Of a stretch of 62,171 nt of DNA, positions 1-62,171 are shown piece after piece. The position numbers were made by a program, and so were the translations under genes. The notes below the pieces were generated by a model, which ran no database searches, was not told the DNA's origin, and saw only the letters and a program-made list of their open reading frames with translations. Positions within the stretch are counted from its first letter, which is position 1. Each line of letters starts with the position of its first letter. The stretch comes from an uncultured Lachnospiraceae bacterium. Lineage in GTDB: Bacteria; Bacillota; Clostridia; Lachnospirales; Lachnospiraceae. The DNA is taken from the NCBI GenBank assembly GCA_946491665.1, contig CAMLYL010000006.1:1-62171 (forward strand). The letters run 5' to 3'.

Positions 1-53
1 GCGGATCAGCAGCTCCGGCGAGGGGATGCCGGCGGAGTAGAGGTAGCACTCAA
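1..53 (-). other. Window-edge segment that does not fit purF; antisense uppS-like snippet
   Basis: The purF reading frame can be followed back to about base 54, where it matches the family (IGCISDSEPQPLL). Before that the same frame gives an Arg/Gly/Ser-rich string unlike PurF. On the minus strand, bases 51 to 1 read E-C-Y-L-Y-S-A-G-I-P-S-P-E-L-L-I-R, which resembles the stretch just before the conserved RTSGE motif of undecaprenyl diphosphate synthase (UppS). The simplest explanation is a short chimeric or misassembled contig end, or the true junction of a rearrangement. The match covers only 17 residues, so this is suggestive, not firm. Confidence 0.4.
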
Positions 54-1256
54 ATCGGATGTATTTCCGACAGCGAGCCTCAGCCGCTGCTGGTGCAGTC
101 CCATGTGGGAAGCTTTGCCATAACTACGGTAGGAAAGATCAATAATCAGGCAGAACTTGTGCAGGAGGCCTTTGATAAGGGTAAGACTCATTTCCTGGAG
201 ATGAGCGGCGGCAGTGTCAACGCCACGGAACTGGTGGCTTCCCTGATTAATGTGAAGGAGAGCATCAGCGAGGGAATCCGCTATGCCCAGGAGAAGATTG
301 ACGGTTCCATGTCTATGCTGGTGATGACGAAATACGGAATTTTTGCGGCAAGAGACCGTCTGGGCAGAACGCCGCTGTTTATTGGACATAAGGAGGGCGC
401 TTACTGCATTTCCTTTGAGGATTTTGCGTATTCGAATCTGGGATATAAGACCTGTAAGGAACTGGGGCCGGGAGAAGTTGTCTTTGTGACTCCGGATCAG
501 GTGCGGACTGTGTACGAGCCCGGTGACAGGATGAAAATGTGTGCTTTTCTCTGGGTTTATTACGGGTATCCCACGGCTACTTATGAAGGCGTGAATGTAG
601 AGCAGATGCGGTACAAATGCGGAGAGCTTCTGGCGAAGAGGGACGACGTGGAGGCGGATTACGTGGCGGGTGTGCCTGATTCCGGAATTGCCCATGCAGT
701 CGGCTATGCCAATGCGTCCGGAATTCCTTTTGCAAGACCTTTTATTAAGTATACGCCTACCTGGCCCAGATCCTTTATGCCGCAGAATCAGGCAAAACGG
801 GATGAGATAGCCAGGATGAAGCTGATTCCGGTGGATGCGCTGATCCGGGGAAAGAAGATGCTTCTCATTGACGATTCCATTGTCCGGGGAACTCAGCTTC
901 GGGAAACTACGGAGTACCTCTATGAAAACGGAGCTTCGGAGGTGCATATCCGTCCGGCCTGCCCGCCGATTCTTTTCGGATGTAAATATCTGAATTTTTC
1001 ACGGTCAAAATCAGATCTGGATCTGATCGGCAGAAGAGTGATTCTGAAAAGAGAAGGGGAAGAGCGGGCGAATGATCCCGAAGTGCTGGCGCGCTACGCG
1101 GATCCGGATACAGAGGAGTATCAGAATATGCTGGATGATATCTGCAGGGAGCTGAATTTTACATCTCTGCGGTATCATCGTCTGGATGACATGATCGAGT
1201 CCATCGGTCTGGATCCGGAAAAGCTTTGTACTTACTGCTGGAGCGGAAAAGAATAA
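54..1256 (+). CDS. purF: Amidophosphoribosyltransferase-like protein, 5' end missing
   Basis: PurF uses glutamine and PRPP to make 5-phosphoribosylamine, the first committed step of purine synthesis. About 400 residues are present; the N-terminal catalytic Cys and roughly the first 80 residues lie outside. What remains is the rest of the class II glutamine amidotransferase domain (GSMSMLVMTKYGIFAARD) followed by the phosphoribosyltransferase domain, with the PRPP-binding loop LLIDDSIVRGTQLRE near bases 859-903 and the motif PSTWPRSFMP-like TPTWPRSFMP near 751-783. The C-terminus CTYCWSGKE is typical of a clostridial second PurF type rather than the Bacillus enzyme. A GTG at 93 is available but lies in mid-domain, so it is not a real start. 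It is followed after 69 bases by dnaE. Confidence 0.85.
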   Translation: MGCISDSEPQPLLVQSHVGSFAITTVGKINNQAELVQEAFDKGKTHFLEMSGGSVNATELVASLINVKESISEGIRYAQEKIDGSMSMLVMTKYGIFAARDRLGRTPLFIGHKEGAYCISFEDFAYSNLGYKTCKELGPGEVVFVTPDQVRTVYEPGDRMKMCAFLWVYYGYPTATYEGVNVEQMRYKCGELLAKRDDVEADYVAGVPDSGIAHAVGYANASGIPFARPFIKYTPTWPRSFMPQNQAKRDEIARMKLIPVDALIRGKKMLLIDDSIVRGTQLRETTEYLYENGASEVHIRPACPPILFGCKYLNFSRSKSDLDLIGRRVILKREGEERANDPEVLARYADPDTEEYQNMLDDICRELNFTSLRYHRLDDMIESIGLDPEKLCTYCWSGKE

Positions 1257-1325
1257 TACAGATTCTCATGGAAGACATCCGCAGGCAGCGAGTGAATTAT
1301 CAGTATCTTTACAGAGGTGAAAACA

Positions 1326-4300
1326 TTGGCATTTGCGCATTTACATGTCCATACGGAGTACAGTCTGCTGGATGGTTCCAATAAAATAACAGAATATGTG
1401 AACCGGGTGAAGGAGCTGGGGATGACGGCCGCAGCCATTACCGACCATGGAGTGATGTACGGCGTTATTGATTTTTATCGGGCGGCGAAAAAGGCGGGGA
1501 TTAATCCCATCCTGGGCTGCGAGGTATATGTGGCGCCGGGCTCCAGATTTGACCGGGAGCAGAGCCGGGGGGATGACAGATATTATCACCTGGTTCTGCT
1601 GGCGGAGAATGACCGGGGATATGCGAATCTGATGAAGCTGGTCAGCAGGGGCTTTGTGGACGGATACTACTATAAGCCCCGGGTGGATATGGAGATTCTG
1701 AATCAGTACCACGAGGGGATTATCGCGCTTTCTGCCTGCCTGGCGGGGGAAGTGCAGCGGTATCTGGTCCGCGGCATGTATGAGGAAGCGAAACAGGTGG
1801 CATACCGGTATCAGGAATGTTTCGGCAAAGGGAATTTTTTCCTGGAGCTGCAGGATCACGGCATTCCCGAACAGGGAATTGTCAATCAGCAGCTGATGCG
1901 GATGCACCAGGAGACCGGGATTGAGCTGGTAGCCACCAATGATGTCCATTATACCTATGCGGAGGATGCGGAACCTCACGATATTCTGCTCTGTCTGCAG
2001 ACTGGGAAAAAGCTCAGTGATGAGGACCGGATGCGCTATAAAGGCGGCCAGTATTATGTCAAATCCGAGGAGGAGATGCGGGCACTGTTTTCCTATGTGC
2101 CGGAGGCTCTGGAAAATACTCAGAAGATCGCGGACCGCTGCCATGTGGAGATCGAGTTCGGGGTGACCAAGCTGCCGAAGTTTGATGTTCCGGAGGGATT
2201 CACCTCCTGGGAGTATCTGAATAAGCTGTGTCACGAGGGGCTTAAGGCCAGATATCCGACGGAGCGTCTTCCGGAACTGGAAGAGAAGCTGGAGTATGAG
2301 CTGGGCGTCATTCAGAAGATGGGATATGTGGATTATTTCCTGATCGTATGGGATTTTATCCGTTTTGCCAGAGAGAATGACATCATGGTGGGACCGGGCC
2401 GCGGAAGCGCCGCCGGAAGTCTGGTGGCGTACACACTGGGGATTACGCAGCTGGATCCCATCCGGTATAATCTGCTGTTTGAACGGTTCCTGAATCCGGA
2501 GCGTGTGTCCATGCCGGATATAGATGTGGATTTCTGTTATGAAAGGCGTCAGGAAGTAATTGACTATGTGGTCCGCAAGTACGGAAAGGACCGTGTAGTT
2601 CAGATTGTGACATTCGGTACGCTGGCGGCCCGGGGTGTTGTACGGGATGTGGGACGGGTAATGGATCTTCCCTACGCCACCTGCGACAACATTGCGAAGA
2701 TGATTCCCAATGAACTGGGCATTACAATTGATAAAGCTCTGAATATGAATCCGGAACTTCGGGGACTCTATGAATCAGATCCGGAAATTACAAAGCTCAT
2801 AGATATGGCGAAGCGGCTGGAGGGACTTCCGCGCCATACATCCATGCACGCGGCGGGAGTGGTAATCAGCCAGAAGCCGGTAGATGAGTATGTCCCTCTG
2901 TCCAGAGGGTCTGACGGATCCATTACGACCCAGTTTACCATGACCACTCTGGAAGAACTGGGACTTCTGAAAATGGATTTTCTGGGGCTCCGCACGCTGA
3001 CGGTGATTCAGGATGCGGTGAAAAATGTAAAGCTCAGCAATGGAATTGATCTGGACATGGAGCATATAGATTATAATGACCGGGCGGTGCTGGACTCTTT
3101 GTGCACCGGAAAGTGTGACGGTGTGTTCCAGCTGGAAAGCGCGGGGATGAAGAGCTTTATGAAGGAGCTGAAGCCTCAGAGCCTGGAGGATGTAATTGCG
3201 GGAATCTCGCTGTACAGGCCGGGCCCCATGGATTTTATTCCGGCCTATATCCGGGGCAAGAATCATCCCGATTCCATTACCTATGACTGTCCCCAGCTGG
3301 AGCCGATTCTGTCTCCCACCTACGGGTGTATTGTTTATCAGGAGCAGGTAATGCAGATTGTCCGTGATCTGGCGGGGTATACTCTTGGACGGAGCGATCT
3401 GGTTCGCCGCGCCATGTCAAAGAAAAAAGGCGATGTGATGGCCAGAGAGCGTCAGAACTTTGTTTACGGAAACGAAGAGGAGGGGGTTCCCGGATGCCTG
3501 GCCAATGGAATTTCCGAGGCGACGGCCAACAAGATTTTCGATGAGATGACGGACTTTGCCAAGTATGCCTTTAACAAATCCCATGCGGCAGCCTACGCGG
3601 TAGTTTCTTATCAGACTGCTTATCTGAAGTATTATTATCCGGTGGAGTTTATGGCGGCTTTGATGACTTCCGTCATAGATAACTCCAACAAGGTGGCCGA
3701 GTATATTCAGGTATGCCGTCAGATGGGAATCCGGGTGCTTCCGCCGGACATTAATGAGGGGGTGGCCGGATTTTCCGTGTCGGGAGACTCCATTCGTTAC
3801 GGTCTGTCTGCCATTAAGAGTATCGGAAGACCGGTAATTGAGGCGATTATCGTTCAGCGTAAAGAGAAGGGGCCGTTTCGGTCTCTGAAGGATTTTATCG
3901 AGCGAATGGCGGGCAGAGAGGTGAACCGCCGTGCGATTGAGAATTTTATAAAAGCGGGCGCTTTTGACGGTCTGGGCGGAAACCGCCGTCAGTTTATGAT
4001 GGTTTACGCGGCGATTCTGGACAATGTAATGCAGGAAAAAAAGCATTCTCTGGAGGGGCAGATGTCCCTGTTTGATCTTGTTTCTGAGGAGGAGAAGAAA
4101 ACGTATGAGATCCGTCTTCCGGATGTGGAAGAGTATCAGAAGGAAGAACTGCTGGCCATGGAGAAGGAGGTGCTGGGGATTTATGTCAGCGGCCATCCTC
4201 TGGAGGAATATGAGGAAAAATGGAGGAAGAATATTTCTCATATAACCAGTGATTTTGTCAGAGACGAGGAAACCGGCGCGGTGCGGGCCAGAGACGGAGA

Positions 4301-4799
4301 GCGGGTCATGGTCGGCGGCATGGTTACGGCGAAAACCGTAAAGTACACGAAAAATAACAAGGCCATGGCGTTTCTCACGGTGGAGGATCTGTACGGTACC
4401 GTGGAGGTGATCGTATTTCCCAGGGATTACGAGAAATATCATCATCTTATGGAGGAGGATGCAAAGATCTTTGTCCGGGGAAGAGTTTCCCTGGAAGATG
4501 AAAAAAACGGAAAGGTAATCTGTGAGCGAATCTGCTCTTTTGATGAGGCAAGGCAGGAGCTCTGGATTCAGTTTGCCGACATGGAGGAGTACCGGCAGAA
4601 GGAAGCGGATGTATTTACGATCCTGCGGGAGTCGGACGGCCGGGATCCGGTAGTGATTTATCTGGCGAAGGAACGGGCGGTAAAACGTCTGGGAGCCAAC
4701 ATGGGAGTTCTGGCGGACAGAGAGCTGATTTCCCGTCTGAAAGCAAAAGTTGGTGAAAAAAATATCAAACTTTGGGAAAAGTCCATTGAAAAATCATAG
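1326..4799 (+). CDS. dnaE: DNA polymerase III alpha subunit
   Basis: Replicative DNA polymerase of the C family (DnaE type), acting at the replication fork. Order of domains: N-terminal PHP domain (HLHVHTEYSLLDGS, first 20 residues), polymerase core with the catalytic triad region PDIDVDF (Asp398, Asp400, Asp402), helix-hairpin-helix region, and a C-terminal OB fold around VMVGGMVTAKTVKYTKNNK. About 1157 residues, normal for the family. The start is taken as TTG at 1326 because AGAGGTGA at 1313-1320 is a good ribosome binding site with 5 bases of spacing, and the product then begins M-A-F-A-H-L-H-V-H like its relatives. The GTG at 1317 lies inside that binding site. It probably shares a transcript with pfkA, 53 bases downstream. 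Confidence 0.95.
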   Translation: MAFAHLHVHTEYSLLDGSNKITEYVNRVKELGMTAAAITDHGVMYGVIDFYRAAKKAGINPILGCEVYVAPGSRFDREQSRGDDRYYHLVLLAENDRGYANLMKLVSRGFVDGYYYKPRVDMEILNQYHEGIIALSACLAGEVQRYLVRGMYEEAKQVAYRYQECFGKGNFFLELQDHGIPEQGIVNQQLMRMHQETGIELVATNDVHYTYAEDAEPHDILLCLQTGKKLSDEDRMRYKGGQYYVKSEEEMRALFSYVPEALENTQKIADRCHVEIEFGVTKLPKFDVPEGFTSWEYLNKLCHEGLKARYPTERLPELEEKLEYELGVIQKMGYVDYFLIVWDFIRFARENDIMVGPGRGSAAGSLVAYTLGITQLDPIRYNLLFERFLNPERVSMPDIDVDFCYERRQEVIDYVVRKYGKDRVVQIVTFGTLAARGVVRDVGRVMDLPYATCDNIAKMIPNELGITIDKALNMNPELRGLYESDPEITKLIDMAKRLEGLPRHTSMHAAGVVISQKPVDEYVPLSRGSDGSITTQFTMTTLEELGLLKMDFLGLRTLTVIQDAVKNVKLSNGIDLDMEHIDYNDRAVLDSLCTGKCDGVFQLESAGMKSFMKELKPQSLEDVIAGISLYRPGPMDFIPAYIRGKNHPDSITYDCPQLEPILSPTYGCIVYQEQVMQIVRDLAGYTLGRSDLVRRAMSKKKGDVMARERQNFVYGNEEEGVPGCLANGISEATANKIFDEMTDFAKYAFNKSHAAAYAVVSYQTAYLKYYYPVEFMAALMTSVIDNSNKVAEYIQVCRQMGIRVLPPDINEGVAGFSVSGDSIRYGLSAIKSIGRPVIEAIIVQRKEKGPFRSLKDFIERMAGREVNRRAIENFIKAGAFDGLGGNRRQFMMVYAAILDNVMQEKKHSLEGQMSLFDLVSEEEKKTYEIRLPDVEEYQKEELLAMEKEVLGIYVSGHPLEEYEEKWRKNISHITSDFVRDEETGAVRARDGERVMVGGMVTAKTVKYTKNNKAMAFLTVEDLYGTVEVIVFPRDYEKYHHLMEEDAKIFVRGRVSLEDEKNGKVICERICSFDEARQELWIQFADMEEYRQKEADVFTILRESDGRDPVVIYLAKERAVKRLGANMGVLADRELISRLKAKVGEKNIKLWEKSIEKS

Positions 4800-4852
4800 A
4801 AAAGAGATTAGAATATAGAAGATACATGAGGTTTGGTCAGGAGGGATTGGTC

Positions 4853-5827
4853 ATGTCAAAAGAAGTAGAGACAATTGGTGTTTTAACCAGCGGAGGAGAC
4901 GCGCCGGGAATGAATGCGGCCATTCGTGCGGTGGTTCGTCAGGCGATTGCGAAAGGCAAAAAGGTAAAGGGAATTAAAAGAGGTTACGCGGGGCTGCTCG
5001 CCGAAGATATTGTAGATATGGAGGCAAAGCATGTTTCCGATATTATTCAGAAAGGCGGCACGATTCTGCAGACAGCCCGCTGTCCGGAGTTCCGTACGGA
5101 GGAAGGACAGAAGCGGGGCGCAGAGGTCTGCAGGAAACACGGAATCGACGGTATCGTAGTCATTGGAGGAGACGGTTCTTTCCGGGGCGCTCAGAAACTG
5201 GCGGCTCAGGGAATTAACACCATCGGCCTTCCGGGAACGATTGACCTGGATATTTCCTGTACAGATTATACCATCGGCTTTGATACCGCGGTGAACACTG
5301 CCATGCAGGCCATTGACAAGATCCGCGATACCGCATCCTCCCATGAGCGCTGCAGTATTATTGAGGTTATGGGCCGTGACGCCGGATATATTGCTCTCTG
5401 GTGCGGCCTGGCAAACGGCGCTGAGCAGGTGCTGATTCCGGAGAAGTACGATTACGATGAGCAGAAGATTGTGGATAATATTATCGCAAACCGCAAACGC
5501 GGCAAGAAGCATTATATCATTATCAATGCTGAGGGTATCGGACATTCTACATCCATGGCGAGACGGATCGAGGCGGCTACCGGCATGGAGACCAGAGCTA
5601 CGATTCTGGGACATATGCAGCGCGGAGGCAGCCCGACCTGTAAGGATCGTGTATATGCATCTACGATGGGAGCTATTGCGGTAGATCTTCTCTGCGAGGG
5701 CAAGAGCAACCGTCTGGTAGCGTATAAGGACGGAAAGTTTGTGGATTTTGATATCGATGAAGCGCTGGCAATGACAAAGGATATTTCGGATTACCAGTTC
5801 AATATCGGAAGGAATCTGTCTATTTAA
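4853..5827 (+). CDS. pfkA: 6-phosphofructokinase
   Basis: Phosphorylates fructose 6-phosphate to fructose 1,6-bisphosphate in glycolysis. 324 residues, the usual length of bacterial PfkA. Visible motifs are the ATP-binding GVLTSGGDAPGMN at the N-terminus, GGDGSFRGA, and PGTIDLDISCTDYTIGFDTA at the active site; the catalytic Asp of TID-x-D is kept. Gly is present in both positions that separate ATP-dependent from PPi-dependent enzymes (GGDGS and PGTID), so ATP is the likely donor. The usual NDIPGTD is LDISCTD here, a change I believe recurs in Lachnospiraceae. ATG 4853 is preferred to the in-frame ATG at 4826 because CAGGAGGGA ends 8 bases upstream of it. Strong terminator follows. Confidence 0.95.
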   Translation: MSKEVETIGVLTSGGDAPGMNAAIRAVVRQAIAKGKKVKGIKRGYAGLLAEDIVDMEAKHVSDIIQKGGTILQTARCPEFRTEEGQKRGAEVCRKHGIDGIVVIGGDGSFRGAQKLAAQGINTIGLPGTIDLDISCTDYTIGFDTAVNTAMQAIDKIRDTASSHERCSIIEVMGRDAGYIALWCGLANGAEQVLIPEKYDYDEQKIVDNIIANRKRGKKHYIIINAEGIGHSTSMARRIEAATGMETRATILGHMQRGGSPTCKDRVYASTMGAIAVDLLCEGKSNRLVAYKDGKFVDFDIDEALAMTKDISDYQFNIGRNLSI

Positions 5828-5864
5828 AGACAGCATTTATAAACTGAAGAACGAATGAAGTCAG

Positions 5865-5923
5865 AAAAGGCTGTCACATTAGGGGGGGGGTAAAACCAAA
5901 CCTGATGAGACAGCTTTTGTTTT
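5865..5923 (+). terminator. Rho-independent terminator after pfkA
   Basis: Long hairpin GCTGTC-A-CATTAGG (5870-5883) against CCTGATG-A-GACAGC (5901-5914), with one A/A mismatch and one G-T pair, flanked by AAAA and TTTTGTTTT. The loop carries a run of nine or more G (5882-5890). Confidence 0.85.
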
Positions 5924-6005
5924 ACATTAATAAAATCTGTATTTTACACAATGATTATAAAGGAGGTGCTTTTTCTTAATATTTTATGTAGAGAAGGGGA
6001 TTTTA

Positions 6006-6034
6006 TTGTATTTTCGATTGGGCTATAGCATAAT
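6006..6034 (+). promoter_or_regulatory. Sigma-A type promoter for the ABC exporter operon
   Basis: TTGTAT at 6006-6011 and CATAAT at 6029-6034 with 17 bases between, 34 bases upstream of the ATPase start. The region after the pfkA terminator otherwise holds nothing recognisable. Confidence 0.5.
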
Positions 6035-6068
6035 GAAAACGTCAGAAAAATAAAGGAGATTTAATAAG

Positions 6069-7070
6069 ATGGGACTGAAAGTTTCGGATTTATCAAAAAA
6101 GTACGGGAGCCGTACTGTGGTGAATCATATCAGCTTTGAGATGACAAAACCGGGGGTTTACGCCCTGCTTGGAACAAATGGCGCGGGAAAGACAACGACG
6201 CTCCGCATGATGCTGAATATGCTTTCCAGAGACAGCGGTGAAGTTTTGTGGGAGGGGAGACCTCTGGATACGGATATCTGCAATGTGGGATATCTGGCGG
6301 AGGAACGGGGATTATATCCAAAGTATCCGCTGATGGATCAGCTTATTTATTTTGCCGGTCTGAAGGGTGTCAGCAAGAACGACGCAAAGGAGAGAATCAG
6401 ATACTGGGCGAGGCGGCTGCAGGTGGAGGAATATCTCTATCCCCAGTATACGCAGGCGGATCCTCTGGCAGGAACTCCCGCCGGGAAGAAAGGAATGTTT
6501 TCCTCCAGAACAACTACAAAAAAAACAAAGCCCAGGCTTGCAGATCAGCTGTCCAAAGGAAATCAGCAGAAAATTCAGTTTATGATCACTCTGCTTGCCG
6601 ACCCTCAGCTTCTGATCCTGGATGAACCCATGTCCGGCCTGGATCCGGTGAATACAGATCTGTTCCGGGACATTATCCGGGGAGAGATCCAGAAGGGCAA
6701 GTATCTGATCATGTCCAGCCATCAGATGGCTACAGTGGAAGAGTTCTGTACAGATATTATGATTCTGGATCACTCCAACGCCGTGCTGCAGGGCAATTTG
6801 AATGAGATCAAGAAGCAGCGCGGAAGGGAGAATCTGTATTTAAAGACGGAGCAGGATATCGGCCGTTATATCGAGGCGGCGGGCGTCCGGCTGGTGAGTG
6901 AAAAGGAATATGAGTATGACCTGAAGGTGGACAGTGACGATCAGGCCAACCGGCTGCTGAGTATGCTGATTGAGAACGGCGTGACTGTAATCCGGTTTGA
7001 TCTGAAGGAGCCGTCTCTCCATGAAATCTTTGTGGAAGCAGTGGGAGGAGAGAAGCATGACGTTCAGTAA
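6069..7070 (+). CDS. ABC transporter ATP-binding protein, NatA-like
   Basis: ATPase of an ABC-2 type exporter (NatA family: sodium, drug or peptide export). 333 residues. Walker A GTNGAGKTT, Q-loop region YLAEERGLYP, signature LSKGNQQK, Walker B LLILDEPMSGLDP, H-loop SSHQ, then a C-terminal DUF4162-like tail (about residues 240-325). AAGGAG at 6054 sets the ATG start. Oddity: between about residues 124 and 155, just before the signature motif, there is a basic, Thr/Ser-rich insertion (SSRTTTKKTK) not usual in NatA. The two permease genes follow with 14 bases overlap and one base gap, so all three form one unit. Confidence 0.9.
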   Translation: MGLKVSDLSKKYGSRTVVNHISFEMTKPGVYALLGTNGAGKTTTLRMMLNMLSRDSGEVLWEGRPLDTDICNVGYLAEERGLYPKYPLMDQLIYFAGLKGVSKNDAKERIRYWARRLQVEEYLYPQYTQADPLAGTPAGKKGMFSSRTTTKKTKPRLADQLSKGNQQKIQFMITLLADPQLLILDEPMSGLDPVNTDLFRDIIRGEIQKGKYLIMSSHQMATVEEFCTDIMILDHSNAVLQGNLNEIKKQRGRENLYLKTEQDIGRYIEAAGVRLVSEKEYEYDLKVDSDDQANRLLSMLIENGVTVIRFDLKEPSLHEIFVEAVGGEKHDVQ

Positions 7071-8388
7071 AAATGATTTAAAAGGAACCGGCCAGGTGTT
7101 TTCCTTTACCTTTCTCAGTCTGCTGAAAAATAAAGCGAATATAATTGCTATGGTAATTTTTGCCGTGATCGGTCTTCTGGCAGTTCCGGCGGTGCTTCTG
7201 TTCGGAGGTTCCGGAGTCAGTGTTCAGACCGGAAGCGCCCTGTCCGGTGTGGCTGTCTATAATGAGACGGAGCTTCCTATGGAGGAAGGGGAGATAGCAG
7301 CGGATGACAACTATTTTTCCGGTGTGGTTTTTCGGATGAAGGACAGAGAGGAAGGAGTAAGTATTGAGGAGGGGCTTTCTCCGGAAGAGACAGCGGCGCT
7401 GATTACCCGGGCAGAATCAGGAGAATACCAGATCCGGATATATGCTTCTCCGGACACGGAACTGACCGCTTCTGACCTGGAGCCGCTGGAAGGTCTGTTT
7501 CAGAGAGAGATCACGCGGGCGGGATATAAAGCGGCAGGACTTTCCGACAGCCAGATCCGGCTTCTGACGGCAGATTATACGACAGATGTACAGACAGTGT
7601 CGGATTATGCGGATGAGACGGGAGAAGACGCCGGAAGCGGGTATGTCATTCAGCTGGTTTACGCTATAGTGGTGCTGATGGTCAGTATCATGTCAGTCAG
7701 TTATATTATCCGGGCAGTGGTGGAAGAAAAATCATCAAAACTGGTGGAAATGCTGCTGCTGAATGTGCGGCCCCTGGCTCTGATCGCAGGAAAGATACTG
7801 GCGGCATTATCCTATGTGTTCAGTATCCTGATTTTATTTGTGGTATGCCTGCTGGTTTCTTATGGGGTCAGCAGCAGGATTTTCGGAATTCCCGGGCTGG
7901 GAGAAATGTTCGGGATTGCGTCGGAACAGTTCGGTATGGCAAATATCGGCTTTGGGATGATTGTCTTTATGATTGTGTCACTGCTGCTGGGATGTCTGAC
8001 TTTTGCGATTATTGCGGGCATATCCGGCGCAGGGTGCTCCAGCATGGATGATCTTTCCGGGGCGGCTTCCGCGTCTACGCTGTTGATTATGGCCGGTTAT
8101 TTTGTGTCTATTGTGGTGGTCAATGTTCCGTCCGGAGGAGCGGAGCTGTTTTCGTCCCTGTGTCCTGTCTTGTCAGTATTCTGCAGCCCGGTGCAGTATG
8201 CCATGGGGACTATATCGCTGGGAATGCTGATTGTCTCCTGGCTGGTGCAGGCGGCGGTGCTTCTGCTTCTGGCGGTTTTCTGCGCAAAAATATACAGTTA
8301 TCTGATTATGTACAAGGGAAACCGACTCACATGGAAGAAAATGATCGGCATTGCCCGGCAGAAAACAGAGAAGGGCGGTGTAAAGTAA
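7057..8388 (+). CDS. ABC-2 type permease, NatB-like
   Basis: Membrane subunit of the exporter, about 443 residues. Architecture: one N-terminal membrane segment (NIIAMVIFAVIGLLAVPAVLLF), a large extracytoplasmic domain rich in Glu and Asp (about residues 55-200), then five or six further membrane segments, with the EEKSSKLVEMLL motif typical of NatB-type permeases after the second. ATG 7057 is chosen because GGAGGAGAG lies 5-12 bases upstream; the in-frame ATG at 7021 would sit 50 bases inside the ATPase gene. The following gene is a homologue with the same layout, so the transporter is probably a heterodimer of permeases. Confidence 0.88.
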   Translation: MTFSKNDLKGTGQVFSFTFLSLLKNKANIIAMVIFAVIGLLAVPAVLLFGGSGVSVQTGSALSGVAVYNETELPMEEGEIAADDNYFSGVVFRMKDREEGVSIEEGLSPEETAALITRAESGEYQIRIYASPDTELTASDLEPLEGLFQREITRAGYKAAGLSDSQIRLLTADYTTDVQTVSDYADETGEDAGSGYVIQLVYAIVVLMVSIMSVSYIIRAVVEEKSSKLVEMLLLNVRPLALIAGKILAALSYVFSILILFVVCLLVSYGVSSRIFGIPGLGEMFGIASEQFGMANIGFGMIVFMIVSLLLGCLTFAIIAGISGAGCSSMDDLSGAASASTLLIMAGYFVSIVVVNVPSGGAELFSSLCPVLSVFCSPVQYAMGTISLGMLIVSWLVQAAVLLLLAVFCAKIYSYLIMYKGNRLTWKKMIGIARQKTEKGGVK

Positions 8389-8389
8389 A

Positions 8390-9745
8390 ATGAAAAAAGA
8401 ATTACAGGATATGAAAAAGATATTTGTGTTTACTCTGCAGACCCAGGTGCGTTCCGCAAAATATCTGGCTGCCGTGATTGTGGTTTCCGCTGCTCTTTTC
8501 CTGATCCCGGTGATCGGGATGTTTCTGGCAGGCCGGTCGGCATCAGAGTCCGGAAGCGCTTCGGCGCAGACCGCCGCAGGTTCTGTTTCACAGGTGTATG
8601 TGGTGGATGAAACAGGTCTGGATCTGTCCGGATTTGAGCAGATCCGCACATCAGGGGAAGAGAACAGTGACATCAGCTGGAATACAGGCGCCAGCCTTGA
8701 AGAGGCGAGAGAAATGACCAGGGGAACAGATGACGCTCTGATTCTTCTGCTGGAGCAGGAAAACGGAGATATTCAGATGCATCTGCTGATTCCCGATGAA
8801 TCCTCTCTGGAGCAGGATGACTGTCAGATTCTGGAAAGCAGTCTGGAGAGCGGGTTCTCTGCTGTGCTGGCCGCCAGCGCCGGTGTGGATGTCCGGCAGG
8901 CGGAAGTGATTCAGAATCCGGTTCAGACAGAGATCGTATCAGACGGGAACAATCCGGAGGACGCGTCCGGTCTGGGCACTGTCCGGGAGATTCTGTCCTC
9001 TGTGCTGCCTTATATATTTATTATGGTGCTTTACTTTATGGTGCTGATTTACGGACAGAAGGTGGCCAACAGTGTGATTATGGAAAAGAGTTCAAAACTG
9101 ATGGATACATTTCTCACTTCTGTAAAGCCGGTCAGTATGATTTTCGGAAAAGTATTTGCCGTTGTGTGTTCCAGTATCCTGCAGTTTGCCGTCTGGGTGG
9201 CCGGGCTGCTTCTGGGGCTTTTTGCAGGAAGTCGCTTTGCGGGTATGGGAGAAGCCGGTTCTGCGTCAGGTGCGCTGCAGTTTCTGGCAGGAGACGGATG
9301 GTTCCGGGAACTGTTTTCCCTGCCGGGACTTCTTCTGGCGGTTCTGATTCTGGTTTCCGGTTTCCTGCTTTACTGTGCTCTGGCTTCCATTGGAGGGTCT
9401 GCGGCGGGTAAGCCCGAAGATCTGTCTTCGACCAATGTGCTGTTTACCACGATTCTTGTGGTGAGTTTTCTGGTATCTCTGGCGGCGGGAGGCGTTGGTC
9501 TGGGATCGGAGGAGGCGGCAGCCTCCTGGGTATACTGGATCCCATTTACCTCTGTACTGACCCTGCCGGGCAGACTGATGCTGGGAGAGGTGTCCCCGGC
9601 CCTGGGTGCCGGAGCTCTGGCGGTATCTGTGGCGGCCACCGTAATCTTTTTGTATCTGGCAGCGAAAATCTATAAGATGATGGCGCTGTACAAGGGAAAT
9701 CCTCCGACGCCCGCCAAGCTGTTCCGGATGCTCAGAGACAGATAA
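8390..9745 (+). CDS. ABC-2 type permease, second NatB-like subunit
   Basis: About 451 residues with the same plan as its neighbour: N-terminal membrane segment (LAAVIVVSAALFLIPVIGMFLAG), a soluble extracytoplasmic domain, then a cluster of membrane segments starting near residue 205 and the motif VIMEKSSKLMDTFLTSVKP. The start ATG overlaps the end of the preceding gene region by immediate juxtaposition (stop at 8386-8388). Substrate cannot be read from sequence; sodium, antimicrobial peptide or lipid export are all possible for the family. No terminator is evident after it. Confidence 0.85.
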   Translation: MKKELQDMKKIFVFTLQTQVRSAKYLAAVIVVSAALFLIPVIGMFLAGRSASESGSASAQTAAGSVSQVYVVDETGLDLSGFEQIRTSGEENSDISWNTGASLEEAREMTRGTDDALILLLEQENGDIQMHLLIPDESSLEQDDCQILESSLESGFSAVLAASAGVDVRQAEVIQNPVQTEIVSDGNNPEDASGLGTVREILSSVLPYIFIMVLYFMVLIYGQKVANSVIMEKSSKLMDTFLTSVKPVSMIFGKVFAVVCSSILQFAVWVAGLLLGLFAGSRFAGMGEAGSASGALQFLAGDGWFRELFSLPGLLLAVLILVSGFLLYCALASIGGSAAGKPEDLSSTNVLFTTILVVSFLVSLAAGGVGLGSEEAAASWVYWIPFTSVLTLPGRLMLGEVSPALGAGALAVSVAATVIFLYLAAKIYKMMALYKGNPPTPAKLFRMLRDR

Positions 9746-9800
9746 TAACCTTTCTGTATAGAGATATGAAAAATAAGAATAACGGAATCGTGATGTCAGA

Positions 9801-9829
9801 TTGAAAAGATATGAAAAATGTGATATACA
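9801..9829 (+). promoter_or_regulatory. Promoter for the N-acetyltransferase gene
   Basis: TTGAAA at 9801-9806 and TATACA at 9824-9829, 17 bases apart, about 85 bases before the start codon. A 12-base direct repeat GATATGAAAAAT occurs just upstream (about 9763) and again within the spacer (about 9808). Confidence 0.55.
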
Positions 9830-9913
9830 GGAAAGAGCGCATTTTATATCTGACGGACTTTGAGGGGAAGGTTCCGGACAGAAATCGGAAATGTACGGAA
9901 GTGGAGAGAAGAT

Positions 9914-10735
9914 ATGTCTGGCGAATATGAAGTAATAAAGCCGATGACAGCATCGGAGATCGGACAGTACATGGAACGGATCGGCTATGAGGGATCCTGG
10001 GAACCGGTGAAGGAGACATTGGATGAACTGATCTACAGACATCAGTGCAGTGTGCCTTTTGAAACGGTAGATACGCATGATTTCGGCATGGCGGTGGATC
10101 TGAGTCCGGATGTGATATTTGATAAAATTGTTACAAGGCATCGGGGCGGCTATTGTCTGGAGCTGAACGGAGCTTTTTACCGGCTGCTGGTCAGTCTGGG
10201 ATTTGAGACAAGGCCGTGCCTGTGCCGGGTGCTCTGGGGTTCGGATGAGTTTACCCATCCCATTGATCATCGGGCGAATCTGGTTACCCTGGATGGAAAA
10301 ACCTATTACTGCGATGTGGGAGCCGGAGGGCCTCTGCCTCCGGGAGGTCTGGATATTGAGGAAACGGACTGGCAGCAGGTCAGAGGGGAGTTTTTCCGGA
10401 TAGAACCTCATGATATAGGCTGGAAGGCGATCCGGCGAAGAACCCGCGGAAGCAGTGATGTCTATAATGAAACGAGTGCGGCGGACCGGATCGAGATGCT
10501 GTTCACAACCATCCGCTGTTATGCAACAGATCTGGAATTTCTGAATTACTATATGTATACGCACCCGGAGGCTCTGCATAAACAGCACCGGATCCTCAAC
10601 AGAAGGACTGCGGAAGGATTTTGCGCCATCTGGGATGATGAATTTAAAGAACTGCGGGACGGCCGGGTGGTAAAAGAGAAGATTGACGGGAATCTGTATC
10701 AGATTCTGGATGAAAAGTTCGGCATTGTATTATAA
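9914..10735 (+). CDS. nat: Arylamine N-acetyltransferase
   Basis: Transfers acetyl from acetyl-CoA to arylamines, arylhydrazines or related aromatic amines in the cytoplasm. 273 residues, the normal size. The catalytic triad is readable: Cys81 in RGGYC, His119 in DHRANL and Asp134 in CDVGAGG; the spacings 38 and 15 equal those of the canonical C69-H107-D122 enzymes. The start is ATG 9914 (weak AGAGAAG upstream); an in-frame TTG at 9860 would add 18 residues without family support. It has its own promoter and a symmetric terminator, so it is monocistronic. In gut bacteria such enzymes acetylate drugs such as 5-aminosalicylate; whether this one does is unknown. Confidence 0.92.
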   Translation: MSGEYEVIKPMTASEIGQYMERIGYEGSWEPVKETLDELIYRHQCSVPFETVDTHDFGMAVDLSPDVIFDKIVTRHRGGYCLELNGAFYRLLVSLGFETRPCLCRVLWGSDEFTHPIDHRANLVTLDGKTYYCDVGAGGPLPPGGLDIEETDWQQVRGEFFRIEPHDIGWKAIRRRTRGSSDVYNETSAADRIEMLFTTIRCYATDLEFLNYYMYTHPEALHKQHRILNRRTAEGFCAIWDDEFKELRDGRVVKEKIDGNLYQILDEKFGIVL

Positions 10736-10738
10736 ATG

Positions 10739-10761
10739 ACCGGGGACAGGCTGTCCCCGGT
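10739..10761. terminator. Bidirectional terminator between nat and the AraC gene
   Basis: Near-perfect palindrome ACCGGGGACAG-G-CTGTCCCCGGT with T-rich sequence on the plus side (TTGTTATTTT) and A-rich on the other, serving two convergent genes. Confidence 0.8.
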
Positions 10762-10763
10762 TG

Positions 10764-12017
10764 TTATTTTCTGTACTGTTTCGGCGTCAGGCCGGTCAGA
10801 CGCTTGAAAACGCTGGTAAAGTAGCTCTGGTTGTCAAAACCTACTCCGATGGCAATGTCCAGCAGGGAATAATCTGTGTTGCGCAGCAGCCGTTTTGCCT
10901 CCTCTACCCGTACCTTTGTCAGATACTCCTTGAAAGTAGAACCGCTGGAGCGCTTGAAAATACGGGAAAAATAGGAAGGATTCAGGTGAAGATGTTCCGC
11001 CACATCCTGCAGGGTAACCGCCTCGGAAAAATGGGCGGAAATGTAGTTCATGGCGTCCCGCACAATCCGGCTGTTTTCCATGGCCGGAGGGAACATGCAT
11101 TCCATGAAGGCTGTCAGAATCTCGATCATGGCGTAACAGAGCTCATCGGTGGAGCGGTAGGTGTCAACGCTTTCCATAAACTGATTGTTCAGGGTAAAGA
11201 TCTGGTTGGAAGCCGCGCCGTTTTCGATTGCGGCCCGGGACAGCAGGGAACACAGCTCCACAGAGCGGTATTTTACGGTGGCCAGGTTGTTCCCCGCAGA
11301 TAAAAACACGTATCCCAGCAGATCGTTCAGAAGGGCGCTGGACTCTTTCAGACTGCCCTCTTTTACTTTGGAGAGAAGCGCCTGCTCCTTCTCCAGAGGA
11401 TAGCGGGCGGTATTCGCCGACTCCATGGTCTTGTACATTTGAATGGATTCGCTGATCTTTGCCTGCTGATGGAGCTTTCTCTGATTGATAATAAACTGCT
11501 CTCTGGAATCGGAGATCAGATTGGACATGAGATAGTATAACAGCTTGCTGATCTGGGTAACCTTCCCGGGCGCTACATAGGGAATCTCCGATGCGTCATC
11601 GTAGAGCTCCATGAGATCCTCCATCGTGAAGTTGGGATAGCGCCGGCCAATATCCAGGACCAGAGTGGAGTCTGCCTTTTCCATCAGAAAAGGTCCGATC
11701 AGAATGGAACCGAACAGGCTCTGGTGATTAATCAGCGGAAAAACAATATGGCTCAGATTGGAATGGCAGGAAAAAATGTAAGCGGAGCCCATATTCATTG
11801 CCCGCTTTCCGGCGGTGGAATGAATATGCATGCATGTATTTTCGGAAGATAAATGAGAAACAAAATGCTGACAGTAGGTGCTTTTTTTTCCATAGTATTT
11901 CAGCACCCGGCCGTTTTCATCCAGAAGCTGCACCGGCAGTTCAATACAGACATAGAGAGCTTCCAGCAGCTCGGACAGTTTTTGTTCATCTATCATGGTG
12001 TAAACGTATGCTTCCAT
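10764..12017 (-). CDS. AraC-family regulator with PocR-like sensor domain
   Basis: Transcription factor of 417 residues. The N-terminal half (about residues 5-165) resembles the PocR/sensory family: LLEALYVCIELPVQLLDENG, then a Cys/His-containing stretch (CQHF, CMHIH, FSCHSNLSHIVFPL) and IGPFLME. A middle helical region is followed by the two HTH motifs of AraC (LQDVAEHLHLNPSYFSRIFKR and LLDIAIGVGFDNQSYFTSVFKR). It is divergent from a corrinoid-type methyltransferase gene, 189 bases away, which is its likely target. PocR-type domains sense small alcohols or related ligands; the ligand here is unknown. Confidence 0.85.
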   Translation of the reverse strand: MEAYVYTMIDEQKLSELLEALYVCIELPVQLLDENGRVLKYYGKKSTYCQHFVSHLSSENTCMHIHSTAGKRAMNMGSAYIFSCHSNLSHIVFPLINHQSLFGSILIGPFLMEKADSTLVLDIGRRYPNFTMEDLMELYDDASEIPYVAPGKVTQISKLLYYLMSNLISDSREQFIINQRKLHQQAKISESIQMYKTMESANTARYPLEKEQALLSKVKEGSLKESSALLNDLLGYVFLSAGNNLATVKYRSVELCSLLSRAAIENGAASNQIFTLNNQFMESVDTYRSTDELCYAMIEILTAFMECMFPPAMENSRIVRDAMNYISAHFSEAVTLQDVAEHLHLNPSYFSRIFKRSSGSTFKEYLTKVRVEEAKRLLRNTDYSLLDIAIGVGFDNQSYFTSVFKRLTGLTPKQYRK

Positions 12018-12205
12018 AAATAAATCCCCCTTTTGTATGTGTTCATAATATCTATTTTTTGACTTTTTTGCAACCGTTTTGTAAAATTATTTTCTTCAGG
12101 TAAAATTTCTTGAAAAATTATAAAGAAAACAGAAAAAAGCCGGACAGGGATATAGTATACTCCTGCTATAAGAAAACAAATCCAAGAAAAGAGAGGAAAC
12201 ATATC

Positions 12206-13222
12206 ATGAAACGAAATATGATGGAGTGGGTTGACAGTGTTCTGGCGGAAAAGAAAAAGAAAGGATTTCTGGTGCTTTCCTTTCCCGCAATCCAGAAAAT
12301 GGGAATTACAGTAAAAGATCTGATTGCTTCCAGCGATCTGCAGGCTCAGGCGATGAAGATTGTGGCAGAGTCCACACCGGAGGCGGCAGCTTCTGTCAGC
12401 ATGATGGATCTGTCTCTGGAGGCCGAAGCTTTCGGTTCCTCTGTACATTTTTCCGATGATGAGGTTCCTACTGTAACGGGAAGCATTGTGAATTCTGAGG
12501 AGGACGCGGATGCTCTGCAGGTACCGGAGATCGGAGCAGGACGGACTCAGATTTATGTAGACGCCATTGAGAAAGCGGTTAAGCTGATTGAGGACAGACC
12601 GGTATTTGCAGGTGTGATCGGACCTTTCTCGCTGGCAGGACGTCTGATGGATGTGTCAGAAGCTATGATTTACTGCTATGACGAGCCGGATATGGTACAT
12701 ACGGTACTGGAGAAAGTAACAGAGTTTATTATTAAATATATCAATGCCTATAAAGCAGTGGGAGCTAACGGCGTACTGGTGGCAGAGCCTCTGGCAGGAC
12801 TGCTTTCCCCGGCGCTGGAAGAAGAGTTTTCCTGTGAATATATGAAGAAAATAGTGGAGGCTACTCAGACAGATGATTTCCTGGTATGCTATCATAACTG
12901 TGGAAACTGTACAGTTCAGCAGATCGCTTCTATTGCTGAGAATGGCTGCCGTGTACTTCACTTCGGAAATGCTATTGATATGGCTGACATGCTTCCGAAA
13001 GTTCCGGAAAATATTATAGCAATGGGGAATATTGATCCTGCGGGACAGTTCCGTAATGGAACACCGGAGTCTGTGAAGGCAGAAACCATTCGTCTCATGG
13101 AAAAATGCGCTTCTTATCCGAACTTTGTTCCGTCTTCCGGCTGTGATATTCCGCCCCTCTCAAGCTGGGATAATATTATGGCGTTCTTTGACGGATTAAA
13201 TGAATATTATGGAAAGAATTAA
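12206..13222 (+). CDS. Methylcobamide methyltransferase, MtaA/MtbA type (UroD superfamily)
   Basis: Member of the uroporphyrinogen decarboxylase superfamily of 338 residues. It carries the zinc-thiol methyltransferase motif H-x-C-x(80)-C: His230 and Cys232 in YHNCGNC and Cys313 in SSGCDIPP, which separates methyltransferases (MtaA, MtbA) from true UroD. Expected reaction: methyl transfer from a methylated corrinoid protein to a thiol or related acceptor. ATG 12206 is chosen for GAGAGGAAAC upstream; the longer in-frame TTG start at 12110 lies in the promoter region. A TATACT at 12156 without a good -35 suggests activator-dependent transcription, consistent with the divergent AraC gene. No corrinoid protein gene lies beside it. 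Confidence 0.82.
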   Translation: MKRNMMEWVDSVLAEKKKKGFLVLSFPAIQKMGITVKDLIASSDLQAQAMKIVAESTPEAAASVSMMDLSLEAEAFGSSVHFSDDEVPTVTGSIVNSEEDADALQVPEIGAGRTQIYVDAIEKAVKLIEDRPVFAGVIGPFSLAGRLMDVSEAMIYCYDEPDMVHTVLEKVTEFIIKYINAYKAVGANGVLVAEPLAGLLSPALEEEFSCEYMKKIVEATQTDDFLVCYHNCGNCTVQQIASIAENGCRVLHFGNAIDMADMLPKVPENIIAMGNIDPAGQFRNGTPESVKAETIRLMEKCASYPNFVPSSGCDIPPLSSWDNIMAFFDGLNEYYGKN

Positions 13223-13292
13223 TTACAGTTCTGTCTGCGCGGCCGGACAGATCCGGCATTGCAATTTTGTTTAAAAATATGTGGAATGCGGG

Positions 13293-13338
13293 AATTGGCT
13301 CAAAGTTTCGATTTGCGGACTTTGAGCCAATTTTTTCC
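13293..13338 (+). terminator. Terminator after the methyltransferase gene
   Basis: AATTGGCTCAAAGT (13293-13306) pairs perfectly with ACTTTGAGCCAATT (13319-13332), followed by TTTTTT. Confidence 0.9.
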
Positions 13339-13397
13339 GGAAATATCCGGGAGTATGACTTTAGGAAAACAGACTTTTCTGAAAATTAATATTTTCA

Positions 13398-13426
13398 TTG
13401 CATGCAGCAATTTGTGATGGTATAAT
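13398..13426 (+). promoter_or_regulatory. Strong sigma-A promoter for the NSS transporter
   Basis: TTGCAT at 13398-13403, 17-base spacer, consensus TATAAT at 13421-13426. It lies 32 bases before the start codon and shows that the gene starts downstream of it. Confidence 0.75.
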
Positions 13427-13457
13427 CTCTCTAACTATGCAATGGAGGAGATTAGAT

Positions 13458-14822
13458 ATGGAACATGAAAAGAAAGAGCGCAGCAGCTTTTCCGGCGGCA
13501 TCGGTTTCGTGCTGGCGGCGGCAGGCAGCGCAGTAGGTCTGGGAAATTTATGGCGTTTCCCCTATCTGGCGGCTCAGTATGGCGGCGGTATATTTATTCT
13601 GGTGTATATTATTCTGGCTCTGACATTCGGATTTACGCTGATGTCCACAGAGATTGCCATCGGGCGCAAGACCAAGCAGAGCCCCGGACTGGCATATCGG
13701 ACTCTGCATAAACGGTTCGGATTCCTGGGCGGCCTTGCGGCGCTGGTGCCGATTATTATTCTGCCTTATTATTGTGTCATTGGCGGCTGGGTAATTAAAT
13801 ATATGGTAACTTATGCTACCGGAAGCGGTCCTGCGGCGGCAGGAGATACCTTTTTCAGCGGATTTACAGGATCCTCTGTATCACCAATGATTTATTTCGC
13901 CATTTATCTGGCGCTGACGGCGATTGTTATTCTTTTAGGTGTAAATAAGGGAATTGAGAAGATCAGTAAATTTCTCATGCCTCTGCTTTTGATTATTTCG
14001 GTGGGAATCTGTATTTACACGTTTACTTTGCCGGGAATCTCTGAGGGAGTAAAGTATTATCTTCTGCCGGACTTTTCAAAGTTTTCTTTTATGACTGTGT
14101 GCGCGGCCATGGGGCAGATGTTCTTTTCCATGAGTCTGGCTATGGGAATTATGATTACCTATGGCTCCTATACGAAAGATAATACAAATCTGATCAAATC
14201 CGTAAATCAGATTGAGATTTTCGATACGGTTGTAGCGCTTCTGGCCGGCTTTATGGTGGTTCCCGCCGTATATCTTTTCAGCGGAGAGGCAGGTACGAAG
14301 GCCAGCGGAGCAGGACTGATGTTTGTCACGCTTCCCAAGGTTTTCGGAGAAATGAGAGGCGGTTCCTTCATCGGTCTGCTGTTTTTTGTGCTGGTATTTT
14401 TTGCGGCGCTGACAAGCTCTATTTCCGTTATGGAAGCAATTGTGTCGTCTCTGATGGACCGCTTCAAGATCAGCCGTGTGAAGGGTGTTATTTTTTGTAT
14501 TGTGCTCAGTATCGTGATGGGTATCCCATCCTCTCTGGGAAATGGCATCTGGTCAGATATTAAGATTCTGGGAATGGATTTTCTGACGTTCTTTGACTAT
14601 ATCAGCAACAGTCTGCTGATGCCGTTTGTGGCTTTATGCACCTGCATTATGATCGGATGGCTGGTAGGTCCCAAAAAGATGGTTGCGGAGATTACGAAAA
14701 ACGGCGAAAAAATGAAAAGAGAAAAATTGTTTTATGTAATGATTCGGTTTGTTGCTCCGATTCTGCTGGTGATCATCCTGATTTCCTATTCGCTGGCTCA
14801 GTTCGGCGTGATTACGATGTAA
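13458..14822 (+). CDS. Sodium-dependent transporter, NSS/SNF family
   Basis: Inner-membrane sodium-coupled symporter of the LeuT-fold neurotransmitter:sodium symporter family, 454 residues with about 11-12 membrane segments. The first segment has the family hallmark GSAVGLGNLWRFPYLAAQYGGG (about residues 26-47) that forms the sodium and substrate sites. ATG 13458 follows GGAGGAG and lies downstream of the consensus promoter. Substrates in the family are amino acids and related amines; its place between a corrinoid methyltransferase and a CobT gene makes a methylated amino acid or amine a reasonable guess, no more. It has its own terminator. Confidence 0.9.
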   Translation: MEHEKKERSSFSGGIGFVLAAAGSAVGLGNLWRFPYLAAQYGGGIFILVYIILALTFGFTLMSTEIAIGRKTKQSPGLAYRTLHKRFGFLGGLAALVPIIILPYYCVIGGWVIKYMVTYATGSGPAAAGDTFFSGFTGSSVSPMIYFAIYLALTAIVILLGVNKGIEKISKFLMPLLLIISVGICIYTFTLPGISEGVKYYLLPDFSKFSFMTVCAAMGQMFFSMSLAMGIMITYGSYTKDNTNLIKSVNQIEIFDTVVALLAGFMVVPAVYLFSGEAGTKASGAGLMFVTLPKVFGEMRGGSFIGLLFFVLVFFAALTSSISVMEAIVSSLMDRFKISRVKGVIFCIVLSIVMGIPSSLGNGIWSDIKILGMDFLTFFDYISNSLLMPFVALCTCIMIGWLVGPKKMVAEITKNGEKMKREKLFYVMIRFVAPILLVIILISYSLAQFGVITM

Positions 14823-14876
14823 ATGGAAGCAGGAATGAATATTTGCGGGTTCCAGACAGCATAGGCCGGCTCGTGT

Positions 14877-14908
14877 ACCGGTTCAAGATTCATCTTGAAC
14901 CGGTTTTT
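14877..14908 (+). terminator. Terminator after the NSS transporter
   Basis: ACCGGTTCAAGAT (14877-14889), two-base loop TC, ATCTTGAACCGGT (14892-14904), then TTTTCTT. Perfect 13-bp stem. Confidence 0.9.
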
Positions 14909-14957
14909 CTTATAGGAAACTTCGTTTCCCATAAGAAGCGCTCCGCGAGGATCGCAC
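14909..14957 (+). repeat. Two-hairpin intergenic repeat, copy A
   Basis: CTTATAGGAAAC (14909-14920) pairs with GTTTCCCATAAG (14924-14935), followed by a second small hairpin in AGCGCTCCGCGAGGATCGCAC. A related element with the same order (AGGAA-CTT-GTT hairpin, then CGCTCCGC-GAGGAT-GCGC) lies at 42551-42605. Both copies sit just after a terminator and just before a gene. Confidence 0.6.
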
Positions 14958-14997
14958 TATGTTGTTCGATATTACACTAAGAAGGGAGCAGTTCAAT

Positions 14998-17028
14998 ATG
15001 ACGGGAATTGGAATTGATACGGGGGGAACCTGCACCGACGCAGTGATTTATGATCTGGATACAAAGACAGTCCTGGCCAGCGCAAAGTCGGCAACGACCC
15101 ATGAGCGGCTGGAGATTGGTATCGGAGAGTCCCTGGGGAAGCTTCCTCAGAAGCTGGTGGGGCAGGCCTCTTATATTTCTCTGTCCACGACACTGGCGAC
15201 CAATGCCTGTGTGGAAAATAAGGGAGGGCGCGTCTGCCTGATTTTTCTGGGTGTGGACAGAAGGACGGTAGAAGAGAGTTATCAGAAATATGGCTTTGAA
15301 GGAACGGATGATATGCGTTTCCTGGATGCGGATCCTGCCAGAGAGATTGAGCCGGACTGGGACAGACTGGAGTGCATGCTGCCGGAGATTCTGGAGGATT
15401 ACGACAGCATTGCCATATCCCAGGTGCTGCCCCGTGAGAACAACGGTCTCTATGAGAAGGAGGCCAGGAGGCGGATCCGGGAAAAAAAGGACATTACGGT
15501 GGTCTGCGCTTATGAGATCTTCAAAGATCTGAATGTGATCCGGCGGGGAGCAGGGGCTCTTTTAAACGCCAGGCTGATTCCGGTGATTGAAGAGTTTTTT
15601 GCCGCGGTTCACCGTGTGCTGGAGGAAATGCAGATTCATCTGCCGCTTCTGATTATGCGAAGCGATGGAAGCCTGGTGTCGGAACAATATTCGCTGCAGT
15701 ATCCGGTGGAAACGCTTCTGTGCGGGCCGACCGCCAGTGTGAAAGGTGCGGCAGAACTGATGCCGTCAAAGCAGGCTGTTGTGATAGATATGGGAGGAAC
15801 AACCAGCGATATTGCCATAGTGAAAGACGGGATTCCAAAGGAAGACCGGGAAGGCGTCCGGGTGGGCAGATGGCAGACCTTTGTCCGCGGAATTGCCATT
15901 GATACCTTTGCTCTGGGTGGAGACAGTCAGGTGGGATATAAAGATAAAGAGCTGTTTTTGTGTCCCCGGCGGGTATGGCCGGTGACAGAGCTGGCGGGAT
16001 GTTATCCCGGGGTGCTTCCGGAGCTGGAAAAGCAGCTGAACCGGTATGGAGGAAACACAAAACCGCTGTATGAACATCTGGTTCTGATGAAATCAATCCG
16101 GGGACGGGAGAAGCATTATACGGAGCAGGAAAAGAGTATCTGCGGGATTCTGAAGGAAGAACCGCTGAGCATGGAGCAGCTTGCCGGACGGCTGGGCACG
16201 GATGTGTATTATTTAGATACCGCGCGGCTGGAGCAGGAAGGAATTGTGCTGCGGAGCGGTTTCACTCCCGCGGATGCCATGGTGCTTCTGGGAGACCGGA
16301 AGGGATCTGCGTATCAGGAAGAGGCTTTGCGGGCGGCGGAATGTGCGGCGGGATTTCTGGCAAAGTCTACCGGAAGGGAGCGTCAGGAGATTCCCCGGGA
16401 GGTTTACCGTCTGGTTAAGGAAAAACTCTACTGCAATCTGGTAAGAATCCTCTGGGAGGACGCTCACGGGAACAGCGGGGCGCCGCGGGATCTGGAACTT
16501 TTCGCCAGGGAGGCGTTTGCGGCGGAAATGCGGGAAATGCAGGGAGACTGCGCCGGGGAGGATCACAGCTTTTTCCGCAATCGTTTTTCCACAGATGCGG
16601 CGCTTCTGGGAGTTGGAGCGCCCACCCATGTGTTTCTGGAGGATGTGGCCCGCGCGCTTCATACCCGGGGAGCGCTGTCAGAGTATTCCGGCGTCTGCAA
16701 TGCCCTGGGCGCTTTGCTGGGAGATGTCTGTGTCTATGAAACAGTATATATTCAGGTGGATTATGTGATCAGCAACTGGGATGTGGAGAGCGAGAAGTTT
16801 GTTGTTTACGGGGATGAAAAAGAAACCTTTTTTTCAATGGAAGAAGCGGCTGCCCGGGCCGTTGTTCTCGCAGAGCACAGGGCGGAAAAGAAAGCCAGGG
16901 ACTGCGGCGCCGGAGAGATTTATTCTCTGACCCATACGGTGAAAAAGAAAGAGGGCAGCACGAACCTTGGGAGCGTGCTGCTGGGCGCCCGGGTGACTGC
17001 CTGTGCCAGAGGAAAATATCGTCTGTGA
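14998..17028 (+). CDS. Hydantoinase/oxoprolinase-family ATPase (HyuA fold)
   Basis: 676-residue protein of the hydantoinase A / oxoprolinase superfamily (ASKHA fold). The N-terminus GIGIDTGGTCTDAVIYD is the phosphate-binding motif, VVIDMGGTTSDIAIV (about residue 262) is the second, and IAIDTFALGGDSQVG follows. Residues about 375-435 look like an inserted winged-helix-like segment (LSMEQLAGRLGTDVYYLDTARLEQEGIV written here in parts: LSMEQLAGRLG, then YYLDTARLEQEG). True hydantoinase needs a HyuB partner, which is absent. With cobT 18 bases downstream, a role as ATP-dependent partner in corrinoid metabolism is an inference. AGAAGGGAG upstream sets ATG 14998. Confidence 0.8.
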   Translation: MTGIGIDTGGTCTDAVIYDLDTKTVLASAKSATTHERLEIGIGESLGKLPQKLVGQASYISLSTTLATNACVENKGGRVCLIFLGVDRRTVEESYQKYGFEGTDDMRFLDADPAREIEPDWDRLECMLPEILEDYDSIAISQVLPRENNGLYEKEARRRIREKKDITVVCAYEIFKDLNVIRRGAGALLNARLIPVIEEFFAAVHRVLEEMQIHLPLLIMRSDGSLVSEQYSLQYPVETLLCGPTASVKGAAELMPSKQAVVIDMGGTTSDIAIVKDGIPKEDREGVRVGRWQTFVRGIAIDTFALGGDSQVGYKDKELFLCPRRVWPVTELAGCYPGVLPELEKQLNRYGGNTKPLYEHLVLMKSIRGREKHYTEQEKSICGILKEEPLSMEQLAGRLGTDVYYLDTARLEQEGIVLRSGFTPADAMVLLGDRKGSAYQEEALRAAECAAGFLAKSTGRERQEIPREVYRLVKEKLYCNLVRILWEDAHGNSGAPRDLELFAREAFAAEMREMQGDCAGEDHSFFRNRFSTDAALLGVGAPTHVFLEDVARALHTRGALSEYSGVCNALGALLGDVCVYETVYIQVDYVISNWDVESEKFVVYGDEKETFFSMEEAAARAVVLAEHRAEKKARDCGAGEIYSLTHTVKKKEGSTNLGSVLLGARVTACARGKYRL

Positions 17029-17046
17029 TAAAGGAGTGGGGAAAGT

Positions 17047-18108
17047 ATGTTGAATGAGAAGTTAATGAATGAAATCAGCCGGATCCGTCCTCTGGACGGG
17101 ACTGCTATGGAGGAAAGCCGTCTTCACTGGGATGGCATCGCAAAGCCGCTGGGCAGTCTGGGAAAACTGGAAAAAGCAGTAACACAGATTGCGGGCATAC
17201 AGAGAAACGCGAATATCTGTATTGAGAAAAAAGCTCTGATTATCATGTGCGCGGATAACGGCGTGGTGGAAGAGGGGATTTCTCAGAGTGGCCCGGAGGT
17301 TACAGCTGCTGTGGCGGAAAACTTTTATGATGAAAAATCCTGTGTGGCAATTATGTGCAGAAAATGTGGGACGGACCTGTTTCCCATAGATATCGGAATG
17401 GCGACGGATACGCCGAGAACAGAAAAGCACAAAGTTGCTTACGGGACCAGGAATTTCGCGAAGGAACCTGCCATGACGAGAGAGCAGGCAATTATGGCCA
17501 TAGAAACAGGAATGGAAAAGATCCGGGAGCTGAAGCAGCGCGGATATCAGATAATTGCAACCGGTGAGATGGGAATCGGGAACACTACAACCAGCAGCGC
17601 CATAACGGCGGTATTCCTGGGAGTTCCGGCAGAAACTGTTACCGGCCGGGGGGCAGGCTTAAGTACGGAGGGACTGTCCCGGAAGGTGCAAGTGATTCAG
17701 AAGGCGCTGAAGCTTCATCATCCGGATCCTTCGGATCCCATTGATGTTCTCGCGAAGGTGGGCGGATTTGATATTGCCGGTCTGGCGGGAGTATTTCTGG
17801 GAGGAGCGGTTTATGGAGTACCTGTGGTTATTGATGGAGTAATTTCCGCTGCCGCCGCGCTGACGGCCCTGCGGATTGCTCCCGGCTGCGGAGCATATAT
17901 GATGGCTTCTCACGTATCAGGGGAGCCTGCATCCTCCATGCTTCTGGATGCCCTGGGAAAAAGCCCGTTTCTCACCTGTGACATGCGCCTGGGTGAAGGA
18001 AGCGGCGCGGTAGCGCTTTTCCCGCTGCTGGATTTTGCATCAGAGATATATCACAAAATGGCTTCTTTCCCGGATGCGGGATTTGAGCAGTACGAGCATC
18101 TGGAATAA
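17047..18108 (+). CDS. cobT: Nicotinate-nucleotide--dimethylbenzimidazole phosphoribosyltransferase
   Basis: Activates the lower-ligand base of cobamides by making its alpha-ribotide from nicotinate mononucleotide. 353 residues, normal length. Family motifs: IRPLDGTAMEESRLHWDGIAKPLGSLG near the N-terminus (first half read as RPLDGTAMEESR), MCADNGVVEEGISQ, GEMGIGNTTTSSA, GRGAGLSTEGL and the catalytic Glu in GEGSGAVALFPLLD near the C-terminus. Start ATG has GGAGTGGGGAAAG upstream. Downstream AraC-GH39 gene begins 12 bases later. No other cobamide assembly gene (cobS, cobU, cobC) is in the window, so it may serve salvage or lower-ligand remodelling for the neighbouring methyltransferase. Confidence 0.93.
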   Translation: MLNEKLMNEISRIRPLDGTAMEESRLHWDGIAKPLGSLGKLEKAVTQIAGIQRNANICIEKKALIIMCADNGVVEEGISQSGPEVTAAVAENFYDEKSCVAIMCRKCGTDLFPIDIGMATDTPRTEKHKVAYGTRNFAKEPAMTREQAIMAIETGMEKIRELKQRGYQIIATGEMGIGNTTTSSAITAVFLGVPAETVTGRGAGLSTEGLSRKVQVIQKALKLHHPDPSDPIDVLAKVGGFDIAGLAGVFLGGAVYGVPVVIDGVISAAAALTALRIAPGCGAYMMASHVSGEPASSMLLDALGKSPFLTCDMRLGEGSGAVALFPLLDFASEIYHKMASFPDAGFEQYEHLE

Positions 18109-18120
18109 TGAGGTGTTTTT

Positions 18121-20559
18121 ATGAAAGCGATGACATTAGACGAGAAGCAGATGATGGATTTTGATCTGCTGGTTTCTTCAGAAAATGTCCATTATGAGAC
18201 AGACCTTACAATTTATTTTGTGCTGAACGGCGGATTGTCGGTGGGGTGTTCCAACAGCGTTCTTTCGCTGGCGGAGAAGGATTTTCTGATCGTCAATCCC
18301 TATCAGCTCCATTCTGTAGAACTGGAAGAGCATTGTCTTGCCATGCGTTTTCTGGTGAATCTGGGAAAAATTTCGGAATTTTATGATATTAGCGAGCTGG
18401 ATTTTGTTGGGAACTCCGTGGAAGAGGAATCGGGACAGCACATGGCGCTGAGGGGGCTGCTGGAAAAATGCGTGGCTTTCTATTATGGGAAAAGATCAAA
18501 TAACGGGCGGATTCTTCTGAAACTGAACAGTTTATATTACAATATAGCGGAACTGCTGATATCTTCATTTTCGGTTGTGAAAAACAGAAATGTGGACGCG
18601 GATGACAGAGAATTCGACGAATCTCTGATCCAGGAAATGACCAGATACGTTCATATGAATTACCAGTCTCCGGTTAAGCTGGAAGATCTGGCGGAGCATT
18701 TCTTTTTATCCACGGCCTATATATCCAGGTTTTTTAAAAAGAAACTGGGAATTAATTTTACAAAATATCTGACGGACATCCGTCTTGACGAGGCGGTAAA
18801 GAGGCTGGAAACGACAGACAAGACGCTGACCTGGATTGCCATGGACTGCGGTTTTCCCAATCTGGTATCCTTTAATGCTGCCTTTAAAAACAGATACCAG
18901 ATGAGTCCCAAGGAATACAGAGCTTCCCTGCCCCGGATACGGCCGGGGGAAACTGAGGAAAATATGGATTCCAATCAGGCAGAGTTTCACCTGCTGGAAT
19001 ATTTTGAGGAGAGCAAAAATCTGATCGAAGATGATTATGAAGAGATGGAGCAGATCGAAGCGGATACCGGCCATTATACGATTCTTACCAAAAACTGGAA
19101 TAAAATGATCAATATCGGAGGGGTCTCGCTGCTTCTGCAGAAAGAGATGCAGGATCATACCGTATTTCTGTGCAAGACACTTGGATGTGAATATGTCAGA
19201 ATCTGGGATCTGTATGAAAAGCGGATGCATATTAATGCCGGGAATAAAAGCGGAAAATATAATTTTAACCGTCTGGACGCCTGCCTGGATTTTCTGACGG
19301 AGCACAACATTATGCCCTATATGGAGCTGGGATTCAAACCGTTCATTTTGCTGAAAAATTTTGAAGAATATACATTTGCCGAGGAGCGGGAAATTCCTTT
19401 CCGGGGTCCGGAGGAATATGGAGGATTCGTTCGGAGTCTGCTGATGCATCTGGTCAACAGGTACAGTTTAAGACAGGTTTCTGCATGGATTTTCGAGGTA
19501 TGGTGTGATCCCCGGTGGTTTCCGGAGGGGGATGCTTCTGAGTATATCGCGTATTTTGAACAGGCATATCAGGCGGTAAAGGAAGTATCTCCTCATTCCA
19601 GGGTAGGTGGCGCCTACGACAGATCTTACGGCATAATTTCTTTTGAAAGTTTTATACAGCAGTGGAGCAGCCGGAATATACAGCCGGATTTTCTGTCGGT
19701 TTACTGTTATGAATCACTGATCAGAGATGTTACTCCGGAGGATGGAGGAAGGTGGATTCATGATGCAGAGGAAAAGAAGAACTTCCGCATCGAAGCGTAT
19801 CTGAGGAGCAGAAAGCAGATTCTGATGAATTATGGCATGACGATGCCGGTTTACAGCAGTGAGTGGAATTTTACTGTCATAAATGCGAATGTGATGAACG
19901 ACAGCAGGTTCAAGGGCGCTTACATGATGAAAAAAATCATGAATCTTTACCAGGATCTGGATCTTCTGGGATACTGGTTCGGGACCGATTTTTTTGTAGA
20001 CGAGGATGAGGCTCCCATGCTGTTGAACGGACGATGCGGTCTGATTACCCACCAGGGAATCTGCAAGCCTGCCTACTGGGCAGTCCGCATGATGAACCGT
20101 CTGGAGGATTACCTGCTGAAGAAAACAGATAATGCCATGGTTACCATGGATGATTTTGACAGCTACGTGATCGCCTGCCATAATTTCAAGGAGCTGGATA
20201 TCCAGTATTATGTCCAGGAGGAAAGAGACGTCACAATAGAAAGTATCCCGCATCTATATGACAATAATAAAAGTCTGATAATGAAGATAACAATTACGGG
20301 CGTGAAGAATGGAATTTACCATATAAAGACCCGTGTGGTAAATTCTCAGTACGGCTGTGTGCAGGACGAATGGATCAGAATGGGAAACATCGCGTTTTTA
20401 ACAGCGGCGGACGTGGAATATATTGATCATATGTCCCGTCCCCATATTACCATTTCAGAACAGGCTGTGACAGACCATACCCTGCGCTTTACGACGAAGC
20501 TGGAGCCGCAGGAGATACAATCAATCCATGCTTTCCGTTATATGGAGGAGACACTGTGA
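18121..20559 (+). CDS. AraC regulator fused to GH39-like domain with altered acid/base motif
   Basis: 812 residues in three parts. Residues 1-130: cupin-like sensor of AraC type. About residues 165-265: two HTH motifs (LEDLAEHFFLSTAYISRFFKK and LTWIAMDCGFPNLVSFNAAFK). From about 300 to the end: a TIM-barrel domain like GH39 beta-xylosidase (CEYVRIWDLYEKRM, MPYMELGFKP, FEVWCDPRWF, YSSEWNF, LLGYWFGTDFF). In GH39 the acid/base Glu sits in WNEP; here the motif is W461-C-D463-P, while the nucleophile position Glu581 in SSEWN is kept. A sugar-sensing, weakly or non-catalytic domain is the likely reading. The 12-base gap to cobT suggests cotranscription, although a xylan-type ligand has no obvious link to cobamides. 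Confidence 0.82.
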   Translation: MKAMTLDEKQMMDFDLLVSSENVHYETDLTIYFVLNGGLSVGCSNSVLSLAEKDFLIVNPYQLHSVELEEHCLAMRFLVNLGKISEFYDISELDFVGNSVEEESGQHMALRGLLEKCVAFYYGKRSNNGRILLKLNSLYYNIAELLISSFSVVKNRNVDADDREFDESLIQEMTRYVHMNYQSPVKLEDLAEHFFLSTAYISRFFKKKLGINFTKYLTDIRLDEAVKRLETTDKTLTWIAMDCGFPNLVSFNAAFKNRYQMSPKEYRASLPRIRPGETEENMDSNQAEFHLLEYFEESKNLIEDDYEEMEQIEADTGHYTILTKNWNKMINIGGVSLLLQKEMQDHTVFLCKTLGCEYVRIWDLYEKRMHINAGNKSGKYNFNRLDACLDFLTEHNIMPYMELGFKPFILLKNFEEYTFAEEREIPFRGPEEYGGFVRSLLMHLVNRYSLRQVSAWIFEVWCDPRWFPEGDASEYIAYFEQAYQAVKEVSPHSRVGGAYDRSYGIISFESFIQQWSSRNIQPDFLSVYCYESLIRDVTPEDGGRWIHDAEEKKNFRIEAYLRSRKQILMNYGMTMPVYSSEWNFTVINANVMNDSRFKGAYMMKKIMNLYQDLDLLGYWFGTDFFVDEDEAPMLLNGRCGLITHQGICKPAYWAVRMMNRLEDYLLKKTDNAMVTMDDFDSYVIACHNFKELDIQYYVQEERDVTIESIPHLYDNNKSLIMKITITGVKNGIYHIKTRVVNSQYGCVQDEWIRMGNIAFLTAADVEYIDHMSRPHITISEQAVTDHTLRFTTKLEPQEIQSIHAFRYMEETL

Positions 20560-20752
20560 TTCGCTCATTTTTTCGCAAAAGGATTTGTTTTACTTTGAAG
20601 ATCTGGCTGACATATACAGCGAAGGCGGACTGACAGGGCTTTTGCCGTCTGCGTTCGATGGAAGATGTCAGTTAAAGCTGACCCGAATCCCGCGCCAAGA
20701 CCCGTGAGCGGATCCTGAATCTGCTTTTACCCTTTTCCGTCTTTGAAGAAGC
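20560..20752. other. Intergenic stretch between convergent genes, no clear feature
   Basis: 193 bases between the AraC-GH39 gene and the convergent LacI gene. The plus strand is open for about 40 codons (around 20591-20707: L-F-Y-F-E-D-L-A-D-I-Y-S-E-G-G) without a start codon or binding site, so it may be a gene remnant. No convincing terminator was found. Confidence 0.3.
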
Positions 20753-21778
20753 TCAGGTAGACTCCCGGATCACCAGCTTTGTGGGAAGGAGAAGAGGGGT
20801 TATCTGGGCAGACGGATTTCTGATCAGTTCCAGCAGCAGACGGGAACTCTGGATTCCCAGTTCCCGCCGGGGCTGTTCCACAGTTGAAATGGTAGGTGTG
20901 GACAGGGTGGCATACATGGTATTATCAAAACCAAATACCTTAATATCCTCCGGAATAGAAAAGCCCATGGACAAACCGGCTTTTATGGCTGCGTGGGTGT
21001 GTTTGTCCGACGTGGAAAAAATCGCGTCGGGCGGTTCGGCAAGACGGAAAAAGTGATGCGCAGTGGTCAGAATACGCTGATAGGAAAAGTCAGATACCTG
21101 TATCACGTATTCCGGCCGGACTGCCATGCCGTTTCCTACCAGCATTTCTTTATAAGCCCGGTAACGGTTCTGCACATACCGATAGTCGTATGAGGAGGAG
21201 AAAAAGGCTATTTTTTTACAGCCTGCGCCTATCAGATGCGCGATCGCTGCCTTGGAAACGGCATAATCATCTATCGAAACATAGGGAATTTTCGTATAAA
21301 ACGGATTGTATTCACTGCACTGTACTACAGGATATGCAGAATGCAGCTGTCTCAGAATATCTTCAGACAGCGGATACATAATAATAATGCCCGCAATCTG
21401 CAGAGATGCACAGTAATTGAAAAAGGAAAACATGGTGCTGCGCTGCGGAATCTCCTGAGTGACGATCATATGACAGTGCTCCTGCCGCAGATAATCTGTA
21501 ATTCCTTCCAGAATATCATTATAAAAAGGATTGGCCCAGGTGGGGAGACATACCAGAATCGTCGGGCTCGAAAGAGCGTTCCTTTTTCCCGGAATCTGGG
21601 AATTCTTTGATCTGGTGGATAAATCCTCCGGGCTGATCTGATGAACTGCGAATGCGTCCAGTATTTTATTTCTTGTTTTTTCTGTTACAATATTCGGCTG
21701 ATGAATCATCCGGGAGACTGTTGCCGGAGAGACTCCCGCGGTTTTTGCAATATCATAAATAGTAACTCTGGCTTTCAT
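20753..21778 (-). CDS. LacI-family transcriptional regulator
   Basis: 341-residue repressor. N-terminal HTH VTIYDIAKTAGVSPATVSRMIHQP (residues 4-27, read as TIYDIAKTAGVSPATVSR), hinge, then a periplasmic-binding-protein-like sensor domain (TILVCLPTWANPFYNDILEG; IDDYAVSKAAIAHLIGAGCKKIAFFS in parts) ending in the usual dimer region STVEQPRRELGIQSSRLLLELI. It is divergent from the sugar-import/deglycosylation operon and 358 bases from its first gene, so control of that operon in response to a sugar or glycoside is the natural inference. A palindrome at 21970-21986 is a candidate operator. Confidence 0.9.
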   Translation of the reverse strand: MKARVTIYDIAKTAGVSPATVSRMIHQPNIVTEKTRNKILDAFAVHQISPEDLSTRSKNSQIPGKRNALSSPTILVCLPTWANPFYNDILEGITDYLRQEHCHMIVTQEIPQRSTMFSFFNYCASLQIAGIIIMYPLSEDILRQLHSAYPVVQCSEYNPFYTKIPYVSIDDYAVSKAAIAHLIGAGCKKIAFFSSSYDYRYVQNRYRAYKEMLVGNGMAVRPEYVIQVSDFSYQRILTTAHHFFRLAEPPDAIFSTSDKHTHAAIKAGLSMGFSIPEDIKVFGFDNTMYATLSTPTISTVEQPRRELGIQSSRLLLELIRNPSAQITPLLLPTKLVIREST

Positions 21779-21969
21779 AATCTATATAAAATCCTTTCTG
21801 AACATAATCATAAATGATCCATCCTGATTTAAGTATGAAACGAAAAATGAAAGAACAAAAAACAATATGTTTTTGCTTGTTTCATGCACAAATATAGCAA
21901 AAATATAGAAGGAAGTGAACAATTAAATTGAAAAAATGTAATCGGATAAAAAATCATATGTAAATATTT

Positions 21970-21986
21970 TTTGTTTCTGAAACAAA
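21970..21986. promoter_or_regulatory. Perfect palindrome, candidate LacI-family operator
   Basis: TTTGTTTC-T-GAAACAAA, perfect 8-bp arms around one base. Half-sites recur upstream (TGAAAC near 21836, GTTTCA near 21879). It immediately precedes a possible -35. Confidence 0.5.
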
Positions 21987-22014
21987 TTGTGAAAAACGTG
22001 TAAAAAGACAATAT
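21987..22014 (+). promoter_or_regulatory. Candidate promoter of the glycoside operon
   Basis: TTGTGA at 21987-21992 and CAATAT at 22009-22014 with 16 bases between, directly after the palindrome, about 120 bases upstream of the binding-protein gene. A repressor on the palindrome would block it. The rest of the 358-base divergent region is A+T rich without other clear signals. Confidence 0.4.
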
Positions 22015-22136
22015 TAGAAATGAAAAATGCAGATAAATTAACAAATAGCAAATAGTTTGCACCGGGGGCCTTTGTTAAAATGTCACTATCAAAAAACGAG
22101 AGGCACAAAGCCCGAAAGAAGAAGGAGGATCTCACA

Positions 22137-23339
22137 ATGAAAATGTGGAAAAGAATGTTAAGTCTGGGTCTTGCAGCTGCTATGTCAGGCGCGCTGCTGG
22201 CAGGATGTGGAAATGCGGCGCAGGAAAACGGCGGAAGCGCAGGTTCATCTGCCGAGGAAGAAGGCGCAGCGTCAACTGGCGGGGTTGAAGTGGAAGATAC
22301 TGGTTTCACCCCGGAAAATACTTATAAGATCGGCTACAACTATTATGGTCCCGGAGCTTATTCCATCACAACACTGGCAAACAACCAGGAATACGTGATT
22401 CAGTGTTTCGGCAGCGAATCCCAGTCTGTATCTGATGATTTCCAGGTGGACAAGATCGTACAGGATATTGAGAACATGATTTCCGCAGGCTGCGACGGAC
22501 TGATTGTATGGCTTCCGGCTGATAACCTGTATCAGACCGTGATCAATATGTGTGAGGAAGCGCAGATTCCTTACGTATTTGCAGATAAGGTTCCGTCAGA
22601 TCCCGATATTATCGCACAGCTTCAGGAGAGTGAGTACTTTGCCGGAGCAGTAGGACCTGCCAATGCAGAGTATGGAACACTGATTGCGGAATACGCTCTT
22701 GATCAGGGTTATACTTCCTGTATTATCTCTACCGGAGCACAGGGCGATCCTACAGATACTCCCCGTATTGAGGCTTTCACAGAGGCATTTGAAGCAGGCG
22801 GCGGTACAGTAGAGCAGGTAGTTTACACAGACAGTATGGATAATATGCAGTCTTACACAGAGAATGCGCTGGTAGCTTATCCCGATGTGGATTTTGTATA
22901 TGGTACAGGTTCTGATATGGGTATTGCTTCTGCGGCTGCAATCCAGAACCAGGGACTTGACGCAAAGGTTCTTGCATCCGGACTTGACTCCACAATTCTG
23001 GAGTATCTGGTTGACGAGGAGAATCCGGTTGAGTTTGTGAACGGCGATTACTGGGTTTCCGGTACCATGGCAACTGTTGCCCTTATGAATTATCTGGACG
23101 GCAACCCGCTGAGAGATGCTGAGGGCAATATGGTATTTGTAGACGATATTATGCCTTTCCAGGTAACTGCTGATACATATGAGCAGTTCAAGGCTACATT
23201 TATTGATAATCCCTGCTATTCTGCGGCAGAGATCCAGGCAATGAACGGAAAATACAATCCTGATTTCAACTATGACGCGTTCATGAGTGTAATTGACAAT
23301 TATTCCTTAGAGGAAAGAGCAGCAGCGGCAGCAGAATAA
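22137..23339 (+). CDS. Sugar ABC transporter substrate-binding lipoprotein
   Basis: Extracytoplasmic binding protein of the RbsB-like class (Peripla_BP_4), 400 residues. Lipoprotein signal: Lys-rich start, hydrophobic stretch and lipobox LLAGC (Cys near residue 23). The mature part starts with a Gly/Ser/Glu linker and has the family pattern YKIGYNYYGPGAY, AGCDGLIVWLPADNLYQTV, DFVYGTGSDMGIASAAAI. ATG 22137 follows GAAGGAGGAT; the longer frame from 22080 has no binding site. First gene of the operon. The protein is longer than RbsB (about 300), with an acidic C-terminal part, which fits binding of a ligand larger than a simple pentose. Confidence 0.9.
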   Translation: MKMWKRMLSLGLAAAMSGALLAGCGNAAQENGGSAGSSAEEEGAASTGGVEVEDTGFTPENTYKIGYNYYGPGAYSITTLANNQEYVIQCFGSESQSVSDDFQVDKIVQDIENMISAGCDGLIVWLPADNLYQTVINMCEEAQIPYVFADKVPSDPDIIAQLQESEYFAGAVGPANAEYGTLIAEYALDQGYTSCIISTGAQGDPTDTPRIEAFTEAFEAGGGTVEQVVYTDSMDNMQSYTENALVAYPDVDFVYGTGSDMGIASAAAIQNQGLDAKVLASGLDSTILEYLVDEENPVEFVNGDYWVSGTMATVALMNYLDGNPLRDAEGNMVFVDDIMPFQVTADTYEQFKATFIDNPCYSAAEIQAMNGKYNPDFNYDAFMSVIDNYSLEERAAAAAE

Positions 23340-23366
23340 TCTGACCGCAGAAAGGGGTAGACAAAG

Positions 23367-24350
23367 ATGTCTGTACAGAAATCCTTAAGTGTCGACCCGA
23401 AAAAGAGACGTCTCTATAACCAGATTCTGATTATCGCGATTGTTGCTGCGGCGTTTGTAGTCTGCCACTTTATTACAGGTGGCAGACTGCTTACCCCCAA
23501 TAACCTGCGGACGATTCTGACCCAGGTTACCTATCCGATGATTGTTGCTCTGGGCATGATGTTTATTTTTACGGGCGGTATGATTGATTTATCCATTGGC
23601 GCGCAGATTATTCTGGCGGCCAATATCGGCGCGGTGCTGGTAGAAGATTTCGGCCTGGGATATCCCGGTCTGATTATCGGTACTGTCATAGCAATGATTG
23701 TATGCGAGCTTCTGAGCGCTTCCTGCTCCGTGTTTCTTGGAATACCATCCTGGGTGGCAGGTCTGGGCGCGGCTCTGGTATTTGAAGCGATTGCGACGAT
23801 CTATATAAATAACCGGGCAAAAACGGCGGGGGCAGCAGTTGTTTATCTGGAGCACTGCCAGGGACTGGGAACTTTCCCTACGATCTTTATTATCGCCATC
23901 GCGGTATTTGTGGCGGCGTGGTTTATTTTCAACCGCACAAAGCTTGGTTTCAACCTGCGGGCCATCGGAGGCGGCGGTGAAGTTGCGGAAGCTATGGGGA
24001 TTAACAGGAAGAAAACCATTATGCTGGCGGCCCTGGTGGGCGCGGTTATTATTGCCATCGGCGCAATTACACAGATTTCCTATACGGGACGTTTTACACC
24101 GTCTGCAGGTATGGGCTCTTTGAACGGTATTTTCAAATCGCTGGCCGTAATTCTGATTGCCGGTTCCTTCTCCCGTATTTTTAATGACGCGGTAGGCTGT
24201 GTGATCGGTGCGTTTATTGTAGCAGGACTGTTTAACGTATTGACTCTGATGGGTGTACCCTCCGGTACCGGCCAGGATGTATGTCTGGGTATTGTGGTGC
24301 TTGTATGCGGTATTCTCTCATCGCTGGGATATAAGGGGGTTATGAAGTAA
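23367..24350 (+). CDS. Sugar ABC transporter permease (RbsC type), first
   Basis: Membrane subunit of the BPD_transp_2 family, 327 residues with about 8-10 membrane segments. Diagnostic pieces: YPMIVALGMMFIFTGGMIDLSIGA (read as MIVALGMMFIFTGGMIDLS) and the loop GLNLRAIGGGGE-like FNLRAIGGGGEVAEAMGINR that contacts the ATPase. Its stop codon TAA shares the A with the ATG of the ATPase gene, so translation is coupled. Two different permease genes flank the ATPase, so the channel is probably a heterodimer. Confidence 0.9.
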   Translation: MSVQKSLSVDPKKRRLYNQILIIAIVAAAFVVCHFITGGRLLTPNNLRTILTQVTYPMIVALGMMFIFTGGMIDLSIGAQIILAANIGAVLVEDFGLGYPGLIIGTVIAMIVCELLSASCSVFLGIPSWVAGLGAALVFEAIATIYINNRAKTAGAAVVYLEHCQGLGTFPTIFIIAIAVFVAAWFIFNRTKLGFNLRAIGGGGEVAEAMGINRKKTIMLAALVGAVIIAIGAITQISYTGRFTPSAGMGSLNGIFKSLAVILIAGSFSRIFNDAVGCVIGAFIVAGLFNVLTLMGVPSGTGQDVCLGIVVLVCGILSSLGYKGVMK

Positions 24351-25849
24351 TGGCAGAAGAGATGTTGCGTATCGAAGGTGTCAGCAAAAGTTTTGGCCCT
24401 ACCCTGGCAAATAAAGATATCAACCTTGTCCTGGAAAAGGGAATTCTGCTTGGCCTGGCAGGCGAAAATGGTTCCGGAAAATCTACGCTTGCTTCCATGG
24501 TATGCGGGATGCAGAAAAAGGACAGCGGTAAATTTTATAAAAATGGGAAAGAGTATGATCCTCATTCTCCGGCCGATGCGGCGGCTCACGGAATTTCCAT
24601 GGTCGTACAGGAGCTGGGAGTAGTAGGAAGTCTTCCGGGAATCATCAATATGTTCCTCGGAAAGATGGATAAATATAAAAAGGGACCTGCAGTGGATCTG
24701 GCGGGGATGAGGCGGGATGCCGATGCGGTTTTTGAAAAGTGGAATCTGCCGAAGGTGCCCCTGGATGTGCCGGCCGGAACGCTCTCCATTGAGCAGAGAA
24801 AGATCATGGAGCTGGCGCGGGCATTGATTACAGACCCGGATTTCCTGGTTCTGGATGAAATCTCCCAGGCGCTGTCACAGGATAACCGGAAGATTCTCTA
24901 TCAGTTTATTGAAAAATTCAAGTCGCAGGGAAGAACGATTCTGATGGTAACTCATGACCTGGAGGAGATGGTGGAGATCTGTGATCAGATCGCGGTGCTC
25001 CGGGACGGCGTGATTGTAGAGTGCAAAGAGGCGAAGGATTTTACCATGGATGAACTGAAACGGCAGATGATCGGCCGGGAGGTTTCCGGGGATTACTATC
25101 GTGACGACCAGAAGGAAAGCTATCAGGACGAGGTTGTCCTGGAGGTGAAGAATCTCAATGCTCCCGGAAAATGTGAGGATATTTCTTTTGAGGTACATAA
25201 GGGAGAGATTCTCGGCGTCTGCGGTCTTTCTGACGCAGGCATTCATGAACTTGGAACTGCGATTTTTGGTCTGGAGGAGCATACAGGCACTGTCTGTGTC
25301 AAAACTTCAGGCACTGTACTGAAACGTCCGGGAGATCTGGTAAAAACAAAAGGGGCATTTCTGTCTAAAGACCGTGACGCCAATGGTCTGATGCTGGATG
25401 CGGGAATCGGAGCAAATCTGGTGATCCCTTCCCTGGCAGAGCTTTCCGGACCGCTGTTTTTCTTAAGTCCGAAAAAGACGAGAGATCTGGCGGAAAAGGC
25501 TTCCAGAGAATTTGAAATCAAGTCCTCGGGACTGAATCATATTGTACGGCGGCTCAGCGGCGGTAATAAGCAGAAAGTAAACTTAAGCCGCTGGCTGGTA
25601 AAAGATCTGGATTATATTATTCTGGACTGTCCCACCCGCGGCGTGGATATCGGCGTGAAGGCGTATATCTACAGTGTGCTGAAGAAGGCCAAGGAAGATG
25701 GCAAGGCAATCATTATGATTTCTGATGAGCTGCAGGAGGCCATGGGAATGGCAGACCGTATTCTTGTTATGAAGGATCATAAGTTTGCGGCCATGCTTTC
25801 CAGAAACTGTGACTTCACAGAAGAAAAAATGATGGAGGTAATGTTGTAA
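24350..25849 (+). CDS. Sugar ABC transporter ATPase with two nucleotide-binding domains (RbsA type)
   Basis: 499 residues, two NBDs in tandem as in RbsA/MglA. NBD1 is complete: Walker A GENGSGKST, signature LSIEQRK, Walker B FLVLDEISQAL, H-loop VTHD. NBD2 has the usual degenerate Walker A of this class (CGLSDAGIHELG), an intact signature LSGGNKQK, but its Walker B reads YIILDCPTRGVDIG: the catalytic Glu is Cys427. The equivalent in RbsA is LDEPTRGVD. ATP hydrolysis by the NBD2 Walker B site may therefore be impaired. Overlaps by one base with both permease genes. Confidence 0.92.
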   Translation: MAEEMLRIEGVSKSFGPTLANKDINLVLEKGILLGLAGENGSGKSTLASMVCGMQKKDSGKFYKNGKEYDPHSPADAAAHGISMVVQELGVVGSLPGIINMFLGKMDKYKKGPAVDLAGMRRDADAVFEKWNLPKVPLDVPAGTLSIEQRKIMELARALITDPDFLVLDEISQALSQDNRKILYQFIEKFKSQGRTILMVTHDLEEMVEICDQIAVLRDGVIVECKEAKDFTMDELKRQMIGREVSGDYYRDDQKESYQDEVVLEVKNLNAPGKCEDISFEVHKGEILGVCGLSDAGIHELGTAIFGLEEHTGTVCVKTSGTVLKRPGDLVKTKGAFLSKDRDANGLMLDAGIGANLVIPSLAELSGPLFFLSPKKTRDLAEKASREFEIKSSGLNHIVRRLSGGNKQKVNLSRWLVKDLDYIILDCPTRGVDIGVKAYIYSVLKKAKEDGKAIIMISDELQEAMGMADRILVMKDHKFAAMLSRNCDFTEEKMMEVML

Positions 25850-26853
25850 TGAAAAGTAAAAAATTCAGATTTGATATTAACACATGGCTTCCCGTTTTGA
25901 TCTTCGTGCTGATTCTGGTGATTTTCAGTATTGCCACAGGAGGAACTCTTTTATCCTCCACGAACCTGCTGAATATTTTCAACCAGTCTGTAGCAACAAT
26001 ACTTGCAGCTCTGGGTATGCTGTTTGTCGCAGCCATGGGAGGCACAGATATTACCACCGGTGTTGTAGTGGCTCTTGCCGGCTGTTTCGGACTGATGGGA
26101 GCGGAGGCTTCCGGAAATTCCATCGTATTCATTATTATTTCTGTTCTGATCGGTATCGGATCCGGACTGCTGCTGGGATATGTGAACGCAAAGAGGAAGG
26201 TAAATTCCTTTATGGCTTCCCTGGCGCTGATGATCGCTTACCGTGCGGTTGTCAATCTGATCATGAGTAATAATGCCTACTATCTTCCGGACAATCTTTA
26301 TGTGCTGGACAATACGGGAGTTAAGGCAGTTATTCTGGTAATTATGGTGGTTGTGATCATCTATATCTGGAGATTTACCAGATTTGGCAATTATGTCAGA
26401 GGCATCGGTGAGAATGAAGTAGCCATGAAGTTTGCCGGTGTAAATGTGGACAGGGTAAAAATTGCCGCATTTGCAGTATCCGGTCTGATGGCAGCCATTG
26501 CGGGAATCTTCACAGTGGCCCGGCTGGGAGGAACCAGCAATACTATGGGATCCGGCTTCGAGATGAGAGTTATGATGGCTCTGTATATCGCGGGTATTCC
26601 GGTACAGGGCGGGGAAGGTTCCAAAGTTTATAAACTGCTCTTTGGCGCCCCGGCAATTATCATGCTGGAGAATGGTCTGGTTCTGTGCGGACTGGATGCC
26701 GGAGTGACGCAGCTGGTGCGCGGTCTTGTACTTCTCGGAGCAGTGGCTCTGACCAGTCAGCTTGCAAAGAGAATGGCTTATGTGGGACAGGAAGGCGCCC
26801 GCAACCAGAAGGATGATGCTGCCGGTGCAGCAGCAGGAAATGGAGGAAATTGA
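25849..26853 (+). CDS. Sugar ABC transporter permease (RbsC type), second
   Basis: 334 residues, about 9-10 membrane segments, BPD_transp_2 family. Recognisable stretches: NQSVATILAALGMLFVAAMGGTDI (part: ILAALGMLFVAAMGGTDIT), FGNYVRGIGENEVAMKFAGVN (part: GIGENEVAMKFAGVN) as the ATPase-coupling loop. It ends in a short Gly/Ala-rich cytoplasmic tail. Start codon overlaps the ATPase stop by one base, and the next gene starts 2 bases after its stop. Confidence 0.9.
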   Translation: MKSKKFRFDINTWLPVLIFVLILVIFSIATGGTLLSSTNLLNIFNQSVATILAALGMLFVAAMGGTDITTGVVVALAGCFGLMGAEASGNSIVFIIISVLIGIGSGLLLGYVNAKRKVNSFMASLALMIAYRAVVNLIMSNNAYYLPDNLYVLDNTGVKAVILVIMVVVIIYIWRFTRFGNYVRGIGENEVAMKFAGVNVDRVKIAAFAVSGLMAAIAGIFTVARLGGTSNTMGSGFEMRVMMALYIAGIPVQGGEGSKVYKLLFGAPAIIMLENGLVLCGLDAGVTQLVRGLVLLGAVALTSQLAKRMAYVGQEGARNQKDDAAGAAAGNGGN

Positions 26854-26855
26854 AA

Positions 26856-27989
26856 ATGAAAAACGGTAAATTACAGGTTGGAATTATCGGATGCGGAGGA
26901 ATTGCAAACCAGAAGCATCTGCCCGCATTAAAAAATCAGGCGGATAAGGCTGACATGGCAGCATTCTGCGATATCATCGTGGAGCGGGTACAGAAAGCGG
27001 CGGAAGAATATGGAGTGGAAGGCGCAAAAGTTTATGAGGATTACAAAGAACTGCTGGCAGATCCGGAGATTGACGTGGTTCATGTGCTGACCCCCAACGT
27101 GGCTCACTGCCCCATTACCTGCGATGCTTTTGCGGCAGGAAAACACGTTATGTGCGAGAAGCCCATGGCACACAATACAGAGTCCGCAAAGAAAATGATG
27201 GAGGCGTGGAAAGCTTCCGGAAAGAAATTTACCGTGGGCTATCAGAACCGTTTCCGCGTGGATACCCAGACTTTACATAAAGCCTGTGAGGCAGATGAGT
27301 TTGGTGAGATTTATTTTGCAAAGGCGCATGCTATCCGCAGGAGAGCGGTACCTACCTGGGGCGTATTCCCGGACAAATCCAAACAGGGCGGCGGTCCCCT
27401 GATTGACATCGGAACACACGCGCTGGATATTACACTCTGGTGCATGAACAATTACAAGCCGGTATCTGTTATGGGTTCTGTATTTGAGAAGCTGGGACAT
27501 TCCGAGCTGGCAACCCAGGGCAACATGTTCGGTCCCTGGGATCCGAAAACCTACGAGGTAGAGGATTCTGCGTTCGGATTTGTTAAATTCGAAAACGGCG
27601 CTACTGTATTTCTTGAGTCCTCCTGGGCTATTAACATGAAGGATTCCAGAGAGGCAGCCTGCACACTGTGCGGTACGAAAGCAGGAGCCGAGATTGTGGG
27701 AGCCATGTCAGGCGGCGGAGCAAGCAGCGGAAGAGAGTATGATCTGATAGTAAACGGCACCTATCACGGACAGCTTGTGGAGCAGAAGCTTTCTGAGGAA
27801 GGTGAAATCGCATTCTTCTCCGGCGAGTCTGCTGAACCGAAGGATCTGGAGTGTAAGCAGTGGCTGGAGTGTATTCTGAACGATACGGAGCCGGTTGTAA
27901 AGCCGGAGCAGGCGTTTGTAGTAACTCAGATTCTGGACGCGATCTATGAGTCTGCAAGAACAGGGAAAGAGGTCATCCTGAACAAATAA
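26856..27989 (+). CDS. Gfo/Idh/MocA-family oxidoreductase, first
   Basis: NAD(P)-dependent sugar oxidoreductase, 377 residues. Rossmann motif VGIIGCGGIANQKHLPAL at the N-terminus, the family signature CEKPMAHN with the catalytic Lys, and GGGPLIDIGTHALDITLW with the conserved Asp/His of the active site. This size and the segment GGGPLIDIGTHALD resemble, from memory, the DgpA/CarA-type enzymes that oxidise C3 of the sugar in C-glycosides; that is the proposed job here because C-glycoside deglycosidase-type subunits follow in the operon. ATG 26856 is preferred to TTG 26850 for its spacing to GGAGG. Confidence 0.88.
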   Translation: MKNGKLQVGIIGCGGIANQKHLPALKNQADKADMAAFCDIIVERVQKAAEEYGVEGAKVYEDYKELLADPEIDVVHVLTPNVAHCPITCDAFAAGKHVMCEKPMAHNTESAKKMMEAWKASGKKFTVGYQNRFRVDTQTLHKACEADEFGEIYFAKAHAIRRRAVPTWGVFPDKSKQGGGPLIDIGTHALDITLWCMNNYKPVSVMGSVFEKLGHSELATQGNMFGPWDPKTYEVEDSAFGFVKFENGATVFLESSWAINMKDSREAACTLCGTKAGAEIVGAMSGGGASSGREYDLIVNGTYHGQLVEQKLSEEGEIAFFSGESAEPKDLECKQWLECILNDTEPVVKPEQAFVVTQILDAIYESARTGKEVILNK

Positions 27990-28003
27990 AGGGGAGGCGC
28001 AGA

Positions 28004-28924
28004 ATGAAGTTAGGATTTGTAAGTGCGATTCTTGATCAGAGCAGTTATGAGGAAATGATAGATATCGCTGCGGATCTCGGATTTGAATGTGTGGAAGCGG
28101 CCTGCTGGCCCCGGGGAAAGGCGGAGCGCCGCTATGCGGGCGTAAGTCATATTGACGCGGAGCGTGTGCTGTCTGATGAAATGTATGCAAAGCATATTAC
28201 AGATTATGCGTCGGAGAAAAAGGTGGAGATATCTTCTCTGGCTTATTATCCGAATACGATGGATCCGGATCCGGTAAAACGGGCGGCTGCCGTGGAGCAT
28301 CTGAAAAATCTGATCCGGGCCAGCGCAAAGCTTGGAATCGGTATGGTTACGATTTTTATCGGAAGAGATCAGACGAAGACTGTGGAAGAAAATCTGGAGC
28401 TGGTGAAGGAAATATGGCCTTCTATTATAGAGACTGCCGAGTCTGAGGAAGTCCGTATCGGTATAGAGAACTGTCCGATGCTGTTCGGGACAGACCAGTG
28501 GCCGGGAGGGCAGAATCTTATGACAACGCCTTCCAACTGGAAGAAAGTGTTTGAGATTCTTCCCAGCAAATATCTTGGCATTAATTATGATCCTTCCCAT
28601 TTTGTATGGCAGATGATCGATTATATTAAACCGATTTATGAATTCAAAGATAAAATCTTTCATGTTCATTTCAAGGATATCAAGATTTATCCGGATCGGC
28701 TGCAGCAGGTGGGAATTATGGGATATCCTCTGGATTTCATGTCTCCGAAACTGCCGGGATACGGCGATGTGGACTGGGGAAAGTATGTATCCGCTCTGAC
28801 AGATATCGGATATGACGGGTACACCTGTATTGAGGTGGAAGATAAATTTTTTGAAGGAAGCCGGGAAAAGGTGATTGACAGTCTGAAACTCAGCAAAAAG
28901 TATATGTCACAGTATGTAATTTAG
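28004..28924 (+). CDS. Sugar phosphate isomerase/epimerase (xylose-isomerase-like TIM barrel)
   Basis: 306-residue TIM barrel of the AP_endonuc_2 family. Likely metal ligands follow the family pattern: Glu in IGIENCP, Asp/His in INYDPSHF, His in FHVHFKD and Glu in CIEVED. It differs from the two later TIM-barrel proteins of the operon: it lacks their E-V-H motif and is not followed by a beta-subunit gene. An isomerase or epimerase acting on a keto-sugar intermediate is the likely role; the substrate cannot be read from sequence. Confidence 0.85.
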   Translation: MKLGFVSAILDQSSYEEMIDIAADLGFECVEAACWPRGKAERRYAGVSHIDAERVLSDEMYAKHITDYASEKKVEISSLAYYPNTMDPDPVKRAAAVEHLKNLIRASAKLGIGMVTIFIGRDQTKTVEENLELVKEIWPSIIETAESEEVRIGIENCPMLFGTDQWPGGQNLMTTPSNWKKVFEILPSKYLGINYDPSHFVWQMIDYIKPIYEFKDKIFHVHFKDIKIYPDRLQQVGIMGYPLDFMSPKLPGYGDVDWGKYVSALTDIGYDGYTCIEVEDKFFEGSREKVIDSLKLSKKYMSQYVI

Positions 28925-28941
28925 ATGGGGAGGTATCAGGG

Positions 28942-30006
28942 ATGAGTATTAAATTCGGTATTATCGGCTATGGCTTTATGGGACACGAGCATCTGGCCAT
29001 GCTGTCTGATTTTGACGGAATCGATGTAACGGCAGTCTGCGATATTGAACCGGAACAGTTGAAGGATGTTCCCGAAGGGATCCGGACCTGTGTGGATGCG
29101 GAGGAGCTGATCCGGGACCCGGAAGTGCAGGTGGTGCTGATCTCTGCAAATAACAATCAGCATCTGAAGCTGGTAAAGGCTGCGGCAGAGGCGAAGAAAG
29201 ATATCATCTGTGAGAAGCCTCTGGCATTATCTTTGGAAGATCTGGCGGAGATGGAGCGTGTGGTTGCTGAGAACGGCGTAAAATTCACCGTTCACCAGCA
29301 GCGCCGGTTTGACCCGGATTACCGTATGATTAAGAAAGTATTTGACGAGGGGACTCTCGGAGATATTTATACGGTTCAGACCGGTCTGTACGGATATAAC
29401 GGAAATATGCATGACTGGCATGTTTATCCGGAGCAGGGCGGCGGAATGCTCTACGACTGGGGCGTGCATCTCATTGACCAGATGCTGTGGATGATTCCGG
29501 GCAGAATTACATCGGTTTTTGCGGATGTAAGAAATGTCATTAATGAGAAGGTAGATGATTATTTTAAAATACTTCTGATGTTCGAAAACGGGATTACGGC
29601 GGAAGTGGAGCTGGGAACTTATTTTCTGAAGGATGAGGATAAATGGTTTGAACGTCACTGGTTCATCGGCGGGAATAAAGGCTCCGCCTACGCTGACGGA
29701 TTTGAGCCGAAAGGGAAGCTGGTGCGTACGACATCACTGCTTACGAATGTCAGCGGTTCCAGAACCATGACAGCTGCCGGACCGACCCGATCCTTCGGGC
29801 CTCCCCGGGAGGGTCTGATTGTTTCCGAAGAGCTGAAACCGGCGGGAACCACTCACAGAATGTATTTTGAAAATTATGTAAAAGCTTACCGGGGAGAAGA
29901 GGAGTTTCTTGTGACTATTCCTCAGGTGAAACGTGTGCTGGCTGTTATGGAGGCTGCCAGAGAGTCAGCCAGAACCAGGAAATCTGTTGATTTCGAAGTG
30001 AATTAA
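28942..30006 (+). CDS. Gfo/Idh/MocA-family oxidoreductase, second
   Basis: 354 residues. Rossmann motif FGIIGYGFMGHEHLAML, signature CEKPLALS with the catalytic Lys, and GGGMLYDWGVHLIDQMLW with the active-site Asp/His. It is clearly divergent from the first oxidoreductase of the operon, which fits one enzyme oxidising the glycoside and the other reducing the released keto-sugar back to an aldose, closing the cofactor cycle. This division of labour is inference. Confidence 0.87.
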   Translation: MSIKFGIIGYGFMGHEHLAMLSDFDGIDVTAVCDIEPEQLKDVPEGIRTCVDAEELIRDPEVQVVLISANNNQHLKLVKAAAEAKKDIICEKPLALSLEDLAEMERVVAENGVKFTVHQQRRFDPDYRMIKKVFDEGTLGDIYTVQTGLYGYNGNMHDWHVYPEQGGGMLYDWGVHLIDQMLWMIPGRITSVFADVRNVINEKVDDYFKILLMFENGITAEVELGTYFLKDEDKWFERHWFIGGNKGSAYADGFEPKGKLVRTTSLLTNVSGSRTMTAAGPTRSFGPPREGLIVSEELKPAGTTHRMYFENYVKAYRGEEEFLVTIPQVKRVLAVMEAARESARTRKSVDFEVN

Positions 30007-30020
30007 GCGGGTGAGAAGTT

Positions 30021-30968
30021 ATGTCAAAGTATGCTTTTGGTGTTGATATCGGCGGCACCACGGTAAAAATGGGACTTTTCGATACGGAGGGAAATCTTCT
30101 GGACGCCTGGGAAATAAAAACCAGGACAGAAGATGACGGCCGGCATATCCTGGATGATATTGCGGGAAGTATGGAAAAGACCCTGGAAATCAAAGGAATT
30201 TCCAAAGAAGACGTCATCGGCGCGGGGATGGGTGTCCCCGGCCCGGTGGGCGCGGACGGAACTGTTTTCAGATGCGTCAATCTCGGCTGGAATGTTTTTA
30301 ATGTTGAAAAAGTGATGTCCGAAAAGTGCGGATGGAAGGTAAAAGTCGGAAATGACGCCAATGTGGCGGCTCTGGGCGAAATGTGGATGGGCGGCGGAAA
30401 AGGCTGCCGGAATATTGTCATGGTGACGCTGGGAACCGGAGTCGGAGGAGGCGTTATCATAGATGGAAAGATTCTTGCGGGAGCCCACGGCGCGGCCGGC
30501 GAAATCGGGCATATTCCGGTGCGTGATGATGAAAAACTTGCCTGCGGGTGCGGGAAGCATGGCTGCCTGGAGCAGTATGCTTCCGCTACGGGGATTGCAC
30601 GTCTGGCAAAGGAATATCTGGCGGAACATAAAACTGCGTCTGTTCTGCGCATGGCAGAGGATCTTACGGCGAAGGATGTATTTGACGCGGCGAAGCAGGG
30701 AGATGCCGCTGCGCTGGAGCAGGTAGAAAATTTCGGAAAAGTTCTGGGAAAAGCGCTGGCTTCGATATCCTGTGTGGCGGATCCGGAAGCTTTTGTAATC
30801 GGCGGAGGAGTCGCCAGGGCAGGACAGATCCTGATTGACGCTGTTCAGAAATACTACCGTCAGTATGCTTTCCATGCTGCCGGGAATGCGGAATTCAGGG
30901 CGGCAGTGCTTGGAAACAGCGCAGGTATTTACGGCGGAGTGAAAATGGTTCTTGCAGAAGAGGGATAA
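30021..30968 (+). CDS. ROK-family sugar kinase (glucokinase-like)
   Basis: 315-residue ROK kinase. ATP-binding VDIGGTTVKMG at the N-terminus, sugar-site NDANVAALGE, the ROK signature region TLGTGVGGG, and the zinc motif CGCGKHGCLEQY. It would phosphorylate glucose or a similar hexose released in the operon. A close paralogue lies at 49328-50266. Start ATG has GGGTGAGAAG upstream. Confidence 0.9.
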   Translation: MSKYAFGVDIGGTTVKMGLFDTEGNLLDAWEIKTRTEDDGRHILDDIAGSMEKTLEIKGISKEDVIGAGMGVPGPVGADGTVFRCVNLGWNVFNVEKVMSEKCGWKVKVGNDANVAALGEMWMGGGKGCRNIVMVTLGTGVGGGVIIDGKILAGAHGAAGEIGHIPVRDDEKLACGCGKHGCLEQYASATGIARLAKEYLAEHKTASVLRMAEDLTAKDVFDAAKQGDAAALEQVENFGKVLGKALASISCVADPEAFVIGGGVARAGQILIDAVQKYYRQYAFHAAGNAEFRAAVLGNSAGIYGGVKMVLAEEG

Positions 30969-31044
30969 AACAAGGATAAGAGGTAATCCCTGGAGGGATA
31001 CCTGTATGGGCGGAAATCAGCCCGAAAGAAGGAGGTAACTTATT

Positions 31045-31953
31045 ATGAGCGAAAAGAAGGGAACGCCCAGAAGAGGAATCTGTCTTTACAGCTATCATAA
31101 TCTTCTGGGAAAGACAATGACATTAGAGGACGCATTTGAGGAGATGTACGATACGGGAGCGACCTGTTTTGAATTTTTGACAAGCTATATTCCCAATTAT
31201 CCGAATCCGTCCCCGGAGTGGGTGGATAAATACTGGAGACTGTGTGAGAAATATAAGATGCAGCCCTCAGAACTGGGACACTGGGCGGAGAATCATCTTC
31301 ATCGCGGAAAAGGCATGAGTGATGAGGAAGTGGTGGAAGAACTGAAACAGGATTTCCGTCTGGCGAATCTTCTTGGCTTCAGGGCTTTGCGGACAAAGAT
31401 TACATGTACCAACGAGATGTGTGATCCGGAGCCGGGATGGCAGTCCTACATTGAGAAAGCGCTTCCTTATGCCGAAAAATACGATGTACGCATGCAGAAT
31501 GAAGTTCATTTGCCGACAACGCTTCATACGCCTCATATCCGTGATGAATATCTGGATTTTATTCACCGCACAAAAACAGAGCATTTTGGTTTCAATATTG
31601 ACTTCGGCACTTTCCAGTATAAAGCGGCAAAGGGAATGGAGGATATGACCTGGCTTGATTTTTCTGATATCACTAAACCGGAGGAAATCGTTGACTTTCT
31701 TCCCTACAGTTATGTGTGTCATGCAAAATTTACCTATATGAATGAGAATTTTGAGGAAGAAACGATTCCGTATCCGGAAGTAATTAAGCTGATGGTGGAT
31801 AATGGATGGAGCGGAGATCTTCTTTCCGAGTATGAAGGAGCCATCCGTTTTCATGCGGAAGAGGGACCGGATAAATTTGCCCAGGCAATGGTAGAGATTC
31901 CGGATCAGGTTCGCCGTCATCAGATTATGCTTCGCAATATTCTGGGATATTAA
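31045..31953 (+). CDS. TIM-barrel protein, candidate C-glycoside deglycosidase alpha subunit 1
   Basis: 302-residue xylose-isomerase-like TIM barrel. Likely metal ligands Glu153, Asp186, His226 and Glu262 are readable in NEVH, FNIDFGT, VCHAKF and LLSEYEG; His155, two residues after the first ligand, sits where a catalytic base would be expected. It is followed after 18 bases by a small DUF6379-type gene, the partner arrangement of alpha/beta C-glycoside deglycosidases (Dgp, Dfg and Car systems), which cleave the C-C bond of 3-keto C-glycosides with a divalent metal. GAAGGAGGTAAC upstream is a near-perfect ribosome binding site. Role by context and motif pattern, not by direct comparison. Confidence 0.75.
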   Translation: MSEKKGTPRRGICLYSYHNLLGKTMTLEDAFEEMYDTGATCFEFLTSYIPNYPNPSPEWVDKYWRLCEKYKMQPSELGHWAENHLHRGKGMSDEEVVEELKQDFRLANLLGFRALRTKITCTNEMCDPEPGWQSYIEKALPYAEKYDVRMQNEVHLPTTLHTPHIRDEYLDFIHRTKTEHFGFNIDFGTFQYKAAKGMEDMTWLDFSDITKPEEIVDFLPYSYVCHAKFTYMNENFEEETIPYPEVIKLMVDNGWSGDLLSEYEGAIRFHAEEGPDKFAQAMVEIPDQVRRHQIMLRNILGY

Positions 31954-31971
31954 GAGAAGGAGGACAGGAAG

Positions 31972-32409
31972 ATGGTAGAATTTCAGGCAATTCAGCAGCG
32001 CGGTTTTCATAATACATATGATAAGAACGGGGAAATTGACGGTTTTGAATTCCGTTTTGTTCCGAAATATTATAAAGGACTCTGGTTTACTCAGTGCCGT
32101 TTCGGAAATGTGGTTGTGGACGGCGAAGTTTATGACAGAGACGATATTATTTTTGAGTATGATGGTCTGGAGTACAGCCGGGAAGAAATGTTTGATCTGA
32201 AGAAATACTGGCAGTTCCGGACGCCTCTGATCTATAAGATCAAAAAGAAGGGCGGCCTGTCAATCGGATATCACGATGTGAGTCTTCAGTTTGGATGGGT
32301 ATTAAATTACAATGGAGCTCTGGAAGCTGAGTTCGACGGCAGCGGCCTTGGAAATATGGCTCATATGTTCGGGGTTGACAATAATCGCCGGATGCTGCTG
32401 TGCAGATAA
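31972..32409 (+). CDS. DUF6379 protein, candidate C-glycoside deglycosidase beta subunit 1
   Basis: 145 residues, no signal peptide, predicted beta-rich. Pattern shared with the second small protein of the operon (33579-33983): I-x-G-[FY]-E, YY[KR]G, DGE, [DE]-D-I, Y-x-[FW], PL, GGLS-x-G-x-H-x-[VI]-x-L. This pattern corresponds to the DUF6379 / C-glycoside deglycosidase beta family, whose members pair with a TIM-barrel alpha subunit and complete the active site. AAGGAGGACAGGAAG upstream of the ATG. Confidence 0.75.
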   Translation: MVEFQAIQQRGFHNTYDKNGEIDGFEFRFVPKYYKGLWFTQCRFGNVVVDGEVYDRDDIIFEYDGLEYSREEMFDLKKYWQFRTPLIYKIKKKGGLSIGYHDVSLQFGWVLNYNGALEAEFDGSGLGNMAHMFGVDNNRRMLLCR

Positions 32410-32487
32410 AAGGCAGGGCTGAGATATTGTAAATGGAGTCGGATGAGTTTTATAATAAACAATAAAAGGATTTATTGTGGATTCTCC

Positions 32488-32530
32488 GGAACAGTAAGAG
32501 CTGGGAGCCCGGATTCTCAGCTCTTGTTCC
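32488..32530 (+). promoter_or_regulatory. Mid-operon hairpin between the two alpha/beta pairs
   Basis: GGAACA-GT-AAGAGCTG (32488-32503) against CAGCTCTT-GTTCC (32518-32530), without a T run, in the 152-base gap that is the largest in the operon. It could be an RNA processing or stability element rather than a terminator. The upstream part (TTTATAATAAAC around 32450) is A+T rich and might hold a weak promoter. Confidence 0.45.
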
Positions 32531-32561
32531 ATTTGCAGAGGAAAGGAGGAAACGGAAACCA

Positions 32562-33566
32562 ATGATCAGAACGTGTGTAAGTCTTTACAGCTTACAGGAT
32601 GAATATCTGAATAAAAGAATGAATTTAAGAGATATTATGCATTTTGTGAAGGAAAACGGGGCGGAGGGTGTGGAAATCCTTCCGGATCAGATGCTGAAAA
32701 ATGCGCCGGATATTTCTGATGATACAGTAAAACAGTGGGAGCAGATTCTGGATGAGACCGGACTGAAGCCGGTGATTGCGGATGTGTTCCTGAACACGAA
32801 TCTTTATAAGAACAGAACCCTGACACGCAGGGAGTGTATTGACCTTCTGATTAAGGAAATCAAACAGGCGGCCCGTCTGGGGATCCATCTGATCCGCCTG
32901 GTATCCATGGTTCCTTACTGGGTCATCGAGCCGCTGCTTCCTTATTGTGAGAAATACGATGTGGCAATCGCTATTGAAGTACATGCGGCGATGGCTTTTG
33001 ATATTCCGGAGACGAAGGCTTTTATCGATGAGGTAAAGAGACTGAACTCCAGGTATGCGGGAATCGTTATTGACACAGGTATTTTCTGCAGACGTTTTCC
33101 CAGAGTTGTAAGAGCTTATGAGACATTCAACGGAACCAGTCCACAGGTATTTGATTATATTGACACATTGTTTGAAAAGGGAACCGACCTTCATGCGGTG
33201 CTCAGAGAAAACGGCGGGAAGTATCCCCCGGAGCTGGAGGCGGCCATACAGTCGGATCACGACAGAATGTTTGTGCCTCTCTGTGACGGATATGAAAATC
33301 TGGATTACAGTGTATTGGATGAGTATATGCCCTATATTAAGCATTTTCATTTTAAAATGTTTGAGATGACGCCGGAGGGACCGGAGTATTCCATGGATTA
33401 CAGGAGCCTGCTTCAGTATCTTCATGAACATGATTATGACGGATATGTGTCCACGGAATATGAAGGAAACCGTTTTACACTTCCGGGCCATAAAATGATG
33501 GAAAAAGAAAATGTTGCGGCACAGCTTTCGTACATCAGGGCGTGTCTGAAAGAGATTCAGGGATAA
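32562..33566 (+). CDS. TIM-barrel protein, candidate C-glycoside deglycosidase alpha subunit 2
   Basis: 334 residues, xylose-isomerase-like TIM barrel. Likely metal ligands Glu139 (IEVHAA), Asp171 (IVIDTG), His261/His263 (IKHFHFKMF) and Glu299 (VSTEYEG), with His141 again two residues after the first Glu. This E-V-H pattern is shared with the other alpha candidate but overall sequence is quite different. The next gene, 12 bases on, encodes its presumed beta partner. ATG 32562 is chosen because AAAGGAGGAAAC lies upstream; the longer in-frame start at 32475 falls in the hairpin region. Confidence 0.73.
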   Translation: MIRTCVSLYSLQDEYLNKRMNLRDIMHFVKENGAEGVEILPDQMLKNAPDISDDTVKQWEQILDETGLKPVIADVFLNTNLYKNRTLTRRECIDLLIKEIKQAARLGIHLIRLVSMVPYWVIEPLLPYCEKYDVAIAIEVHAAMAFDIPETKAFIDEVKRLNSRYAGIVIDTGIFCRRFPRVVRAYETFNGTSPQVFDYIDTLFEKGTDLHAVLRENGGKYPPELEAAIQSDHDRMFVPLCDGYENLDYSVLDEYMPYIKHFHFKMFEMTPEGPEYSMDYRSLLQYLHEHDYDGYVSTEYEGNRFTLPGHKMMEKENVAAQLSYIRACLKEIQG

Positions 33567-33578
33567 GGGGGCGGAATA

Positions 33579-33983
33579 ATGTTTGATAATAATGTTTTTC
33601 TGGAAAATACCTGTGTAAATGTCAGAGAGAATGAGCAGATCATCGGATATGAAATGCAGACCAATATCACATACTACAGAGGCATCCCGCTGTCCATGAT
33701 CGAATATATCAGAGTCAGTACCGACGGGGAAGAGGTTCCGGAGGAAGATATACGGATTTCTATTGACTGCAACGACTGGTTTACTCTGAAAGAGGCAGAG
33801 ACAGTAACGACTTATAAATGGGAATACGGAGATCCTCTTTATGTCCGTGTATTGCAGGAAGGCGGACTGTCAGAGGGAATTCATAAAATAAAACTGACCG
33901 TGGCGACGCGGACTGCGTATATTCCGGTTCCTCTGGAGGGTGTGAAGGAACGCGAGGTTATGATTGACTGGGAGGAACACTGA
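33579..33983 (+). CDS. DUF6379 protein, candidate C-glycoside deglycosidase beta subunit 2
   Basis: 134 residues, beta-rich, acidic. Aligns by eye with the first beta candidate over IIGYEMQ, YYRGIP, DGEEVPEEDI, YKWEYGDPLYV and GGLSEGIHKIKL. It lacks the Gly-rich C-terminal tail of the first. Its stop TGA shares an A with the ATG of the flavodoxin-fold reductase, so the two are translationally coupled. Confidence 0.72.
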   Translation: MFDNNVFLENTCVNVRENEQIIGYEMQTNITYYRGIPLSMIEYIRVSTDGEEVPEEDIRISIDCNDWFTLKEAETVTTYKWEYGDPLYVRVLQEGGLSEGIHKIKLTVATRTAYIPVPLEGVKEREVMIDWEEH

Positions 33984-34945
33984 TGGATAAGAAAAAAGTC
34001 CTGGGAATTTCTTTTGGAAGAAAGATGATGAATACAGATGTAATGATCAAAACTGCTCTGATGGAATGTGAGAAGGCCGGATGTGAGGTACAGTTCATTC
34101 GTGCGGATGATCTGGATATCAAACCCTGTACGGGCTGCATTTCCTGTGTGGTGGGAATGACTTCCGGGAGGGGAAAGGGAGGCTGTCCCATCAGGGATGA
34201 TTTTTATATCATCGACGAGGCGCTGATGGAGTGTGATGCGGTGATTGTGGGATCGCCCACTTATGTGCTGGGGCCTACCGGCCGTTTTAAATCAGTCTGT
34301 GACCGAATCGGACCTTCCCACGATATTACTTTCCGGAAAGCTGCCTATGAGGAAGGCATTGCGGCAGGAAAAGATCCGGAATTACTTCCGGATCCCAGAT
34401 CTTTTAAGAAGCGTGTCGGCGCGCTGCTTTCTGTTGGCGGCGCTATGACGAAAAACTGGCTGGCCTTTATGCTGCCGACCATGTACGAATTTACCATGTC
34501 CATGGGGATTGATGTGGTGGATATGCATGAGTATCACGGAGCCATGGCTCATGAGCATGTACTGGGAAATGAGGAGCAGATGGACCGCATGCGGAAAATG
34601 GGACAGAATATTGCCGCTGCGGTTCTGGGGGATTCCGAGGAAGAACGTACAAAATGGAGGGGCGAACAGGACGGCGTCTGCCCTGTCTGCCATTGTGATA
34701 TGCTGACAGTTTCGCCGGACAGAGAATCCGCAGAATGTCCTGTATGCGGCATCCGCGGTGAATTCCGGGTGGAGAACGGAAAGCTGATGGTGAGCTTCAG
34801 TGAGGAAGAACAGCGGCGTTCCAGACTTCACTGGGACGGAAAGCTGGAACATTCTACAGAGATCAAGACCCGGGCCGTGGGGCCGGGGCAGATTCCGGAT
34901 CTGAAAGCACGGAAAGCGCCGTATATCGGCTATGCAGAGAAATAA
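33983..34945 (+). CDS. Flavodoxin-fold NAD(P)H-dependent oxidoreductase with C-terminal Cys4 motif
   Basis: 320 residues. Residues 1-about 210: flavodoxin/FMN reductase fold with GISFGRKMMNTDVMIK, the Cys-x2-Cys of CTGCISCVV, and GSPTYVLGPTGRFKSVCDR. Residues about 230-262: CPVCHCDML and CPVCGIRG, a probable zinc ribbon. A flavin reductase closing a deglycosylation operon could act on the released aromatic aglycone or on a quinone; that is speculation. The multi-Cys tail is not usual for the NADPH-dependent FMN reductase family. It is the last gene before a strong terminator. Confidence 0.8.
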   Translation: MDKKKVLGISFGRKMMNTDVMIKTALMECEKAGCEVQFIRADDLDIKPCTGCISCVVGMTSGRGKGGCPIRDDFYIIDEALMECDAVIVGSPTYVLGPTGRFKSVCDRIGPSHDITFRKAAYEEGIAAGKDPELLPDPRSFKKRVGALLSVGGAMTKNWLAFMLPTMYEFTMSMGIDVVDMHEYHGAMAHEHVLGNEEQMDRMRKMGQNIAAAVLGDSEEERTKWRGEQDGVCPVCHCDMLTVSPDRESAECPVCGIRGEFRVENGKLMVSFSEEEQRRSRLHWDGKLEHSTEIKTRAVGPGQIPDLKARKAPYIGYAEK

Positions 34946-34980
34946 CACATTTATTTGCTGCTTATGATACCATAACAGAA

Positions 34981-35025
34981 AAGGAACTCTGCTGTGAATT
35001 ACAGTCACAGCAGGGTTCCTTTTCT
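34981..35025 (+). terminator. Terminator of the glycoside operon
   Basis: AAGGAAC-TC-TGCTGTGA and TCACAGCA-GG-GTTCCTT form a long stem with a 2x2 internal mismatch, followed by TTTCTT. Marks the end of the transcript that begins near 22.0 kb. The 35026-35224 remainder holds nothing clear. Confidence 0.85.
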
Positions 35026-35224
35026 TCAATTTACATAAAGATTAAAAGCATGATAGGATTAAGAAGTACCTGCATGTGTGAATTAAGTTTCTGCCTGACT
35101 TGCGGTGTGTTTTCGGATATAGTAAAATGAATCCATATCCCATTCACGATTTTGTGGATGTGATTTTTTACGGAAACAGGATGATCCGGACATCAGTGCA
35201 GAACAGGGAAGGAAGGGGCTTTAT

Positions 35225-36904
35225 ATGTCATGGACACCGCTGCCGATCGGCGTAGAAAATTTTGAAGATCTGATAAAAAATGAGTACTATTATGTAGATA
35301 AAACTCTTTTCATAAAAGAACTGCTGGATATGAGGGGAAAGGTGAATCTTTTTACCCGTCCCCGGCGTTTTGGGAAAACGCTGAATATGAGTATGCTCAG
35401 ATATTTTTTTGAGATGGATGTTCCGGGACGTGAGGAACTGTTCCAGGGGATGAAGATCATGGAGACCGGAGAGAAGTATCTGGTCCATATGGGGCAGTAT
35501 CCGGTGATCAGCCTTTCTCTGAAGTCTATGAAACAGGCCACATATGAAGCTGCATTTTATTGTTTGAAAGAAGAGATTGCCAGGGAGTATAAAAGGCATG
35601 GCAGTATTCTGGAACAGCTGCCATATTCAGAAGAGCAGGAGAAGTTTTTGCGCTTTATCGGGAGGAAGGCATCTGCGGAAGAATATCTTGGTGCGCTGAA
35701 GTTTCTGTCTGAGTGTCTGTATACCTGCACAGGGAAGCAGTCTGTGATCCTGATCGACGAATATGACGTTCCTCTGGAGAATGCGTATTTTGCCGGCTTT
35801 TATGACAGAATGGTGGCGCTGATCCGATCCCTGTCTGAGTCTGCGTTAAAGACAAACGACTGTCTGGCGTTTGCAGTGATTACCGGCTGTCTGCGGATCA
35901 GCAAGGAGTCCATATTTACGGGATTGAATAATCTGAATGTGGTATCTGTTACATCGAGATCCTATGCTGAGCATTTCGGTTTTACACCGGAGGAGGTGGA
36001 ACAGATGCTGCGGGATTATGGTCTGGAGCAGAATCTGGAAACTGTAAAAAAATGGTATGACGGGTACCGGTTTGGGGAGTCGGAGGTCTATAATCCCTGG
36101 AGCGTTATCAATTATGTGGATTCCTGCTATCATAATAAAAATGCTTTTGCTAAGCCCTACTGGTCCAACACCAGCTCCAACAGTATAGTGCGTACCCTGG
36201 TGGAGCAGGCGGACATTTCCGTGAAGCAGGAGATTGAAGCTCTGATAGAGGGAGGTACGATTACCAAGCCGATCCATGAGGACATCACTTATGACGATAT
36301 GAATTCCACTCAGGATAATCTCTGGAATTTCCTGTTTTTTACAGGATATCTGAAGAAGATCCGGGAACACCAGGAGGGGGAGACGATCTATATGGAGATG
36401 GCGATTCCCAACAGTGAAGTACGATATATTTACAAGAACGCGGTGCTGCGTTGGTTTGAGGAAAAAACAGAGAAGAAGGAGCTGTCGCCGCTGTATGAAA
36501 GTATACTTAATGGAGATACGGAGACAGCGGCGGAGATCCTGTCGGAGAACCTTATGGAGACCATCAGCTTTTTCGATTACCAGGAGAGCTACTATCACGG
36601 GTTCCTGGCCGGGATGCTGAAAAATATGGGAAGCCATAATTATATCGTTCAGTCCAATTGGGAGTCGGGAAAGGGAAGGCCGGATATCCTGCTGAAGTAT
36701 CCCAGCGTCCGCGGAAAGGCCGTGATCATTGAAATCAAGGTATCAAAGACCTATCAGGGGCTGGAGGAAAAATGCGAGGAGGCGCTGGCGCAGATTGAGG
36801 AGCAGCGGTATGAGGACGGACTCCGTCAGGAGGGATATCGGAATATTATGAAATACGGCGTGGCATTTTACAGGAAGGAATGCATGCTGAAGATAAAGAG
36901 GTAA
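35225..36904 (+). CDS. AAA-ATPase-like protein with PD-(D/E)XK nuclease-type C-terminus
   Basis: 559 residues of a family very common in gut Firmicutes and Bacteroidetes. N-terminal AAA-ATPase_like domain: LPIGVENFEDLI, YYVDKT, the P-loop-like RPRRFGKTLNMS, VILIDEYDVPLENA (Walker B) and GLNNLNVVSVTS. C-terminal part with SNWESGKGRPDILLKYP and IIEIKVSKTYQGLE, the D-x(n)-E-x-K pattern of the PD-(D/E)XK superfamily (PDDEXK_9). Cellular role unknown; often multicopy and thought to be accessory. Start ATG with GGAAGGGGC upstream. Not part of the operon before it. Confidence 0.88.
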   Translation: MSWTPLPIGVENFEDLIKNEYYYVDKTLFIKELLDMRGKVNLFTRPRRFGKTLNMSMLRYFFEMDVPGREELFQGMKIMETGEKYLVHMGQYPVISLSLKSMKQATYEAAFYCLKEEIAREYKRHGSILEQLPYSEEQEKFLRFIGRKASAEEYLGALKFLSECLYTCTGKQSVILIDEYDVPLENAYFAGFYDRMVALIRSLSESALKTNDCLAFAVITGCLRISKESIFTGLNNLNVVSVTSRSYAEHFGFTPEEVEQMLRDYGLEQNLETVKKWYDGYRFGESEVYNPWSVINYVDSCYHNKNAFAKPYWSNTSSNSIVRTLVEQADISVKQEIEALIEGGTITKPIHEDITYDDMNSTQDNLWNFLFFTGYLKKIREHQEGETIYMEMAIPNSEVRYIYKNAVLRWFEEKTEKKELSPLYESILNGDTETAAEILSENLMETISFFDYQESYYHGFLAGMLKNMGSHNYIVQSNWESGKGRPDILLKYPSVRGKAVIIEIKVSKTYQGLEEKCEEALAQIEEQRYEDGLRQEGYRNIMKYGVAFYRKECMLKIKR

Positions 36905-36913
36905 GTACAGAGG

Positions 36914-37429
36914 ATGAAAAATGATACAATAGTTTTGATCGGGATGCCCGGCGCAGGGAAGAGTACGGTAGGAGTTGTACTGGCAAAAATGCTGGGATTC
37001 CGTTTCGTGGATTCCGATCTGGTGATACAGGAAAAAACGGGAAAACTTCTGTACCAGCTCATTGACGGATTCGGGCTGGAGAAGTTCAGGGAAATTGAAA
37101 ATGATATAAATGCCGGACTGAATGTGGCAAATGCAGTGATTGCTACAGGTGGCAGCGCAGTCTATGGAAAGGAAGCCATGGAACATTTTGTCCGCACAGG
37201 GACTGTTGTATATCTGCGGCTGTCCTGCTGGGAGATTGATCATCGGCTGGGGGATCTTCATGAGCGGGGCGTAGCCATGGAGCCGGGGCAGACGCTGGAA
37301 AGTCTGTATGAGGAGCGGTGTCCTTTGTATGAGCGTTATGCGGATATGATTGTTGACTGCGATAATAAAAGTCTGCGGGAGGTAGCCAGAGAGGTGTATG
37401 ACCGGGTGCGGAGAAGAAAAGATAAATAA
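36914..37429 (+). CDS. Shikimate-kinase-like P-loop kinase
   Basis: 171 residues. P-loop GMPGAGKSTVG, FVDSD (substrate-binding Asp of shikimate kinase), KFREIEN, ATGGSAVY and a C-terminal EERCPLYERYAD. Two family positions are unusual: the substrate-site GGG reads GGS, and the lid does not show the RPLL sequence. It may be a normal aroK relative or a kinase of another polyol; the nearby symporter and glycerate kinase remnant would fit the latter. Its last 32 bases overlap the start of the symporter gene. Confidence 0.72.
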   Translation: MKNDTIVLIGMPGAGKSTVGVVLAKMLGFRFVDSDLVIQEKTGKLLYQLIDGFGLEKFREIENDINAGLNVANAVIATGGSAVYGKEAMEHFVRTGTVVYLRLSCWEIDHRLGDLHERGVAMEPGQTLESLYEERCPLYERYADMIVDCDNKSLREVAREVYDRVRRRKDK

Positions 37430-38765
37430 AAAGCTCGCTTCAAAGGCAGCTGTAATCTGCTACAGTTTCGGGGATCTTGCTTCCCAGTTTGTCTGGACGT
37501 TTGTGGGTTCCTATCTCACCATTTATTATACGGATATTGTGGGACTGGCGCCGGCGGCAGTATCTGCCATCATGCTGATTGCCAGAATCTGGGACGCGGT
37601 CAACGATCCCATGATGGGAGTGCTTGCGGAGCGGTCAGGATTCAAAGCAGGACGGTTCCGTCCCTTTATTGCCATGGGATGTCCGATCCTGGCGCTGTTT
37701 TCCGCACTGACGTTTACAAATCCCTGGGGCGGCGGAACTGCGGGCGTGATCTGGGCAGGAGCTGTATATATCATTGCAGGTATGGCGTATACGTTTACCA
37801 ATATTCCCTACGGCGCTCTGGCGGGGGTTATGACGGAAGACGCTCAGCAGCGGAATCGGATCAATACATCCAGAAATATCGGAATGAATGTTGGAATGAT
37901 TATTGTGAATGCCCTTTCTCCGGTGCTGCTTCTGAAATTTTCGGGACCGGGCGCAGAGATGGCTGTCGGCCGCGGGTATACCATGACTGCTGTTGTATAC
38001 AGTGTGATTTCCATTCCGCTGTTTCTGCTTGTATTTTTCACTGCGAGGGAGAATGTGCGTCCTGTTCACAGAACAGATAAAGTGAATATCCGGGACACGA
38101 TAAAGAATCTGGTAAAAAACAAATATCTGATGATCATTCTGCTGATTATGACTGCTTTTATGGGAAGGCTTGCTGTGATCAGCTATTATGTTATTTACTG
38201 TCTGGGATCCTTTTCGCTGATCTCACTGATTATGACGATTCCCTCTGTCGGAAGCATCATCAGTTCTTTTTTTCTGCCGTTTTTGGTGAAACGAATGGGA
38301 AAAAGGAATCTTCTGGCTGTCAGTACCGTCATTTCGGGGCTGGGGCTGCTGCTGATCTATTCTGCGCCTTTTGACTGTATTCCCATGGTGATAGCAGGCT
38401 GCGGTGTCTTTGGCCTTTCAAATATCGGCATGCCTCTGACACTCTCTATGGTTACTGATGCGGTGGATTATATGGAGCTGAAAACCGGAATTCGTACAGA
38501 GGGCTCTGCATATGCCACATACGGGCTTGCCACGAAGCTTGGAAATGCCCTGGGTTCTGCGGTTGGAGTGCTTTTGCTGTCATTTTTCGGATACGCGGCA
38601 AAGCAACAGCAGACAGAAGCTGCCATGCATGGAATCAATGTAGTTGTGAATCTGCTTCCGGCAGTTTTGTATTTTGCCGCTGCGGCATGCTGTTTCCTCT
38701 GGAAGATGTGTGATAAGGATGCGGAGCAGATCCGGGAAAAACTGAAAGAGAGGGATACAGCATGA
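37398..38765 (+). CDS. GPH-family (MelB-like) cation:sugar symporter
   Basis: 455 residues with about 12 membrane segments. N-terminal GDLASQFVWTFVGSYLTIYYTDIVG (part: GDLASQFVWTFVGSYLT), then RIWDAVNDPMMG, the hallmark of the glycoside-pentoside-hexuronide symporters, and FTNIPYGAL. ATG 37398 with GAGAGG upstream gives a 32-base overlap with the preceding kinase gene. The downstream glycerate kinase remnant begins inside its stop region (ATG 38762), so the original unit was kinase-symporter-glycerate kinase, compatible with uptake of a sugar acid or glycoside. Substrate unknown. Confidence 0.88.
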   Translation: MTGCGEEKINKKLASKAAVICYSFGDLASQFVWTFVGSYLTIYYTDIVGLAPAAVSAIMLIARIWDAVNDPMMGVLAERSGFKAGRFRPFIAMGCPILALFSALTFTNPWGGGTAGVIWAGAVYIIAGMAYTFTNIPYGALAGVMTEDAQQRNRINTSRNIGMNVGMIIVNALSPVLLLKFSGPGAEMAVGRGYTMTAVVYSVISIPLFLLVFFTARENVRPVHRTDKVNIRDTIKNLVKNKYLMIILLIMTAFMGRLAVISYYVIYCLGSFSLISLIMTIPSVGSIISSFFLPFLVKRMGKRNLLAVSTVISGLGLLLIYSAPFDCIPMVIAGCGVFGLSNIGMPLTLSMVTDAVDYMELKTGIRTEGSAYATYGLATKLGNALGSAVGVLLLSFFGYAAKQQQTEAAMHGINVVVNLLPAVLYFAAAACCFLWKMCDKDAEQIREKLKERDTA

Positions 38766-39782
38766 GAATCGTATGTTTATCAGATTCATTTAAGGGGTCT
38801 CTGGACAGCGGCAGGATCGGCCTGCTGGCGGAGCAGGCAGCGAAAAAGGTCTGGGATGAGGTGTCTGTAAAAACGCTTCCTGTGGCAGACGGCGGTGAGG
38901 GAATGTGGAGGCTGTGGTAAAGGCAGTGGGCGGAAAAAGGGAATTCTGTACGGTCAGTGATCCGCTGGGGCGCGGGGTTACGGCGGAATACGGTATTCTG
39001 GATGAAAATACAGCGGTGATGGAAATGGCGGCTGCGGCGGGTCTTCCCCTTCTGACAGAAGAGGAAAAAAATCCCATGAGAACGAGTACCTATGGGGTTG
39101 GACAGATGCTCCTTCATATTCTGGACCGGGGCTGCAGGAAGATTTATATGGGACTGGGAGGAAGCGCCACCAACGACTGCGGCATGGGGTTTCTGCAGGC
39201 GCTGGGGGTGATTTTCCGTGATAAATCCGGGAATATTCTGGATGGCAGCGGCAGGGCCATGGGGATGGCGGAGAAATGCTGGAGGCTCTGGAGGCAGGAG
39301 CTGCTCATTTTGTCCGGACGGTGAAGCGGTATCTGGATGTAAAAGAGGCGAGGGCAGGCTGCGGTGCGGCCGGCGGTCTGGGTTTTTGCCTGCTGGAAAT
39401 TTTGAAGGCGCAGAAGAAGCGAGGCATCGTTTCTGTTCTGGAAATGATCCATGCTGAGGAATGGATTTCCCAGGCAGATTTTGTGATTACCGGAGAAGGG
39501 CGGATAGACTGGCAGACTGCGAAGGGAAAAGCGGTCTGGGGTGTTGCCGGTCTCTGTCGGAGACAGGGGAAGCCCCTGATCGCTCTTGTGGGAAGTGCGG
39601 GGCCGGGAGCTGAAATGATCCATGAGGACGGCGTGAATGCCATTGTCCCGGTTCCCCGGGAGGCGGTTTCTCTGGAAACTGCGTTGGAAAAGGCAGAGGA
39701 ATATTATCTGGCGGCAGCAGAAGAGACATTCCGGATACTGAAAACCGGGATGGAGATGGGAGCCGCGCAGCGGCTGCAATGA
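38762..39782 (+). pseudogene. Glycerate kinase (GlxK type), frameshifted and internally deleted
   Basis: Three consecutive frames carry pieces of a type-2 glycerate kinase. Frame 1 from ATG 38762: M-R-I-V-C-L-S-D-S-F-K-G-S-L up to LPVADGGEG, then a stop near 38920. Frame 2 from about 38905: NVEAVVKAVGG, DPLGRG, IYMGLGGSATNDCGMGFLQALG up to GRAMGM. Frame 3 from about 39276: EAGAAHFV, GCGAAGGLGF, DFVITGEGRIDWQTAKGK to the end. The first break fits loss of one A near 38901-38905. At the second break roughly 40-50 residues expected between GRAMG and EAGAAH (the CDVDNPL, GPQKGA region) are missing. The sequence is otherwise well kept, so inactivation is recent. Confidence 0.85.
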
Positions 39783-39852
39783 AGAAAAGAGCGGAAAGCG
39801 GCTGGCGGATATCTGTACAGGCGGAAAACAGTTCTGAAAGGAGAGAATTCAG

Positions 39853-40950
39853 ATGATGGAATACAGAAAGCTTCCCCGTGGGGAAGAGAGAATCAGCGTG
39901 ATTGGTATGGGAACCTCCGTTGTTGGAGCGACGTCTGTGGAAAATGTAGTGGAAACTGTTTCCTATGCGCTGGATCACGGAATCAATTTTTTTGATATGG
40001 CGGGCGGTCATGCGTCGATTTTCCCGGGCATGGGAAAGGCTCTGGAAGGGAGACGGGAGAAAGCATATCTGCAGATTCATTTCGGCGCGGATTATACGTC
40101 CGGAGAATATGGCTGGAATATCAGCCTGGACGGTGTAAAACGGTCCGTGGACTGGCAGCTGAAACAGTTAAAAACGGATTACATTGATTTTGGATTTATC
40201 CATTGTATGGATGAGGAAAAGGATCTGAAAGTCTATGAAAAGAACGGCGCCCTGCAGTACCTGCTTGATCTGAAAAGCCAGGGAGTGGTAAGGCATATCG
40301 GCCTGTCCACCCATGCGCCGGCTCTGGCGAACCGGGTTCTGGATATGGGAATTCTGGATATAATGATGTTTTCCATCAATCCCATGTATGACTACGGGCA
40401 GGGAGACTACGCCATCGGTAAGGGCAATGAGCGCTATGAGCTTTACCGCCGCTGTGAGAAGGAAGGGGTGGGCATTTCTGTCATGAAGCCTTTTAATGCG
40501 GGACAGCTGCTGGATGCGGCGGCGTCACCTTTTCACCGGACGCTCACGCCTGCCCAGTGTATCCAGTATGCCCTGGACAGACCGGGCGTGCTTTCGGTGA
40601 TGCAGGGAGCAGCCAACGTGGAACAGCTTGCGGAAAACCTCTCTTATCTGGAAACAGAGCCGGAGGAGAGGGATTATTCAGTAATCGGTTCTTTTACGCC
40701 GGATGAAACAAAAGGAAGCTGTGTGTACTGCAAACACTGCCATCCCTGTCCGGCAGGGCTGGATATCGGGCTGATCAATAAATACTATGATCTGTCCCGG
40801 ATCGGTGATACCCTGGCCGGAGAACATTACCGGACGCTGGAGCGGACTGCCGCAGACTGTATCCGGTGCGGTCACTGTAACGGCAGATGTCCCTTCCATG
40901 TAGATCAGATGGAAAGGATGGCGGAAATTGCCGCGTATTTCGGGAAGTGA
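39853..40950 (+). CDS. Aldo/keto reductase with C-terminal ferredoxin-type cysteine clusters
   Basis: 365 residues. Residues 1-about 280: AKR TIM barrel with ERISVIGMGT, NFFDMAGGH (the catalytic Asp), DYIDFGFIHCMDE (the His) and VVRHIGLSTH. The usual Tyr after the Asp (DTAxxYG) is not found; GGHAS stands there. C-terminal about 285-345: CVYCKHCHPCPAGLDI and CIRCGHCNGRCPFHV, two sets of cysteines that can bind iron-sulfur clusters. This fused AKR type is common in clostridia and its substrates are mostly unknown. GAAAGGAGAG upstream of ATG 39853. Confidence 0.87.
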   Translation: MMEYRKLPRGEERISVIGMGTSVVGATSVENVVETVSYALDHGINFFDMAGGHASIFPGMGKALEGRREKAYLQIHFGADYTSGEYGWNISLDGVKRSVDWQLKQLKTDYIDFGFIHCMDEEKDLKVYEKNGALQYLLDLKSQGVVRHIGLSTHAPALANRVLDMGILDIMMFSINPMYDYGQGDYAIGKGNERYELYRRCEKEGVGISVMKPFNAGQLLDAAASPFHRTLTPAQCIQYALDRPGVLSVMQGAANVEQLAENLSYLETEPEERDYSVIGSFTPDETKGSCVYCKHCHPCPAGLDIGLINKYYDLSRIGDTLAGEHYRTLERTAADCIRCGHCNGRCPFHVDQMERMAEIAAYFGK

Positions 40951-40960
40951 GAGCGCTCCG

Positions 40961-40992
40961 GGCGGAATCAGAGAAATCAAAGTGATTCCGCC
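40961..40992. terminator. Hairpin between convergent genes
   Basis: GGCGGAATCA (40961-40970) and TGATTCCGCC (40983-40992), perfect 10-bp stem without a T run. Probably serves both the aldo/keto reductase and the small membrane protein gene as a weak terminator. Confidence 0.5.
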
Positions 40993-40995
40993 GGA

Positions 40996-41418
40996 TTACT
41001 CTAAATAGGAATTGATTACATCCTGATATTTTTCGTAGATGGTTCTGATCTGTGCCAGTTCATCTTCGGTAAGGGAATTTTCAGCGTATTCACGCAGTCC
41101 TGCCAGGTCTCCGTTTCTGAGGTAAGATAACACATCGGAGACTGCGCCCACAGAAAAGTGGCTGTTTACAATATCTTCCAGAATAGCGCGGTCTTCTGCG
41201 CTCATAGAATCCATAATTGCGGCAACGTCATCGTCGGACAGTTCGCCGGATGAGAGCTGAGAAGAGATCAGCTCCTGAGTGACAGCGGAAACAAAGCGCT
41301 GTTTCAGCGGTCTGTAAATACAGAAAAAGCCGATCAGAATGACAATTATAAGAATAATAATAATCATAATAAATTTCTGCAGCGCGCGGGATTTTCCGCG
41401 CGTTTTACTTTTTGACAT
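40996..41418 (-). CDS. Small membrane-anchored protein of unknown function
   Basis: 140 residues: a short basic N-terminus (SKSKTRGKSRALQK), one membrane helix made almost only of Ile/Val/Leu (FIMIIIILIIVILIGFFCIY), then an acidic helical domain of about 100 residues outside, with many Ser/Glu/Asp and a LTEDELAQI repeat-like pattern. Family not recognised. ATG at 41418 has AGAGGAGG upstream; the longer in-frame start at 41451 contains that binding site and is rejected. Monocistronic. Confidence 0.7.
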   Translation of the reverse strand: MSKSKTRGKSRALQKFIMIIIILIIVILIGFFCIYRPLKQRFVSAVTQELISSQLSSGELSDDDVAAIMDSMSAEDRAILEDIVNSHFSVGAVSDVLSYLRNGDLAGLREYAENSLTEDELAQIRTIYEKYQDVINSYLE

Positions 41419-41583
41419 GGAAAAACCTCCTCTGTTTATTTCGTATTTCATTATACTACATTCCCGGCGGGAAAAATGTAATTTTAATTTTTTTTAAGAA
41501 TCTATTTGCGAATAAGCGCTGTTCATAGTAAAATCGTTACGGAAAACGACATTGCGCATCGGAGAAAGAAGAGGAAGAACACT

Positions 41584-42363
41584 ATGGCACTGATGTTTTT
41601 TGATATAGACGGAACACTGTGGGACAGGGAGAATGTGATTCCGGACAGTACGAAAACGGCGCTGCAGCTTTTAAAGCAGAACGGCCACCAGATTTTTCTG
41701 TGCAGCGGCAGAACCCGGGTTTTCATACGGGATAAGGAACTGCTGGCGCAGGGATTTGACGGTATTTTAAGCGGATGCGGAACCTGTATTGATTATAAGG
41801 GAGAGGAACTTTTTTATAAAAAGCTGGATACGGAACTGATGGAGCGTTCCGTGAAGATTTTTTATGAGGCGGATATTCCGGCCCTTATGGAGGGAAGAGA
41901 CTGGCTTTACATGGATGAGGATATGATCAGCAGAGATGAATATGGAAAATATCTCTTGCAGACAATGAAAGACCATATTCAGCCTATCCGGGGGAATCAG
42001 AATAACTGGGAGGCAAGCAAGTACAGCCTGGTCATCCGGGACAGGGACTATGAGAAAGTGATCGGGCAGCTGAAGGATGATTATGAGTTTCTGGTTCACG
42101 GTAAGGTTGTAATGGAAGCTGTTCCCAAGGGGCATTCCAAAGCGACGGCTATCGCTGCTGTGTGTGAAATGCTCGGGGTTGACAGGACGGACACATTTGC
42201 TTTCGGGGACAGCGCCAATGATCTGGAAATGCTGGATTTTGCCGGGACAGGGGTTGTCATGGGCAATGGCAGTGATGTGGCGAAGGAGCATGGAGATTAC
42301 ATCACGGATGACATACACAGGGATGGGATTTATAACGCCTGCAGACATTTTGATCTGATCTGA
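41584..42363 (+). CDS. Cof-type HAD-IIB phosphatase
   Basis: Haloacid-dehalogenase phosphatase of 259 residues. Motif I FFDIDGTLWDREN with the nucleophile Asp, motif II LCSGRT, motif III Lys in the KATAIAAVCEMLG region and motif IV FGDSANDLEMLDFAG; large C2 cap of the Cof type. Acts on phosphorylated sugars or cofactors; substrate not predictable. ATG 41584 follows GAAGAGGAAG; the frame upstream to 41506 lacks a binding site. Confidence 0.88.
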   Translation: MALMFFDIDGTLWDRENVIPDSTKTALQLLKQNGHQIFLCSGRTRVFIRDKELLAQGFDGILSGCGTCIDYKGEELFYKKLDTELMERSVKIFYEADIPALMEGRDWLYMDEDMISRDEYGKYLLQTMKDHIQPIRGNQNNWEASKYSLVIRDRDYEKVIGQLKDDYEFLVHGKVVMEAVPKGHSKATAIAAVCEMLGVDRTDTFAFGDSANDLEMLDFAGTGVVMGNGSDVAKEHGDYITDDIHRDGIYNACRHFDLI

Positions 42364-42446
42364 GTCCCCTCGGTTTAAAAATTTTGTTGATTATTTTCTG
42401 TTTTTTCTGATTGACAGAAGGATCTTTTTTGAGTATTCTGAATATA

Positions 42447-42550
42447 TGGTAATCATATGACTGACGGAACAAGTGGATGTAACCACATGGAGTATGATTG
42501 AAAGCCAAGCCGACCGTCTGGGCAAAAAGCCCGGACAGTCGGCTTTTTTT
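42447..42550 (+). ncRNA. ZTP riboswitch (pfl motif) with overlapping terminator
   Basis: The aptamer shows the conserved pieces in order: ATGACTGACGGAACA (from 42456), AAGTGGA-TGTA-ACCACATGGAG (pseudoknot stem-loop) and GCCGACCGTCTGGGCA (42509-42524), the 3' core of the pfl motif. The terminator hairpin GCCGACCGTCTGGGC (42509-42523) against GCCCGGACAGTCGGC (42529-42543) plus TTTTTTT uses that same 3' core, so ligand binding and termination exclude each other. ZTP/ZMP signals folate (10-formyl-THF) shortage; turning on pflA-pflB raises formate for one-carbon metabolism. Confidence 0.93.
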
Positions 42551-42605
42551 CTGCACAGGAACTTTGTTGCTGTGCAGTAAAAAACGCTCCGCTGAGGATT
42601 GCGCT
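42551..42605 (+). repeat. Two-hairpin intergenic repeat, copy B
   Basis: CTGCACA (42551-42557) and TGTGCAG (42571-42577) enclose GGAACTTTGTTGC; then ACGCTCCGCTGAGGATTGCGC as second hairpin. Same order and core words as copy A at 14909-14957, with compensating differences in the first stem. Lies between the riboswitch terminator and pflA. Confidence 0.6.
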
Positions 42606-42668
42606 GCGGCAGAGTAAAAGATGTCGTCCGGGCAAATCATGTGCAACTTATAAACAGGAGATTTTGTC

Positions 42669-43394
42669 ATGCTGTTGGGACGTATTCATTCCATTGAATC
42701 TATGGGACTGGTAGACGGACCGGGTATACGGACGGTTGTCTTTCTGCAGGGGTGCCGTCTCAGATGCCGGTATTGTCATAATCCGGACACCTGGGCTCTC
42801 AGCGGGGAAAAAGAGCAGCTTCTGGCGCCCGCTGAGCTGGTAAAAAAACTGATCCGTTTCAAGCCTTACTACGGGAAGCAGGGCGGAGTGACATTTTCAG
42901 GAGGGGAGCCGCTTCTGCAGAAGGAGTTTCTGCTGGAGACTCTGAAACTCTGCCGGGAGGCCGGAATTCATACCTGTCTGGATACCGCCGGATGCGGGGA
43001 AGGCGGATATGAGGAGATCCTGAATTACACAGATCTGGTTCTTTTCGATGTAAAGCATTATACCCGGGAGGGTTATCGCGCTGTCACGGGACAGGATCCG
43101 GATGAAGTTCTGAAGTTTTTTGCAGCCCTTGAAGAGTCCGGCACGCCTTACTGGGTGCGGCATGTTGTGGTTCCGCATCTTACGGATGGAAAAGAACACC
43201 TGGAAGGACTGGAAAAATATCTGTCCGGACGGGCACAGCTTCAGAAAGTGGAGCTTCTGCCCTATCATGTCCTGGGAAAATCAAAGTATCACAGTCTCGG
43301 AATCCCCTGTCCGCTGGAGCGGACGGAAGCCATGGATCCGGAAGTGACGGCAGAGTGGCAGGAGAGGATCAACCGGAATCTGAATCTGAAATAA
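42669..43394 (+). CDS. pflA: Pyruvate formate-lyase activating enzyme
   Basis: Radical SAM enzyme of 241 residues that puts the glycyl radical on PflB. The cluster motif C-x3-C-x2-C is Cys29, Cys33 and Cys36 in GCRLRCRYCHNPDTW; TFSGGEPLLQ is the SAM-contact region. Its order before pflB is the reverse of E. coli but common in Clostridia. Start ATG follows CAGGAGATTTTGTC. Expression depends on the ZTP riboswitch upstream. pflB starts 51 bases downstream. Confidence 0.94.
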   Translation: MLLGRIHSIESMGLVDGPGIRTVVFLQGCRLRCRYCHNPDTWALSGEKEQLLAPAELVKKLIRFKPYYGKQGGVTFSGGEPLLQKEFLLETLKLCREAGIHTCLDTAGCGEGGYEEILNYTDLVLFDVKHYTREGYRAVTGQDPDEVLKFFAALEESGTPYWVRHVVVPHLTDGKEHLEGLEKYLSGRAQLQKVELLPYHVLGKSKYHSLGIPCPLERTEAMDPEVTAEWQERINRNLNLK

Positions 43395-43445
43395 CAGCAG
43401 CAGACAGCAGCCGGCAGGAAACAGCCGGGAAAGGAGACAGAGACA

Positions 43446-45689
43446 ATGAGTATTGATGTAAACTGCACAGCGTGGAAAGGCTTTCACACAGGGGAATGGA
43501 GACATCTGGTAAATGTCAGGAATTTTATTCAGAAAAATTATACTCCCTACGAAGGTGACGAAGGATTTCTTACATCCACAACAGAGCGGACTGACAGGGT
43601 CTGGGAAAAAGCCCATGCGCTGATCGTGGAGGAGGTTCAGAAAGGAATTATTGATGTGGAGACGAATGTGGTTTCCGGCATTAATAATTTTGCTCCCGGG
43701 TACATCGATAAAGAGAATGAGGTAATCGTGGGGCTGCAGACGGATGCGCCCTTAAAGCGTATCGTAAATCTGTACGGCGGCATGCGGATGGCTACATCGG
43801 CTCTGAAACAATACGGATATCAGCTGAATCCGGAAATCGAGCGTCATTTCAGGCTTTACCGCAAGACCCATAATGACGGAGTGTTTGACGCATATCCGAA
43901 ACGCACCCGTCTTGCGCGCAGCGCCGGACTTCTTACCGGTCTTCCGGACGCTTACGGAAGAGGGCGGATTGTAGGAGATTACCGGAGAGTTCCCCTTTAC
44001 GGTACGGATTTTCTCATTGAGGAAAAACAGAAGGATCTGGATATGCTGGACGGCCCCATGACGGATGAGCAGATCCGTCTGCGGGAGGAAGTGCAGATGC
44101 AGATCCGGGCGCTGAAAGAGATGGCGGAAATGGCGGCGGGATATGGCTGTGATATTACTGTTCCCGCAGAAAATGCGCGGGAAGCGGTTCAGAACCTGTA
44201 TCTGGCATATCTGGCCGGCATCAAAGAAAATAACGGAGCAGCCACTTCACTGGGACGGACAGCTACATTTCTGGATATTTATATTCAGAGAGATCTTGAG
44301 CGGGGCATTCTCACGGAGCAGGAGGCGCAGGAACTGATTGACCAGTTTATTATCAAGCTGCGTATGGTAAGGCATCTGCGCACCCCGGAATATAATGAGC
44401 TGTTTGGCGGAGACCCTACCTGGGTGACAGAATCTCTTGGAGGCATGGGAAATGACGGCCGTACCCTGGTGACAAAGACTACATTCCGTTATCTTCATAC
44501 TCTGACTAATCTGGGGACGGCTCCCGAGCCGAACCTGACTGTACTGTGGAGTCAGAATCTGCCGGATGCCTTTAAAAAATACTGCGCAAAGATGAGTATT
44601 GATACCGACTCTATCCAGTATGAAAATGATGATCTGATGCGCCCTCTTTATGGAGACGACTACTGTATTGCCTGCTGTGTTTCCGCCATGAGCGTGGGAA
44701 AGCAGATGCAGTTTTTCGGAGCCCGGGCCAATCTGGCCAAGAGTCTGCTTTATGCCATAAACGGCGGTGTGGATGAGAAAAAGGGACTGAAGGTGATTCC
44801 CGGGGTTGAGAAAGATAATGACGAGGCGCTGGAGTATTCCAAAGTGCTTACAAATTATAAAAAAGTTCTGGCTTATGTGGCGGAGCTTTATGTGGATACA
44901 ATCAATATTATCCATTATATGCACGACAAATATGCTTACGAAGCCAGCCAGATGGCTCTTCATGATACCCTGGTGGAGCGTCTGGCCGCGTTCGGCGTAG
45001 CGGGGCTTTCCATTGCGGCGGATTCCCTGTCTGCCATCAAATTTGCGAAGGTAAAACCGATCCGCAATGAAGAGGGGATCGCAGTGGATTTTGAGGTGGA
45101 AGGAGACTTCCCCAAATACGGAAATGACGATGAGCGGGTGGATGATATCGCTGTAGAGCTGGTATCTTATTTCTCGGCGGAGCTGAAAAAGCATCCTCTT
45201 TACAGGAACGCAATACATACATTGTCGGCTCTTACGATCACAAGTAATGTCATGTACGGCAAGAAAACGGGATCTACCCCTGACGGCCGCAAGGCGGGAG
45301 AACCATTTGCGCCGGGCGCGAATCCCATGCACGGCCGGGACGAAAACGGAGCCCTCGCGTCTTTGAATTCCGTGGCGAAAATTCCCTACCGGGCAGTATG
45401 TCAGGACGGCGTTTCCAATACATTTTCCATTGTGCCGGGAGCATTGGGAAAATCCGTGGAAGAGAGAAAGGATAATCTGGTAACCATTCTTGACGGATAT
45501 TTTTCTCAGGGCGCCCATCATCTGAATGTAAATGTAATGGACCGTCAGGTGCTGCTGGACGCTATGGAACATCCGGAGCAGTATCCGACTCTTACAATTC
45601 GGGTATCCGGCTACGCAGTGAATTTCAACCGCCTCAGCAGAGAGCAGCAGCTGGAGGTGATTAAGCGGACTTTCCATGAGAGTATGTAA
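43446..45689 (+). CDS. pflB: Formate C-acetyltransferase (pyruvate formate-lyase)
   Basis: 747-residue glycyl radical enzyme that turns pyruvate and CoA into acetyl-CoA and formate in anaerobic metabolism. Active-site Cys410-Cys411 in IACCVS and the radical Gly722 in RVSGYAVNF near the C-terminus are both present, and the N-terminal [19 protein letters not shown] (part: [16 protein letters not shown]) is typical of true PflB, not of diol dehydratases. AAAGGAGACAGAGAC upstream of the ATG. Followed by a terminator at 45804-45837. Confidence 0.96.
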
Positions 45690-45803
45690 GTAATGTACAT
45701 GATGGCTGAGGGTCTGTGCGGCGCTGTCGTATTTATGACCGGAACCGGAGTGACGGCATCTGTTTCAAACAGAGTGAAAAATAAAAAAGTGAGAAAATGA
45801 GAG

Positions 45804-45837
45804 AAAAACGGAGATATAGTGATGTATCTCCGTTTTT
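45804..45837 (+). terminator. Terminator after pflB
   Basis: AAAAACGGAGATA (45804-45816) against TATCTCCGTTTTT (45825-45837); perfect 13-bp stem that ends in the T run. Confidence 0.9.
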
Positions 45838-45864
45838 AATTGAAATTAGCAGAAAATTATCCGG

Positions 45865-45893
45865 TTGCGCATCCCTTCTAAAATGCATATTAT
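45865..45893 (+). promoter_or_regulatory. Promoter of the groESL operon
   Basis: TTGCGC at 45865-45870 and TATTAT at 45888-45893, 17-base spacer. The CIRCE element begins 12 bases after the -10, near the expected transcription start. Confidence 0.6.
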
Positions 45894-45905
45894 ACTGATT
45901 AGTGG

Positions 45906-45932
45906 TTAGCACTCGAAATAAATGAGTGCTAA
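45906..45932. promoter_or_regulatory. CIRCE element (HrcA operator)
   Basis: TTAGCACTC, nine-base spacer, GAGTGCTAA: a perfect match to the CIRCE consensus. HrcA binding here would repress groES-groEL until heat or folding stress. hrcA itself is not in the window. Confidence 0.97.
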
Positions 45933-45952
45933 CAAAGAGAAAGTGATATTGA

Positions 45953-46264
<312 letters not shown>

Positions 46265-46307
46265 GAGACAACAGATAATTCAGATATGATATAAGATTTG
46301 ATTTTAG

Positions 46308-47942
<1,635 letters not shown>

Positions 47943-47972
47943 GAGAAGTCTTACTGAAAACAGAGGCGTTCA

Positions 47973-48008
47973 AAATGGCACGATGCGGAATGCACCGTGC
48001 CATTTTTA
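47973..48008 (+). terminator. Terminator after groEL
   Basis: AAAATGGCACG (47973-47983) against CGTGCCATTTT (47997-48007) with a T run. Confidence 0.9.
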
Positions 48009-48140
48009 GGATTATGCATATGGTGTTATTTATATAAAAAGGAAACTCTTCCCGCGGAACAATCGTTCCATTGCGCTTTCCTGTTCTGACTTCAATAATT
48101 ATCTGTGGATTTTTATATGTATTACAAAGGGGAAGAGGAA

Positions 48141-48869
48141 TTGAGAAAGGTATTGATACTGGAAGATAATGAAAATGTACAGATACTATTGAGAAAAATA
48201 TTCGCAAGTCTTGAAATTCACAGTTCTCTTTTTATTACAGATTCCATAAGGGAAGCTTATGCTGCCGCAGTTGATGATTTCATTGATTTGTTTGTGGTGG
48301 ATATTGTACTGGATCACGGAAGATCCACAGATGTATCCGGTATTACATTTGTAGAGCGGATCAGAACCATTGAGCATTACAAGCTGATTCCGGTTGTTTT
48401 TATTACAGGGCTGGAGGATCCGAAACTTTATGCCTACAGTCAGCTGCATTGCTACAGTTATCTGGAAAAGCCTTTTGATTTCCGGAAGACCGTGAATCTG
48501 TTTCGTGAAATTCTGAAATATACGAGGATCAGGCCGGAGATTACGGAGAATTTCTATTTTCGGAAAGACGGCGTATTGTATTCCGTAGAAACCAGGAAAA
48601 TCGTTTTTATTGAGATACGCGCCAAGAAATTGTATCTGAAATGTGAGGACGATCTTGTGATACTGCCCTATGTGCCGCTTTCCAGATTTGCGAAAGATCT
48701 GGATCCCCGATATTTTCTTCAGTGCAGCAGAAGTACAATCGTAAACCGCAGATATATCAGTTCTGTGGATACGGTTAATAATTATATCTCTCTGAAACGG
48801 GAACTGGGAAGACTGGACATCGGGCGGGTAATGAAATCAGAATTCATGAACCGGCTGAGAAGCGAATGA
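48141..48869 (+). CDS. LytTR-type response regulator
   Basis: 242 residues: N-terminal receiver domain (VLILEDNENVQILLR, phospho-acceptor Asp in LFVVDIVLDHG, IPVVFITGLEDP, YLEKPFD with the conserved Lys) and C-terminal LytTR DNA-binding domain (KIVFIEIRAKKLYLKC, FLQCSRSTIVNRRYISSV). TTG 48141 is taken as start because AAAGGGGAAGAGG precedes it and the product then begins directly with the receiver strand; ATG 48117 lacks a binding site. No histidine kinase gene is adjacent. The long non-coding stretch downstream contains repeated GAACCG/CGGTTC words that might be its targets. Confidence 0.85.
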   Translation: MRKVLILEDNENVQILLRKIFASLEIHSSLFITDSIREAYAAAVDDFIDLFVVDIVLDHGRSTDVSGITFVERIRTIEHYKLIPVVFITGLEDPKLYAYSQLHCYSYLEKPFDFRKTVNLFREILKYTRIRPEITENFYFRKDGVLYSVETRKIVFIEIRAKKLYLKCEDDLVILPYVPLSRFAKDLDPRYFLQCSRSTIVNRRYISSVDTVNNYISLKRELGRLDIGRVMKSEFMNRLRSE

Positions 48870-49250
48870 TCTGCCGCGATGTTATTATATGCAAAAAGCA
48901 ATTGTATGAACCGGAATGCATCAGGGTACTCTCTTATTGCGGTCATGGATTTCTGAATAACAGATGCAGCCTGCGGTTATACAATTGCTTATGCAATCGG
49001 AACCTTTTTCAGTCATTTTTCTGCGGTTCACTTACTTTTGTATTTTAACAGAAAAAGGATGGGAATTAAGAATTTAAGTGTGAACCGTGCTAAAAAACGT
49101 CTAAACGTATCGGCAAAAGGTTCGCTTTGGAGTTTATGGCGCGGTTCAGAGTGAAATTGATAACGTTCTGTGAGAAAAATACAAAAATAATGTATAAAAT
49201 ATCATAGAGTTCCTATGACATTTTATTTGTACGGAACCAGCGTTTCTGAA
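48870..49250. other. Long non-coding stretch with nested inverted repeats
   Basis: Between the LytTR gene and the second ROK kinase no gene is found. A stem AAGCAATTGTATGAACCG (48896-48913) / CGGTTATACAATTGCTT (48974-48990) with one bulge encloses a second stem TGCATC (48917-48922) / GATGCA (48963-48968). Further on, CGGTTCACTTA (49024-49034), TAAGTGTGAACCG (49075-49087) and GCGGTTCA (49141-49148) are complementary, so the middle arm can pair with either neighbour. Could be a structured RNA, a regulator-binding array, or a decayed element. Confidence 0.45.
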
Positions 49251-49285
49251 AAAATACATCTTTTTGCGGAAAGGTGTATTTTTTT
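49251..49285 (+). terminator. Hairpin with T run upstream of the second ROK gene
   Basis: AAAATACATC (49251-49260) and GGTGTATTTTTTT (from 49273) form a terminator-like stem with one G-T pair. A TATACT at 49290-49295 lies just after it, so the ROK gene probably starts its own transcript there. Confidence 0.6.
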
Positions 49286-49327
49286 ATGTTATACTATTGG
49301 GAAGCAAAAAAGAGCAGGAGGATTGTT

Positions 49328-50266
49328 ATGGAAAGGTATGCGTTTGGTATTGATGTGGGCGGCACGACTGTAAAAATGGGATTTTTTTCTGACCGGGGCG
49401 AACTGCTGGAAAAATGGGAGATTCCAACGGATACTTCCGATCATGGAGCAAATATTATTCCGGATATCGCATCAGCTGTAGAGGAAAAACTGGCGGAAAA
49501 ACAGCTTGGGAAGGAAGATGTAATCGGTGTCGGCATCGGAGTGCCCGGTCCGGTGGATGCGAAGGGCTGTGTACGGCAGTGTGTAAACCTGGGCTGGGGA
49601 ACTTTTCAGCTGGAGGAAGCTGTGGAAAAGGCGGTGGGACTGCCCTGCAGAGCAGGAAACGACGCCAATGTAGCGACTCTGGGAGAGATGTACAAAGGCT
49701 GTGCCCGGGAGTACCGCCAGCTTGTCATGCTGACTCTGGGAACCGGGGTAGGCGGCGGGATTATTATTGATGGAAAGATTCTGCCGGGAAGCTGCGGAGC
49801 CGCAGGCGAAGTGGGACATATGCCGATGAACGTTCATGAGACAGCCGTCTGCGGATGCGGCAGGAAAGGATGCCTGGAACAGTATGTATCCGCCAACGGC
49901 ATTGCCAGAGTAACTGCGCTGGCGCTGCGGGAGACAGAGGAGGAAACAGTTTTAAGGAAACTGGAGAAAATTACCGCAAAGGATATTTTTGATGCGGCAA
50001 AGGCGGGAGACGCGTTTGCTCTGCGCATGGTTGACAAATTAGGAAAGACTCTTGGAATGGCCTGTGCCCGTATTGCCACAGTGATTGATCCGGAGGCATT
50101 TGTGTTTGGCGGAGGTGTGTCCAGGGCAGGAAGTATACTGACAGAGGTAATCGAAAAATATTATAATGAGTATGCTTTTAAAACCGGAGCGAAATTCCTT
50201 CTGGCAGAGCTCGGAAATGACGCCGGGATCTATGGAAGCGTTAAAATGATACTGGATCAGGAATAA
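49328..50266 (+). CDS. ROK-family sugar kinase (glucokinase-like), second
   Basis: 312 residues; paralogue of the kinase at 30021-30968 over its whole length, with the same IDVGGTTVKMG, GNDANVATLGE, LTLGTGVGGG and zinc motif CGCGRKGCLEQY. It stands upstream of the arabinose genes but with a 63-base gap and its own upstream signals. Likely the general glucokinase, leaving the first copy to the glycoside operon. ATG 49328 follows AGCAGGAGGATTG. Confidence 0.92.
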   Translation: MERYAFGIDVGGTTVKMGFFSDRGELLEKWEIPTDTSDHGANIIPDIASAVEEKLAEKQLGKEDVIGVGIGVPGPVDAKGCVRQCVNLGWGTFQLEEAVEKAVGLPCRAGNDANVATLGEMYKGCAREYRQLVMLTLGTGVGGGIIIDGKILPGSCGAAGEVGHMPMNVHETAVCGCGRKGCLEQYVSANGIARVTALALRETEEETVLRKLEKITAKDIFDAAKAGDAFALRMVDKLGKTLGMACARIATVIDPEAFVFGGGVSRAGSILTEVIEKYYNEYAFKTGAKFLLAELGNDAGIYGSVKMILDQE

Positions 50267-50329
50267 ATGACCGGGCGTCAGGGCAGAGAACCGGAAGGTC
50301 CGGAATGATAGAAAGGGAGGAGATTGCCG

Positions 50330-51931
50330 ATGGATAAAGCGAAAACGGCGAAGATGATTGAACAGGGGCAGGCGGTTCTGGGGATTGAATTCGGTTCCAC
50401 CAGAATCAAGGCGGTTTTGATTGATGAGGACAATCAGCCGGTTGCCGATGGGGGACACGGCTGGGAGAACAGGCTGGAGGACGGGATCTGGACGTATACT
50501 CTTGAAGATATCTGGAGCGGACTCCGGAGCTGTTACAAAAATCTGAAGCAGGATGTGGCGGAAAAATACGGCGTGAGGCTGACGAAGCTTGCCGCCGTGG
50601 GCTTTTCCGGAATGATGCACGGGTATCTGGCTTTTGACGGAAAAGGACAGCTGCTGGTTCCTTTCCGAACCTGGCGAAATACCATGACGGAGCAGGCGGC
50701 AAAGAAGCTGTCGGGGCTGTTCCGGTTTAATATTCCTCAGCGCTGGAGCATTGCTCATCTGTATCAGGCGATACTGAATGATGAGCCCCATGTGAAGGAT
50801 GTTTGTTTTATCACCACGCTGGCCGGCTATATTCACTGGAAACTGACTGGTGAGAAAGTGGTGGGAATCGGTGAAGCCGCCGGAATGTTTCCGATTGACT
50901 CGGCGGCGAAGGATTATGAGCGGAGAATGATCCGTCAGTTTGATGAGCTGGTGGCGGATTGTCAGTATCCCTGGAAATTAGAGGAGATTCTGCCGGAGGT
51001 TCTGATGGCCGGAGAGTGCGCCGGCGTTCTCTCTGAAGAGGGGGCGAAGCTGCTGGACGAGGATGGAGATCTGGCATCCGGTGTTCCTGTCTGTCCGCCG
51101 GAGGGAGATGCGGGAACAGGCATGGCGGCCACCAACAGTGTGGCTGTCCGCACGGGCAATGTTTCTGCCGGAACCAGCGTATTTGCTATGGCGGTTCTGG
51201 AGAAAGAGCTTTCTTCTTATTATGAGGAGATCGATATGGTGACCACTCCCTCCGGTGATCCGGCTGCTATGGTTCACTGTAATAACTGTACATCAGATCT
51301 GAATGCCTGGACAGGACTTTTTGCAGAGGTACTGCGAACCTTTGGTACAGATCCGGATCCGGATGCTCTTTACGGGAATCTGTACCGGAAAGCTCTGGAA
51401 GGGGATGCGGACTGCGGAGGACTGCTGGCCTATAATTATTTTTCCGGTGAGAGTATTACCGGATTTGAGGAAGGCCGGCCGTTGTTTGTGAGAAAGCCGG
51501 ACAGCCGTTTTAATCTGGCGAATTTTATGCGCGCTCATCTGCTGACTTCTCTGGGAGCTCTTAAAAACGGTATGGATATTCTGATGAAGAAAGAGAAGAT
51601 ACAGCTGGATAAGATGTACGGACACGGCGGATTGTTTAAGACAAAAGGTGTGGGACAGCGGTTTATGGCGGCGGCTATTGATACCCCGGTGTATGTAATG
51701 GAGACAGCCGGCGAGGGCGGCGCCTGGGGCATTGCACTTCTGGCTTCTTATATGAAGAAACGGACAGAGGGAGAGAGTCTTGCGGATTACCTGAACAGAA
51801 GTGTGTTCCATGGGGAAGAAGGTATCTGTGAGAAGCCGGATCCGGCCGATGTGAAAGGCTTTGAGCTTTTTATGGAGCGTTATAACAGGGGACTTGCCAT
51901 TGAGCGGGCGGCGGTGGAGTCTCTGCTGTAA
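50330..51931 (+). CDS. FGGY-family carbohydrate kinase, probable ribulokinase
   Basis: 533 residues. N-terminal FGGY domain with [16 protein letters not shown] (phosphate-binding) and [13 protein letters not shown]-terminal domain with [25 protein letters not shown] (part: [15 protein letters not shown]) and [20 protein letters not shown] (part: [13 protein letters not shown]). Together with araD and araA downstream it would phosphorylate L-ribulose. It is not the classical AraB sequence, rather the clostridial xylulokinase-like type, so the symbol is left open. GGGAGGAGATTGCCG places the start at ATG 50330. Confidence 0.87.
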
Positions 51932-52013
51932 ACGGCAGAGGACTTCATGCGGCGAACTGACCGGAGAAACTGCGGATCCGGGCGGGAACGAAAAGATTAA
52001 GGAGTAAAAGCTT

Positions 52014-52709
52014 ATGCTGGAAGAGTTAAAGAAACAGGTATATGAGGCGAATATGCTTCTCCCGAAATATGGTCTGGTGACCTTTACATGGGGGAATGTC
52101 AGCGGGATTGACCGGGAAGCGGGACTTTTTGTGATCAAGCCCAGCGGCGTGGAGTATGATCTGCTGACTCCGGAGGACATGGTGGTTGTGGATTTACAGG
52201 GAAATAAGGTGGAAGGGCGGTATAATCCCTCTTCTGATACACCTACCCACACTGTTTTATACAATCGGTTCCCGGAGGTGGGAGGCATTGTGCATACGCA
52301 TTCTCCGTGGGCAACAAGCTGGGCTCAGGCAGGCCGTGATATCCCCTGCTATGGGACAACGCATGCGGATTATATTTACGGCGAGGTTCCGTGCGTCCGG
52401 AATCTGACAAAAGAGGAGATTGAGGAAGCATATGAGTGGAACACCGGCGTCCTGATCGCTGATGAGTTTAAGGCCAGGGGAAAGGATTATATTGCTGTTC
52501 CCGCGGTACTCTGCAAAAATCACGGCCCCTTCACCTGGGGAAAGGACGCCCGTGAGGCGGTTCACAATGCGGTTGTGCTGGAAGAGGTGGCGAAGATGGC
52601 TGCCCGCTGTGAGTGGATCAATCCGCAAAACCACCCGGCGCCCCAGGAACTTCAGGATAAACATTATTACAGGAAACATGGCGCCAATGCCTATTATGGA
52701 CAGAAATAA
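52014..52709 (+). CDS. araD: L-ribulose-5-phosphate 4-epimerase
   Basis: 231-residue class II aldolase-family zinc enzyme converting L-ribulose 5-phosphate to D-xylulose 5-phosphate. Motifs: [40 protein letters not shown] with metal His, CYGTTHADY and [26 protein letters not shown] upstream. In E. coli the metal ligands are three His of the same layout. The araA gene follows after a 172-base gap that contains a structured element. Confidence 0.95.
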
Positions 52710-52753
52710 ATGCTGCTGTTTTTCACAGCCGCTTTAGTTGTTGCTATTCACAG

Positions 52754-52840
52754 CACCCCACCCATATGCGCCCCCGTCGCCTCTGTCGAGGCTCCAGTTT
52801 TGCTCCTTGAGGAGCTAAGGCTGCTTATGCGGGTGGAGTG
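52754..52840 (+). repeat. Candidate three-way-junction element between araD and araA
   Basis: Outer stem: CACCCCACCC (52754-52763) against GGGTGGAGTG (52831-52840), nine of ten paired, extended by part of ATATGC/GCTTATGC. Inside are two hairpins: GCCTC-TGTC-GAGGC (52779-52792) and GCTCC-TTGA-GGAGC (52802-52815), the latter extended by TT/AA. Higher G+C than its surroundings. May be a dispersed repeat or an RNA element in the araD-araA message. Confidence 0.5.
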
Positions 52841-52881
52841 ACAAAATATAGAAACATTTCAGTTGACAGGAGGATAAATTT

Positions 52882-54378
52882 ATGATTCCACAGAAAAAAT
52901 ATCAGTTCTGGTTCTGTACCGGTTCCCAGGATCTTTATGGGGATGAATGTCTCGCAAATGTGGCGGAGCATTCCGGAATTATTGTGAACGCCCTGAATGC
53001 CAGCGGCGAGCTGCCGTATGAGGTAATCTGGAAACCGACACTGATTACCAATGAACTGATCCGCAGAACCTTCAATGAGGCAAATACAGATGAGAATTGT
53101 GCCGGAGTGATTACCTGGATGCATACTTTTTCTCCGGCAAAATCCTGGATTCTGGGACTGCAGGAGTTCAGAAAGCCTTTGCTTCATCTGCATACCCAGT
53201 TTAACCGTGAGATCCCTTATGACACGATCGACATGGATTTCATGAATGAGAATCAGGCGGCTCACGGAGACCGGGAGTACGGGCACATTTTTTCCCGCTT
53301 GAATAAGGAAAGAAAGATAGTGGTCGGTTTCTGGGAGGATCGGGAAGTACAGAAGCAGATAGGTTCCTGGATGAGCACTGCGGTCGGCGTGATCGAGAGC
53401 AGTCATGTCCGTGTTATGAGAATTGCCGACAACATGAGAAATGTGGCGGTAACTGAAGGTGACAAGGTGGAGGCTCAGATCAAATTCGGATGGGAGGTCG
53501 ATGCTTATCCGGTCAATGAAGCGGTGGAAGCGGTTCATGCAGTTTCTCAGGCAGATGTGGACGCGCTGGTAGAAGAGTATTACAGCAGATATGAAATTCT
53601 TCTGGAAGGCAGGGATGAGAAGGAGTTCCGCCGGCATGTTGCCGTACAGGCTCAGATGGAGATTGGACTGGAGCGTTTCCTGGAGGCGAAGAATTATCAG
53701 GCTATTGTGACTCACTTTGGCGATCTGGGCGGCTTTCAGCAGCTTCCGGGACTGGCAATCCAGAGACTGATGGAAAAAGGATACGGTTTCGGCGGAGAAG
53801 GCGACTGGAAGACTGCGGCCATGGTACGGATCATGAAGATCATGACCCAGGGAAAGAAGGACGCCAAAGGAACTTCCTTTATGGAGGATTATACCTACAA
53901 TCTGGTTCCCGGTAAGGAGGGAATTCTGGAGGCTCATATGCTGGAGGTGTGTCCTTCTATTGCGGATGGTCCCATTTATATTAAGGAGCAGCCTCTGTCC
54001 ATGGGAGACAGGGAAGATCCGGCCCGTCTGGTATTTACTTCCAAAGAGGGACCGGGTGTGGCAGTATCTCTGATTGATCTTGGAAACCGTTTCCGCCTGA
54101 TTATCAATGAGGTGGACTGCAAAAAGACAGAGAAGCCCATGCCGAAGCTTCCGGTGGCGACAAACTTCTGGACGCCCCGGCCGAATCTTCAGATCGGCGC
54201 GCAGGCATGGATTCTGGCAGGAGGCGCCCACCATACTGCTTTCTCCTACGATCTGACTGCGGAGCAGATGGGAGACTGGGCGGAAGCCATGGGGATTGAG
54301 GCCGTTTATATTGATAATAATACAACCATCCGGCAGTTTAAGAATGAGCTGAGATGGAATTCCATCTATTACAGATAG
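52882..54378 (+). CDS. araA: L-arabinose isomerase
   Basis: 498 residues; converts L-arabinose to L-ribulose with a divalent metal. Typical stretches: FWFCTGSQDLYGDE at the start, WMHTFSPAKSWILGLQ, HLHTQFNREIPYD, GLGGFGGEGDWKTAA-like GYGFGGEGDWKTAAM with a metal Glu, FMEDYTY with the second Glu, and GGAHHTAFSYDL with the C-terminal His. CAGGAGGATAAATTT upstream. No arabinose transporter or AraR is in the window. Confidence 0.97.
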   Translation: MIPQKKYQFWFCTGSQDLYGDECLANVAEHSGIIVNALNASGELPYEVIWKPTLITNELIRRTFNEANTDENCAGVITWMHTFSPAKSWILGLQEFRKPLLHLHTQFNREIPYDTIDMDFMNENQAAHGDREYGHIFSRLNKERKIVVGFWEDREVQKQIGSWMSTAVGVIESSHVRVMRIADNMRNVAVTEGDKVEAQIKFGWEVDAYPVNEAVEAVHAVSQADVDALVEEYYSRYEILLEGRDEKEFRRHVAVQAQMEIGLERFLEAKNYQAIVTHFGDLGGFQQLPGLAIQRLMEKGYGFGGEGDWKTAAMVRIMKIMTQGKKDAKGTSFMEDYTYNLVPGKEGILEAHMLEVCPSIADGPIYIKEQPLSMGDREDPARLVFTSKEGPGVAVSLIDLGNRFRLIINEVDCKKTEKPMPKLPVATNFWTPRPNLQIGAQAWILAGGAHHTAFSYDLTAEQMGDWAEAMGIEAVYIDNNTTIRQFKNELRWNSIYYR

Positions 54379-54402
54379 GAAATCCAGTTGATGGCATGAT
54401 TT

Positions 54403-54442
54403 TGCAGGTGTGTCAAGAAAAAACACTTGACACCTGCTTTTT
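54403..54442 (+). terminator. Terminator after araA
   Basis: GCAGGTG-T-GTCAAG (54403-54416) against CTTGAC-ACCTGC (54426-54437), one bulge, followed by TTTTTCTT. Confidence 0.88.
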
Positions 54443-54455
54443 CTTGTGATAAAGT
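54427..54455 (+). promoter_or_regulatory. Promoter of ylxM-ffh, overlapping the araA terminator
   Basis: Consensus TTGACA at 54427-54432 lies inside the descending arm of the terminator; 17 bases on is TAAAGT (54450-54455), 17 bases before ylxM. Confidence 0.5.
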
Positions 54456-54471
54456 AGCCAGGGTGATTGAA

Positions 54472-54816
54472 ATGGAACAGATTGGACGCCGGGTTTTCCT
54501 GTATGATTTTTACGGGGAACTGCTGACTGACCATCAGAAGGAAGTGTATGGAGATGTGGTTCTAAACGACATGTCTCTTGGCGAGATTGCCCGGGAGCGG
54601 GGAATCAGCCGACAGGGAGTGCATGACATGATCAAGCGCTGTGACCGGATTCTGGCCGGTTACGAGGAAAAGCTTCATCTGGTGGAACGTTTTTTAAAAA
54701 CGAAAGAGGATGTCCGTCTGATCAGCGATTTGTCTGATCATCATGATCCGGATCATGCGGAGGAGATTCTGACACAGATTCACAGTATTTCAGGACGGAT
54801 TCTGGAAGAACTGTAA
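54472..54816 (+). CDS. ylxM: YlxM/p13-like DNA-binding protein
   Basis: 114 residues, helix-turn-helix protein of the UPF0122 family that is nearly always beside ffh or ftsY in Firmicutes and modulates the signal recognition particle. YDFYGELLTDHQKEVYGDVVLNDMSLGEIA (part: LLTDHQKEVYGDVVLNDMS) resembles sigma-70 region 4, with recognition helix ARERGISRQGVHDMIKRC. ATG 54472 is used; frame upstream runs through the promoter. Confidence 0.9.
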   Translation: MEQIGRRVFLYDFYGELLTDHQKEVYGDVVLNDMSLGEIARERGISRQGVHDMIKRCDRILAGYEEKLHLVERFLKTKEDVRLISDLSDHHDPDHAEEILTQIHSISGRILEEL

Positions 54817-54911
54817 CCGGGACACCAGGAAGTTTTTCTTATACAGTATGTTCCGGACGGAGAAGATCCGGCCGGGGTACTGCAGGCAGCATCGAATGGA
54901 GTGAAATTTTT

Positions 54912-56291
54912 ATGGCATTTGACAGTTTATCAGAAAAACTGCAGAACGTATTTCGAAACCTGAGAAGCAAGGGCCGCCTGACGGAGGCGGATGTGAAGGC
55001 CGCTCTGAAGGAGGTAAAGATGGCCCTCCTGGAGGCGGATGTGAATTTCCGGGTAGTCAAACAGTTTGTGAAGGCGGTGCAGGAACGCGCGGTCGGATCA
55101 GATGTGATGAACGGTCTCAATCCGGGCCAGATGGTGATCAAGATCGTAAACGAGGAAATGGTCAAAATGATGGGCTCCGAGACCACGGAGATTCAGCTGA
55201 ATCCGGGGCAGGCCACAACGATTATTATGATGGTGGGTCTGCAGGGTGCAGGTAAGACCACCACGACGGCGAAGCTTGCCGGGAAGTATAAGCTGAAAGG
55301 TAAGAAGCCCCTTCTGGTAGCCTGTGACGTATATCGTCCGGCAGCGATTAAGCAGCTGCAGATCAACGGGGAGAAACAGGGGGTGGAGGTGTTCTCCATG
55401 GGAGACAGCCACCGGCCGGTGGATATTGCGAAGGCTGCTGTAGAGCATGCGGCGAAAAACGGCAATAATATCATTATTCTGGATACTGCCGGACGTCTTC
55501 ATATTGATGAAGAGATGATGGATGAGCTGATCGGCATCAAGGATCAGGTGGAAGTAAAACAGACAGTTCTGGTGGTGGATGCCATGACCGGACAGGACGC
55601 AGTAAATGTGGCCAGTACTTTTGATGAGAAGATCGGTATCGATGGTGTGATTCTTACCAAACTGGACGGCGATACCAGAGGCGGTGCGGCGCTTTCCATC
55701 CGCGCGGTGACGGGCAAGCCGGTATTTTATGTGGGTATGGGAGAAAAGCTTTCCGATCTGGAACAGTTTTATCCGGACCGTATGGCTTCCAGAATCCTCG
55801 GTATGGGAGATGTGCTTTCCCTTATTGAAAAAGCTGAGGCGGAGATCGATCATGAGAAGGCTGCCGAGATGGAGCAGCGCATGCGTAAGGCGGAGTTTTC
55901 CTTCAATGATTATCTGGAGTCCATGAATCAGATGAAGAAGATGGGAGGACTTGCCAGCGTGCTCAGTATGATGCCCGGCATGGGAGGCTCTCAGATGAAA
56001 CAGATTGAAGACGCCATGGATGAGAAAAAGATGGCGCGGATCGAGGGAATTATTTATTCCATGACCGCTGCGGAGAGAGATAACCCGTCTCTGTTAAATC
56101 CCAGCAGAAAGCGGCGGATCGCTGCGGGAGCCGGAGTTGACATCAGTGAAGTTAACCGGCTGGTAAAGCAGTTTGAACAGGCGCGCAAGATGATGAAGCA
56201 GATGTCCGGTATGAAGAAAGGAAAGCGCGGACTTGGCGGCTTCGGTGGTTTGGGCGGTAAAATGGGAGGCTTTAAGGGACTTCCGTTTTAA
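54912..56291 (+). CDS. ffh: Signal recognition particle protein Ffh
   Basis: 459 residues: N domain, G domain with GLQGAGKTTTTAKLAG, DVYRPAAIKQL, DTAGRLHIDE, TKLDGDTRGG, and the Met-rich M domain (from about residue 300: MNQMKKMGG, MMPGMGG, KMMKQMSGMKKG) that binds 4.5S RNA and signal peptides. Targets nascent membrane proteins to FtsY. Start ATG with GGAGTGAAATTTTT upstream. 95 bases after ylxM. Confidence 0.97.
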   Translation: MAFDSLSEKLQNVFRNLRSKGRLTEADVKAALKEVKMALLEADVNFRVVKQFVKAVQERAVGSDVMNGLNPGQMVIKIVNEEMVKMMGSETTEIQLNPGQATTIIMMVGLQGAGKTTTTAKLAGKYKLKGKKPLLVACDVYRPAAIKQLQINGEKQGVEVFSMGDSHRPVDIAKAAVEHAAKNGNNIIILDTAGRLHIDEEMMDELIGIKDQVEVKQTVLVVDAMTGQDAVNVASTFDEKIGIDGVILTKLDGDTRGGAALSIRAVTGKPVFYVGMGEKLSDLEQFYPDRMASRILGMGDVLSLIEKAEAEIDHEKAAEMEQRMRKAEFSFNDYLESMNQMKKMGGLASVLSMMPGMGGSQMKQIEDAMDEKKMARIEGIIYSMTAAERDNPSLLNPSRKRRIAAGAGVDISEVNRLVKQFEQARKMMKQMSGMKKGKRGLGGFGGLGGKMGGFKGLPF

Positions 56292-56394
56292 GCAGACGCT
56301 GTTCTGGCCGGATGGCCACAGAGGAATCCTCCGGAGGGTTCCCGGCGTTTATAGATAGAATATACTTTATGAATATCTGAGGAGGTGAATAGAC

Positions 56395-56640
56395 ATGGCA
56401 GTTAAAATCAGATTAAGAAGAATGGGACAGAAAAAAGCTCCTTTCTATAGAATCGTTGTTGCAGATTCCAGAAGCCCTCGTGACGGAAGATTCATCGAGG
56501 AGATCGGTTACTATGATCCGACCAAAGAGCCTTCAGAGATCCGCGTAGACGAGGAGGCAGCTAAGAAATGGCTTGCAAACGGCGCTCAGCCTACACAGAC
56601 TGTAGAGAAGATCTTAAAGAATGCTGGCATCGAGAAATAA
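56395..56640 (+). CDS. rpsP: 30S ribosomal protein S16
   Basis: 81 residues, starts [20 protein letters not shown] as in all S16 proteins, then [34 protein letters not shown] upstream. khpA follows after 21 bases. Confidence 0.98.
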
Positions 56641-56661
56641 TTGATTAGTGAGGGAAAAGTA

Positions 56662-56892
56662 ATGAAAGAATTAGTTGAAGTAATTGCGAAATCACTAGTC
56701 GAGAACCCAGATGAGGTTTCTGTTACAGAGACAGAGAAGGAGCACGTGATCGTTTTGGAACTCCACGTTGCACAGGCCGATATGGGTAAGGTGATCGGTA
56801 AGCAGGGGAGAATTGCAAAGGCAATCCGTTCCGTTGTGAAAGCTGCTGCATCCAGAGAGGACAAGAAAGTTATTGTCGAGATCGTGCAGTAA
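56662..56892 (+). CDS. khpA: KH-domain RNA-binding protein KhpA
   Basis: 76 residues, a single KH domain with the GxxG loop in GKVIGKQGRIAKAIRSV. Forms an RNA chaperone complex with KhpB (Jag) in Firmicutes. ATG 56662 after GTGAGGGAAAAG gives the usual family length; the frame before it begins directly after the rpsP stop and is not used. Confidence 0.95.
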   Translation: MKELVEVIAKSLVENPDEVSVTETEKEHVIVLELHVAQADMGKVIGKQGRIAKAIRSVVKAAASREDKKVIVEIVQ

Positions 56893-57172
56893 CGGGGGAG
56901 CGGCCGGAGACGGCTGTTTCGTCAGGCTGTGAAATGCAGTTCTTATATGGGATTCATTTCCCGACAGGAAAGCTTTGGCTGTTGTTCATTTCGGTCTCAG
57001 ACGTCAGATGGCTGAGAGATTTGGGCAAAAGCTTTGTTTTGAAACCGATAACACAGAAGGGACATGACGTATGCCATGTCCCTTTTATCAGTTTCAGGGA
57101 GTGCGGACGGACCGCGTTTCCCGAAATTACAGATCAGACAGGAGCCGGAAGACGGCGGTGAGGAGCGAAAAG
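56893..57172 (+). other. Intergenic region khpA-rimM with one terminator-like hairpin
   Basis: 280 bases without a gene. AAGGGACATG (57057-57066) pairs with CATGTCCCTT (57075-57084) followed by TTTATC, a good terminator, so rimM is probably read from its own start or by read-through. No known ribosomal-protein leader was recognised in the rest. Confidence 0.5.
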
Positions 57173-57679
57173 ATGGAAGACAGATTTCAGGTAGGCATCA
57201 TTTCCAGTACCCACGGAATCGGGGGAGAGGTGAAAGTTTATCCCACTACAGATGATGTAAAACGCTTTCGAAAGTTAAAGCAGGTGATTCTGGATACCGG
57301 CAGGGAGGAACTGACTCTGGAAATTGAGCGGGTTCGTTTTTTCAAACAGATGGTAATTCTGAAGTTCAGGGAATTCCAGAATATTAATGAGGTGGAGCGG
57401 TTCCGCGGAAAAAGTCTCTATGTTACCAGGGAAAACGCGGTGAAGCTGCAGAAAGATGAATATTTTATTGCTGATATGATCGGCATGAAAGTGGTTTCCA
57501 CAGAAGGAGAGGAACTGGGAGAACTGACGGATGTTCTTCAGACCGGAGCAAACGATGTATACGTGGTAAAAAAAGAGGGAGCGCCGGAACTGCTTCTGCC
57601 GGCGATCAAAGACTGTGTCAGACAGGTGGATATGGAAGCGGGAATTCTGACCGTATATCTGATGCCGGGACTGCGGTAG
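57173..57679 (+). CDS. rimM: Ribosome maturation factor RimM
   Basis: 168 residues; binds S19 and helps 30S assembly. N-terminal RimM domain (FQVGIISSTHGIGGEVKVYPTTDD, part: ISSTHGIGGEVKVYPTTDD) and C-terminal PRC barrel (DMIGMKVVSTEGEELGELTDVL, part: GELTDVLQTGANDVYVV; then LLLPAIKDCV). ATG 57173 with GTGAGGAGCG upstream; the longer frame from 57071 runs through the terminator hairpin. The usual next genes trmD and rplS are not here. Confidence 0.95.
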   Translation: MEDRFQVGIISSTHGIGGEVKVYPTTDDVKRFRKLKQVILDTGREELTLEIERVRFFKQMVILKFREFQNINEVERFRGKSLYVTRENAVKLQKDEYFIADMIGMKVVSTEGEELGELTDVLQTGANDVYVVKKEGAPELLLPAIKDCVRQVDMEAGILTVYLMPGLR

Positions 57680-57768
57680 GGGAGGCAGTCGGCGTCTGTT
57701 GTTTTTGAGAACACTTTGCCGGGCACGCGGGAATTTTTTCTTAAAAAAGTATGAATTCCTGATGGAAA

Positions 57769-57799
57769 CTGACAAAATTCGGTGTGCCTGTGTTATACT
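57769..57799 (+). promoter_or_regulatory. Possible promoter of the alarmone synthetase gene
   Basis: CTGACA (57769-57774) and TATACT (57794-57799) with a long 19-base spacer, about 100 bases before the start. A hairpin GAGCAC/GTGCTC lies at 57812-57831 in the leader. Confidence 0.35.
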
Positions 57800-57899
57800 C
57801 TGTGTTGTACTGTGAGCACTCGGTGCGGTGCTCTCTGATCTGGAAAGGCATTTGCACAGGAGGGTATAAAAGAATTATATTTAAGGGGTGTAGGATATT

Positions 57900-58550
57900 A
57901 TGGCAGAAGAAAATACAGAGGTTCAGGAGAATGTTTACGACTGGCAGAATATCATGTTTCTTTATAATGCGGCGATTAAGGAGGTCCGGACGAAGCTGGA
58001 CATTATGAATGATGAGTTTCAGTATATTCATCAGTACAATCCCATCGAGTATATCAAGTCGCGGATCAAGACGCCGGAGAGTATTGTTAATAAGCTGAAG
58101 AGGAACGGATATGAGAGTACGATTCAGAACATGGTGGAACATGTAAATGATATTGCCGGAATCCGGGTGGTCTGCTCTTTTACATCAGATATTTACCGTC
58201 TGGCGGAAATGATTGGCAGACAGAAGGAGTTTAACATTCTCTATATCAAGGATTATATAAAGCATCCGAAAGACAGCGGTTACCGCAGTTATCATATGCA
58301 TATTACGGTGCCGATCCAGACAACGAAAGGTGTGGTTCCCACCAAGGTGGAGATCCAGATCCGTACGATGGCCATGGATTTCTGGGCCAGTCTGGAGCAT
58401 AAGATTTACTATAAGTTTGAGGGGGATGCCCCGGATTACATCAGCCGGGATCTGCAGGTCTGCGCGACCATTGTGGCAAATCTGGATGAGAAGATGCTGT
58501 CTTTGAATGAGGCAATTATGGAGGCCAAGGGACGGCAGGAGACGCAATGA
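57900..58550 (+). CDS. Small alarmone synthetase (RelP/RelQ-type GTP pyrophosphokinase)
   Basis: 216 residues containing only the RelA/SpoT synthetase domain, no hydrolase, TGS or ACT. Motifs: YIKSRIKTPESIVNKLKR, DIAGIRVVCSF, KDYIKHPKDSGYRSYH and EIQIRTMAMDFWASLEHKIYYK (part: IQIRTMAMDFWASLEHK). Makes (p)ppGpp from GTP/GDP and ATP in stress. Closer to RelQ (YjbM) in length, but RelP cannot be excluded. AAGGGGTGTAGGATATT upstream of ATG. Confidence 0.93.
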   Translation: MAEENTEVQENVYDWQNIMFLYNAAIKEVRTKLDIMNDEFQYIHQYNPIEYIKSRIKTPESIVNKLKRNGYESTIQNMVEHVNDIAGIRVVCSFTSDIYRLAEMIGRQKEFNILYIKDYIKHPKDSGYRSYHMHITVPIQTTKGVVPTKVEIQIRTMAMDFWASLEHKIYYKFEGDAPDYISRDLQVCATIVANLDEKMLSLNEAIMEAKGRQETQ

Positions 58551-58566
58551 GAGAAAGGAGTATGTT

Positions 58567-59829
58567 ATGAGTTCGATTAAAGATATTTCGCTGGCTCCCT
58601 CAGGAGCCCATAAAATAGACTGGGTACGGAAGAACTGCCCGCTGCTGCGTTCGCTGGAAGCTGATTTCTCAGCAGAACGTCCTTTTGAGGGGGTGCGCAT
58701 CGCCCTTTCTATCCACCTGGAAGCCAAGACTGCCTATCTGTGCAAGGTTCTGGCGGCAGGCGGGGCCGAGATGTATATTACCGGCAGCAATCCGCTGTCC
58801 ACACAGGATGATGTGGCGGCGGCTCTTGTGGAGGACGGGCTGAATGTATATGCCTGGTATAACTGCACGGAGGAAGAGTATAACGAGAATATTGCGAAGG
58901 TACTGGAGCATAACTGTAATATTATTATTGATGACGGCGGCGATCTGGTGCATATGCTTCACACAAAGATGAGAGATAAGATTCCCTATGTGATCGGCGG
59001 CTGCGAGGAAACTACTACGGGTATTATCCGCCTGATTGCCATGGCGAAGAATAATGAGCTTGGATTCCCCATGGTCCTGGTGAACAATGCTGACTGCAAG
59101 CATCTGTTTGATAATCGTTACGGTACGGGGCAGTCTGTATTTGACGGTATCAACCGCACAACGAATCTGATTGTTGCCGGAAAATATGTGGTTGTTGCCG
59201 GTTACGGCTGGTGCGGCAAAGGCGTTGCCATGCGGGCCAAAGGCCTGGGAGCCAGAGTGATTGTCACGGAAATTGATCCCATCAAGGCCATTGAGGCGGT
59301 TATGGACGGATTCGATGTAATGCCCATGAATGAGGCGGCGAAGATCGGAGATTTCTTTATCACGGTGACCGGCTGTGCAGGCGTTATTGATGAAGAGGAT
59401 TTCCGGGTGATGAAAAACGGAGCGATTCTCTGCAATGCAGGGCATTTTGATGTGGAAATTGACATGAAGCGGCTGCGGGAGATTGCGCTGGATACCATAG
59501 ATCAGAGAAAAAACATTACCGGTTATCAGATCTCTGAGGATACATGGATTTATGTGCTGGCGGAAGGACGGCTGGTGAATCTGGCCGCCGGAGACGGTCA
59601 TCCTGCGGAGATCATGGATATGAGCTTTGCGATTCAGGCTCTGAGCGCGAAATATCTTGTGGAAAACGCAGAACATCTGACGGAGAAGCTGATTCCGGTT
59701 CCCCGGCAGGTGGATCTGGAGGTCGCAAATCGGAAGCTTCGCTTTTTAGGGAAGACGATAGATACACTGACTGCTGAACAGGAGGCATATCTGAATTCTT
59801 CCAGTATTCAGGCGGAGGAGCTCAGATGA
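58567..59829 (+). CDS. ahcY: Adenosylhomocysteinase
   Basis: 420 residues; NAD-dependent hydrolysis of S-adenosylhomocysteine to adenosine and homocysteine, keeping SAM-dependent methylation going. NAD site GYGWCGKGVAMRAKGLGARV, catalytic region NNADCKHLFDNRYGTGQS, and GCAGVIDEEDF. ATG 58567 follows GAAAGGAGTATGTT; a longer frame from 58507 would overlap the alarmone gene by 44 bases. The next gene overlaps its stop by ATGA. Confidence 0.95.
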   Translation: MSSIKDISLAPSGAHKIDWVRKNCPLLRSLEADFSAERPFEGVRIALSIHLEAKTAYLCKVLAAGGAEMYITGSNPLSTQDDVAAALVEDGLNVYAWYNCTEEEYNENIAKVLEHNCNIIIDDGGDLVHMLHTKMRDKIPYVIGGCEETTTGIIRLIAMAKNNELGFPMVLVNNADCKHLFDNRYGTGQSVFDGINRTTNLIVAGKYVVVAGYGWCGKGVAMRAKGLGARVIVTEIDPIKAIEAVMDGFDVMPMNEAAKIGDFFITVTGCAGVIDEEDFRVMKNGAILCNAGHFDVEIDMKRLREIALDTIDQRKNITGYQISEDTWIYVLAEGRLVNLAAGDGHPAEIMDMSFAIQALSAKYLVENAEHLTEKLIPVPRQVDLEVANRKLRFLGKTIDTLTAEQEAYLNSSSIQAEELR

Positions 59830-60878
59830 AAAAGAAACAGACAGCAGTGCTTTTTCTGGCGGCGGCAATGGCCGCCACGCTGCTTTTGTCCGGCTGTACC
59901 AGTGAAGCTGAAGAAAAAGCGCAGGAATATAAGGAACTGGGAATTACCCAGATGGAATCGGGAGATTATGAAAGCGCGGTGAACAGTTTTCAGCGGGCGC
60001 TGGATCAGTCAGTGGGAAAGATCGGGGCACAGGAACTGGATATCTGCTATTATAAAGCAATGGCTCAGTATAAATCCGGCGATGCGGAAGGCGCCATCGA
60101 AGCCTGTACATCTCTGCTGGACTATGACGAAAAGAACTGGGAAGTTTATTATCTGAGAGGCAATATTTATCTGCAGGAGCAGCAGAATGAGAATGCTCTG
60201 GCTGATTATGCGGAAGCAGTTTCTCTGAATGATGATGATCTGGAATTATGCGTGCATATTTATGAAGATCTTGTCAGCGCCGGCCTGGGAGACAGCGGCC
60301 AGGAATATTATGATAAAGTAATGAGCGTAACTCCATCCAGCGGGGAAGAGTATTATTTTGTGGGAGATATGTATTTCCTGACAGGAAATAATGAAGAGGC
60401 AAAGACAAACCTGCAGAAAGCTGCGGATGAGGGATATGACAGAGCTCTGCTGCTGCTGGGACAGCTTTATAAAGCAGAAGGATCTGATGAGGATGCAAAA
60501 AATGCTTTTGCTTCCTATATGGAGAAATATCCCGAGGATGCAGAGGCTCTTGGCGAACTGGGAGCGATCGCCCTTTCTGCGGGAGAATATGAAGATGCGG
60601 TCACCTATCTGGAGTCGGCTCTTGAGGCTTCCGAGGGAGGTACAGATGCTGAAATTGAGAAGAATCTGATTGCCGCTTATGAATATTCCGGAGATTTCGA
60701 AAGCGCTTCCAGTCTTGCCAGAGAATATCTTGAGGTTTATTCTGATGCGGAAGTGGAGCGGGAGTACGAGTTTCTGAAAACCCGCGTGTCCGGAACCGAT
60801 GCAGATAATTCCGGGGAGGATGACCAGGCAGATTCCGAAACGGATGATACAGATGCGTCGGCGGATGAGGCTTCTTAA
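59826..60878 (+). CDS. TPR-repeat lipoprotein
   Basis: 350 residues. Lipoprotein signal with lipobox LLLSGC (Cys near residue 24), then about six tetratricopeptide repeats (for example YKELGITQMESGDYESAVNSF, in parts LGITQMESGDYESAVNSFQ; YYLRGNIYLQEQQNENALADY; GAIALSAGEYEDAVTYLESAL in parts) and a very acidic Asp/Glu/Ser tail. Probably an extracytoplasmic scaffold; partner unknown. ATGA overlap with ahcY. Confidence 0.9.
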   Translation: MKKKQTAVLFLAAAMAATLLLSGCTSEAEEKAQEYKELGITQMESGDYESAVNSFQRALDQSVGKIGAQELDICYYKAMAQYKSGDAEGAIEACTSLLDYDEKNWEVYYLRGNIYLQEQQNENALADYAEAVSLNDDDLELCVHIYEDLVSAGLGDSGQEYYDKVMSVTPSSGEEYYFVGDMYFLTGNNEEAKTNLQKAADEGYDRALLLLGQLYKAEGSDEDAKNAFASYMEKYPEDAEALGELGAIALSAGEYEDAVTYLESALEASEGGTDAEIEKNLIAAYEYSGDFESASSLAREYLEVYSDAEVEREYEFLKTRVSGTDADNSGEDDQADSETDDTDASADEAS

Positions 60879-60902
60879 GGAGGGTAGCTGAGAGGTTACG
60901 GC

Positions 60903-62129
60903 ATGTTTGAGAATGATGAATTAGCAGAAAAAGTCATACTTGTGGGAGTCAGCCAGAGAGACGGCGATGACACGGAAGCTTCTCTGGCAGAGCTCTCGGA
61001 GCTGGCGGCCACCGCGGGGGCGGAGGTTGTCGGACAGGTGATTCAGCGTCTGGAGCAGGTGCATCCGGCTACCTATGTGGGTTCAGGAAAGCTGCAGGAG
61101 ATCGGGGATCTGATCTGGGAGACCGATGCTGACGGGATTATCTGTGATGATGAGCTTTCACCTGTGCAGATGAAGAATATGGAGCAGGTTCTGGACATAA
61201 AGGTAATGGATCGGACGCTTCTGATTCTGGATATTTTTGCGGCGCGGGCGGCTACCAGTGAGGGAAAGATTCAGGTGGAACTGGCTCAGCTGAAATACCG
61301 CCTGACCCGTCTGGCCGGGTTCGGCCGGTCCATGTCCCGTCTGGGCGGCGGGATCGGCACCAGAGGCCCCGGAGAAAAAAAGCTGGAGATGGACCGACGC
61401 CTGATCAAACACCGTGTTGCTCAGCTGAACCGGGAATTGAAGGAAGTGATCCGCCACCGGGAAGTGACAAGAAGCCAGAGAATGAAAAATTATACGAAGG
61501 TGGCGGCAATCGTGGGATACACCAATGCGGGGAAGTCCACACTGCTGAATGCTCTGACCGGCGCCCGGGTGCTGGAGGAGGATCAGCTTTTTGCCACTCT
61601 GGATCCAACAACACGGATGCTTGAACTTTCCGGGAATCAGCAGATTCTTCTGACGGATACGGTAGGGTTTATCCGCAAGCTGCCCCATCATCTGGTGGAT
61701 GCTTTCAAGAGCACTCTGGAGGAGGCAAAGTATGCGGATATTATTATCCATGTGGTGGATGCTTCCAATCCCGGGTGGGATACGCAGATGCATGTGGTTT
61801 ATGAGACGCTGCAGGAGCTGGGCGTCACGGATAAGAAAGTAATTACATTGTTTAATAAGTGCGACCGCCTGGAGGGCGGCGAGATTTATCAGGACTTCCG
61901 GGCAGACCGGACGCTTCGGATTTCTGCGAAGACCGGATATGGTCTGGACAGGCTGCGGGAGACGCTGGAGGAGGTCCTGCGGGAGGGAAAGGTGCTGTTT
62001 CGTCATACTTTTCCTTACGACAAAGCGGGCGAGATACAGCGTATCCGCAAATACGGGGAACTTCTCTGTGAGGACTACAGAGAGGACGGCATCTATGTGG
62101 AGGCCTATGTTCCGGCGGATCTGATGTAA
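60903..62129 (+). CDS. hflX: GTPase HflX
   Basis: 408 residues. N-terminal HflX domain (GDDTEASLAELSELAATAGAE in parts; HPATYVGSGKLQEI), the coiled region with GGGIGTRGPGEKKLEMDRR, then the G domain: GYTNAGKSTLLNALTGA, DPTTRML, TDTVGFIRKLPHHLVDAFKS in parts, NKCD and SAKTG. Splits stalled or hibernating ribosomes. GAGAGG 7 bases upstream sets ATG 60903. A GGCTGC/GCAGCC hairpin at 62138-62166 may be the start of its terminator, cut by the window end. Confidence 0.96.
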   Translation: MFENDELAEKVILVGVSQRDGDDTEASLAELSELAATAGAEVVGQVIQRLEQVHPATYVGSGKLQEIGDLIWETDADGIICDDELSPVQMKNMEQVLDIKVMDRTLLILDIFAARAATSEGKIQVELAQLKYRLTRLAGFGRSMSRLGGGIGTRGPGEKKLEMDRRLIKHRVAQLNRELKEVIRHREVTRSQRMKNYTKVAAIVGYTNAGKSTLLNALTGARVLEEDQLFATLDPTTRMLELSGNQQILLTDTVGFIRKLPHHLVDAFKSTLEEAKYADIIIHVVDASNPGWDTQMHVVYETLQELGVTDKKVITLFNKCDRLEGGEIYQDFRADRTLRISAKTGYGLDRLRETLEEVLREGKVLFRHTFPYDKAGEIQRIRKYGELLCEDYREDGIYVEAYVPADLM

Positions 62130-62171
62130 ATGAAAAGGGCTGCTGCCTGCGCGGCGGACGGCAGCCGGGAG

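Follow-up and report, generated by a model that had tools for sequence, protein, structure and literature searches.

The 62,171-nucleotide stretch analyzed here (the window), from an uncultured Lachnospiraceae gut bacterium, contains a tightly packed operon (positions 22137-34945) controlled by a LacI-family regulator that very probably serves the complete use of plant C-glucosyl flavonoids, with C-glucosyl flavones as the most likely substrates. The cutting chemistry is known, and the new pieces seem to be the matching importer, the switch and the reductase. What we report on gene content and order, family membership, conservation of active-site residues, subfamily placement and linkage across genomes is read directly from the sequences compared. 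The operon has 13 genes, all on the forward strand, and not the twelve given in an earlier sequence-only reading, whose own listing also sums to 13; the genes in that listing were all found where it had placed them and profile matches confirmed their families. Intergenic gaps range from -1 to 27 nt with two exceptions, 76 nt between the ROK kinase gene and alpha1 and 152 nt between beta1 and alpha2. The divergent regulator (20753-21778, reverse strand; PF00356 and PF13377) and the single terminator at the end (34978-35024, forward strand, a strong intrinsic one with a 20-pair stem and a T-rich tail) frame the operon as had been described.

By family membership, the operon is predicted to encode a C-glycoside deglycosidase (CGD) system of the Dgp/Dfg type with two alpha/beta pairs. 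Two small proteins, which had been proposed as members of the deglycosidase beta family, both match PF19906 ("C-glycoside deglycosidase beta subunit", CGDB) with 78.9 bits for beta1 (31972-32409, E 3e-22) and 124.6 bits for beta2 (33579-33983, E 2e-36), the curated cut-off being 27.6, and matches to this family were found in none of 14 control genomes. Each of them comes directly after a TIM-barrel gene, as had been noticed, and the closest solved relatives of these neighbours are CGD alpha subunits. Alpha1 (31045-31953) is of the EuCGD (DfgA) type without lid domain (7bvs_A, E 1e-79), with no lid insertion and with the long loop retained in the alignment, and its partner beta1 is of the DfgB type (7bvs_B, E 1e-23). 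Alpha2 (32562-33566) has the lid domain and is of the P581a DgpC1 type (9m3b_A, E 1e-128), its most likely start being the ATG at 32562, preceded by a GGAGG, and not the TTG at 32475; beta2 is of the P581a DgpB1 type (9m3b_B, E 8e-42). The metal ligands (two Glu, Asp, His and Lys) and the catalytic His and Glu, residues whose roles were described in PMC8563793, are all seven kept in the alignment of both alpha1 and alpha2.

Two distinct Gfo/Idh/MocA oxidoreductases had been suggested to carry out the 3-oxidation, and both would fit a DgpA-type 3-oxidase judging by their best solved matches, which are DgpA-type proteins. GfoA (26856-27989), a predicted NAD-dependent glycoside 3-oxidase of this type, matched DgpA (PDB 7xr9, E 6e-161) and then DgpA1 (9m3d, E 4e-145) in a search of structural relatives that used the start at 26850. 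GfoB (28942-30006) is of the DgpA2 type, its best solved match being P581a DgpA2 in complex with isoorientin (PDB 9m37, E 7e-136). The three TIM barrels recognized before all belong to the AP_endonuc_2 family, but the first of them, TIM1 (28004-28924; PF01261), was rejected as a third CGD alpha subunit because it is not followed by a CGDB gene and has Asn where the alignment places the catalytic His. TIM1 is a putative hydratase of the elimination product (2-hydroxy-3-keto-glucal); its best solved match was the uncharacterized protein 2zds (E 5e-17), and a weak match (E 3e-6, residues 192-279 only) was found to the 2-hydroxy-3-keto-glucal hydratase 8ro4, which we take to be AtHYD. TIM1 has in common with AtHYD a xylose-isomerase-like TIM barrel and the proposed pathway position, although the match is weak and partial. 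AtHYD is the name used for the 2-hydroxy-3-keto-glucal hydratase in the accessible text of PMC10628242. The ROK-family kinase (30021-30968) is predicted to be a glucokinase by its score (TIGR00744, 308.5 bits with a cut-off of 260.35).

The first four genes form an importer set of the CUT2-like sugar type: a substrate-binding lipoprotein of the Peripla_BP_4 family (22137-23339; PF13407, E 4e-26), two BPD_transp_2 permeases (23367-24350, E 6e-23, and 25849-26853, E 9.5e-28; both PF02653) and between them a double ATPase with two ABC_tran stretches (24350-25849; PF00005, E 8e-31). The binding protein had no solved relatives at E 1e-5. Its orthologues (at least 40% identity) have a CGDB gene within 10 kb in all four other genomes that hold one, a linkage that favors the earlier claim that the system has its own importer. 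However, the importer was missing from the examined flanks of all 28 named pair-2 loci (the highest identities being 38% for the ATPase and 26% for the binding protein), which rules it out as a member of the pair-2 block and indicates that it travels with other CGD clusters. Among the open-licence papers surveyed, none was seen to describe an importer for C-glycosides or a flavone reductase linked to CGD genes.

Relatives of the LacI regulator adjoin the same importer in two other loci, L113 and L115 (53% and 56% identity). A search for 10-mers common to at least three of four stretches yielded the motif GTTTCWGAAAC, for which 0.01 matches are expected in the window. It occurs between the LacI gene and the importer in the window, L113 and L115, and is absent from the fourth stretch, the 240 nt upstream of the binding protein in L114. 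The inverted repeat GTTTCTGAAAC at 21973-21983 is a candidate operator. A second perfect match, of 13 bases, is found in the genome (contig C32) and was not taken as a site because it lies inside a reading frame of 305 aa.

The last gene (33983-34945) codes for a flavone-reductase-family protein (FMN_red) of a CGD-linked subfamily. Its product has the full-length flavone reductase fold including the C-terminal domain, and is ca. 32% identical to FLR from Flavonifractor plautii (PDB 7d38; PMC7862272). It was not considered a plain FLR, since the tree (a quick one with some long branches) places FLR with 15 relatives in a starred clade (100) and the window protein outside it, in a clade of 41 rows (99). 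A CGDB gene was found beside none of the 15 FLR-clade genes in the stretches fetched, and of the 17 close relatives of the window protein, 5 have their nearest CGDB gene beyond 10 kb or on a different contig. Residues G106, W149, H271 and I275, whose mutation hurts FLR according to the accessible text of PMC7862272, are all four kept in the window protein. Actually, the W and the H are kept in all 87 aligned rows, so that they are not diagnostic of a flavone reductase, and these active-site residues were dropped as proof of flavone specificity.

Both CGDB matches, the alpha-subunit neighbours and the DgpA-type oxidoreductases support the proposal, made earlier from the letters alone, that the operon deglycosylates C-glycosides. 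The glycoside had been regarded as not readable; C-glucosyl flavones are now the best guess, short of proof, because of the flavone-reductase-family gene, the match of GfoB to the P581a DgpA2-isoorientin complex and the phloretin-hydrolase-family genes in which this genome is rich. The C-glycoside would be imported whole by the dedicated sugar-type ABC importer, and its sugar would be oxidized at C3 by the DgpA-type oxidoreductases with bound NAD. In DgpA the bound NAD can be regenerated through the reduction of 3-oxo-glucose to glucose, and here it could likewise be regenerated with the 3-oxo-glucose from a previous turn. The C-C bond would then be broken by one of the two metal-dependent alpha/beta eliminases. 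EuCGD cleaves C6-glycosides, and pair 1, of the EuCGD type, would probably act on C6-glucosides, while pair 2, of the P581a DgpC1/B1 type, may act on other positions, perhaps C8. TIM1 would hydrate the sugar product to 3-oxo-glucose, to be reduced to glucose and then phosphorylated by the ROK kinase, and the freed aglycone would be reduced by the flavone-reductase-family enzyme encoded directly behind pair 2.

There is a small chance that the C-glycosides handled by the operon carry another kind of aglycone (as in the xanthone mangiferin, the isoflavone puerarin or an anthraquinone), and that this aglycone or something else is what the last gene product reduces. EuCGD also takes a set of non-flavone C6-glucosides and CGDs are broad (PMC8563793), the best match of GfoA is the DgpA of the puerarin-degrading strain PUE, and the FLR clade does not include the reductase; the full-length flavone reductase fold of the last gene product, the isoorientin complex as best match of GfoB and the abundance of phloretin-hydrolase-family genes argue against this. 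It is quite unlikely that 3-oxo-O-glucosides are the main substrates of one or both pairs, which would make the operon a 3-keto route for flavonoid glucosides in general, O-linked as well as C-linked. Oxidized O-glycosides break down without enzyme, as stated in the accessible parts of PMC11239390 and PMC12724307, which leaves little need for a two-subunit CGD, and the nearest solved relatives of both pairs are C-glycoside enzymes, even if the accessible texts also describe DgpA-type oxidases as active on O-glycosides (PMC11239390), an unrelated TIM-barrel eliminase that cleaves such substrates in Agrobacterium (PMC10628242) and DfgCD as O-glucosidases (PMC11170127).

A pathway for inositol, levoglucosan or a rare sugar with IolG/IolE-like enzymes is extremely improbable. 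The Gfo/Idh/MocA and TIM-barrel families, with weak matches to IolG and IolE, to levoglucosan dehydrogenase and to a binding protein for rhizopine, would fit it, but all scores are far under the curated values required (TIGR04380, 117.3 and 137.8 with a cut-off of 355; TIGR04379, 38.3 with 290; and 33.8 with 420), on which grounds the inositol, levoglucosan and rhizopine readings were discarded, and such pathways leave no role for two CGDB genes. A match of the whole set to an inositol pathway, which the sequence-only reading had named as speaking against it, was therefore not found.

Returning to the C-glucosyl flavones, a more speculative and rather doubtful joint reading is that the last gene founds a new subfamily of ene-reductases that partner C-C eliminases and reduce the flavone as it leaves, or with the sugar still attached, pulling the cleavage forward. 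The two eliminase classes would remove both sugars from 6,8-di-C-glycosyl flavones of the kind found in cereals, the importer would be the first family dedicated to C-glycosides and the LacI switch would read GTTTCWGAAAC. C-glycosyl flavones are frequent in the diet and in feed. Their uptake, its regulation and the fate of the aglycone can be approached experimentally through, respectively, the binding protein found together with CGD genes, the conserved candidate operator and the reductase subfamily linked to one CGD class.

Among the known systems, the closest solved relatives of GfoB, beta2 (55% identity) and alpha2 (60%) are DgpA2, DgpB1 and DgpC1 of P581a (PDB 9m37, 9m39 and 9m3b), known from structures only, and searches of the open-licence literature by strain, protein names or PDB codes found no paper behind them. 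DgpABC (PuCGD) of strain PUE, which acts on puerarin, has the DgpA closest to GfoA and shares the lidded alpha type with pair 2, but its alpha subunit is only 27% identical to alpha2 in the printed stretch. The C-deglycosylation clusters of Catenibacillus resemble the operon in coming from Lachnospiraceae and comprise dgpA, dgpBC and FLR genes; in the accessible text of PMC11170127, however, dgpA lies apart from dgpBC, FLR is given separately and no C-glycoside importer is named. That survey used identity limits of 31-33%, and because of the 27% above we infer that CGDs of the pair-2 class can slip under such limits, while FLR calls at 31-33% identity may belong instead to the CGD-linked reductase subfamily, which differs from the FLR of F. 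plautii in its linkage to CGD genes and its separate clade. This is a practical warning for surveys of CGD and FLR genes based on identity limits. In the same accessible text C. faecigallinarum appears with no DgpBC and a potential FLR, and a record of Candidatus Scybalocola faecigallinarum, which may or may not be one of the genomes surveyed, contains the full GfoA-alpha2-beta2-reductase-GfoB block. A pair-2 block is also present in a record of Mediterraneibacter glycyrrhizinilyticus, a cultured relative. Finally, DfgAB (EuCGD) of Eubacterium cellulosolvens, which together with DfgE acts on C6-glucosyl flavones, is the best solved match of pair 1 (7bvs; 48% identity for alpha1 and 35% for beta1, printed stretches only) and shares with it the lidless alpha subunit with a long loop, whereas in the window this pair stands beside another one, along with an ABC importer, a LacI regulator, a ROK kinase and a reductase.

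The operon (22137-34945, forward strand) contains 13 genes in the order binding lipoprotein, permease, double ATPase, permease, GfoA, TIM1, GfoB, ROK, alpha1, beta1, alpha2, beta2 and reductase, where GfoA and GfoB are Gfo/Idh/MocA oxidoreductases and TIM1 is the first TIM barrel. The gene list of the sequence-only reading was correct and its count of twelve one short; the divergent LacI gene and the terminator that it placed at the end are both present, the latter with a 20-pair stem. Elsewhere in the window, positions 18121-20559 code for one polypeptide that combines a DNA-binding domain of AraC type with a glycosidase domain of family GH39, and 43446-45689 for a PFL-like glycyl radical enzyme with a Gly_radical domain.

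The operon had been proposed to deglycosylate C-glycosides, with a profile search of its two small proteins as the check. Both beta1 (31972-32409; E 3.2e-22) and beta2 (33579-33983; E 2.2e-36) match PF19906, the beta-subunit family (CGDB) of C-glycoside deglycosidases (CGD), and their TIM-barrel partners, alpha1 (31045-31953) and alpha2 (32562-33566), are nearest to CGD alpha subunits, which upholds the proposal. They are the only two CGDB genes detected in the genome (3.35 Mb, 171 contigs of which the window is C6, estimated completeness 83.94%). Pair 1 is nearest to EuCGD, the DfgA/DfgB of Eubacterium cellulosolvens (7bvs; alpha1 E 1e-79, beta1 E 1e-23), and pair 2 to P581a DgpC1/DgpB1 (9m3b; alpha2 E 1e-128, beta2 E 8e-42). 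Aligning alpha1 and alpha2 with the matched stretches of the EuCGD, P581a and PuCGD (strain PUE enzyme) alpha subunits indicated that both keep the metal-binding residues (PuCGD E141, D173, H263, K265 and E299) along with catalytic H143 and E301, with roles as described in PMC8563793. In this alignment alpha1 is without the lid insertion and, like EuCGD, retains the long loop described for that enzyme; the lid region is present in alpha2. According to the same paper EuCGD cut C6-glucosides and not C8-glucosides, PuCGD the opposite, and since pair 1 is of the EuCGD type its sequence makes it probably C6-directed. The lid by itself is no guide to cleavage position, so none is assigned to pair 2.

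The last gene (33983-34945) codes for a flavone-reductase-family protein. Among 28 named loci collected by alpha2 similarity, a selection-biased set with several short contigs, the reductase lies directly 3' of beta2 in 24. Of the 28, 23 have GfoA, 19 TIM1, 19 GfoB, 11 ROK and five (L007, L008, L009, L011 and L027) a second pair resembling alpha1/beta1 (34-43%). In L031 and L034 the reductase is elsewhere in the locus. L033 (Eubacterium plexicaudatum ASF492) has alpha2 and the reductase at ~10000-11800, with no beta2 match detected in between, and is possibly a broken pair. The non-Lachnospiraceae locus L029 (Enterococcus pallens) clusters GfoA, alpha2, beta2, GfoB, TIM1 and ROK (8843-13438 onward) without a reductase, providing a natural contrast for the contribution of this enzyme. 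As a test that avoids this selection bias, the reductase was used as query in 397 genomes of the family; no more than five candidates were scored in each, which means that paralogues may be missed. Relatives of at least 50% identity were found in 17 genomes (window counted), all 17 with CGDB, which is present in 35 of the 397. A CGDB gene was located within 10 kb of 12 of the 17 close relatives versus 6 of the 23 ranked after them and 2 of the remaining 55 (2 of 31 when restricted to CGDB-bearing genomes; Fisher p 6e-6, ignoring kinship). One 71% relative (L042, on G067:C1, 9775-14031 onward) adjoins a distantly related sugar ABC importer, 76 kb from the closest CGDB gene.

The binding protein was found at E <=1e-50 in seven of the 397 genomes, window counted. 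For four of the others (40-66%) a CGDB gene is 1.1-7.6 kb away, by distances worked out by hand, a linkage that supports the claim that the system has its own importer; two at 29-34% are on contigs where CGDB is absent. In L113 (genome G364) the order is LacI, then binding protein, permease, ATPase, permease, GfoA and GfoB, after which lies a convergent pair sharing 88% identity with alpha1/beta1. Because importer and pair 1 lie side by side there, yet a window-type importer was found in none of the 28 alpha2-selected loci, the operon looks like two joined modules, the first with LacI, importer, Gfo and pair 1, the second with pair 2 and the reductase. Their junction would be the 152-nt gap that separates beta1 from alpha2. 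A promoter-like site within this gap (32427-32456, 10 of 12 matches, in a scan that found 32 such sites versus 20 in shuffles) is a possible internal promoter there. The trait is patchy, since the sole same-genus genome sampled (G159, 99% complete) has no CGDB. An 11-base inverted repeat, GTTTCWGAAAC, is a candidate operator (21973-21983) common to the gaps between LacI and importer in the window, in L113 and in L115; it is absent from a fourth stretch examined, L114. It appeared in 2-4 of 10,000 first-order resampled gaps (rates 0.0002-0.0004) and once in the window (0.01 expected); duplicates of the source stretches aside, 1.8 Mb of loci held one further match, GTTTCNGAAAC (L073).

The top solved match of GfoA is DgpA (7xr9, E 6e-161) and that of GfoB is P581a DgpA2 (E 7e-136), whose deposited structure is a complex with isoorientin. 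As 3-oxo-glucose can serve DgpA for NAD regeneration (PMC11239390), the cycle could run redox-neutral. Its position in the pathway, together with a match to 8ro4 that is weak and partial, makes TIM1 (28004-28924) a probable hydratase of the elimination product; an oxidation, elimination, hydration and reduction route is proposed in PMC10628242. The ROK protein scores above the glucokinase subfamily cut-off.

The genome has 12 matches to the DAPG/phloretin-hydrolase family PF18089, ten at E <1e-20 and eight at <1e-50 (contigs C1, C89, C70, C14, C84, C50, C109, C2, C20 and C12, with weak ones on C17 and C97). Among 150 genomes of the family, none of the others has more than three, and 9 of the 150 have any match, window counted. 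Could this be a polyphenol specialist? By eye, several of these genes adjoin LysR-like or transporter-like frames, and the one on C1 (L099, ~2400-10500) sits amid minus-strand frames that resemble, by eye alone, molybdenum-enzyme and dehydrogenase subunits. The flavone-reductase-family gene, the isoorientin-bound DgpA2 nearest to GfoB and the 12 PF18089 matches together make C-glucosyl flavones the best candidate substrate, a guess by association.

Both the observation and the interpretation of the sequence-only reading stand. In the literature searched we found no earlier description of the composite operon, the linked importer with its candidate operator or the CGD-linked reductase subfamily. 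The chemistry of C-glycoside cleavage is already known, and Catenibacillus decagia, according to PMC11170127, degrades C-glucosyl flavones to phenylpropionic acids, so that a full route exists in Lachnospiraceae.
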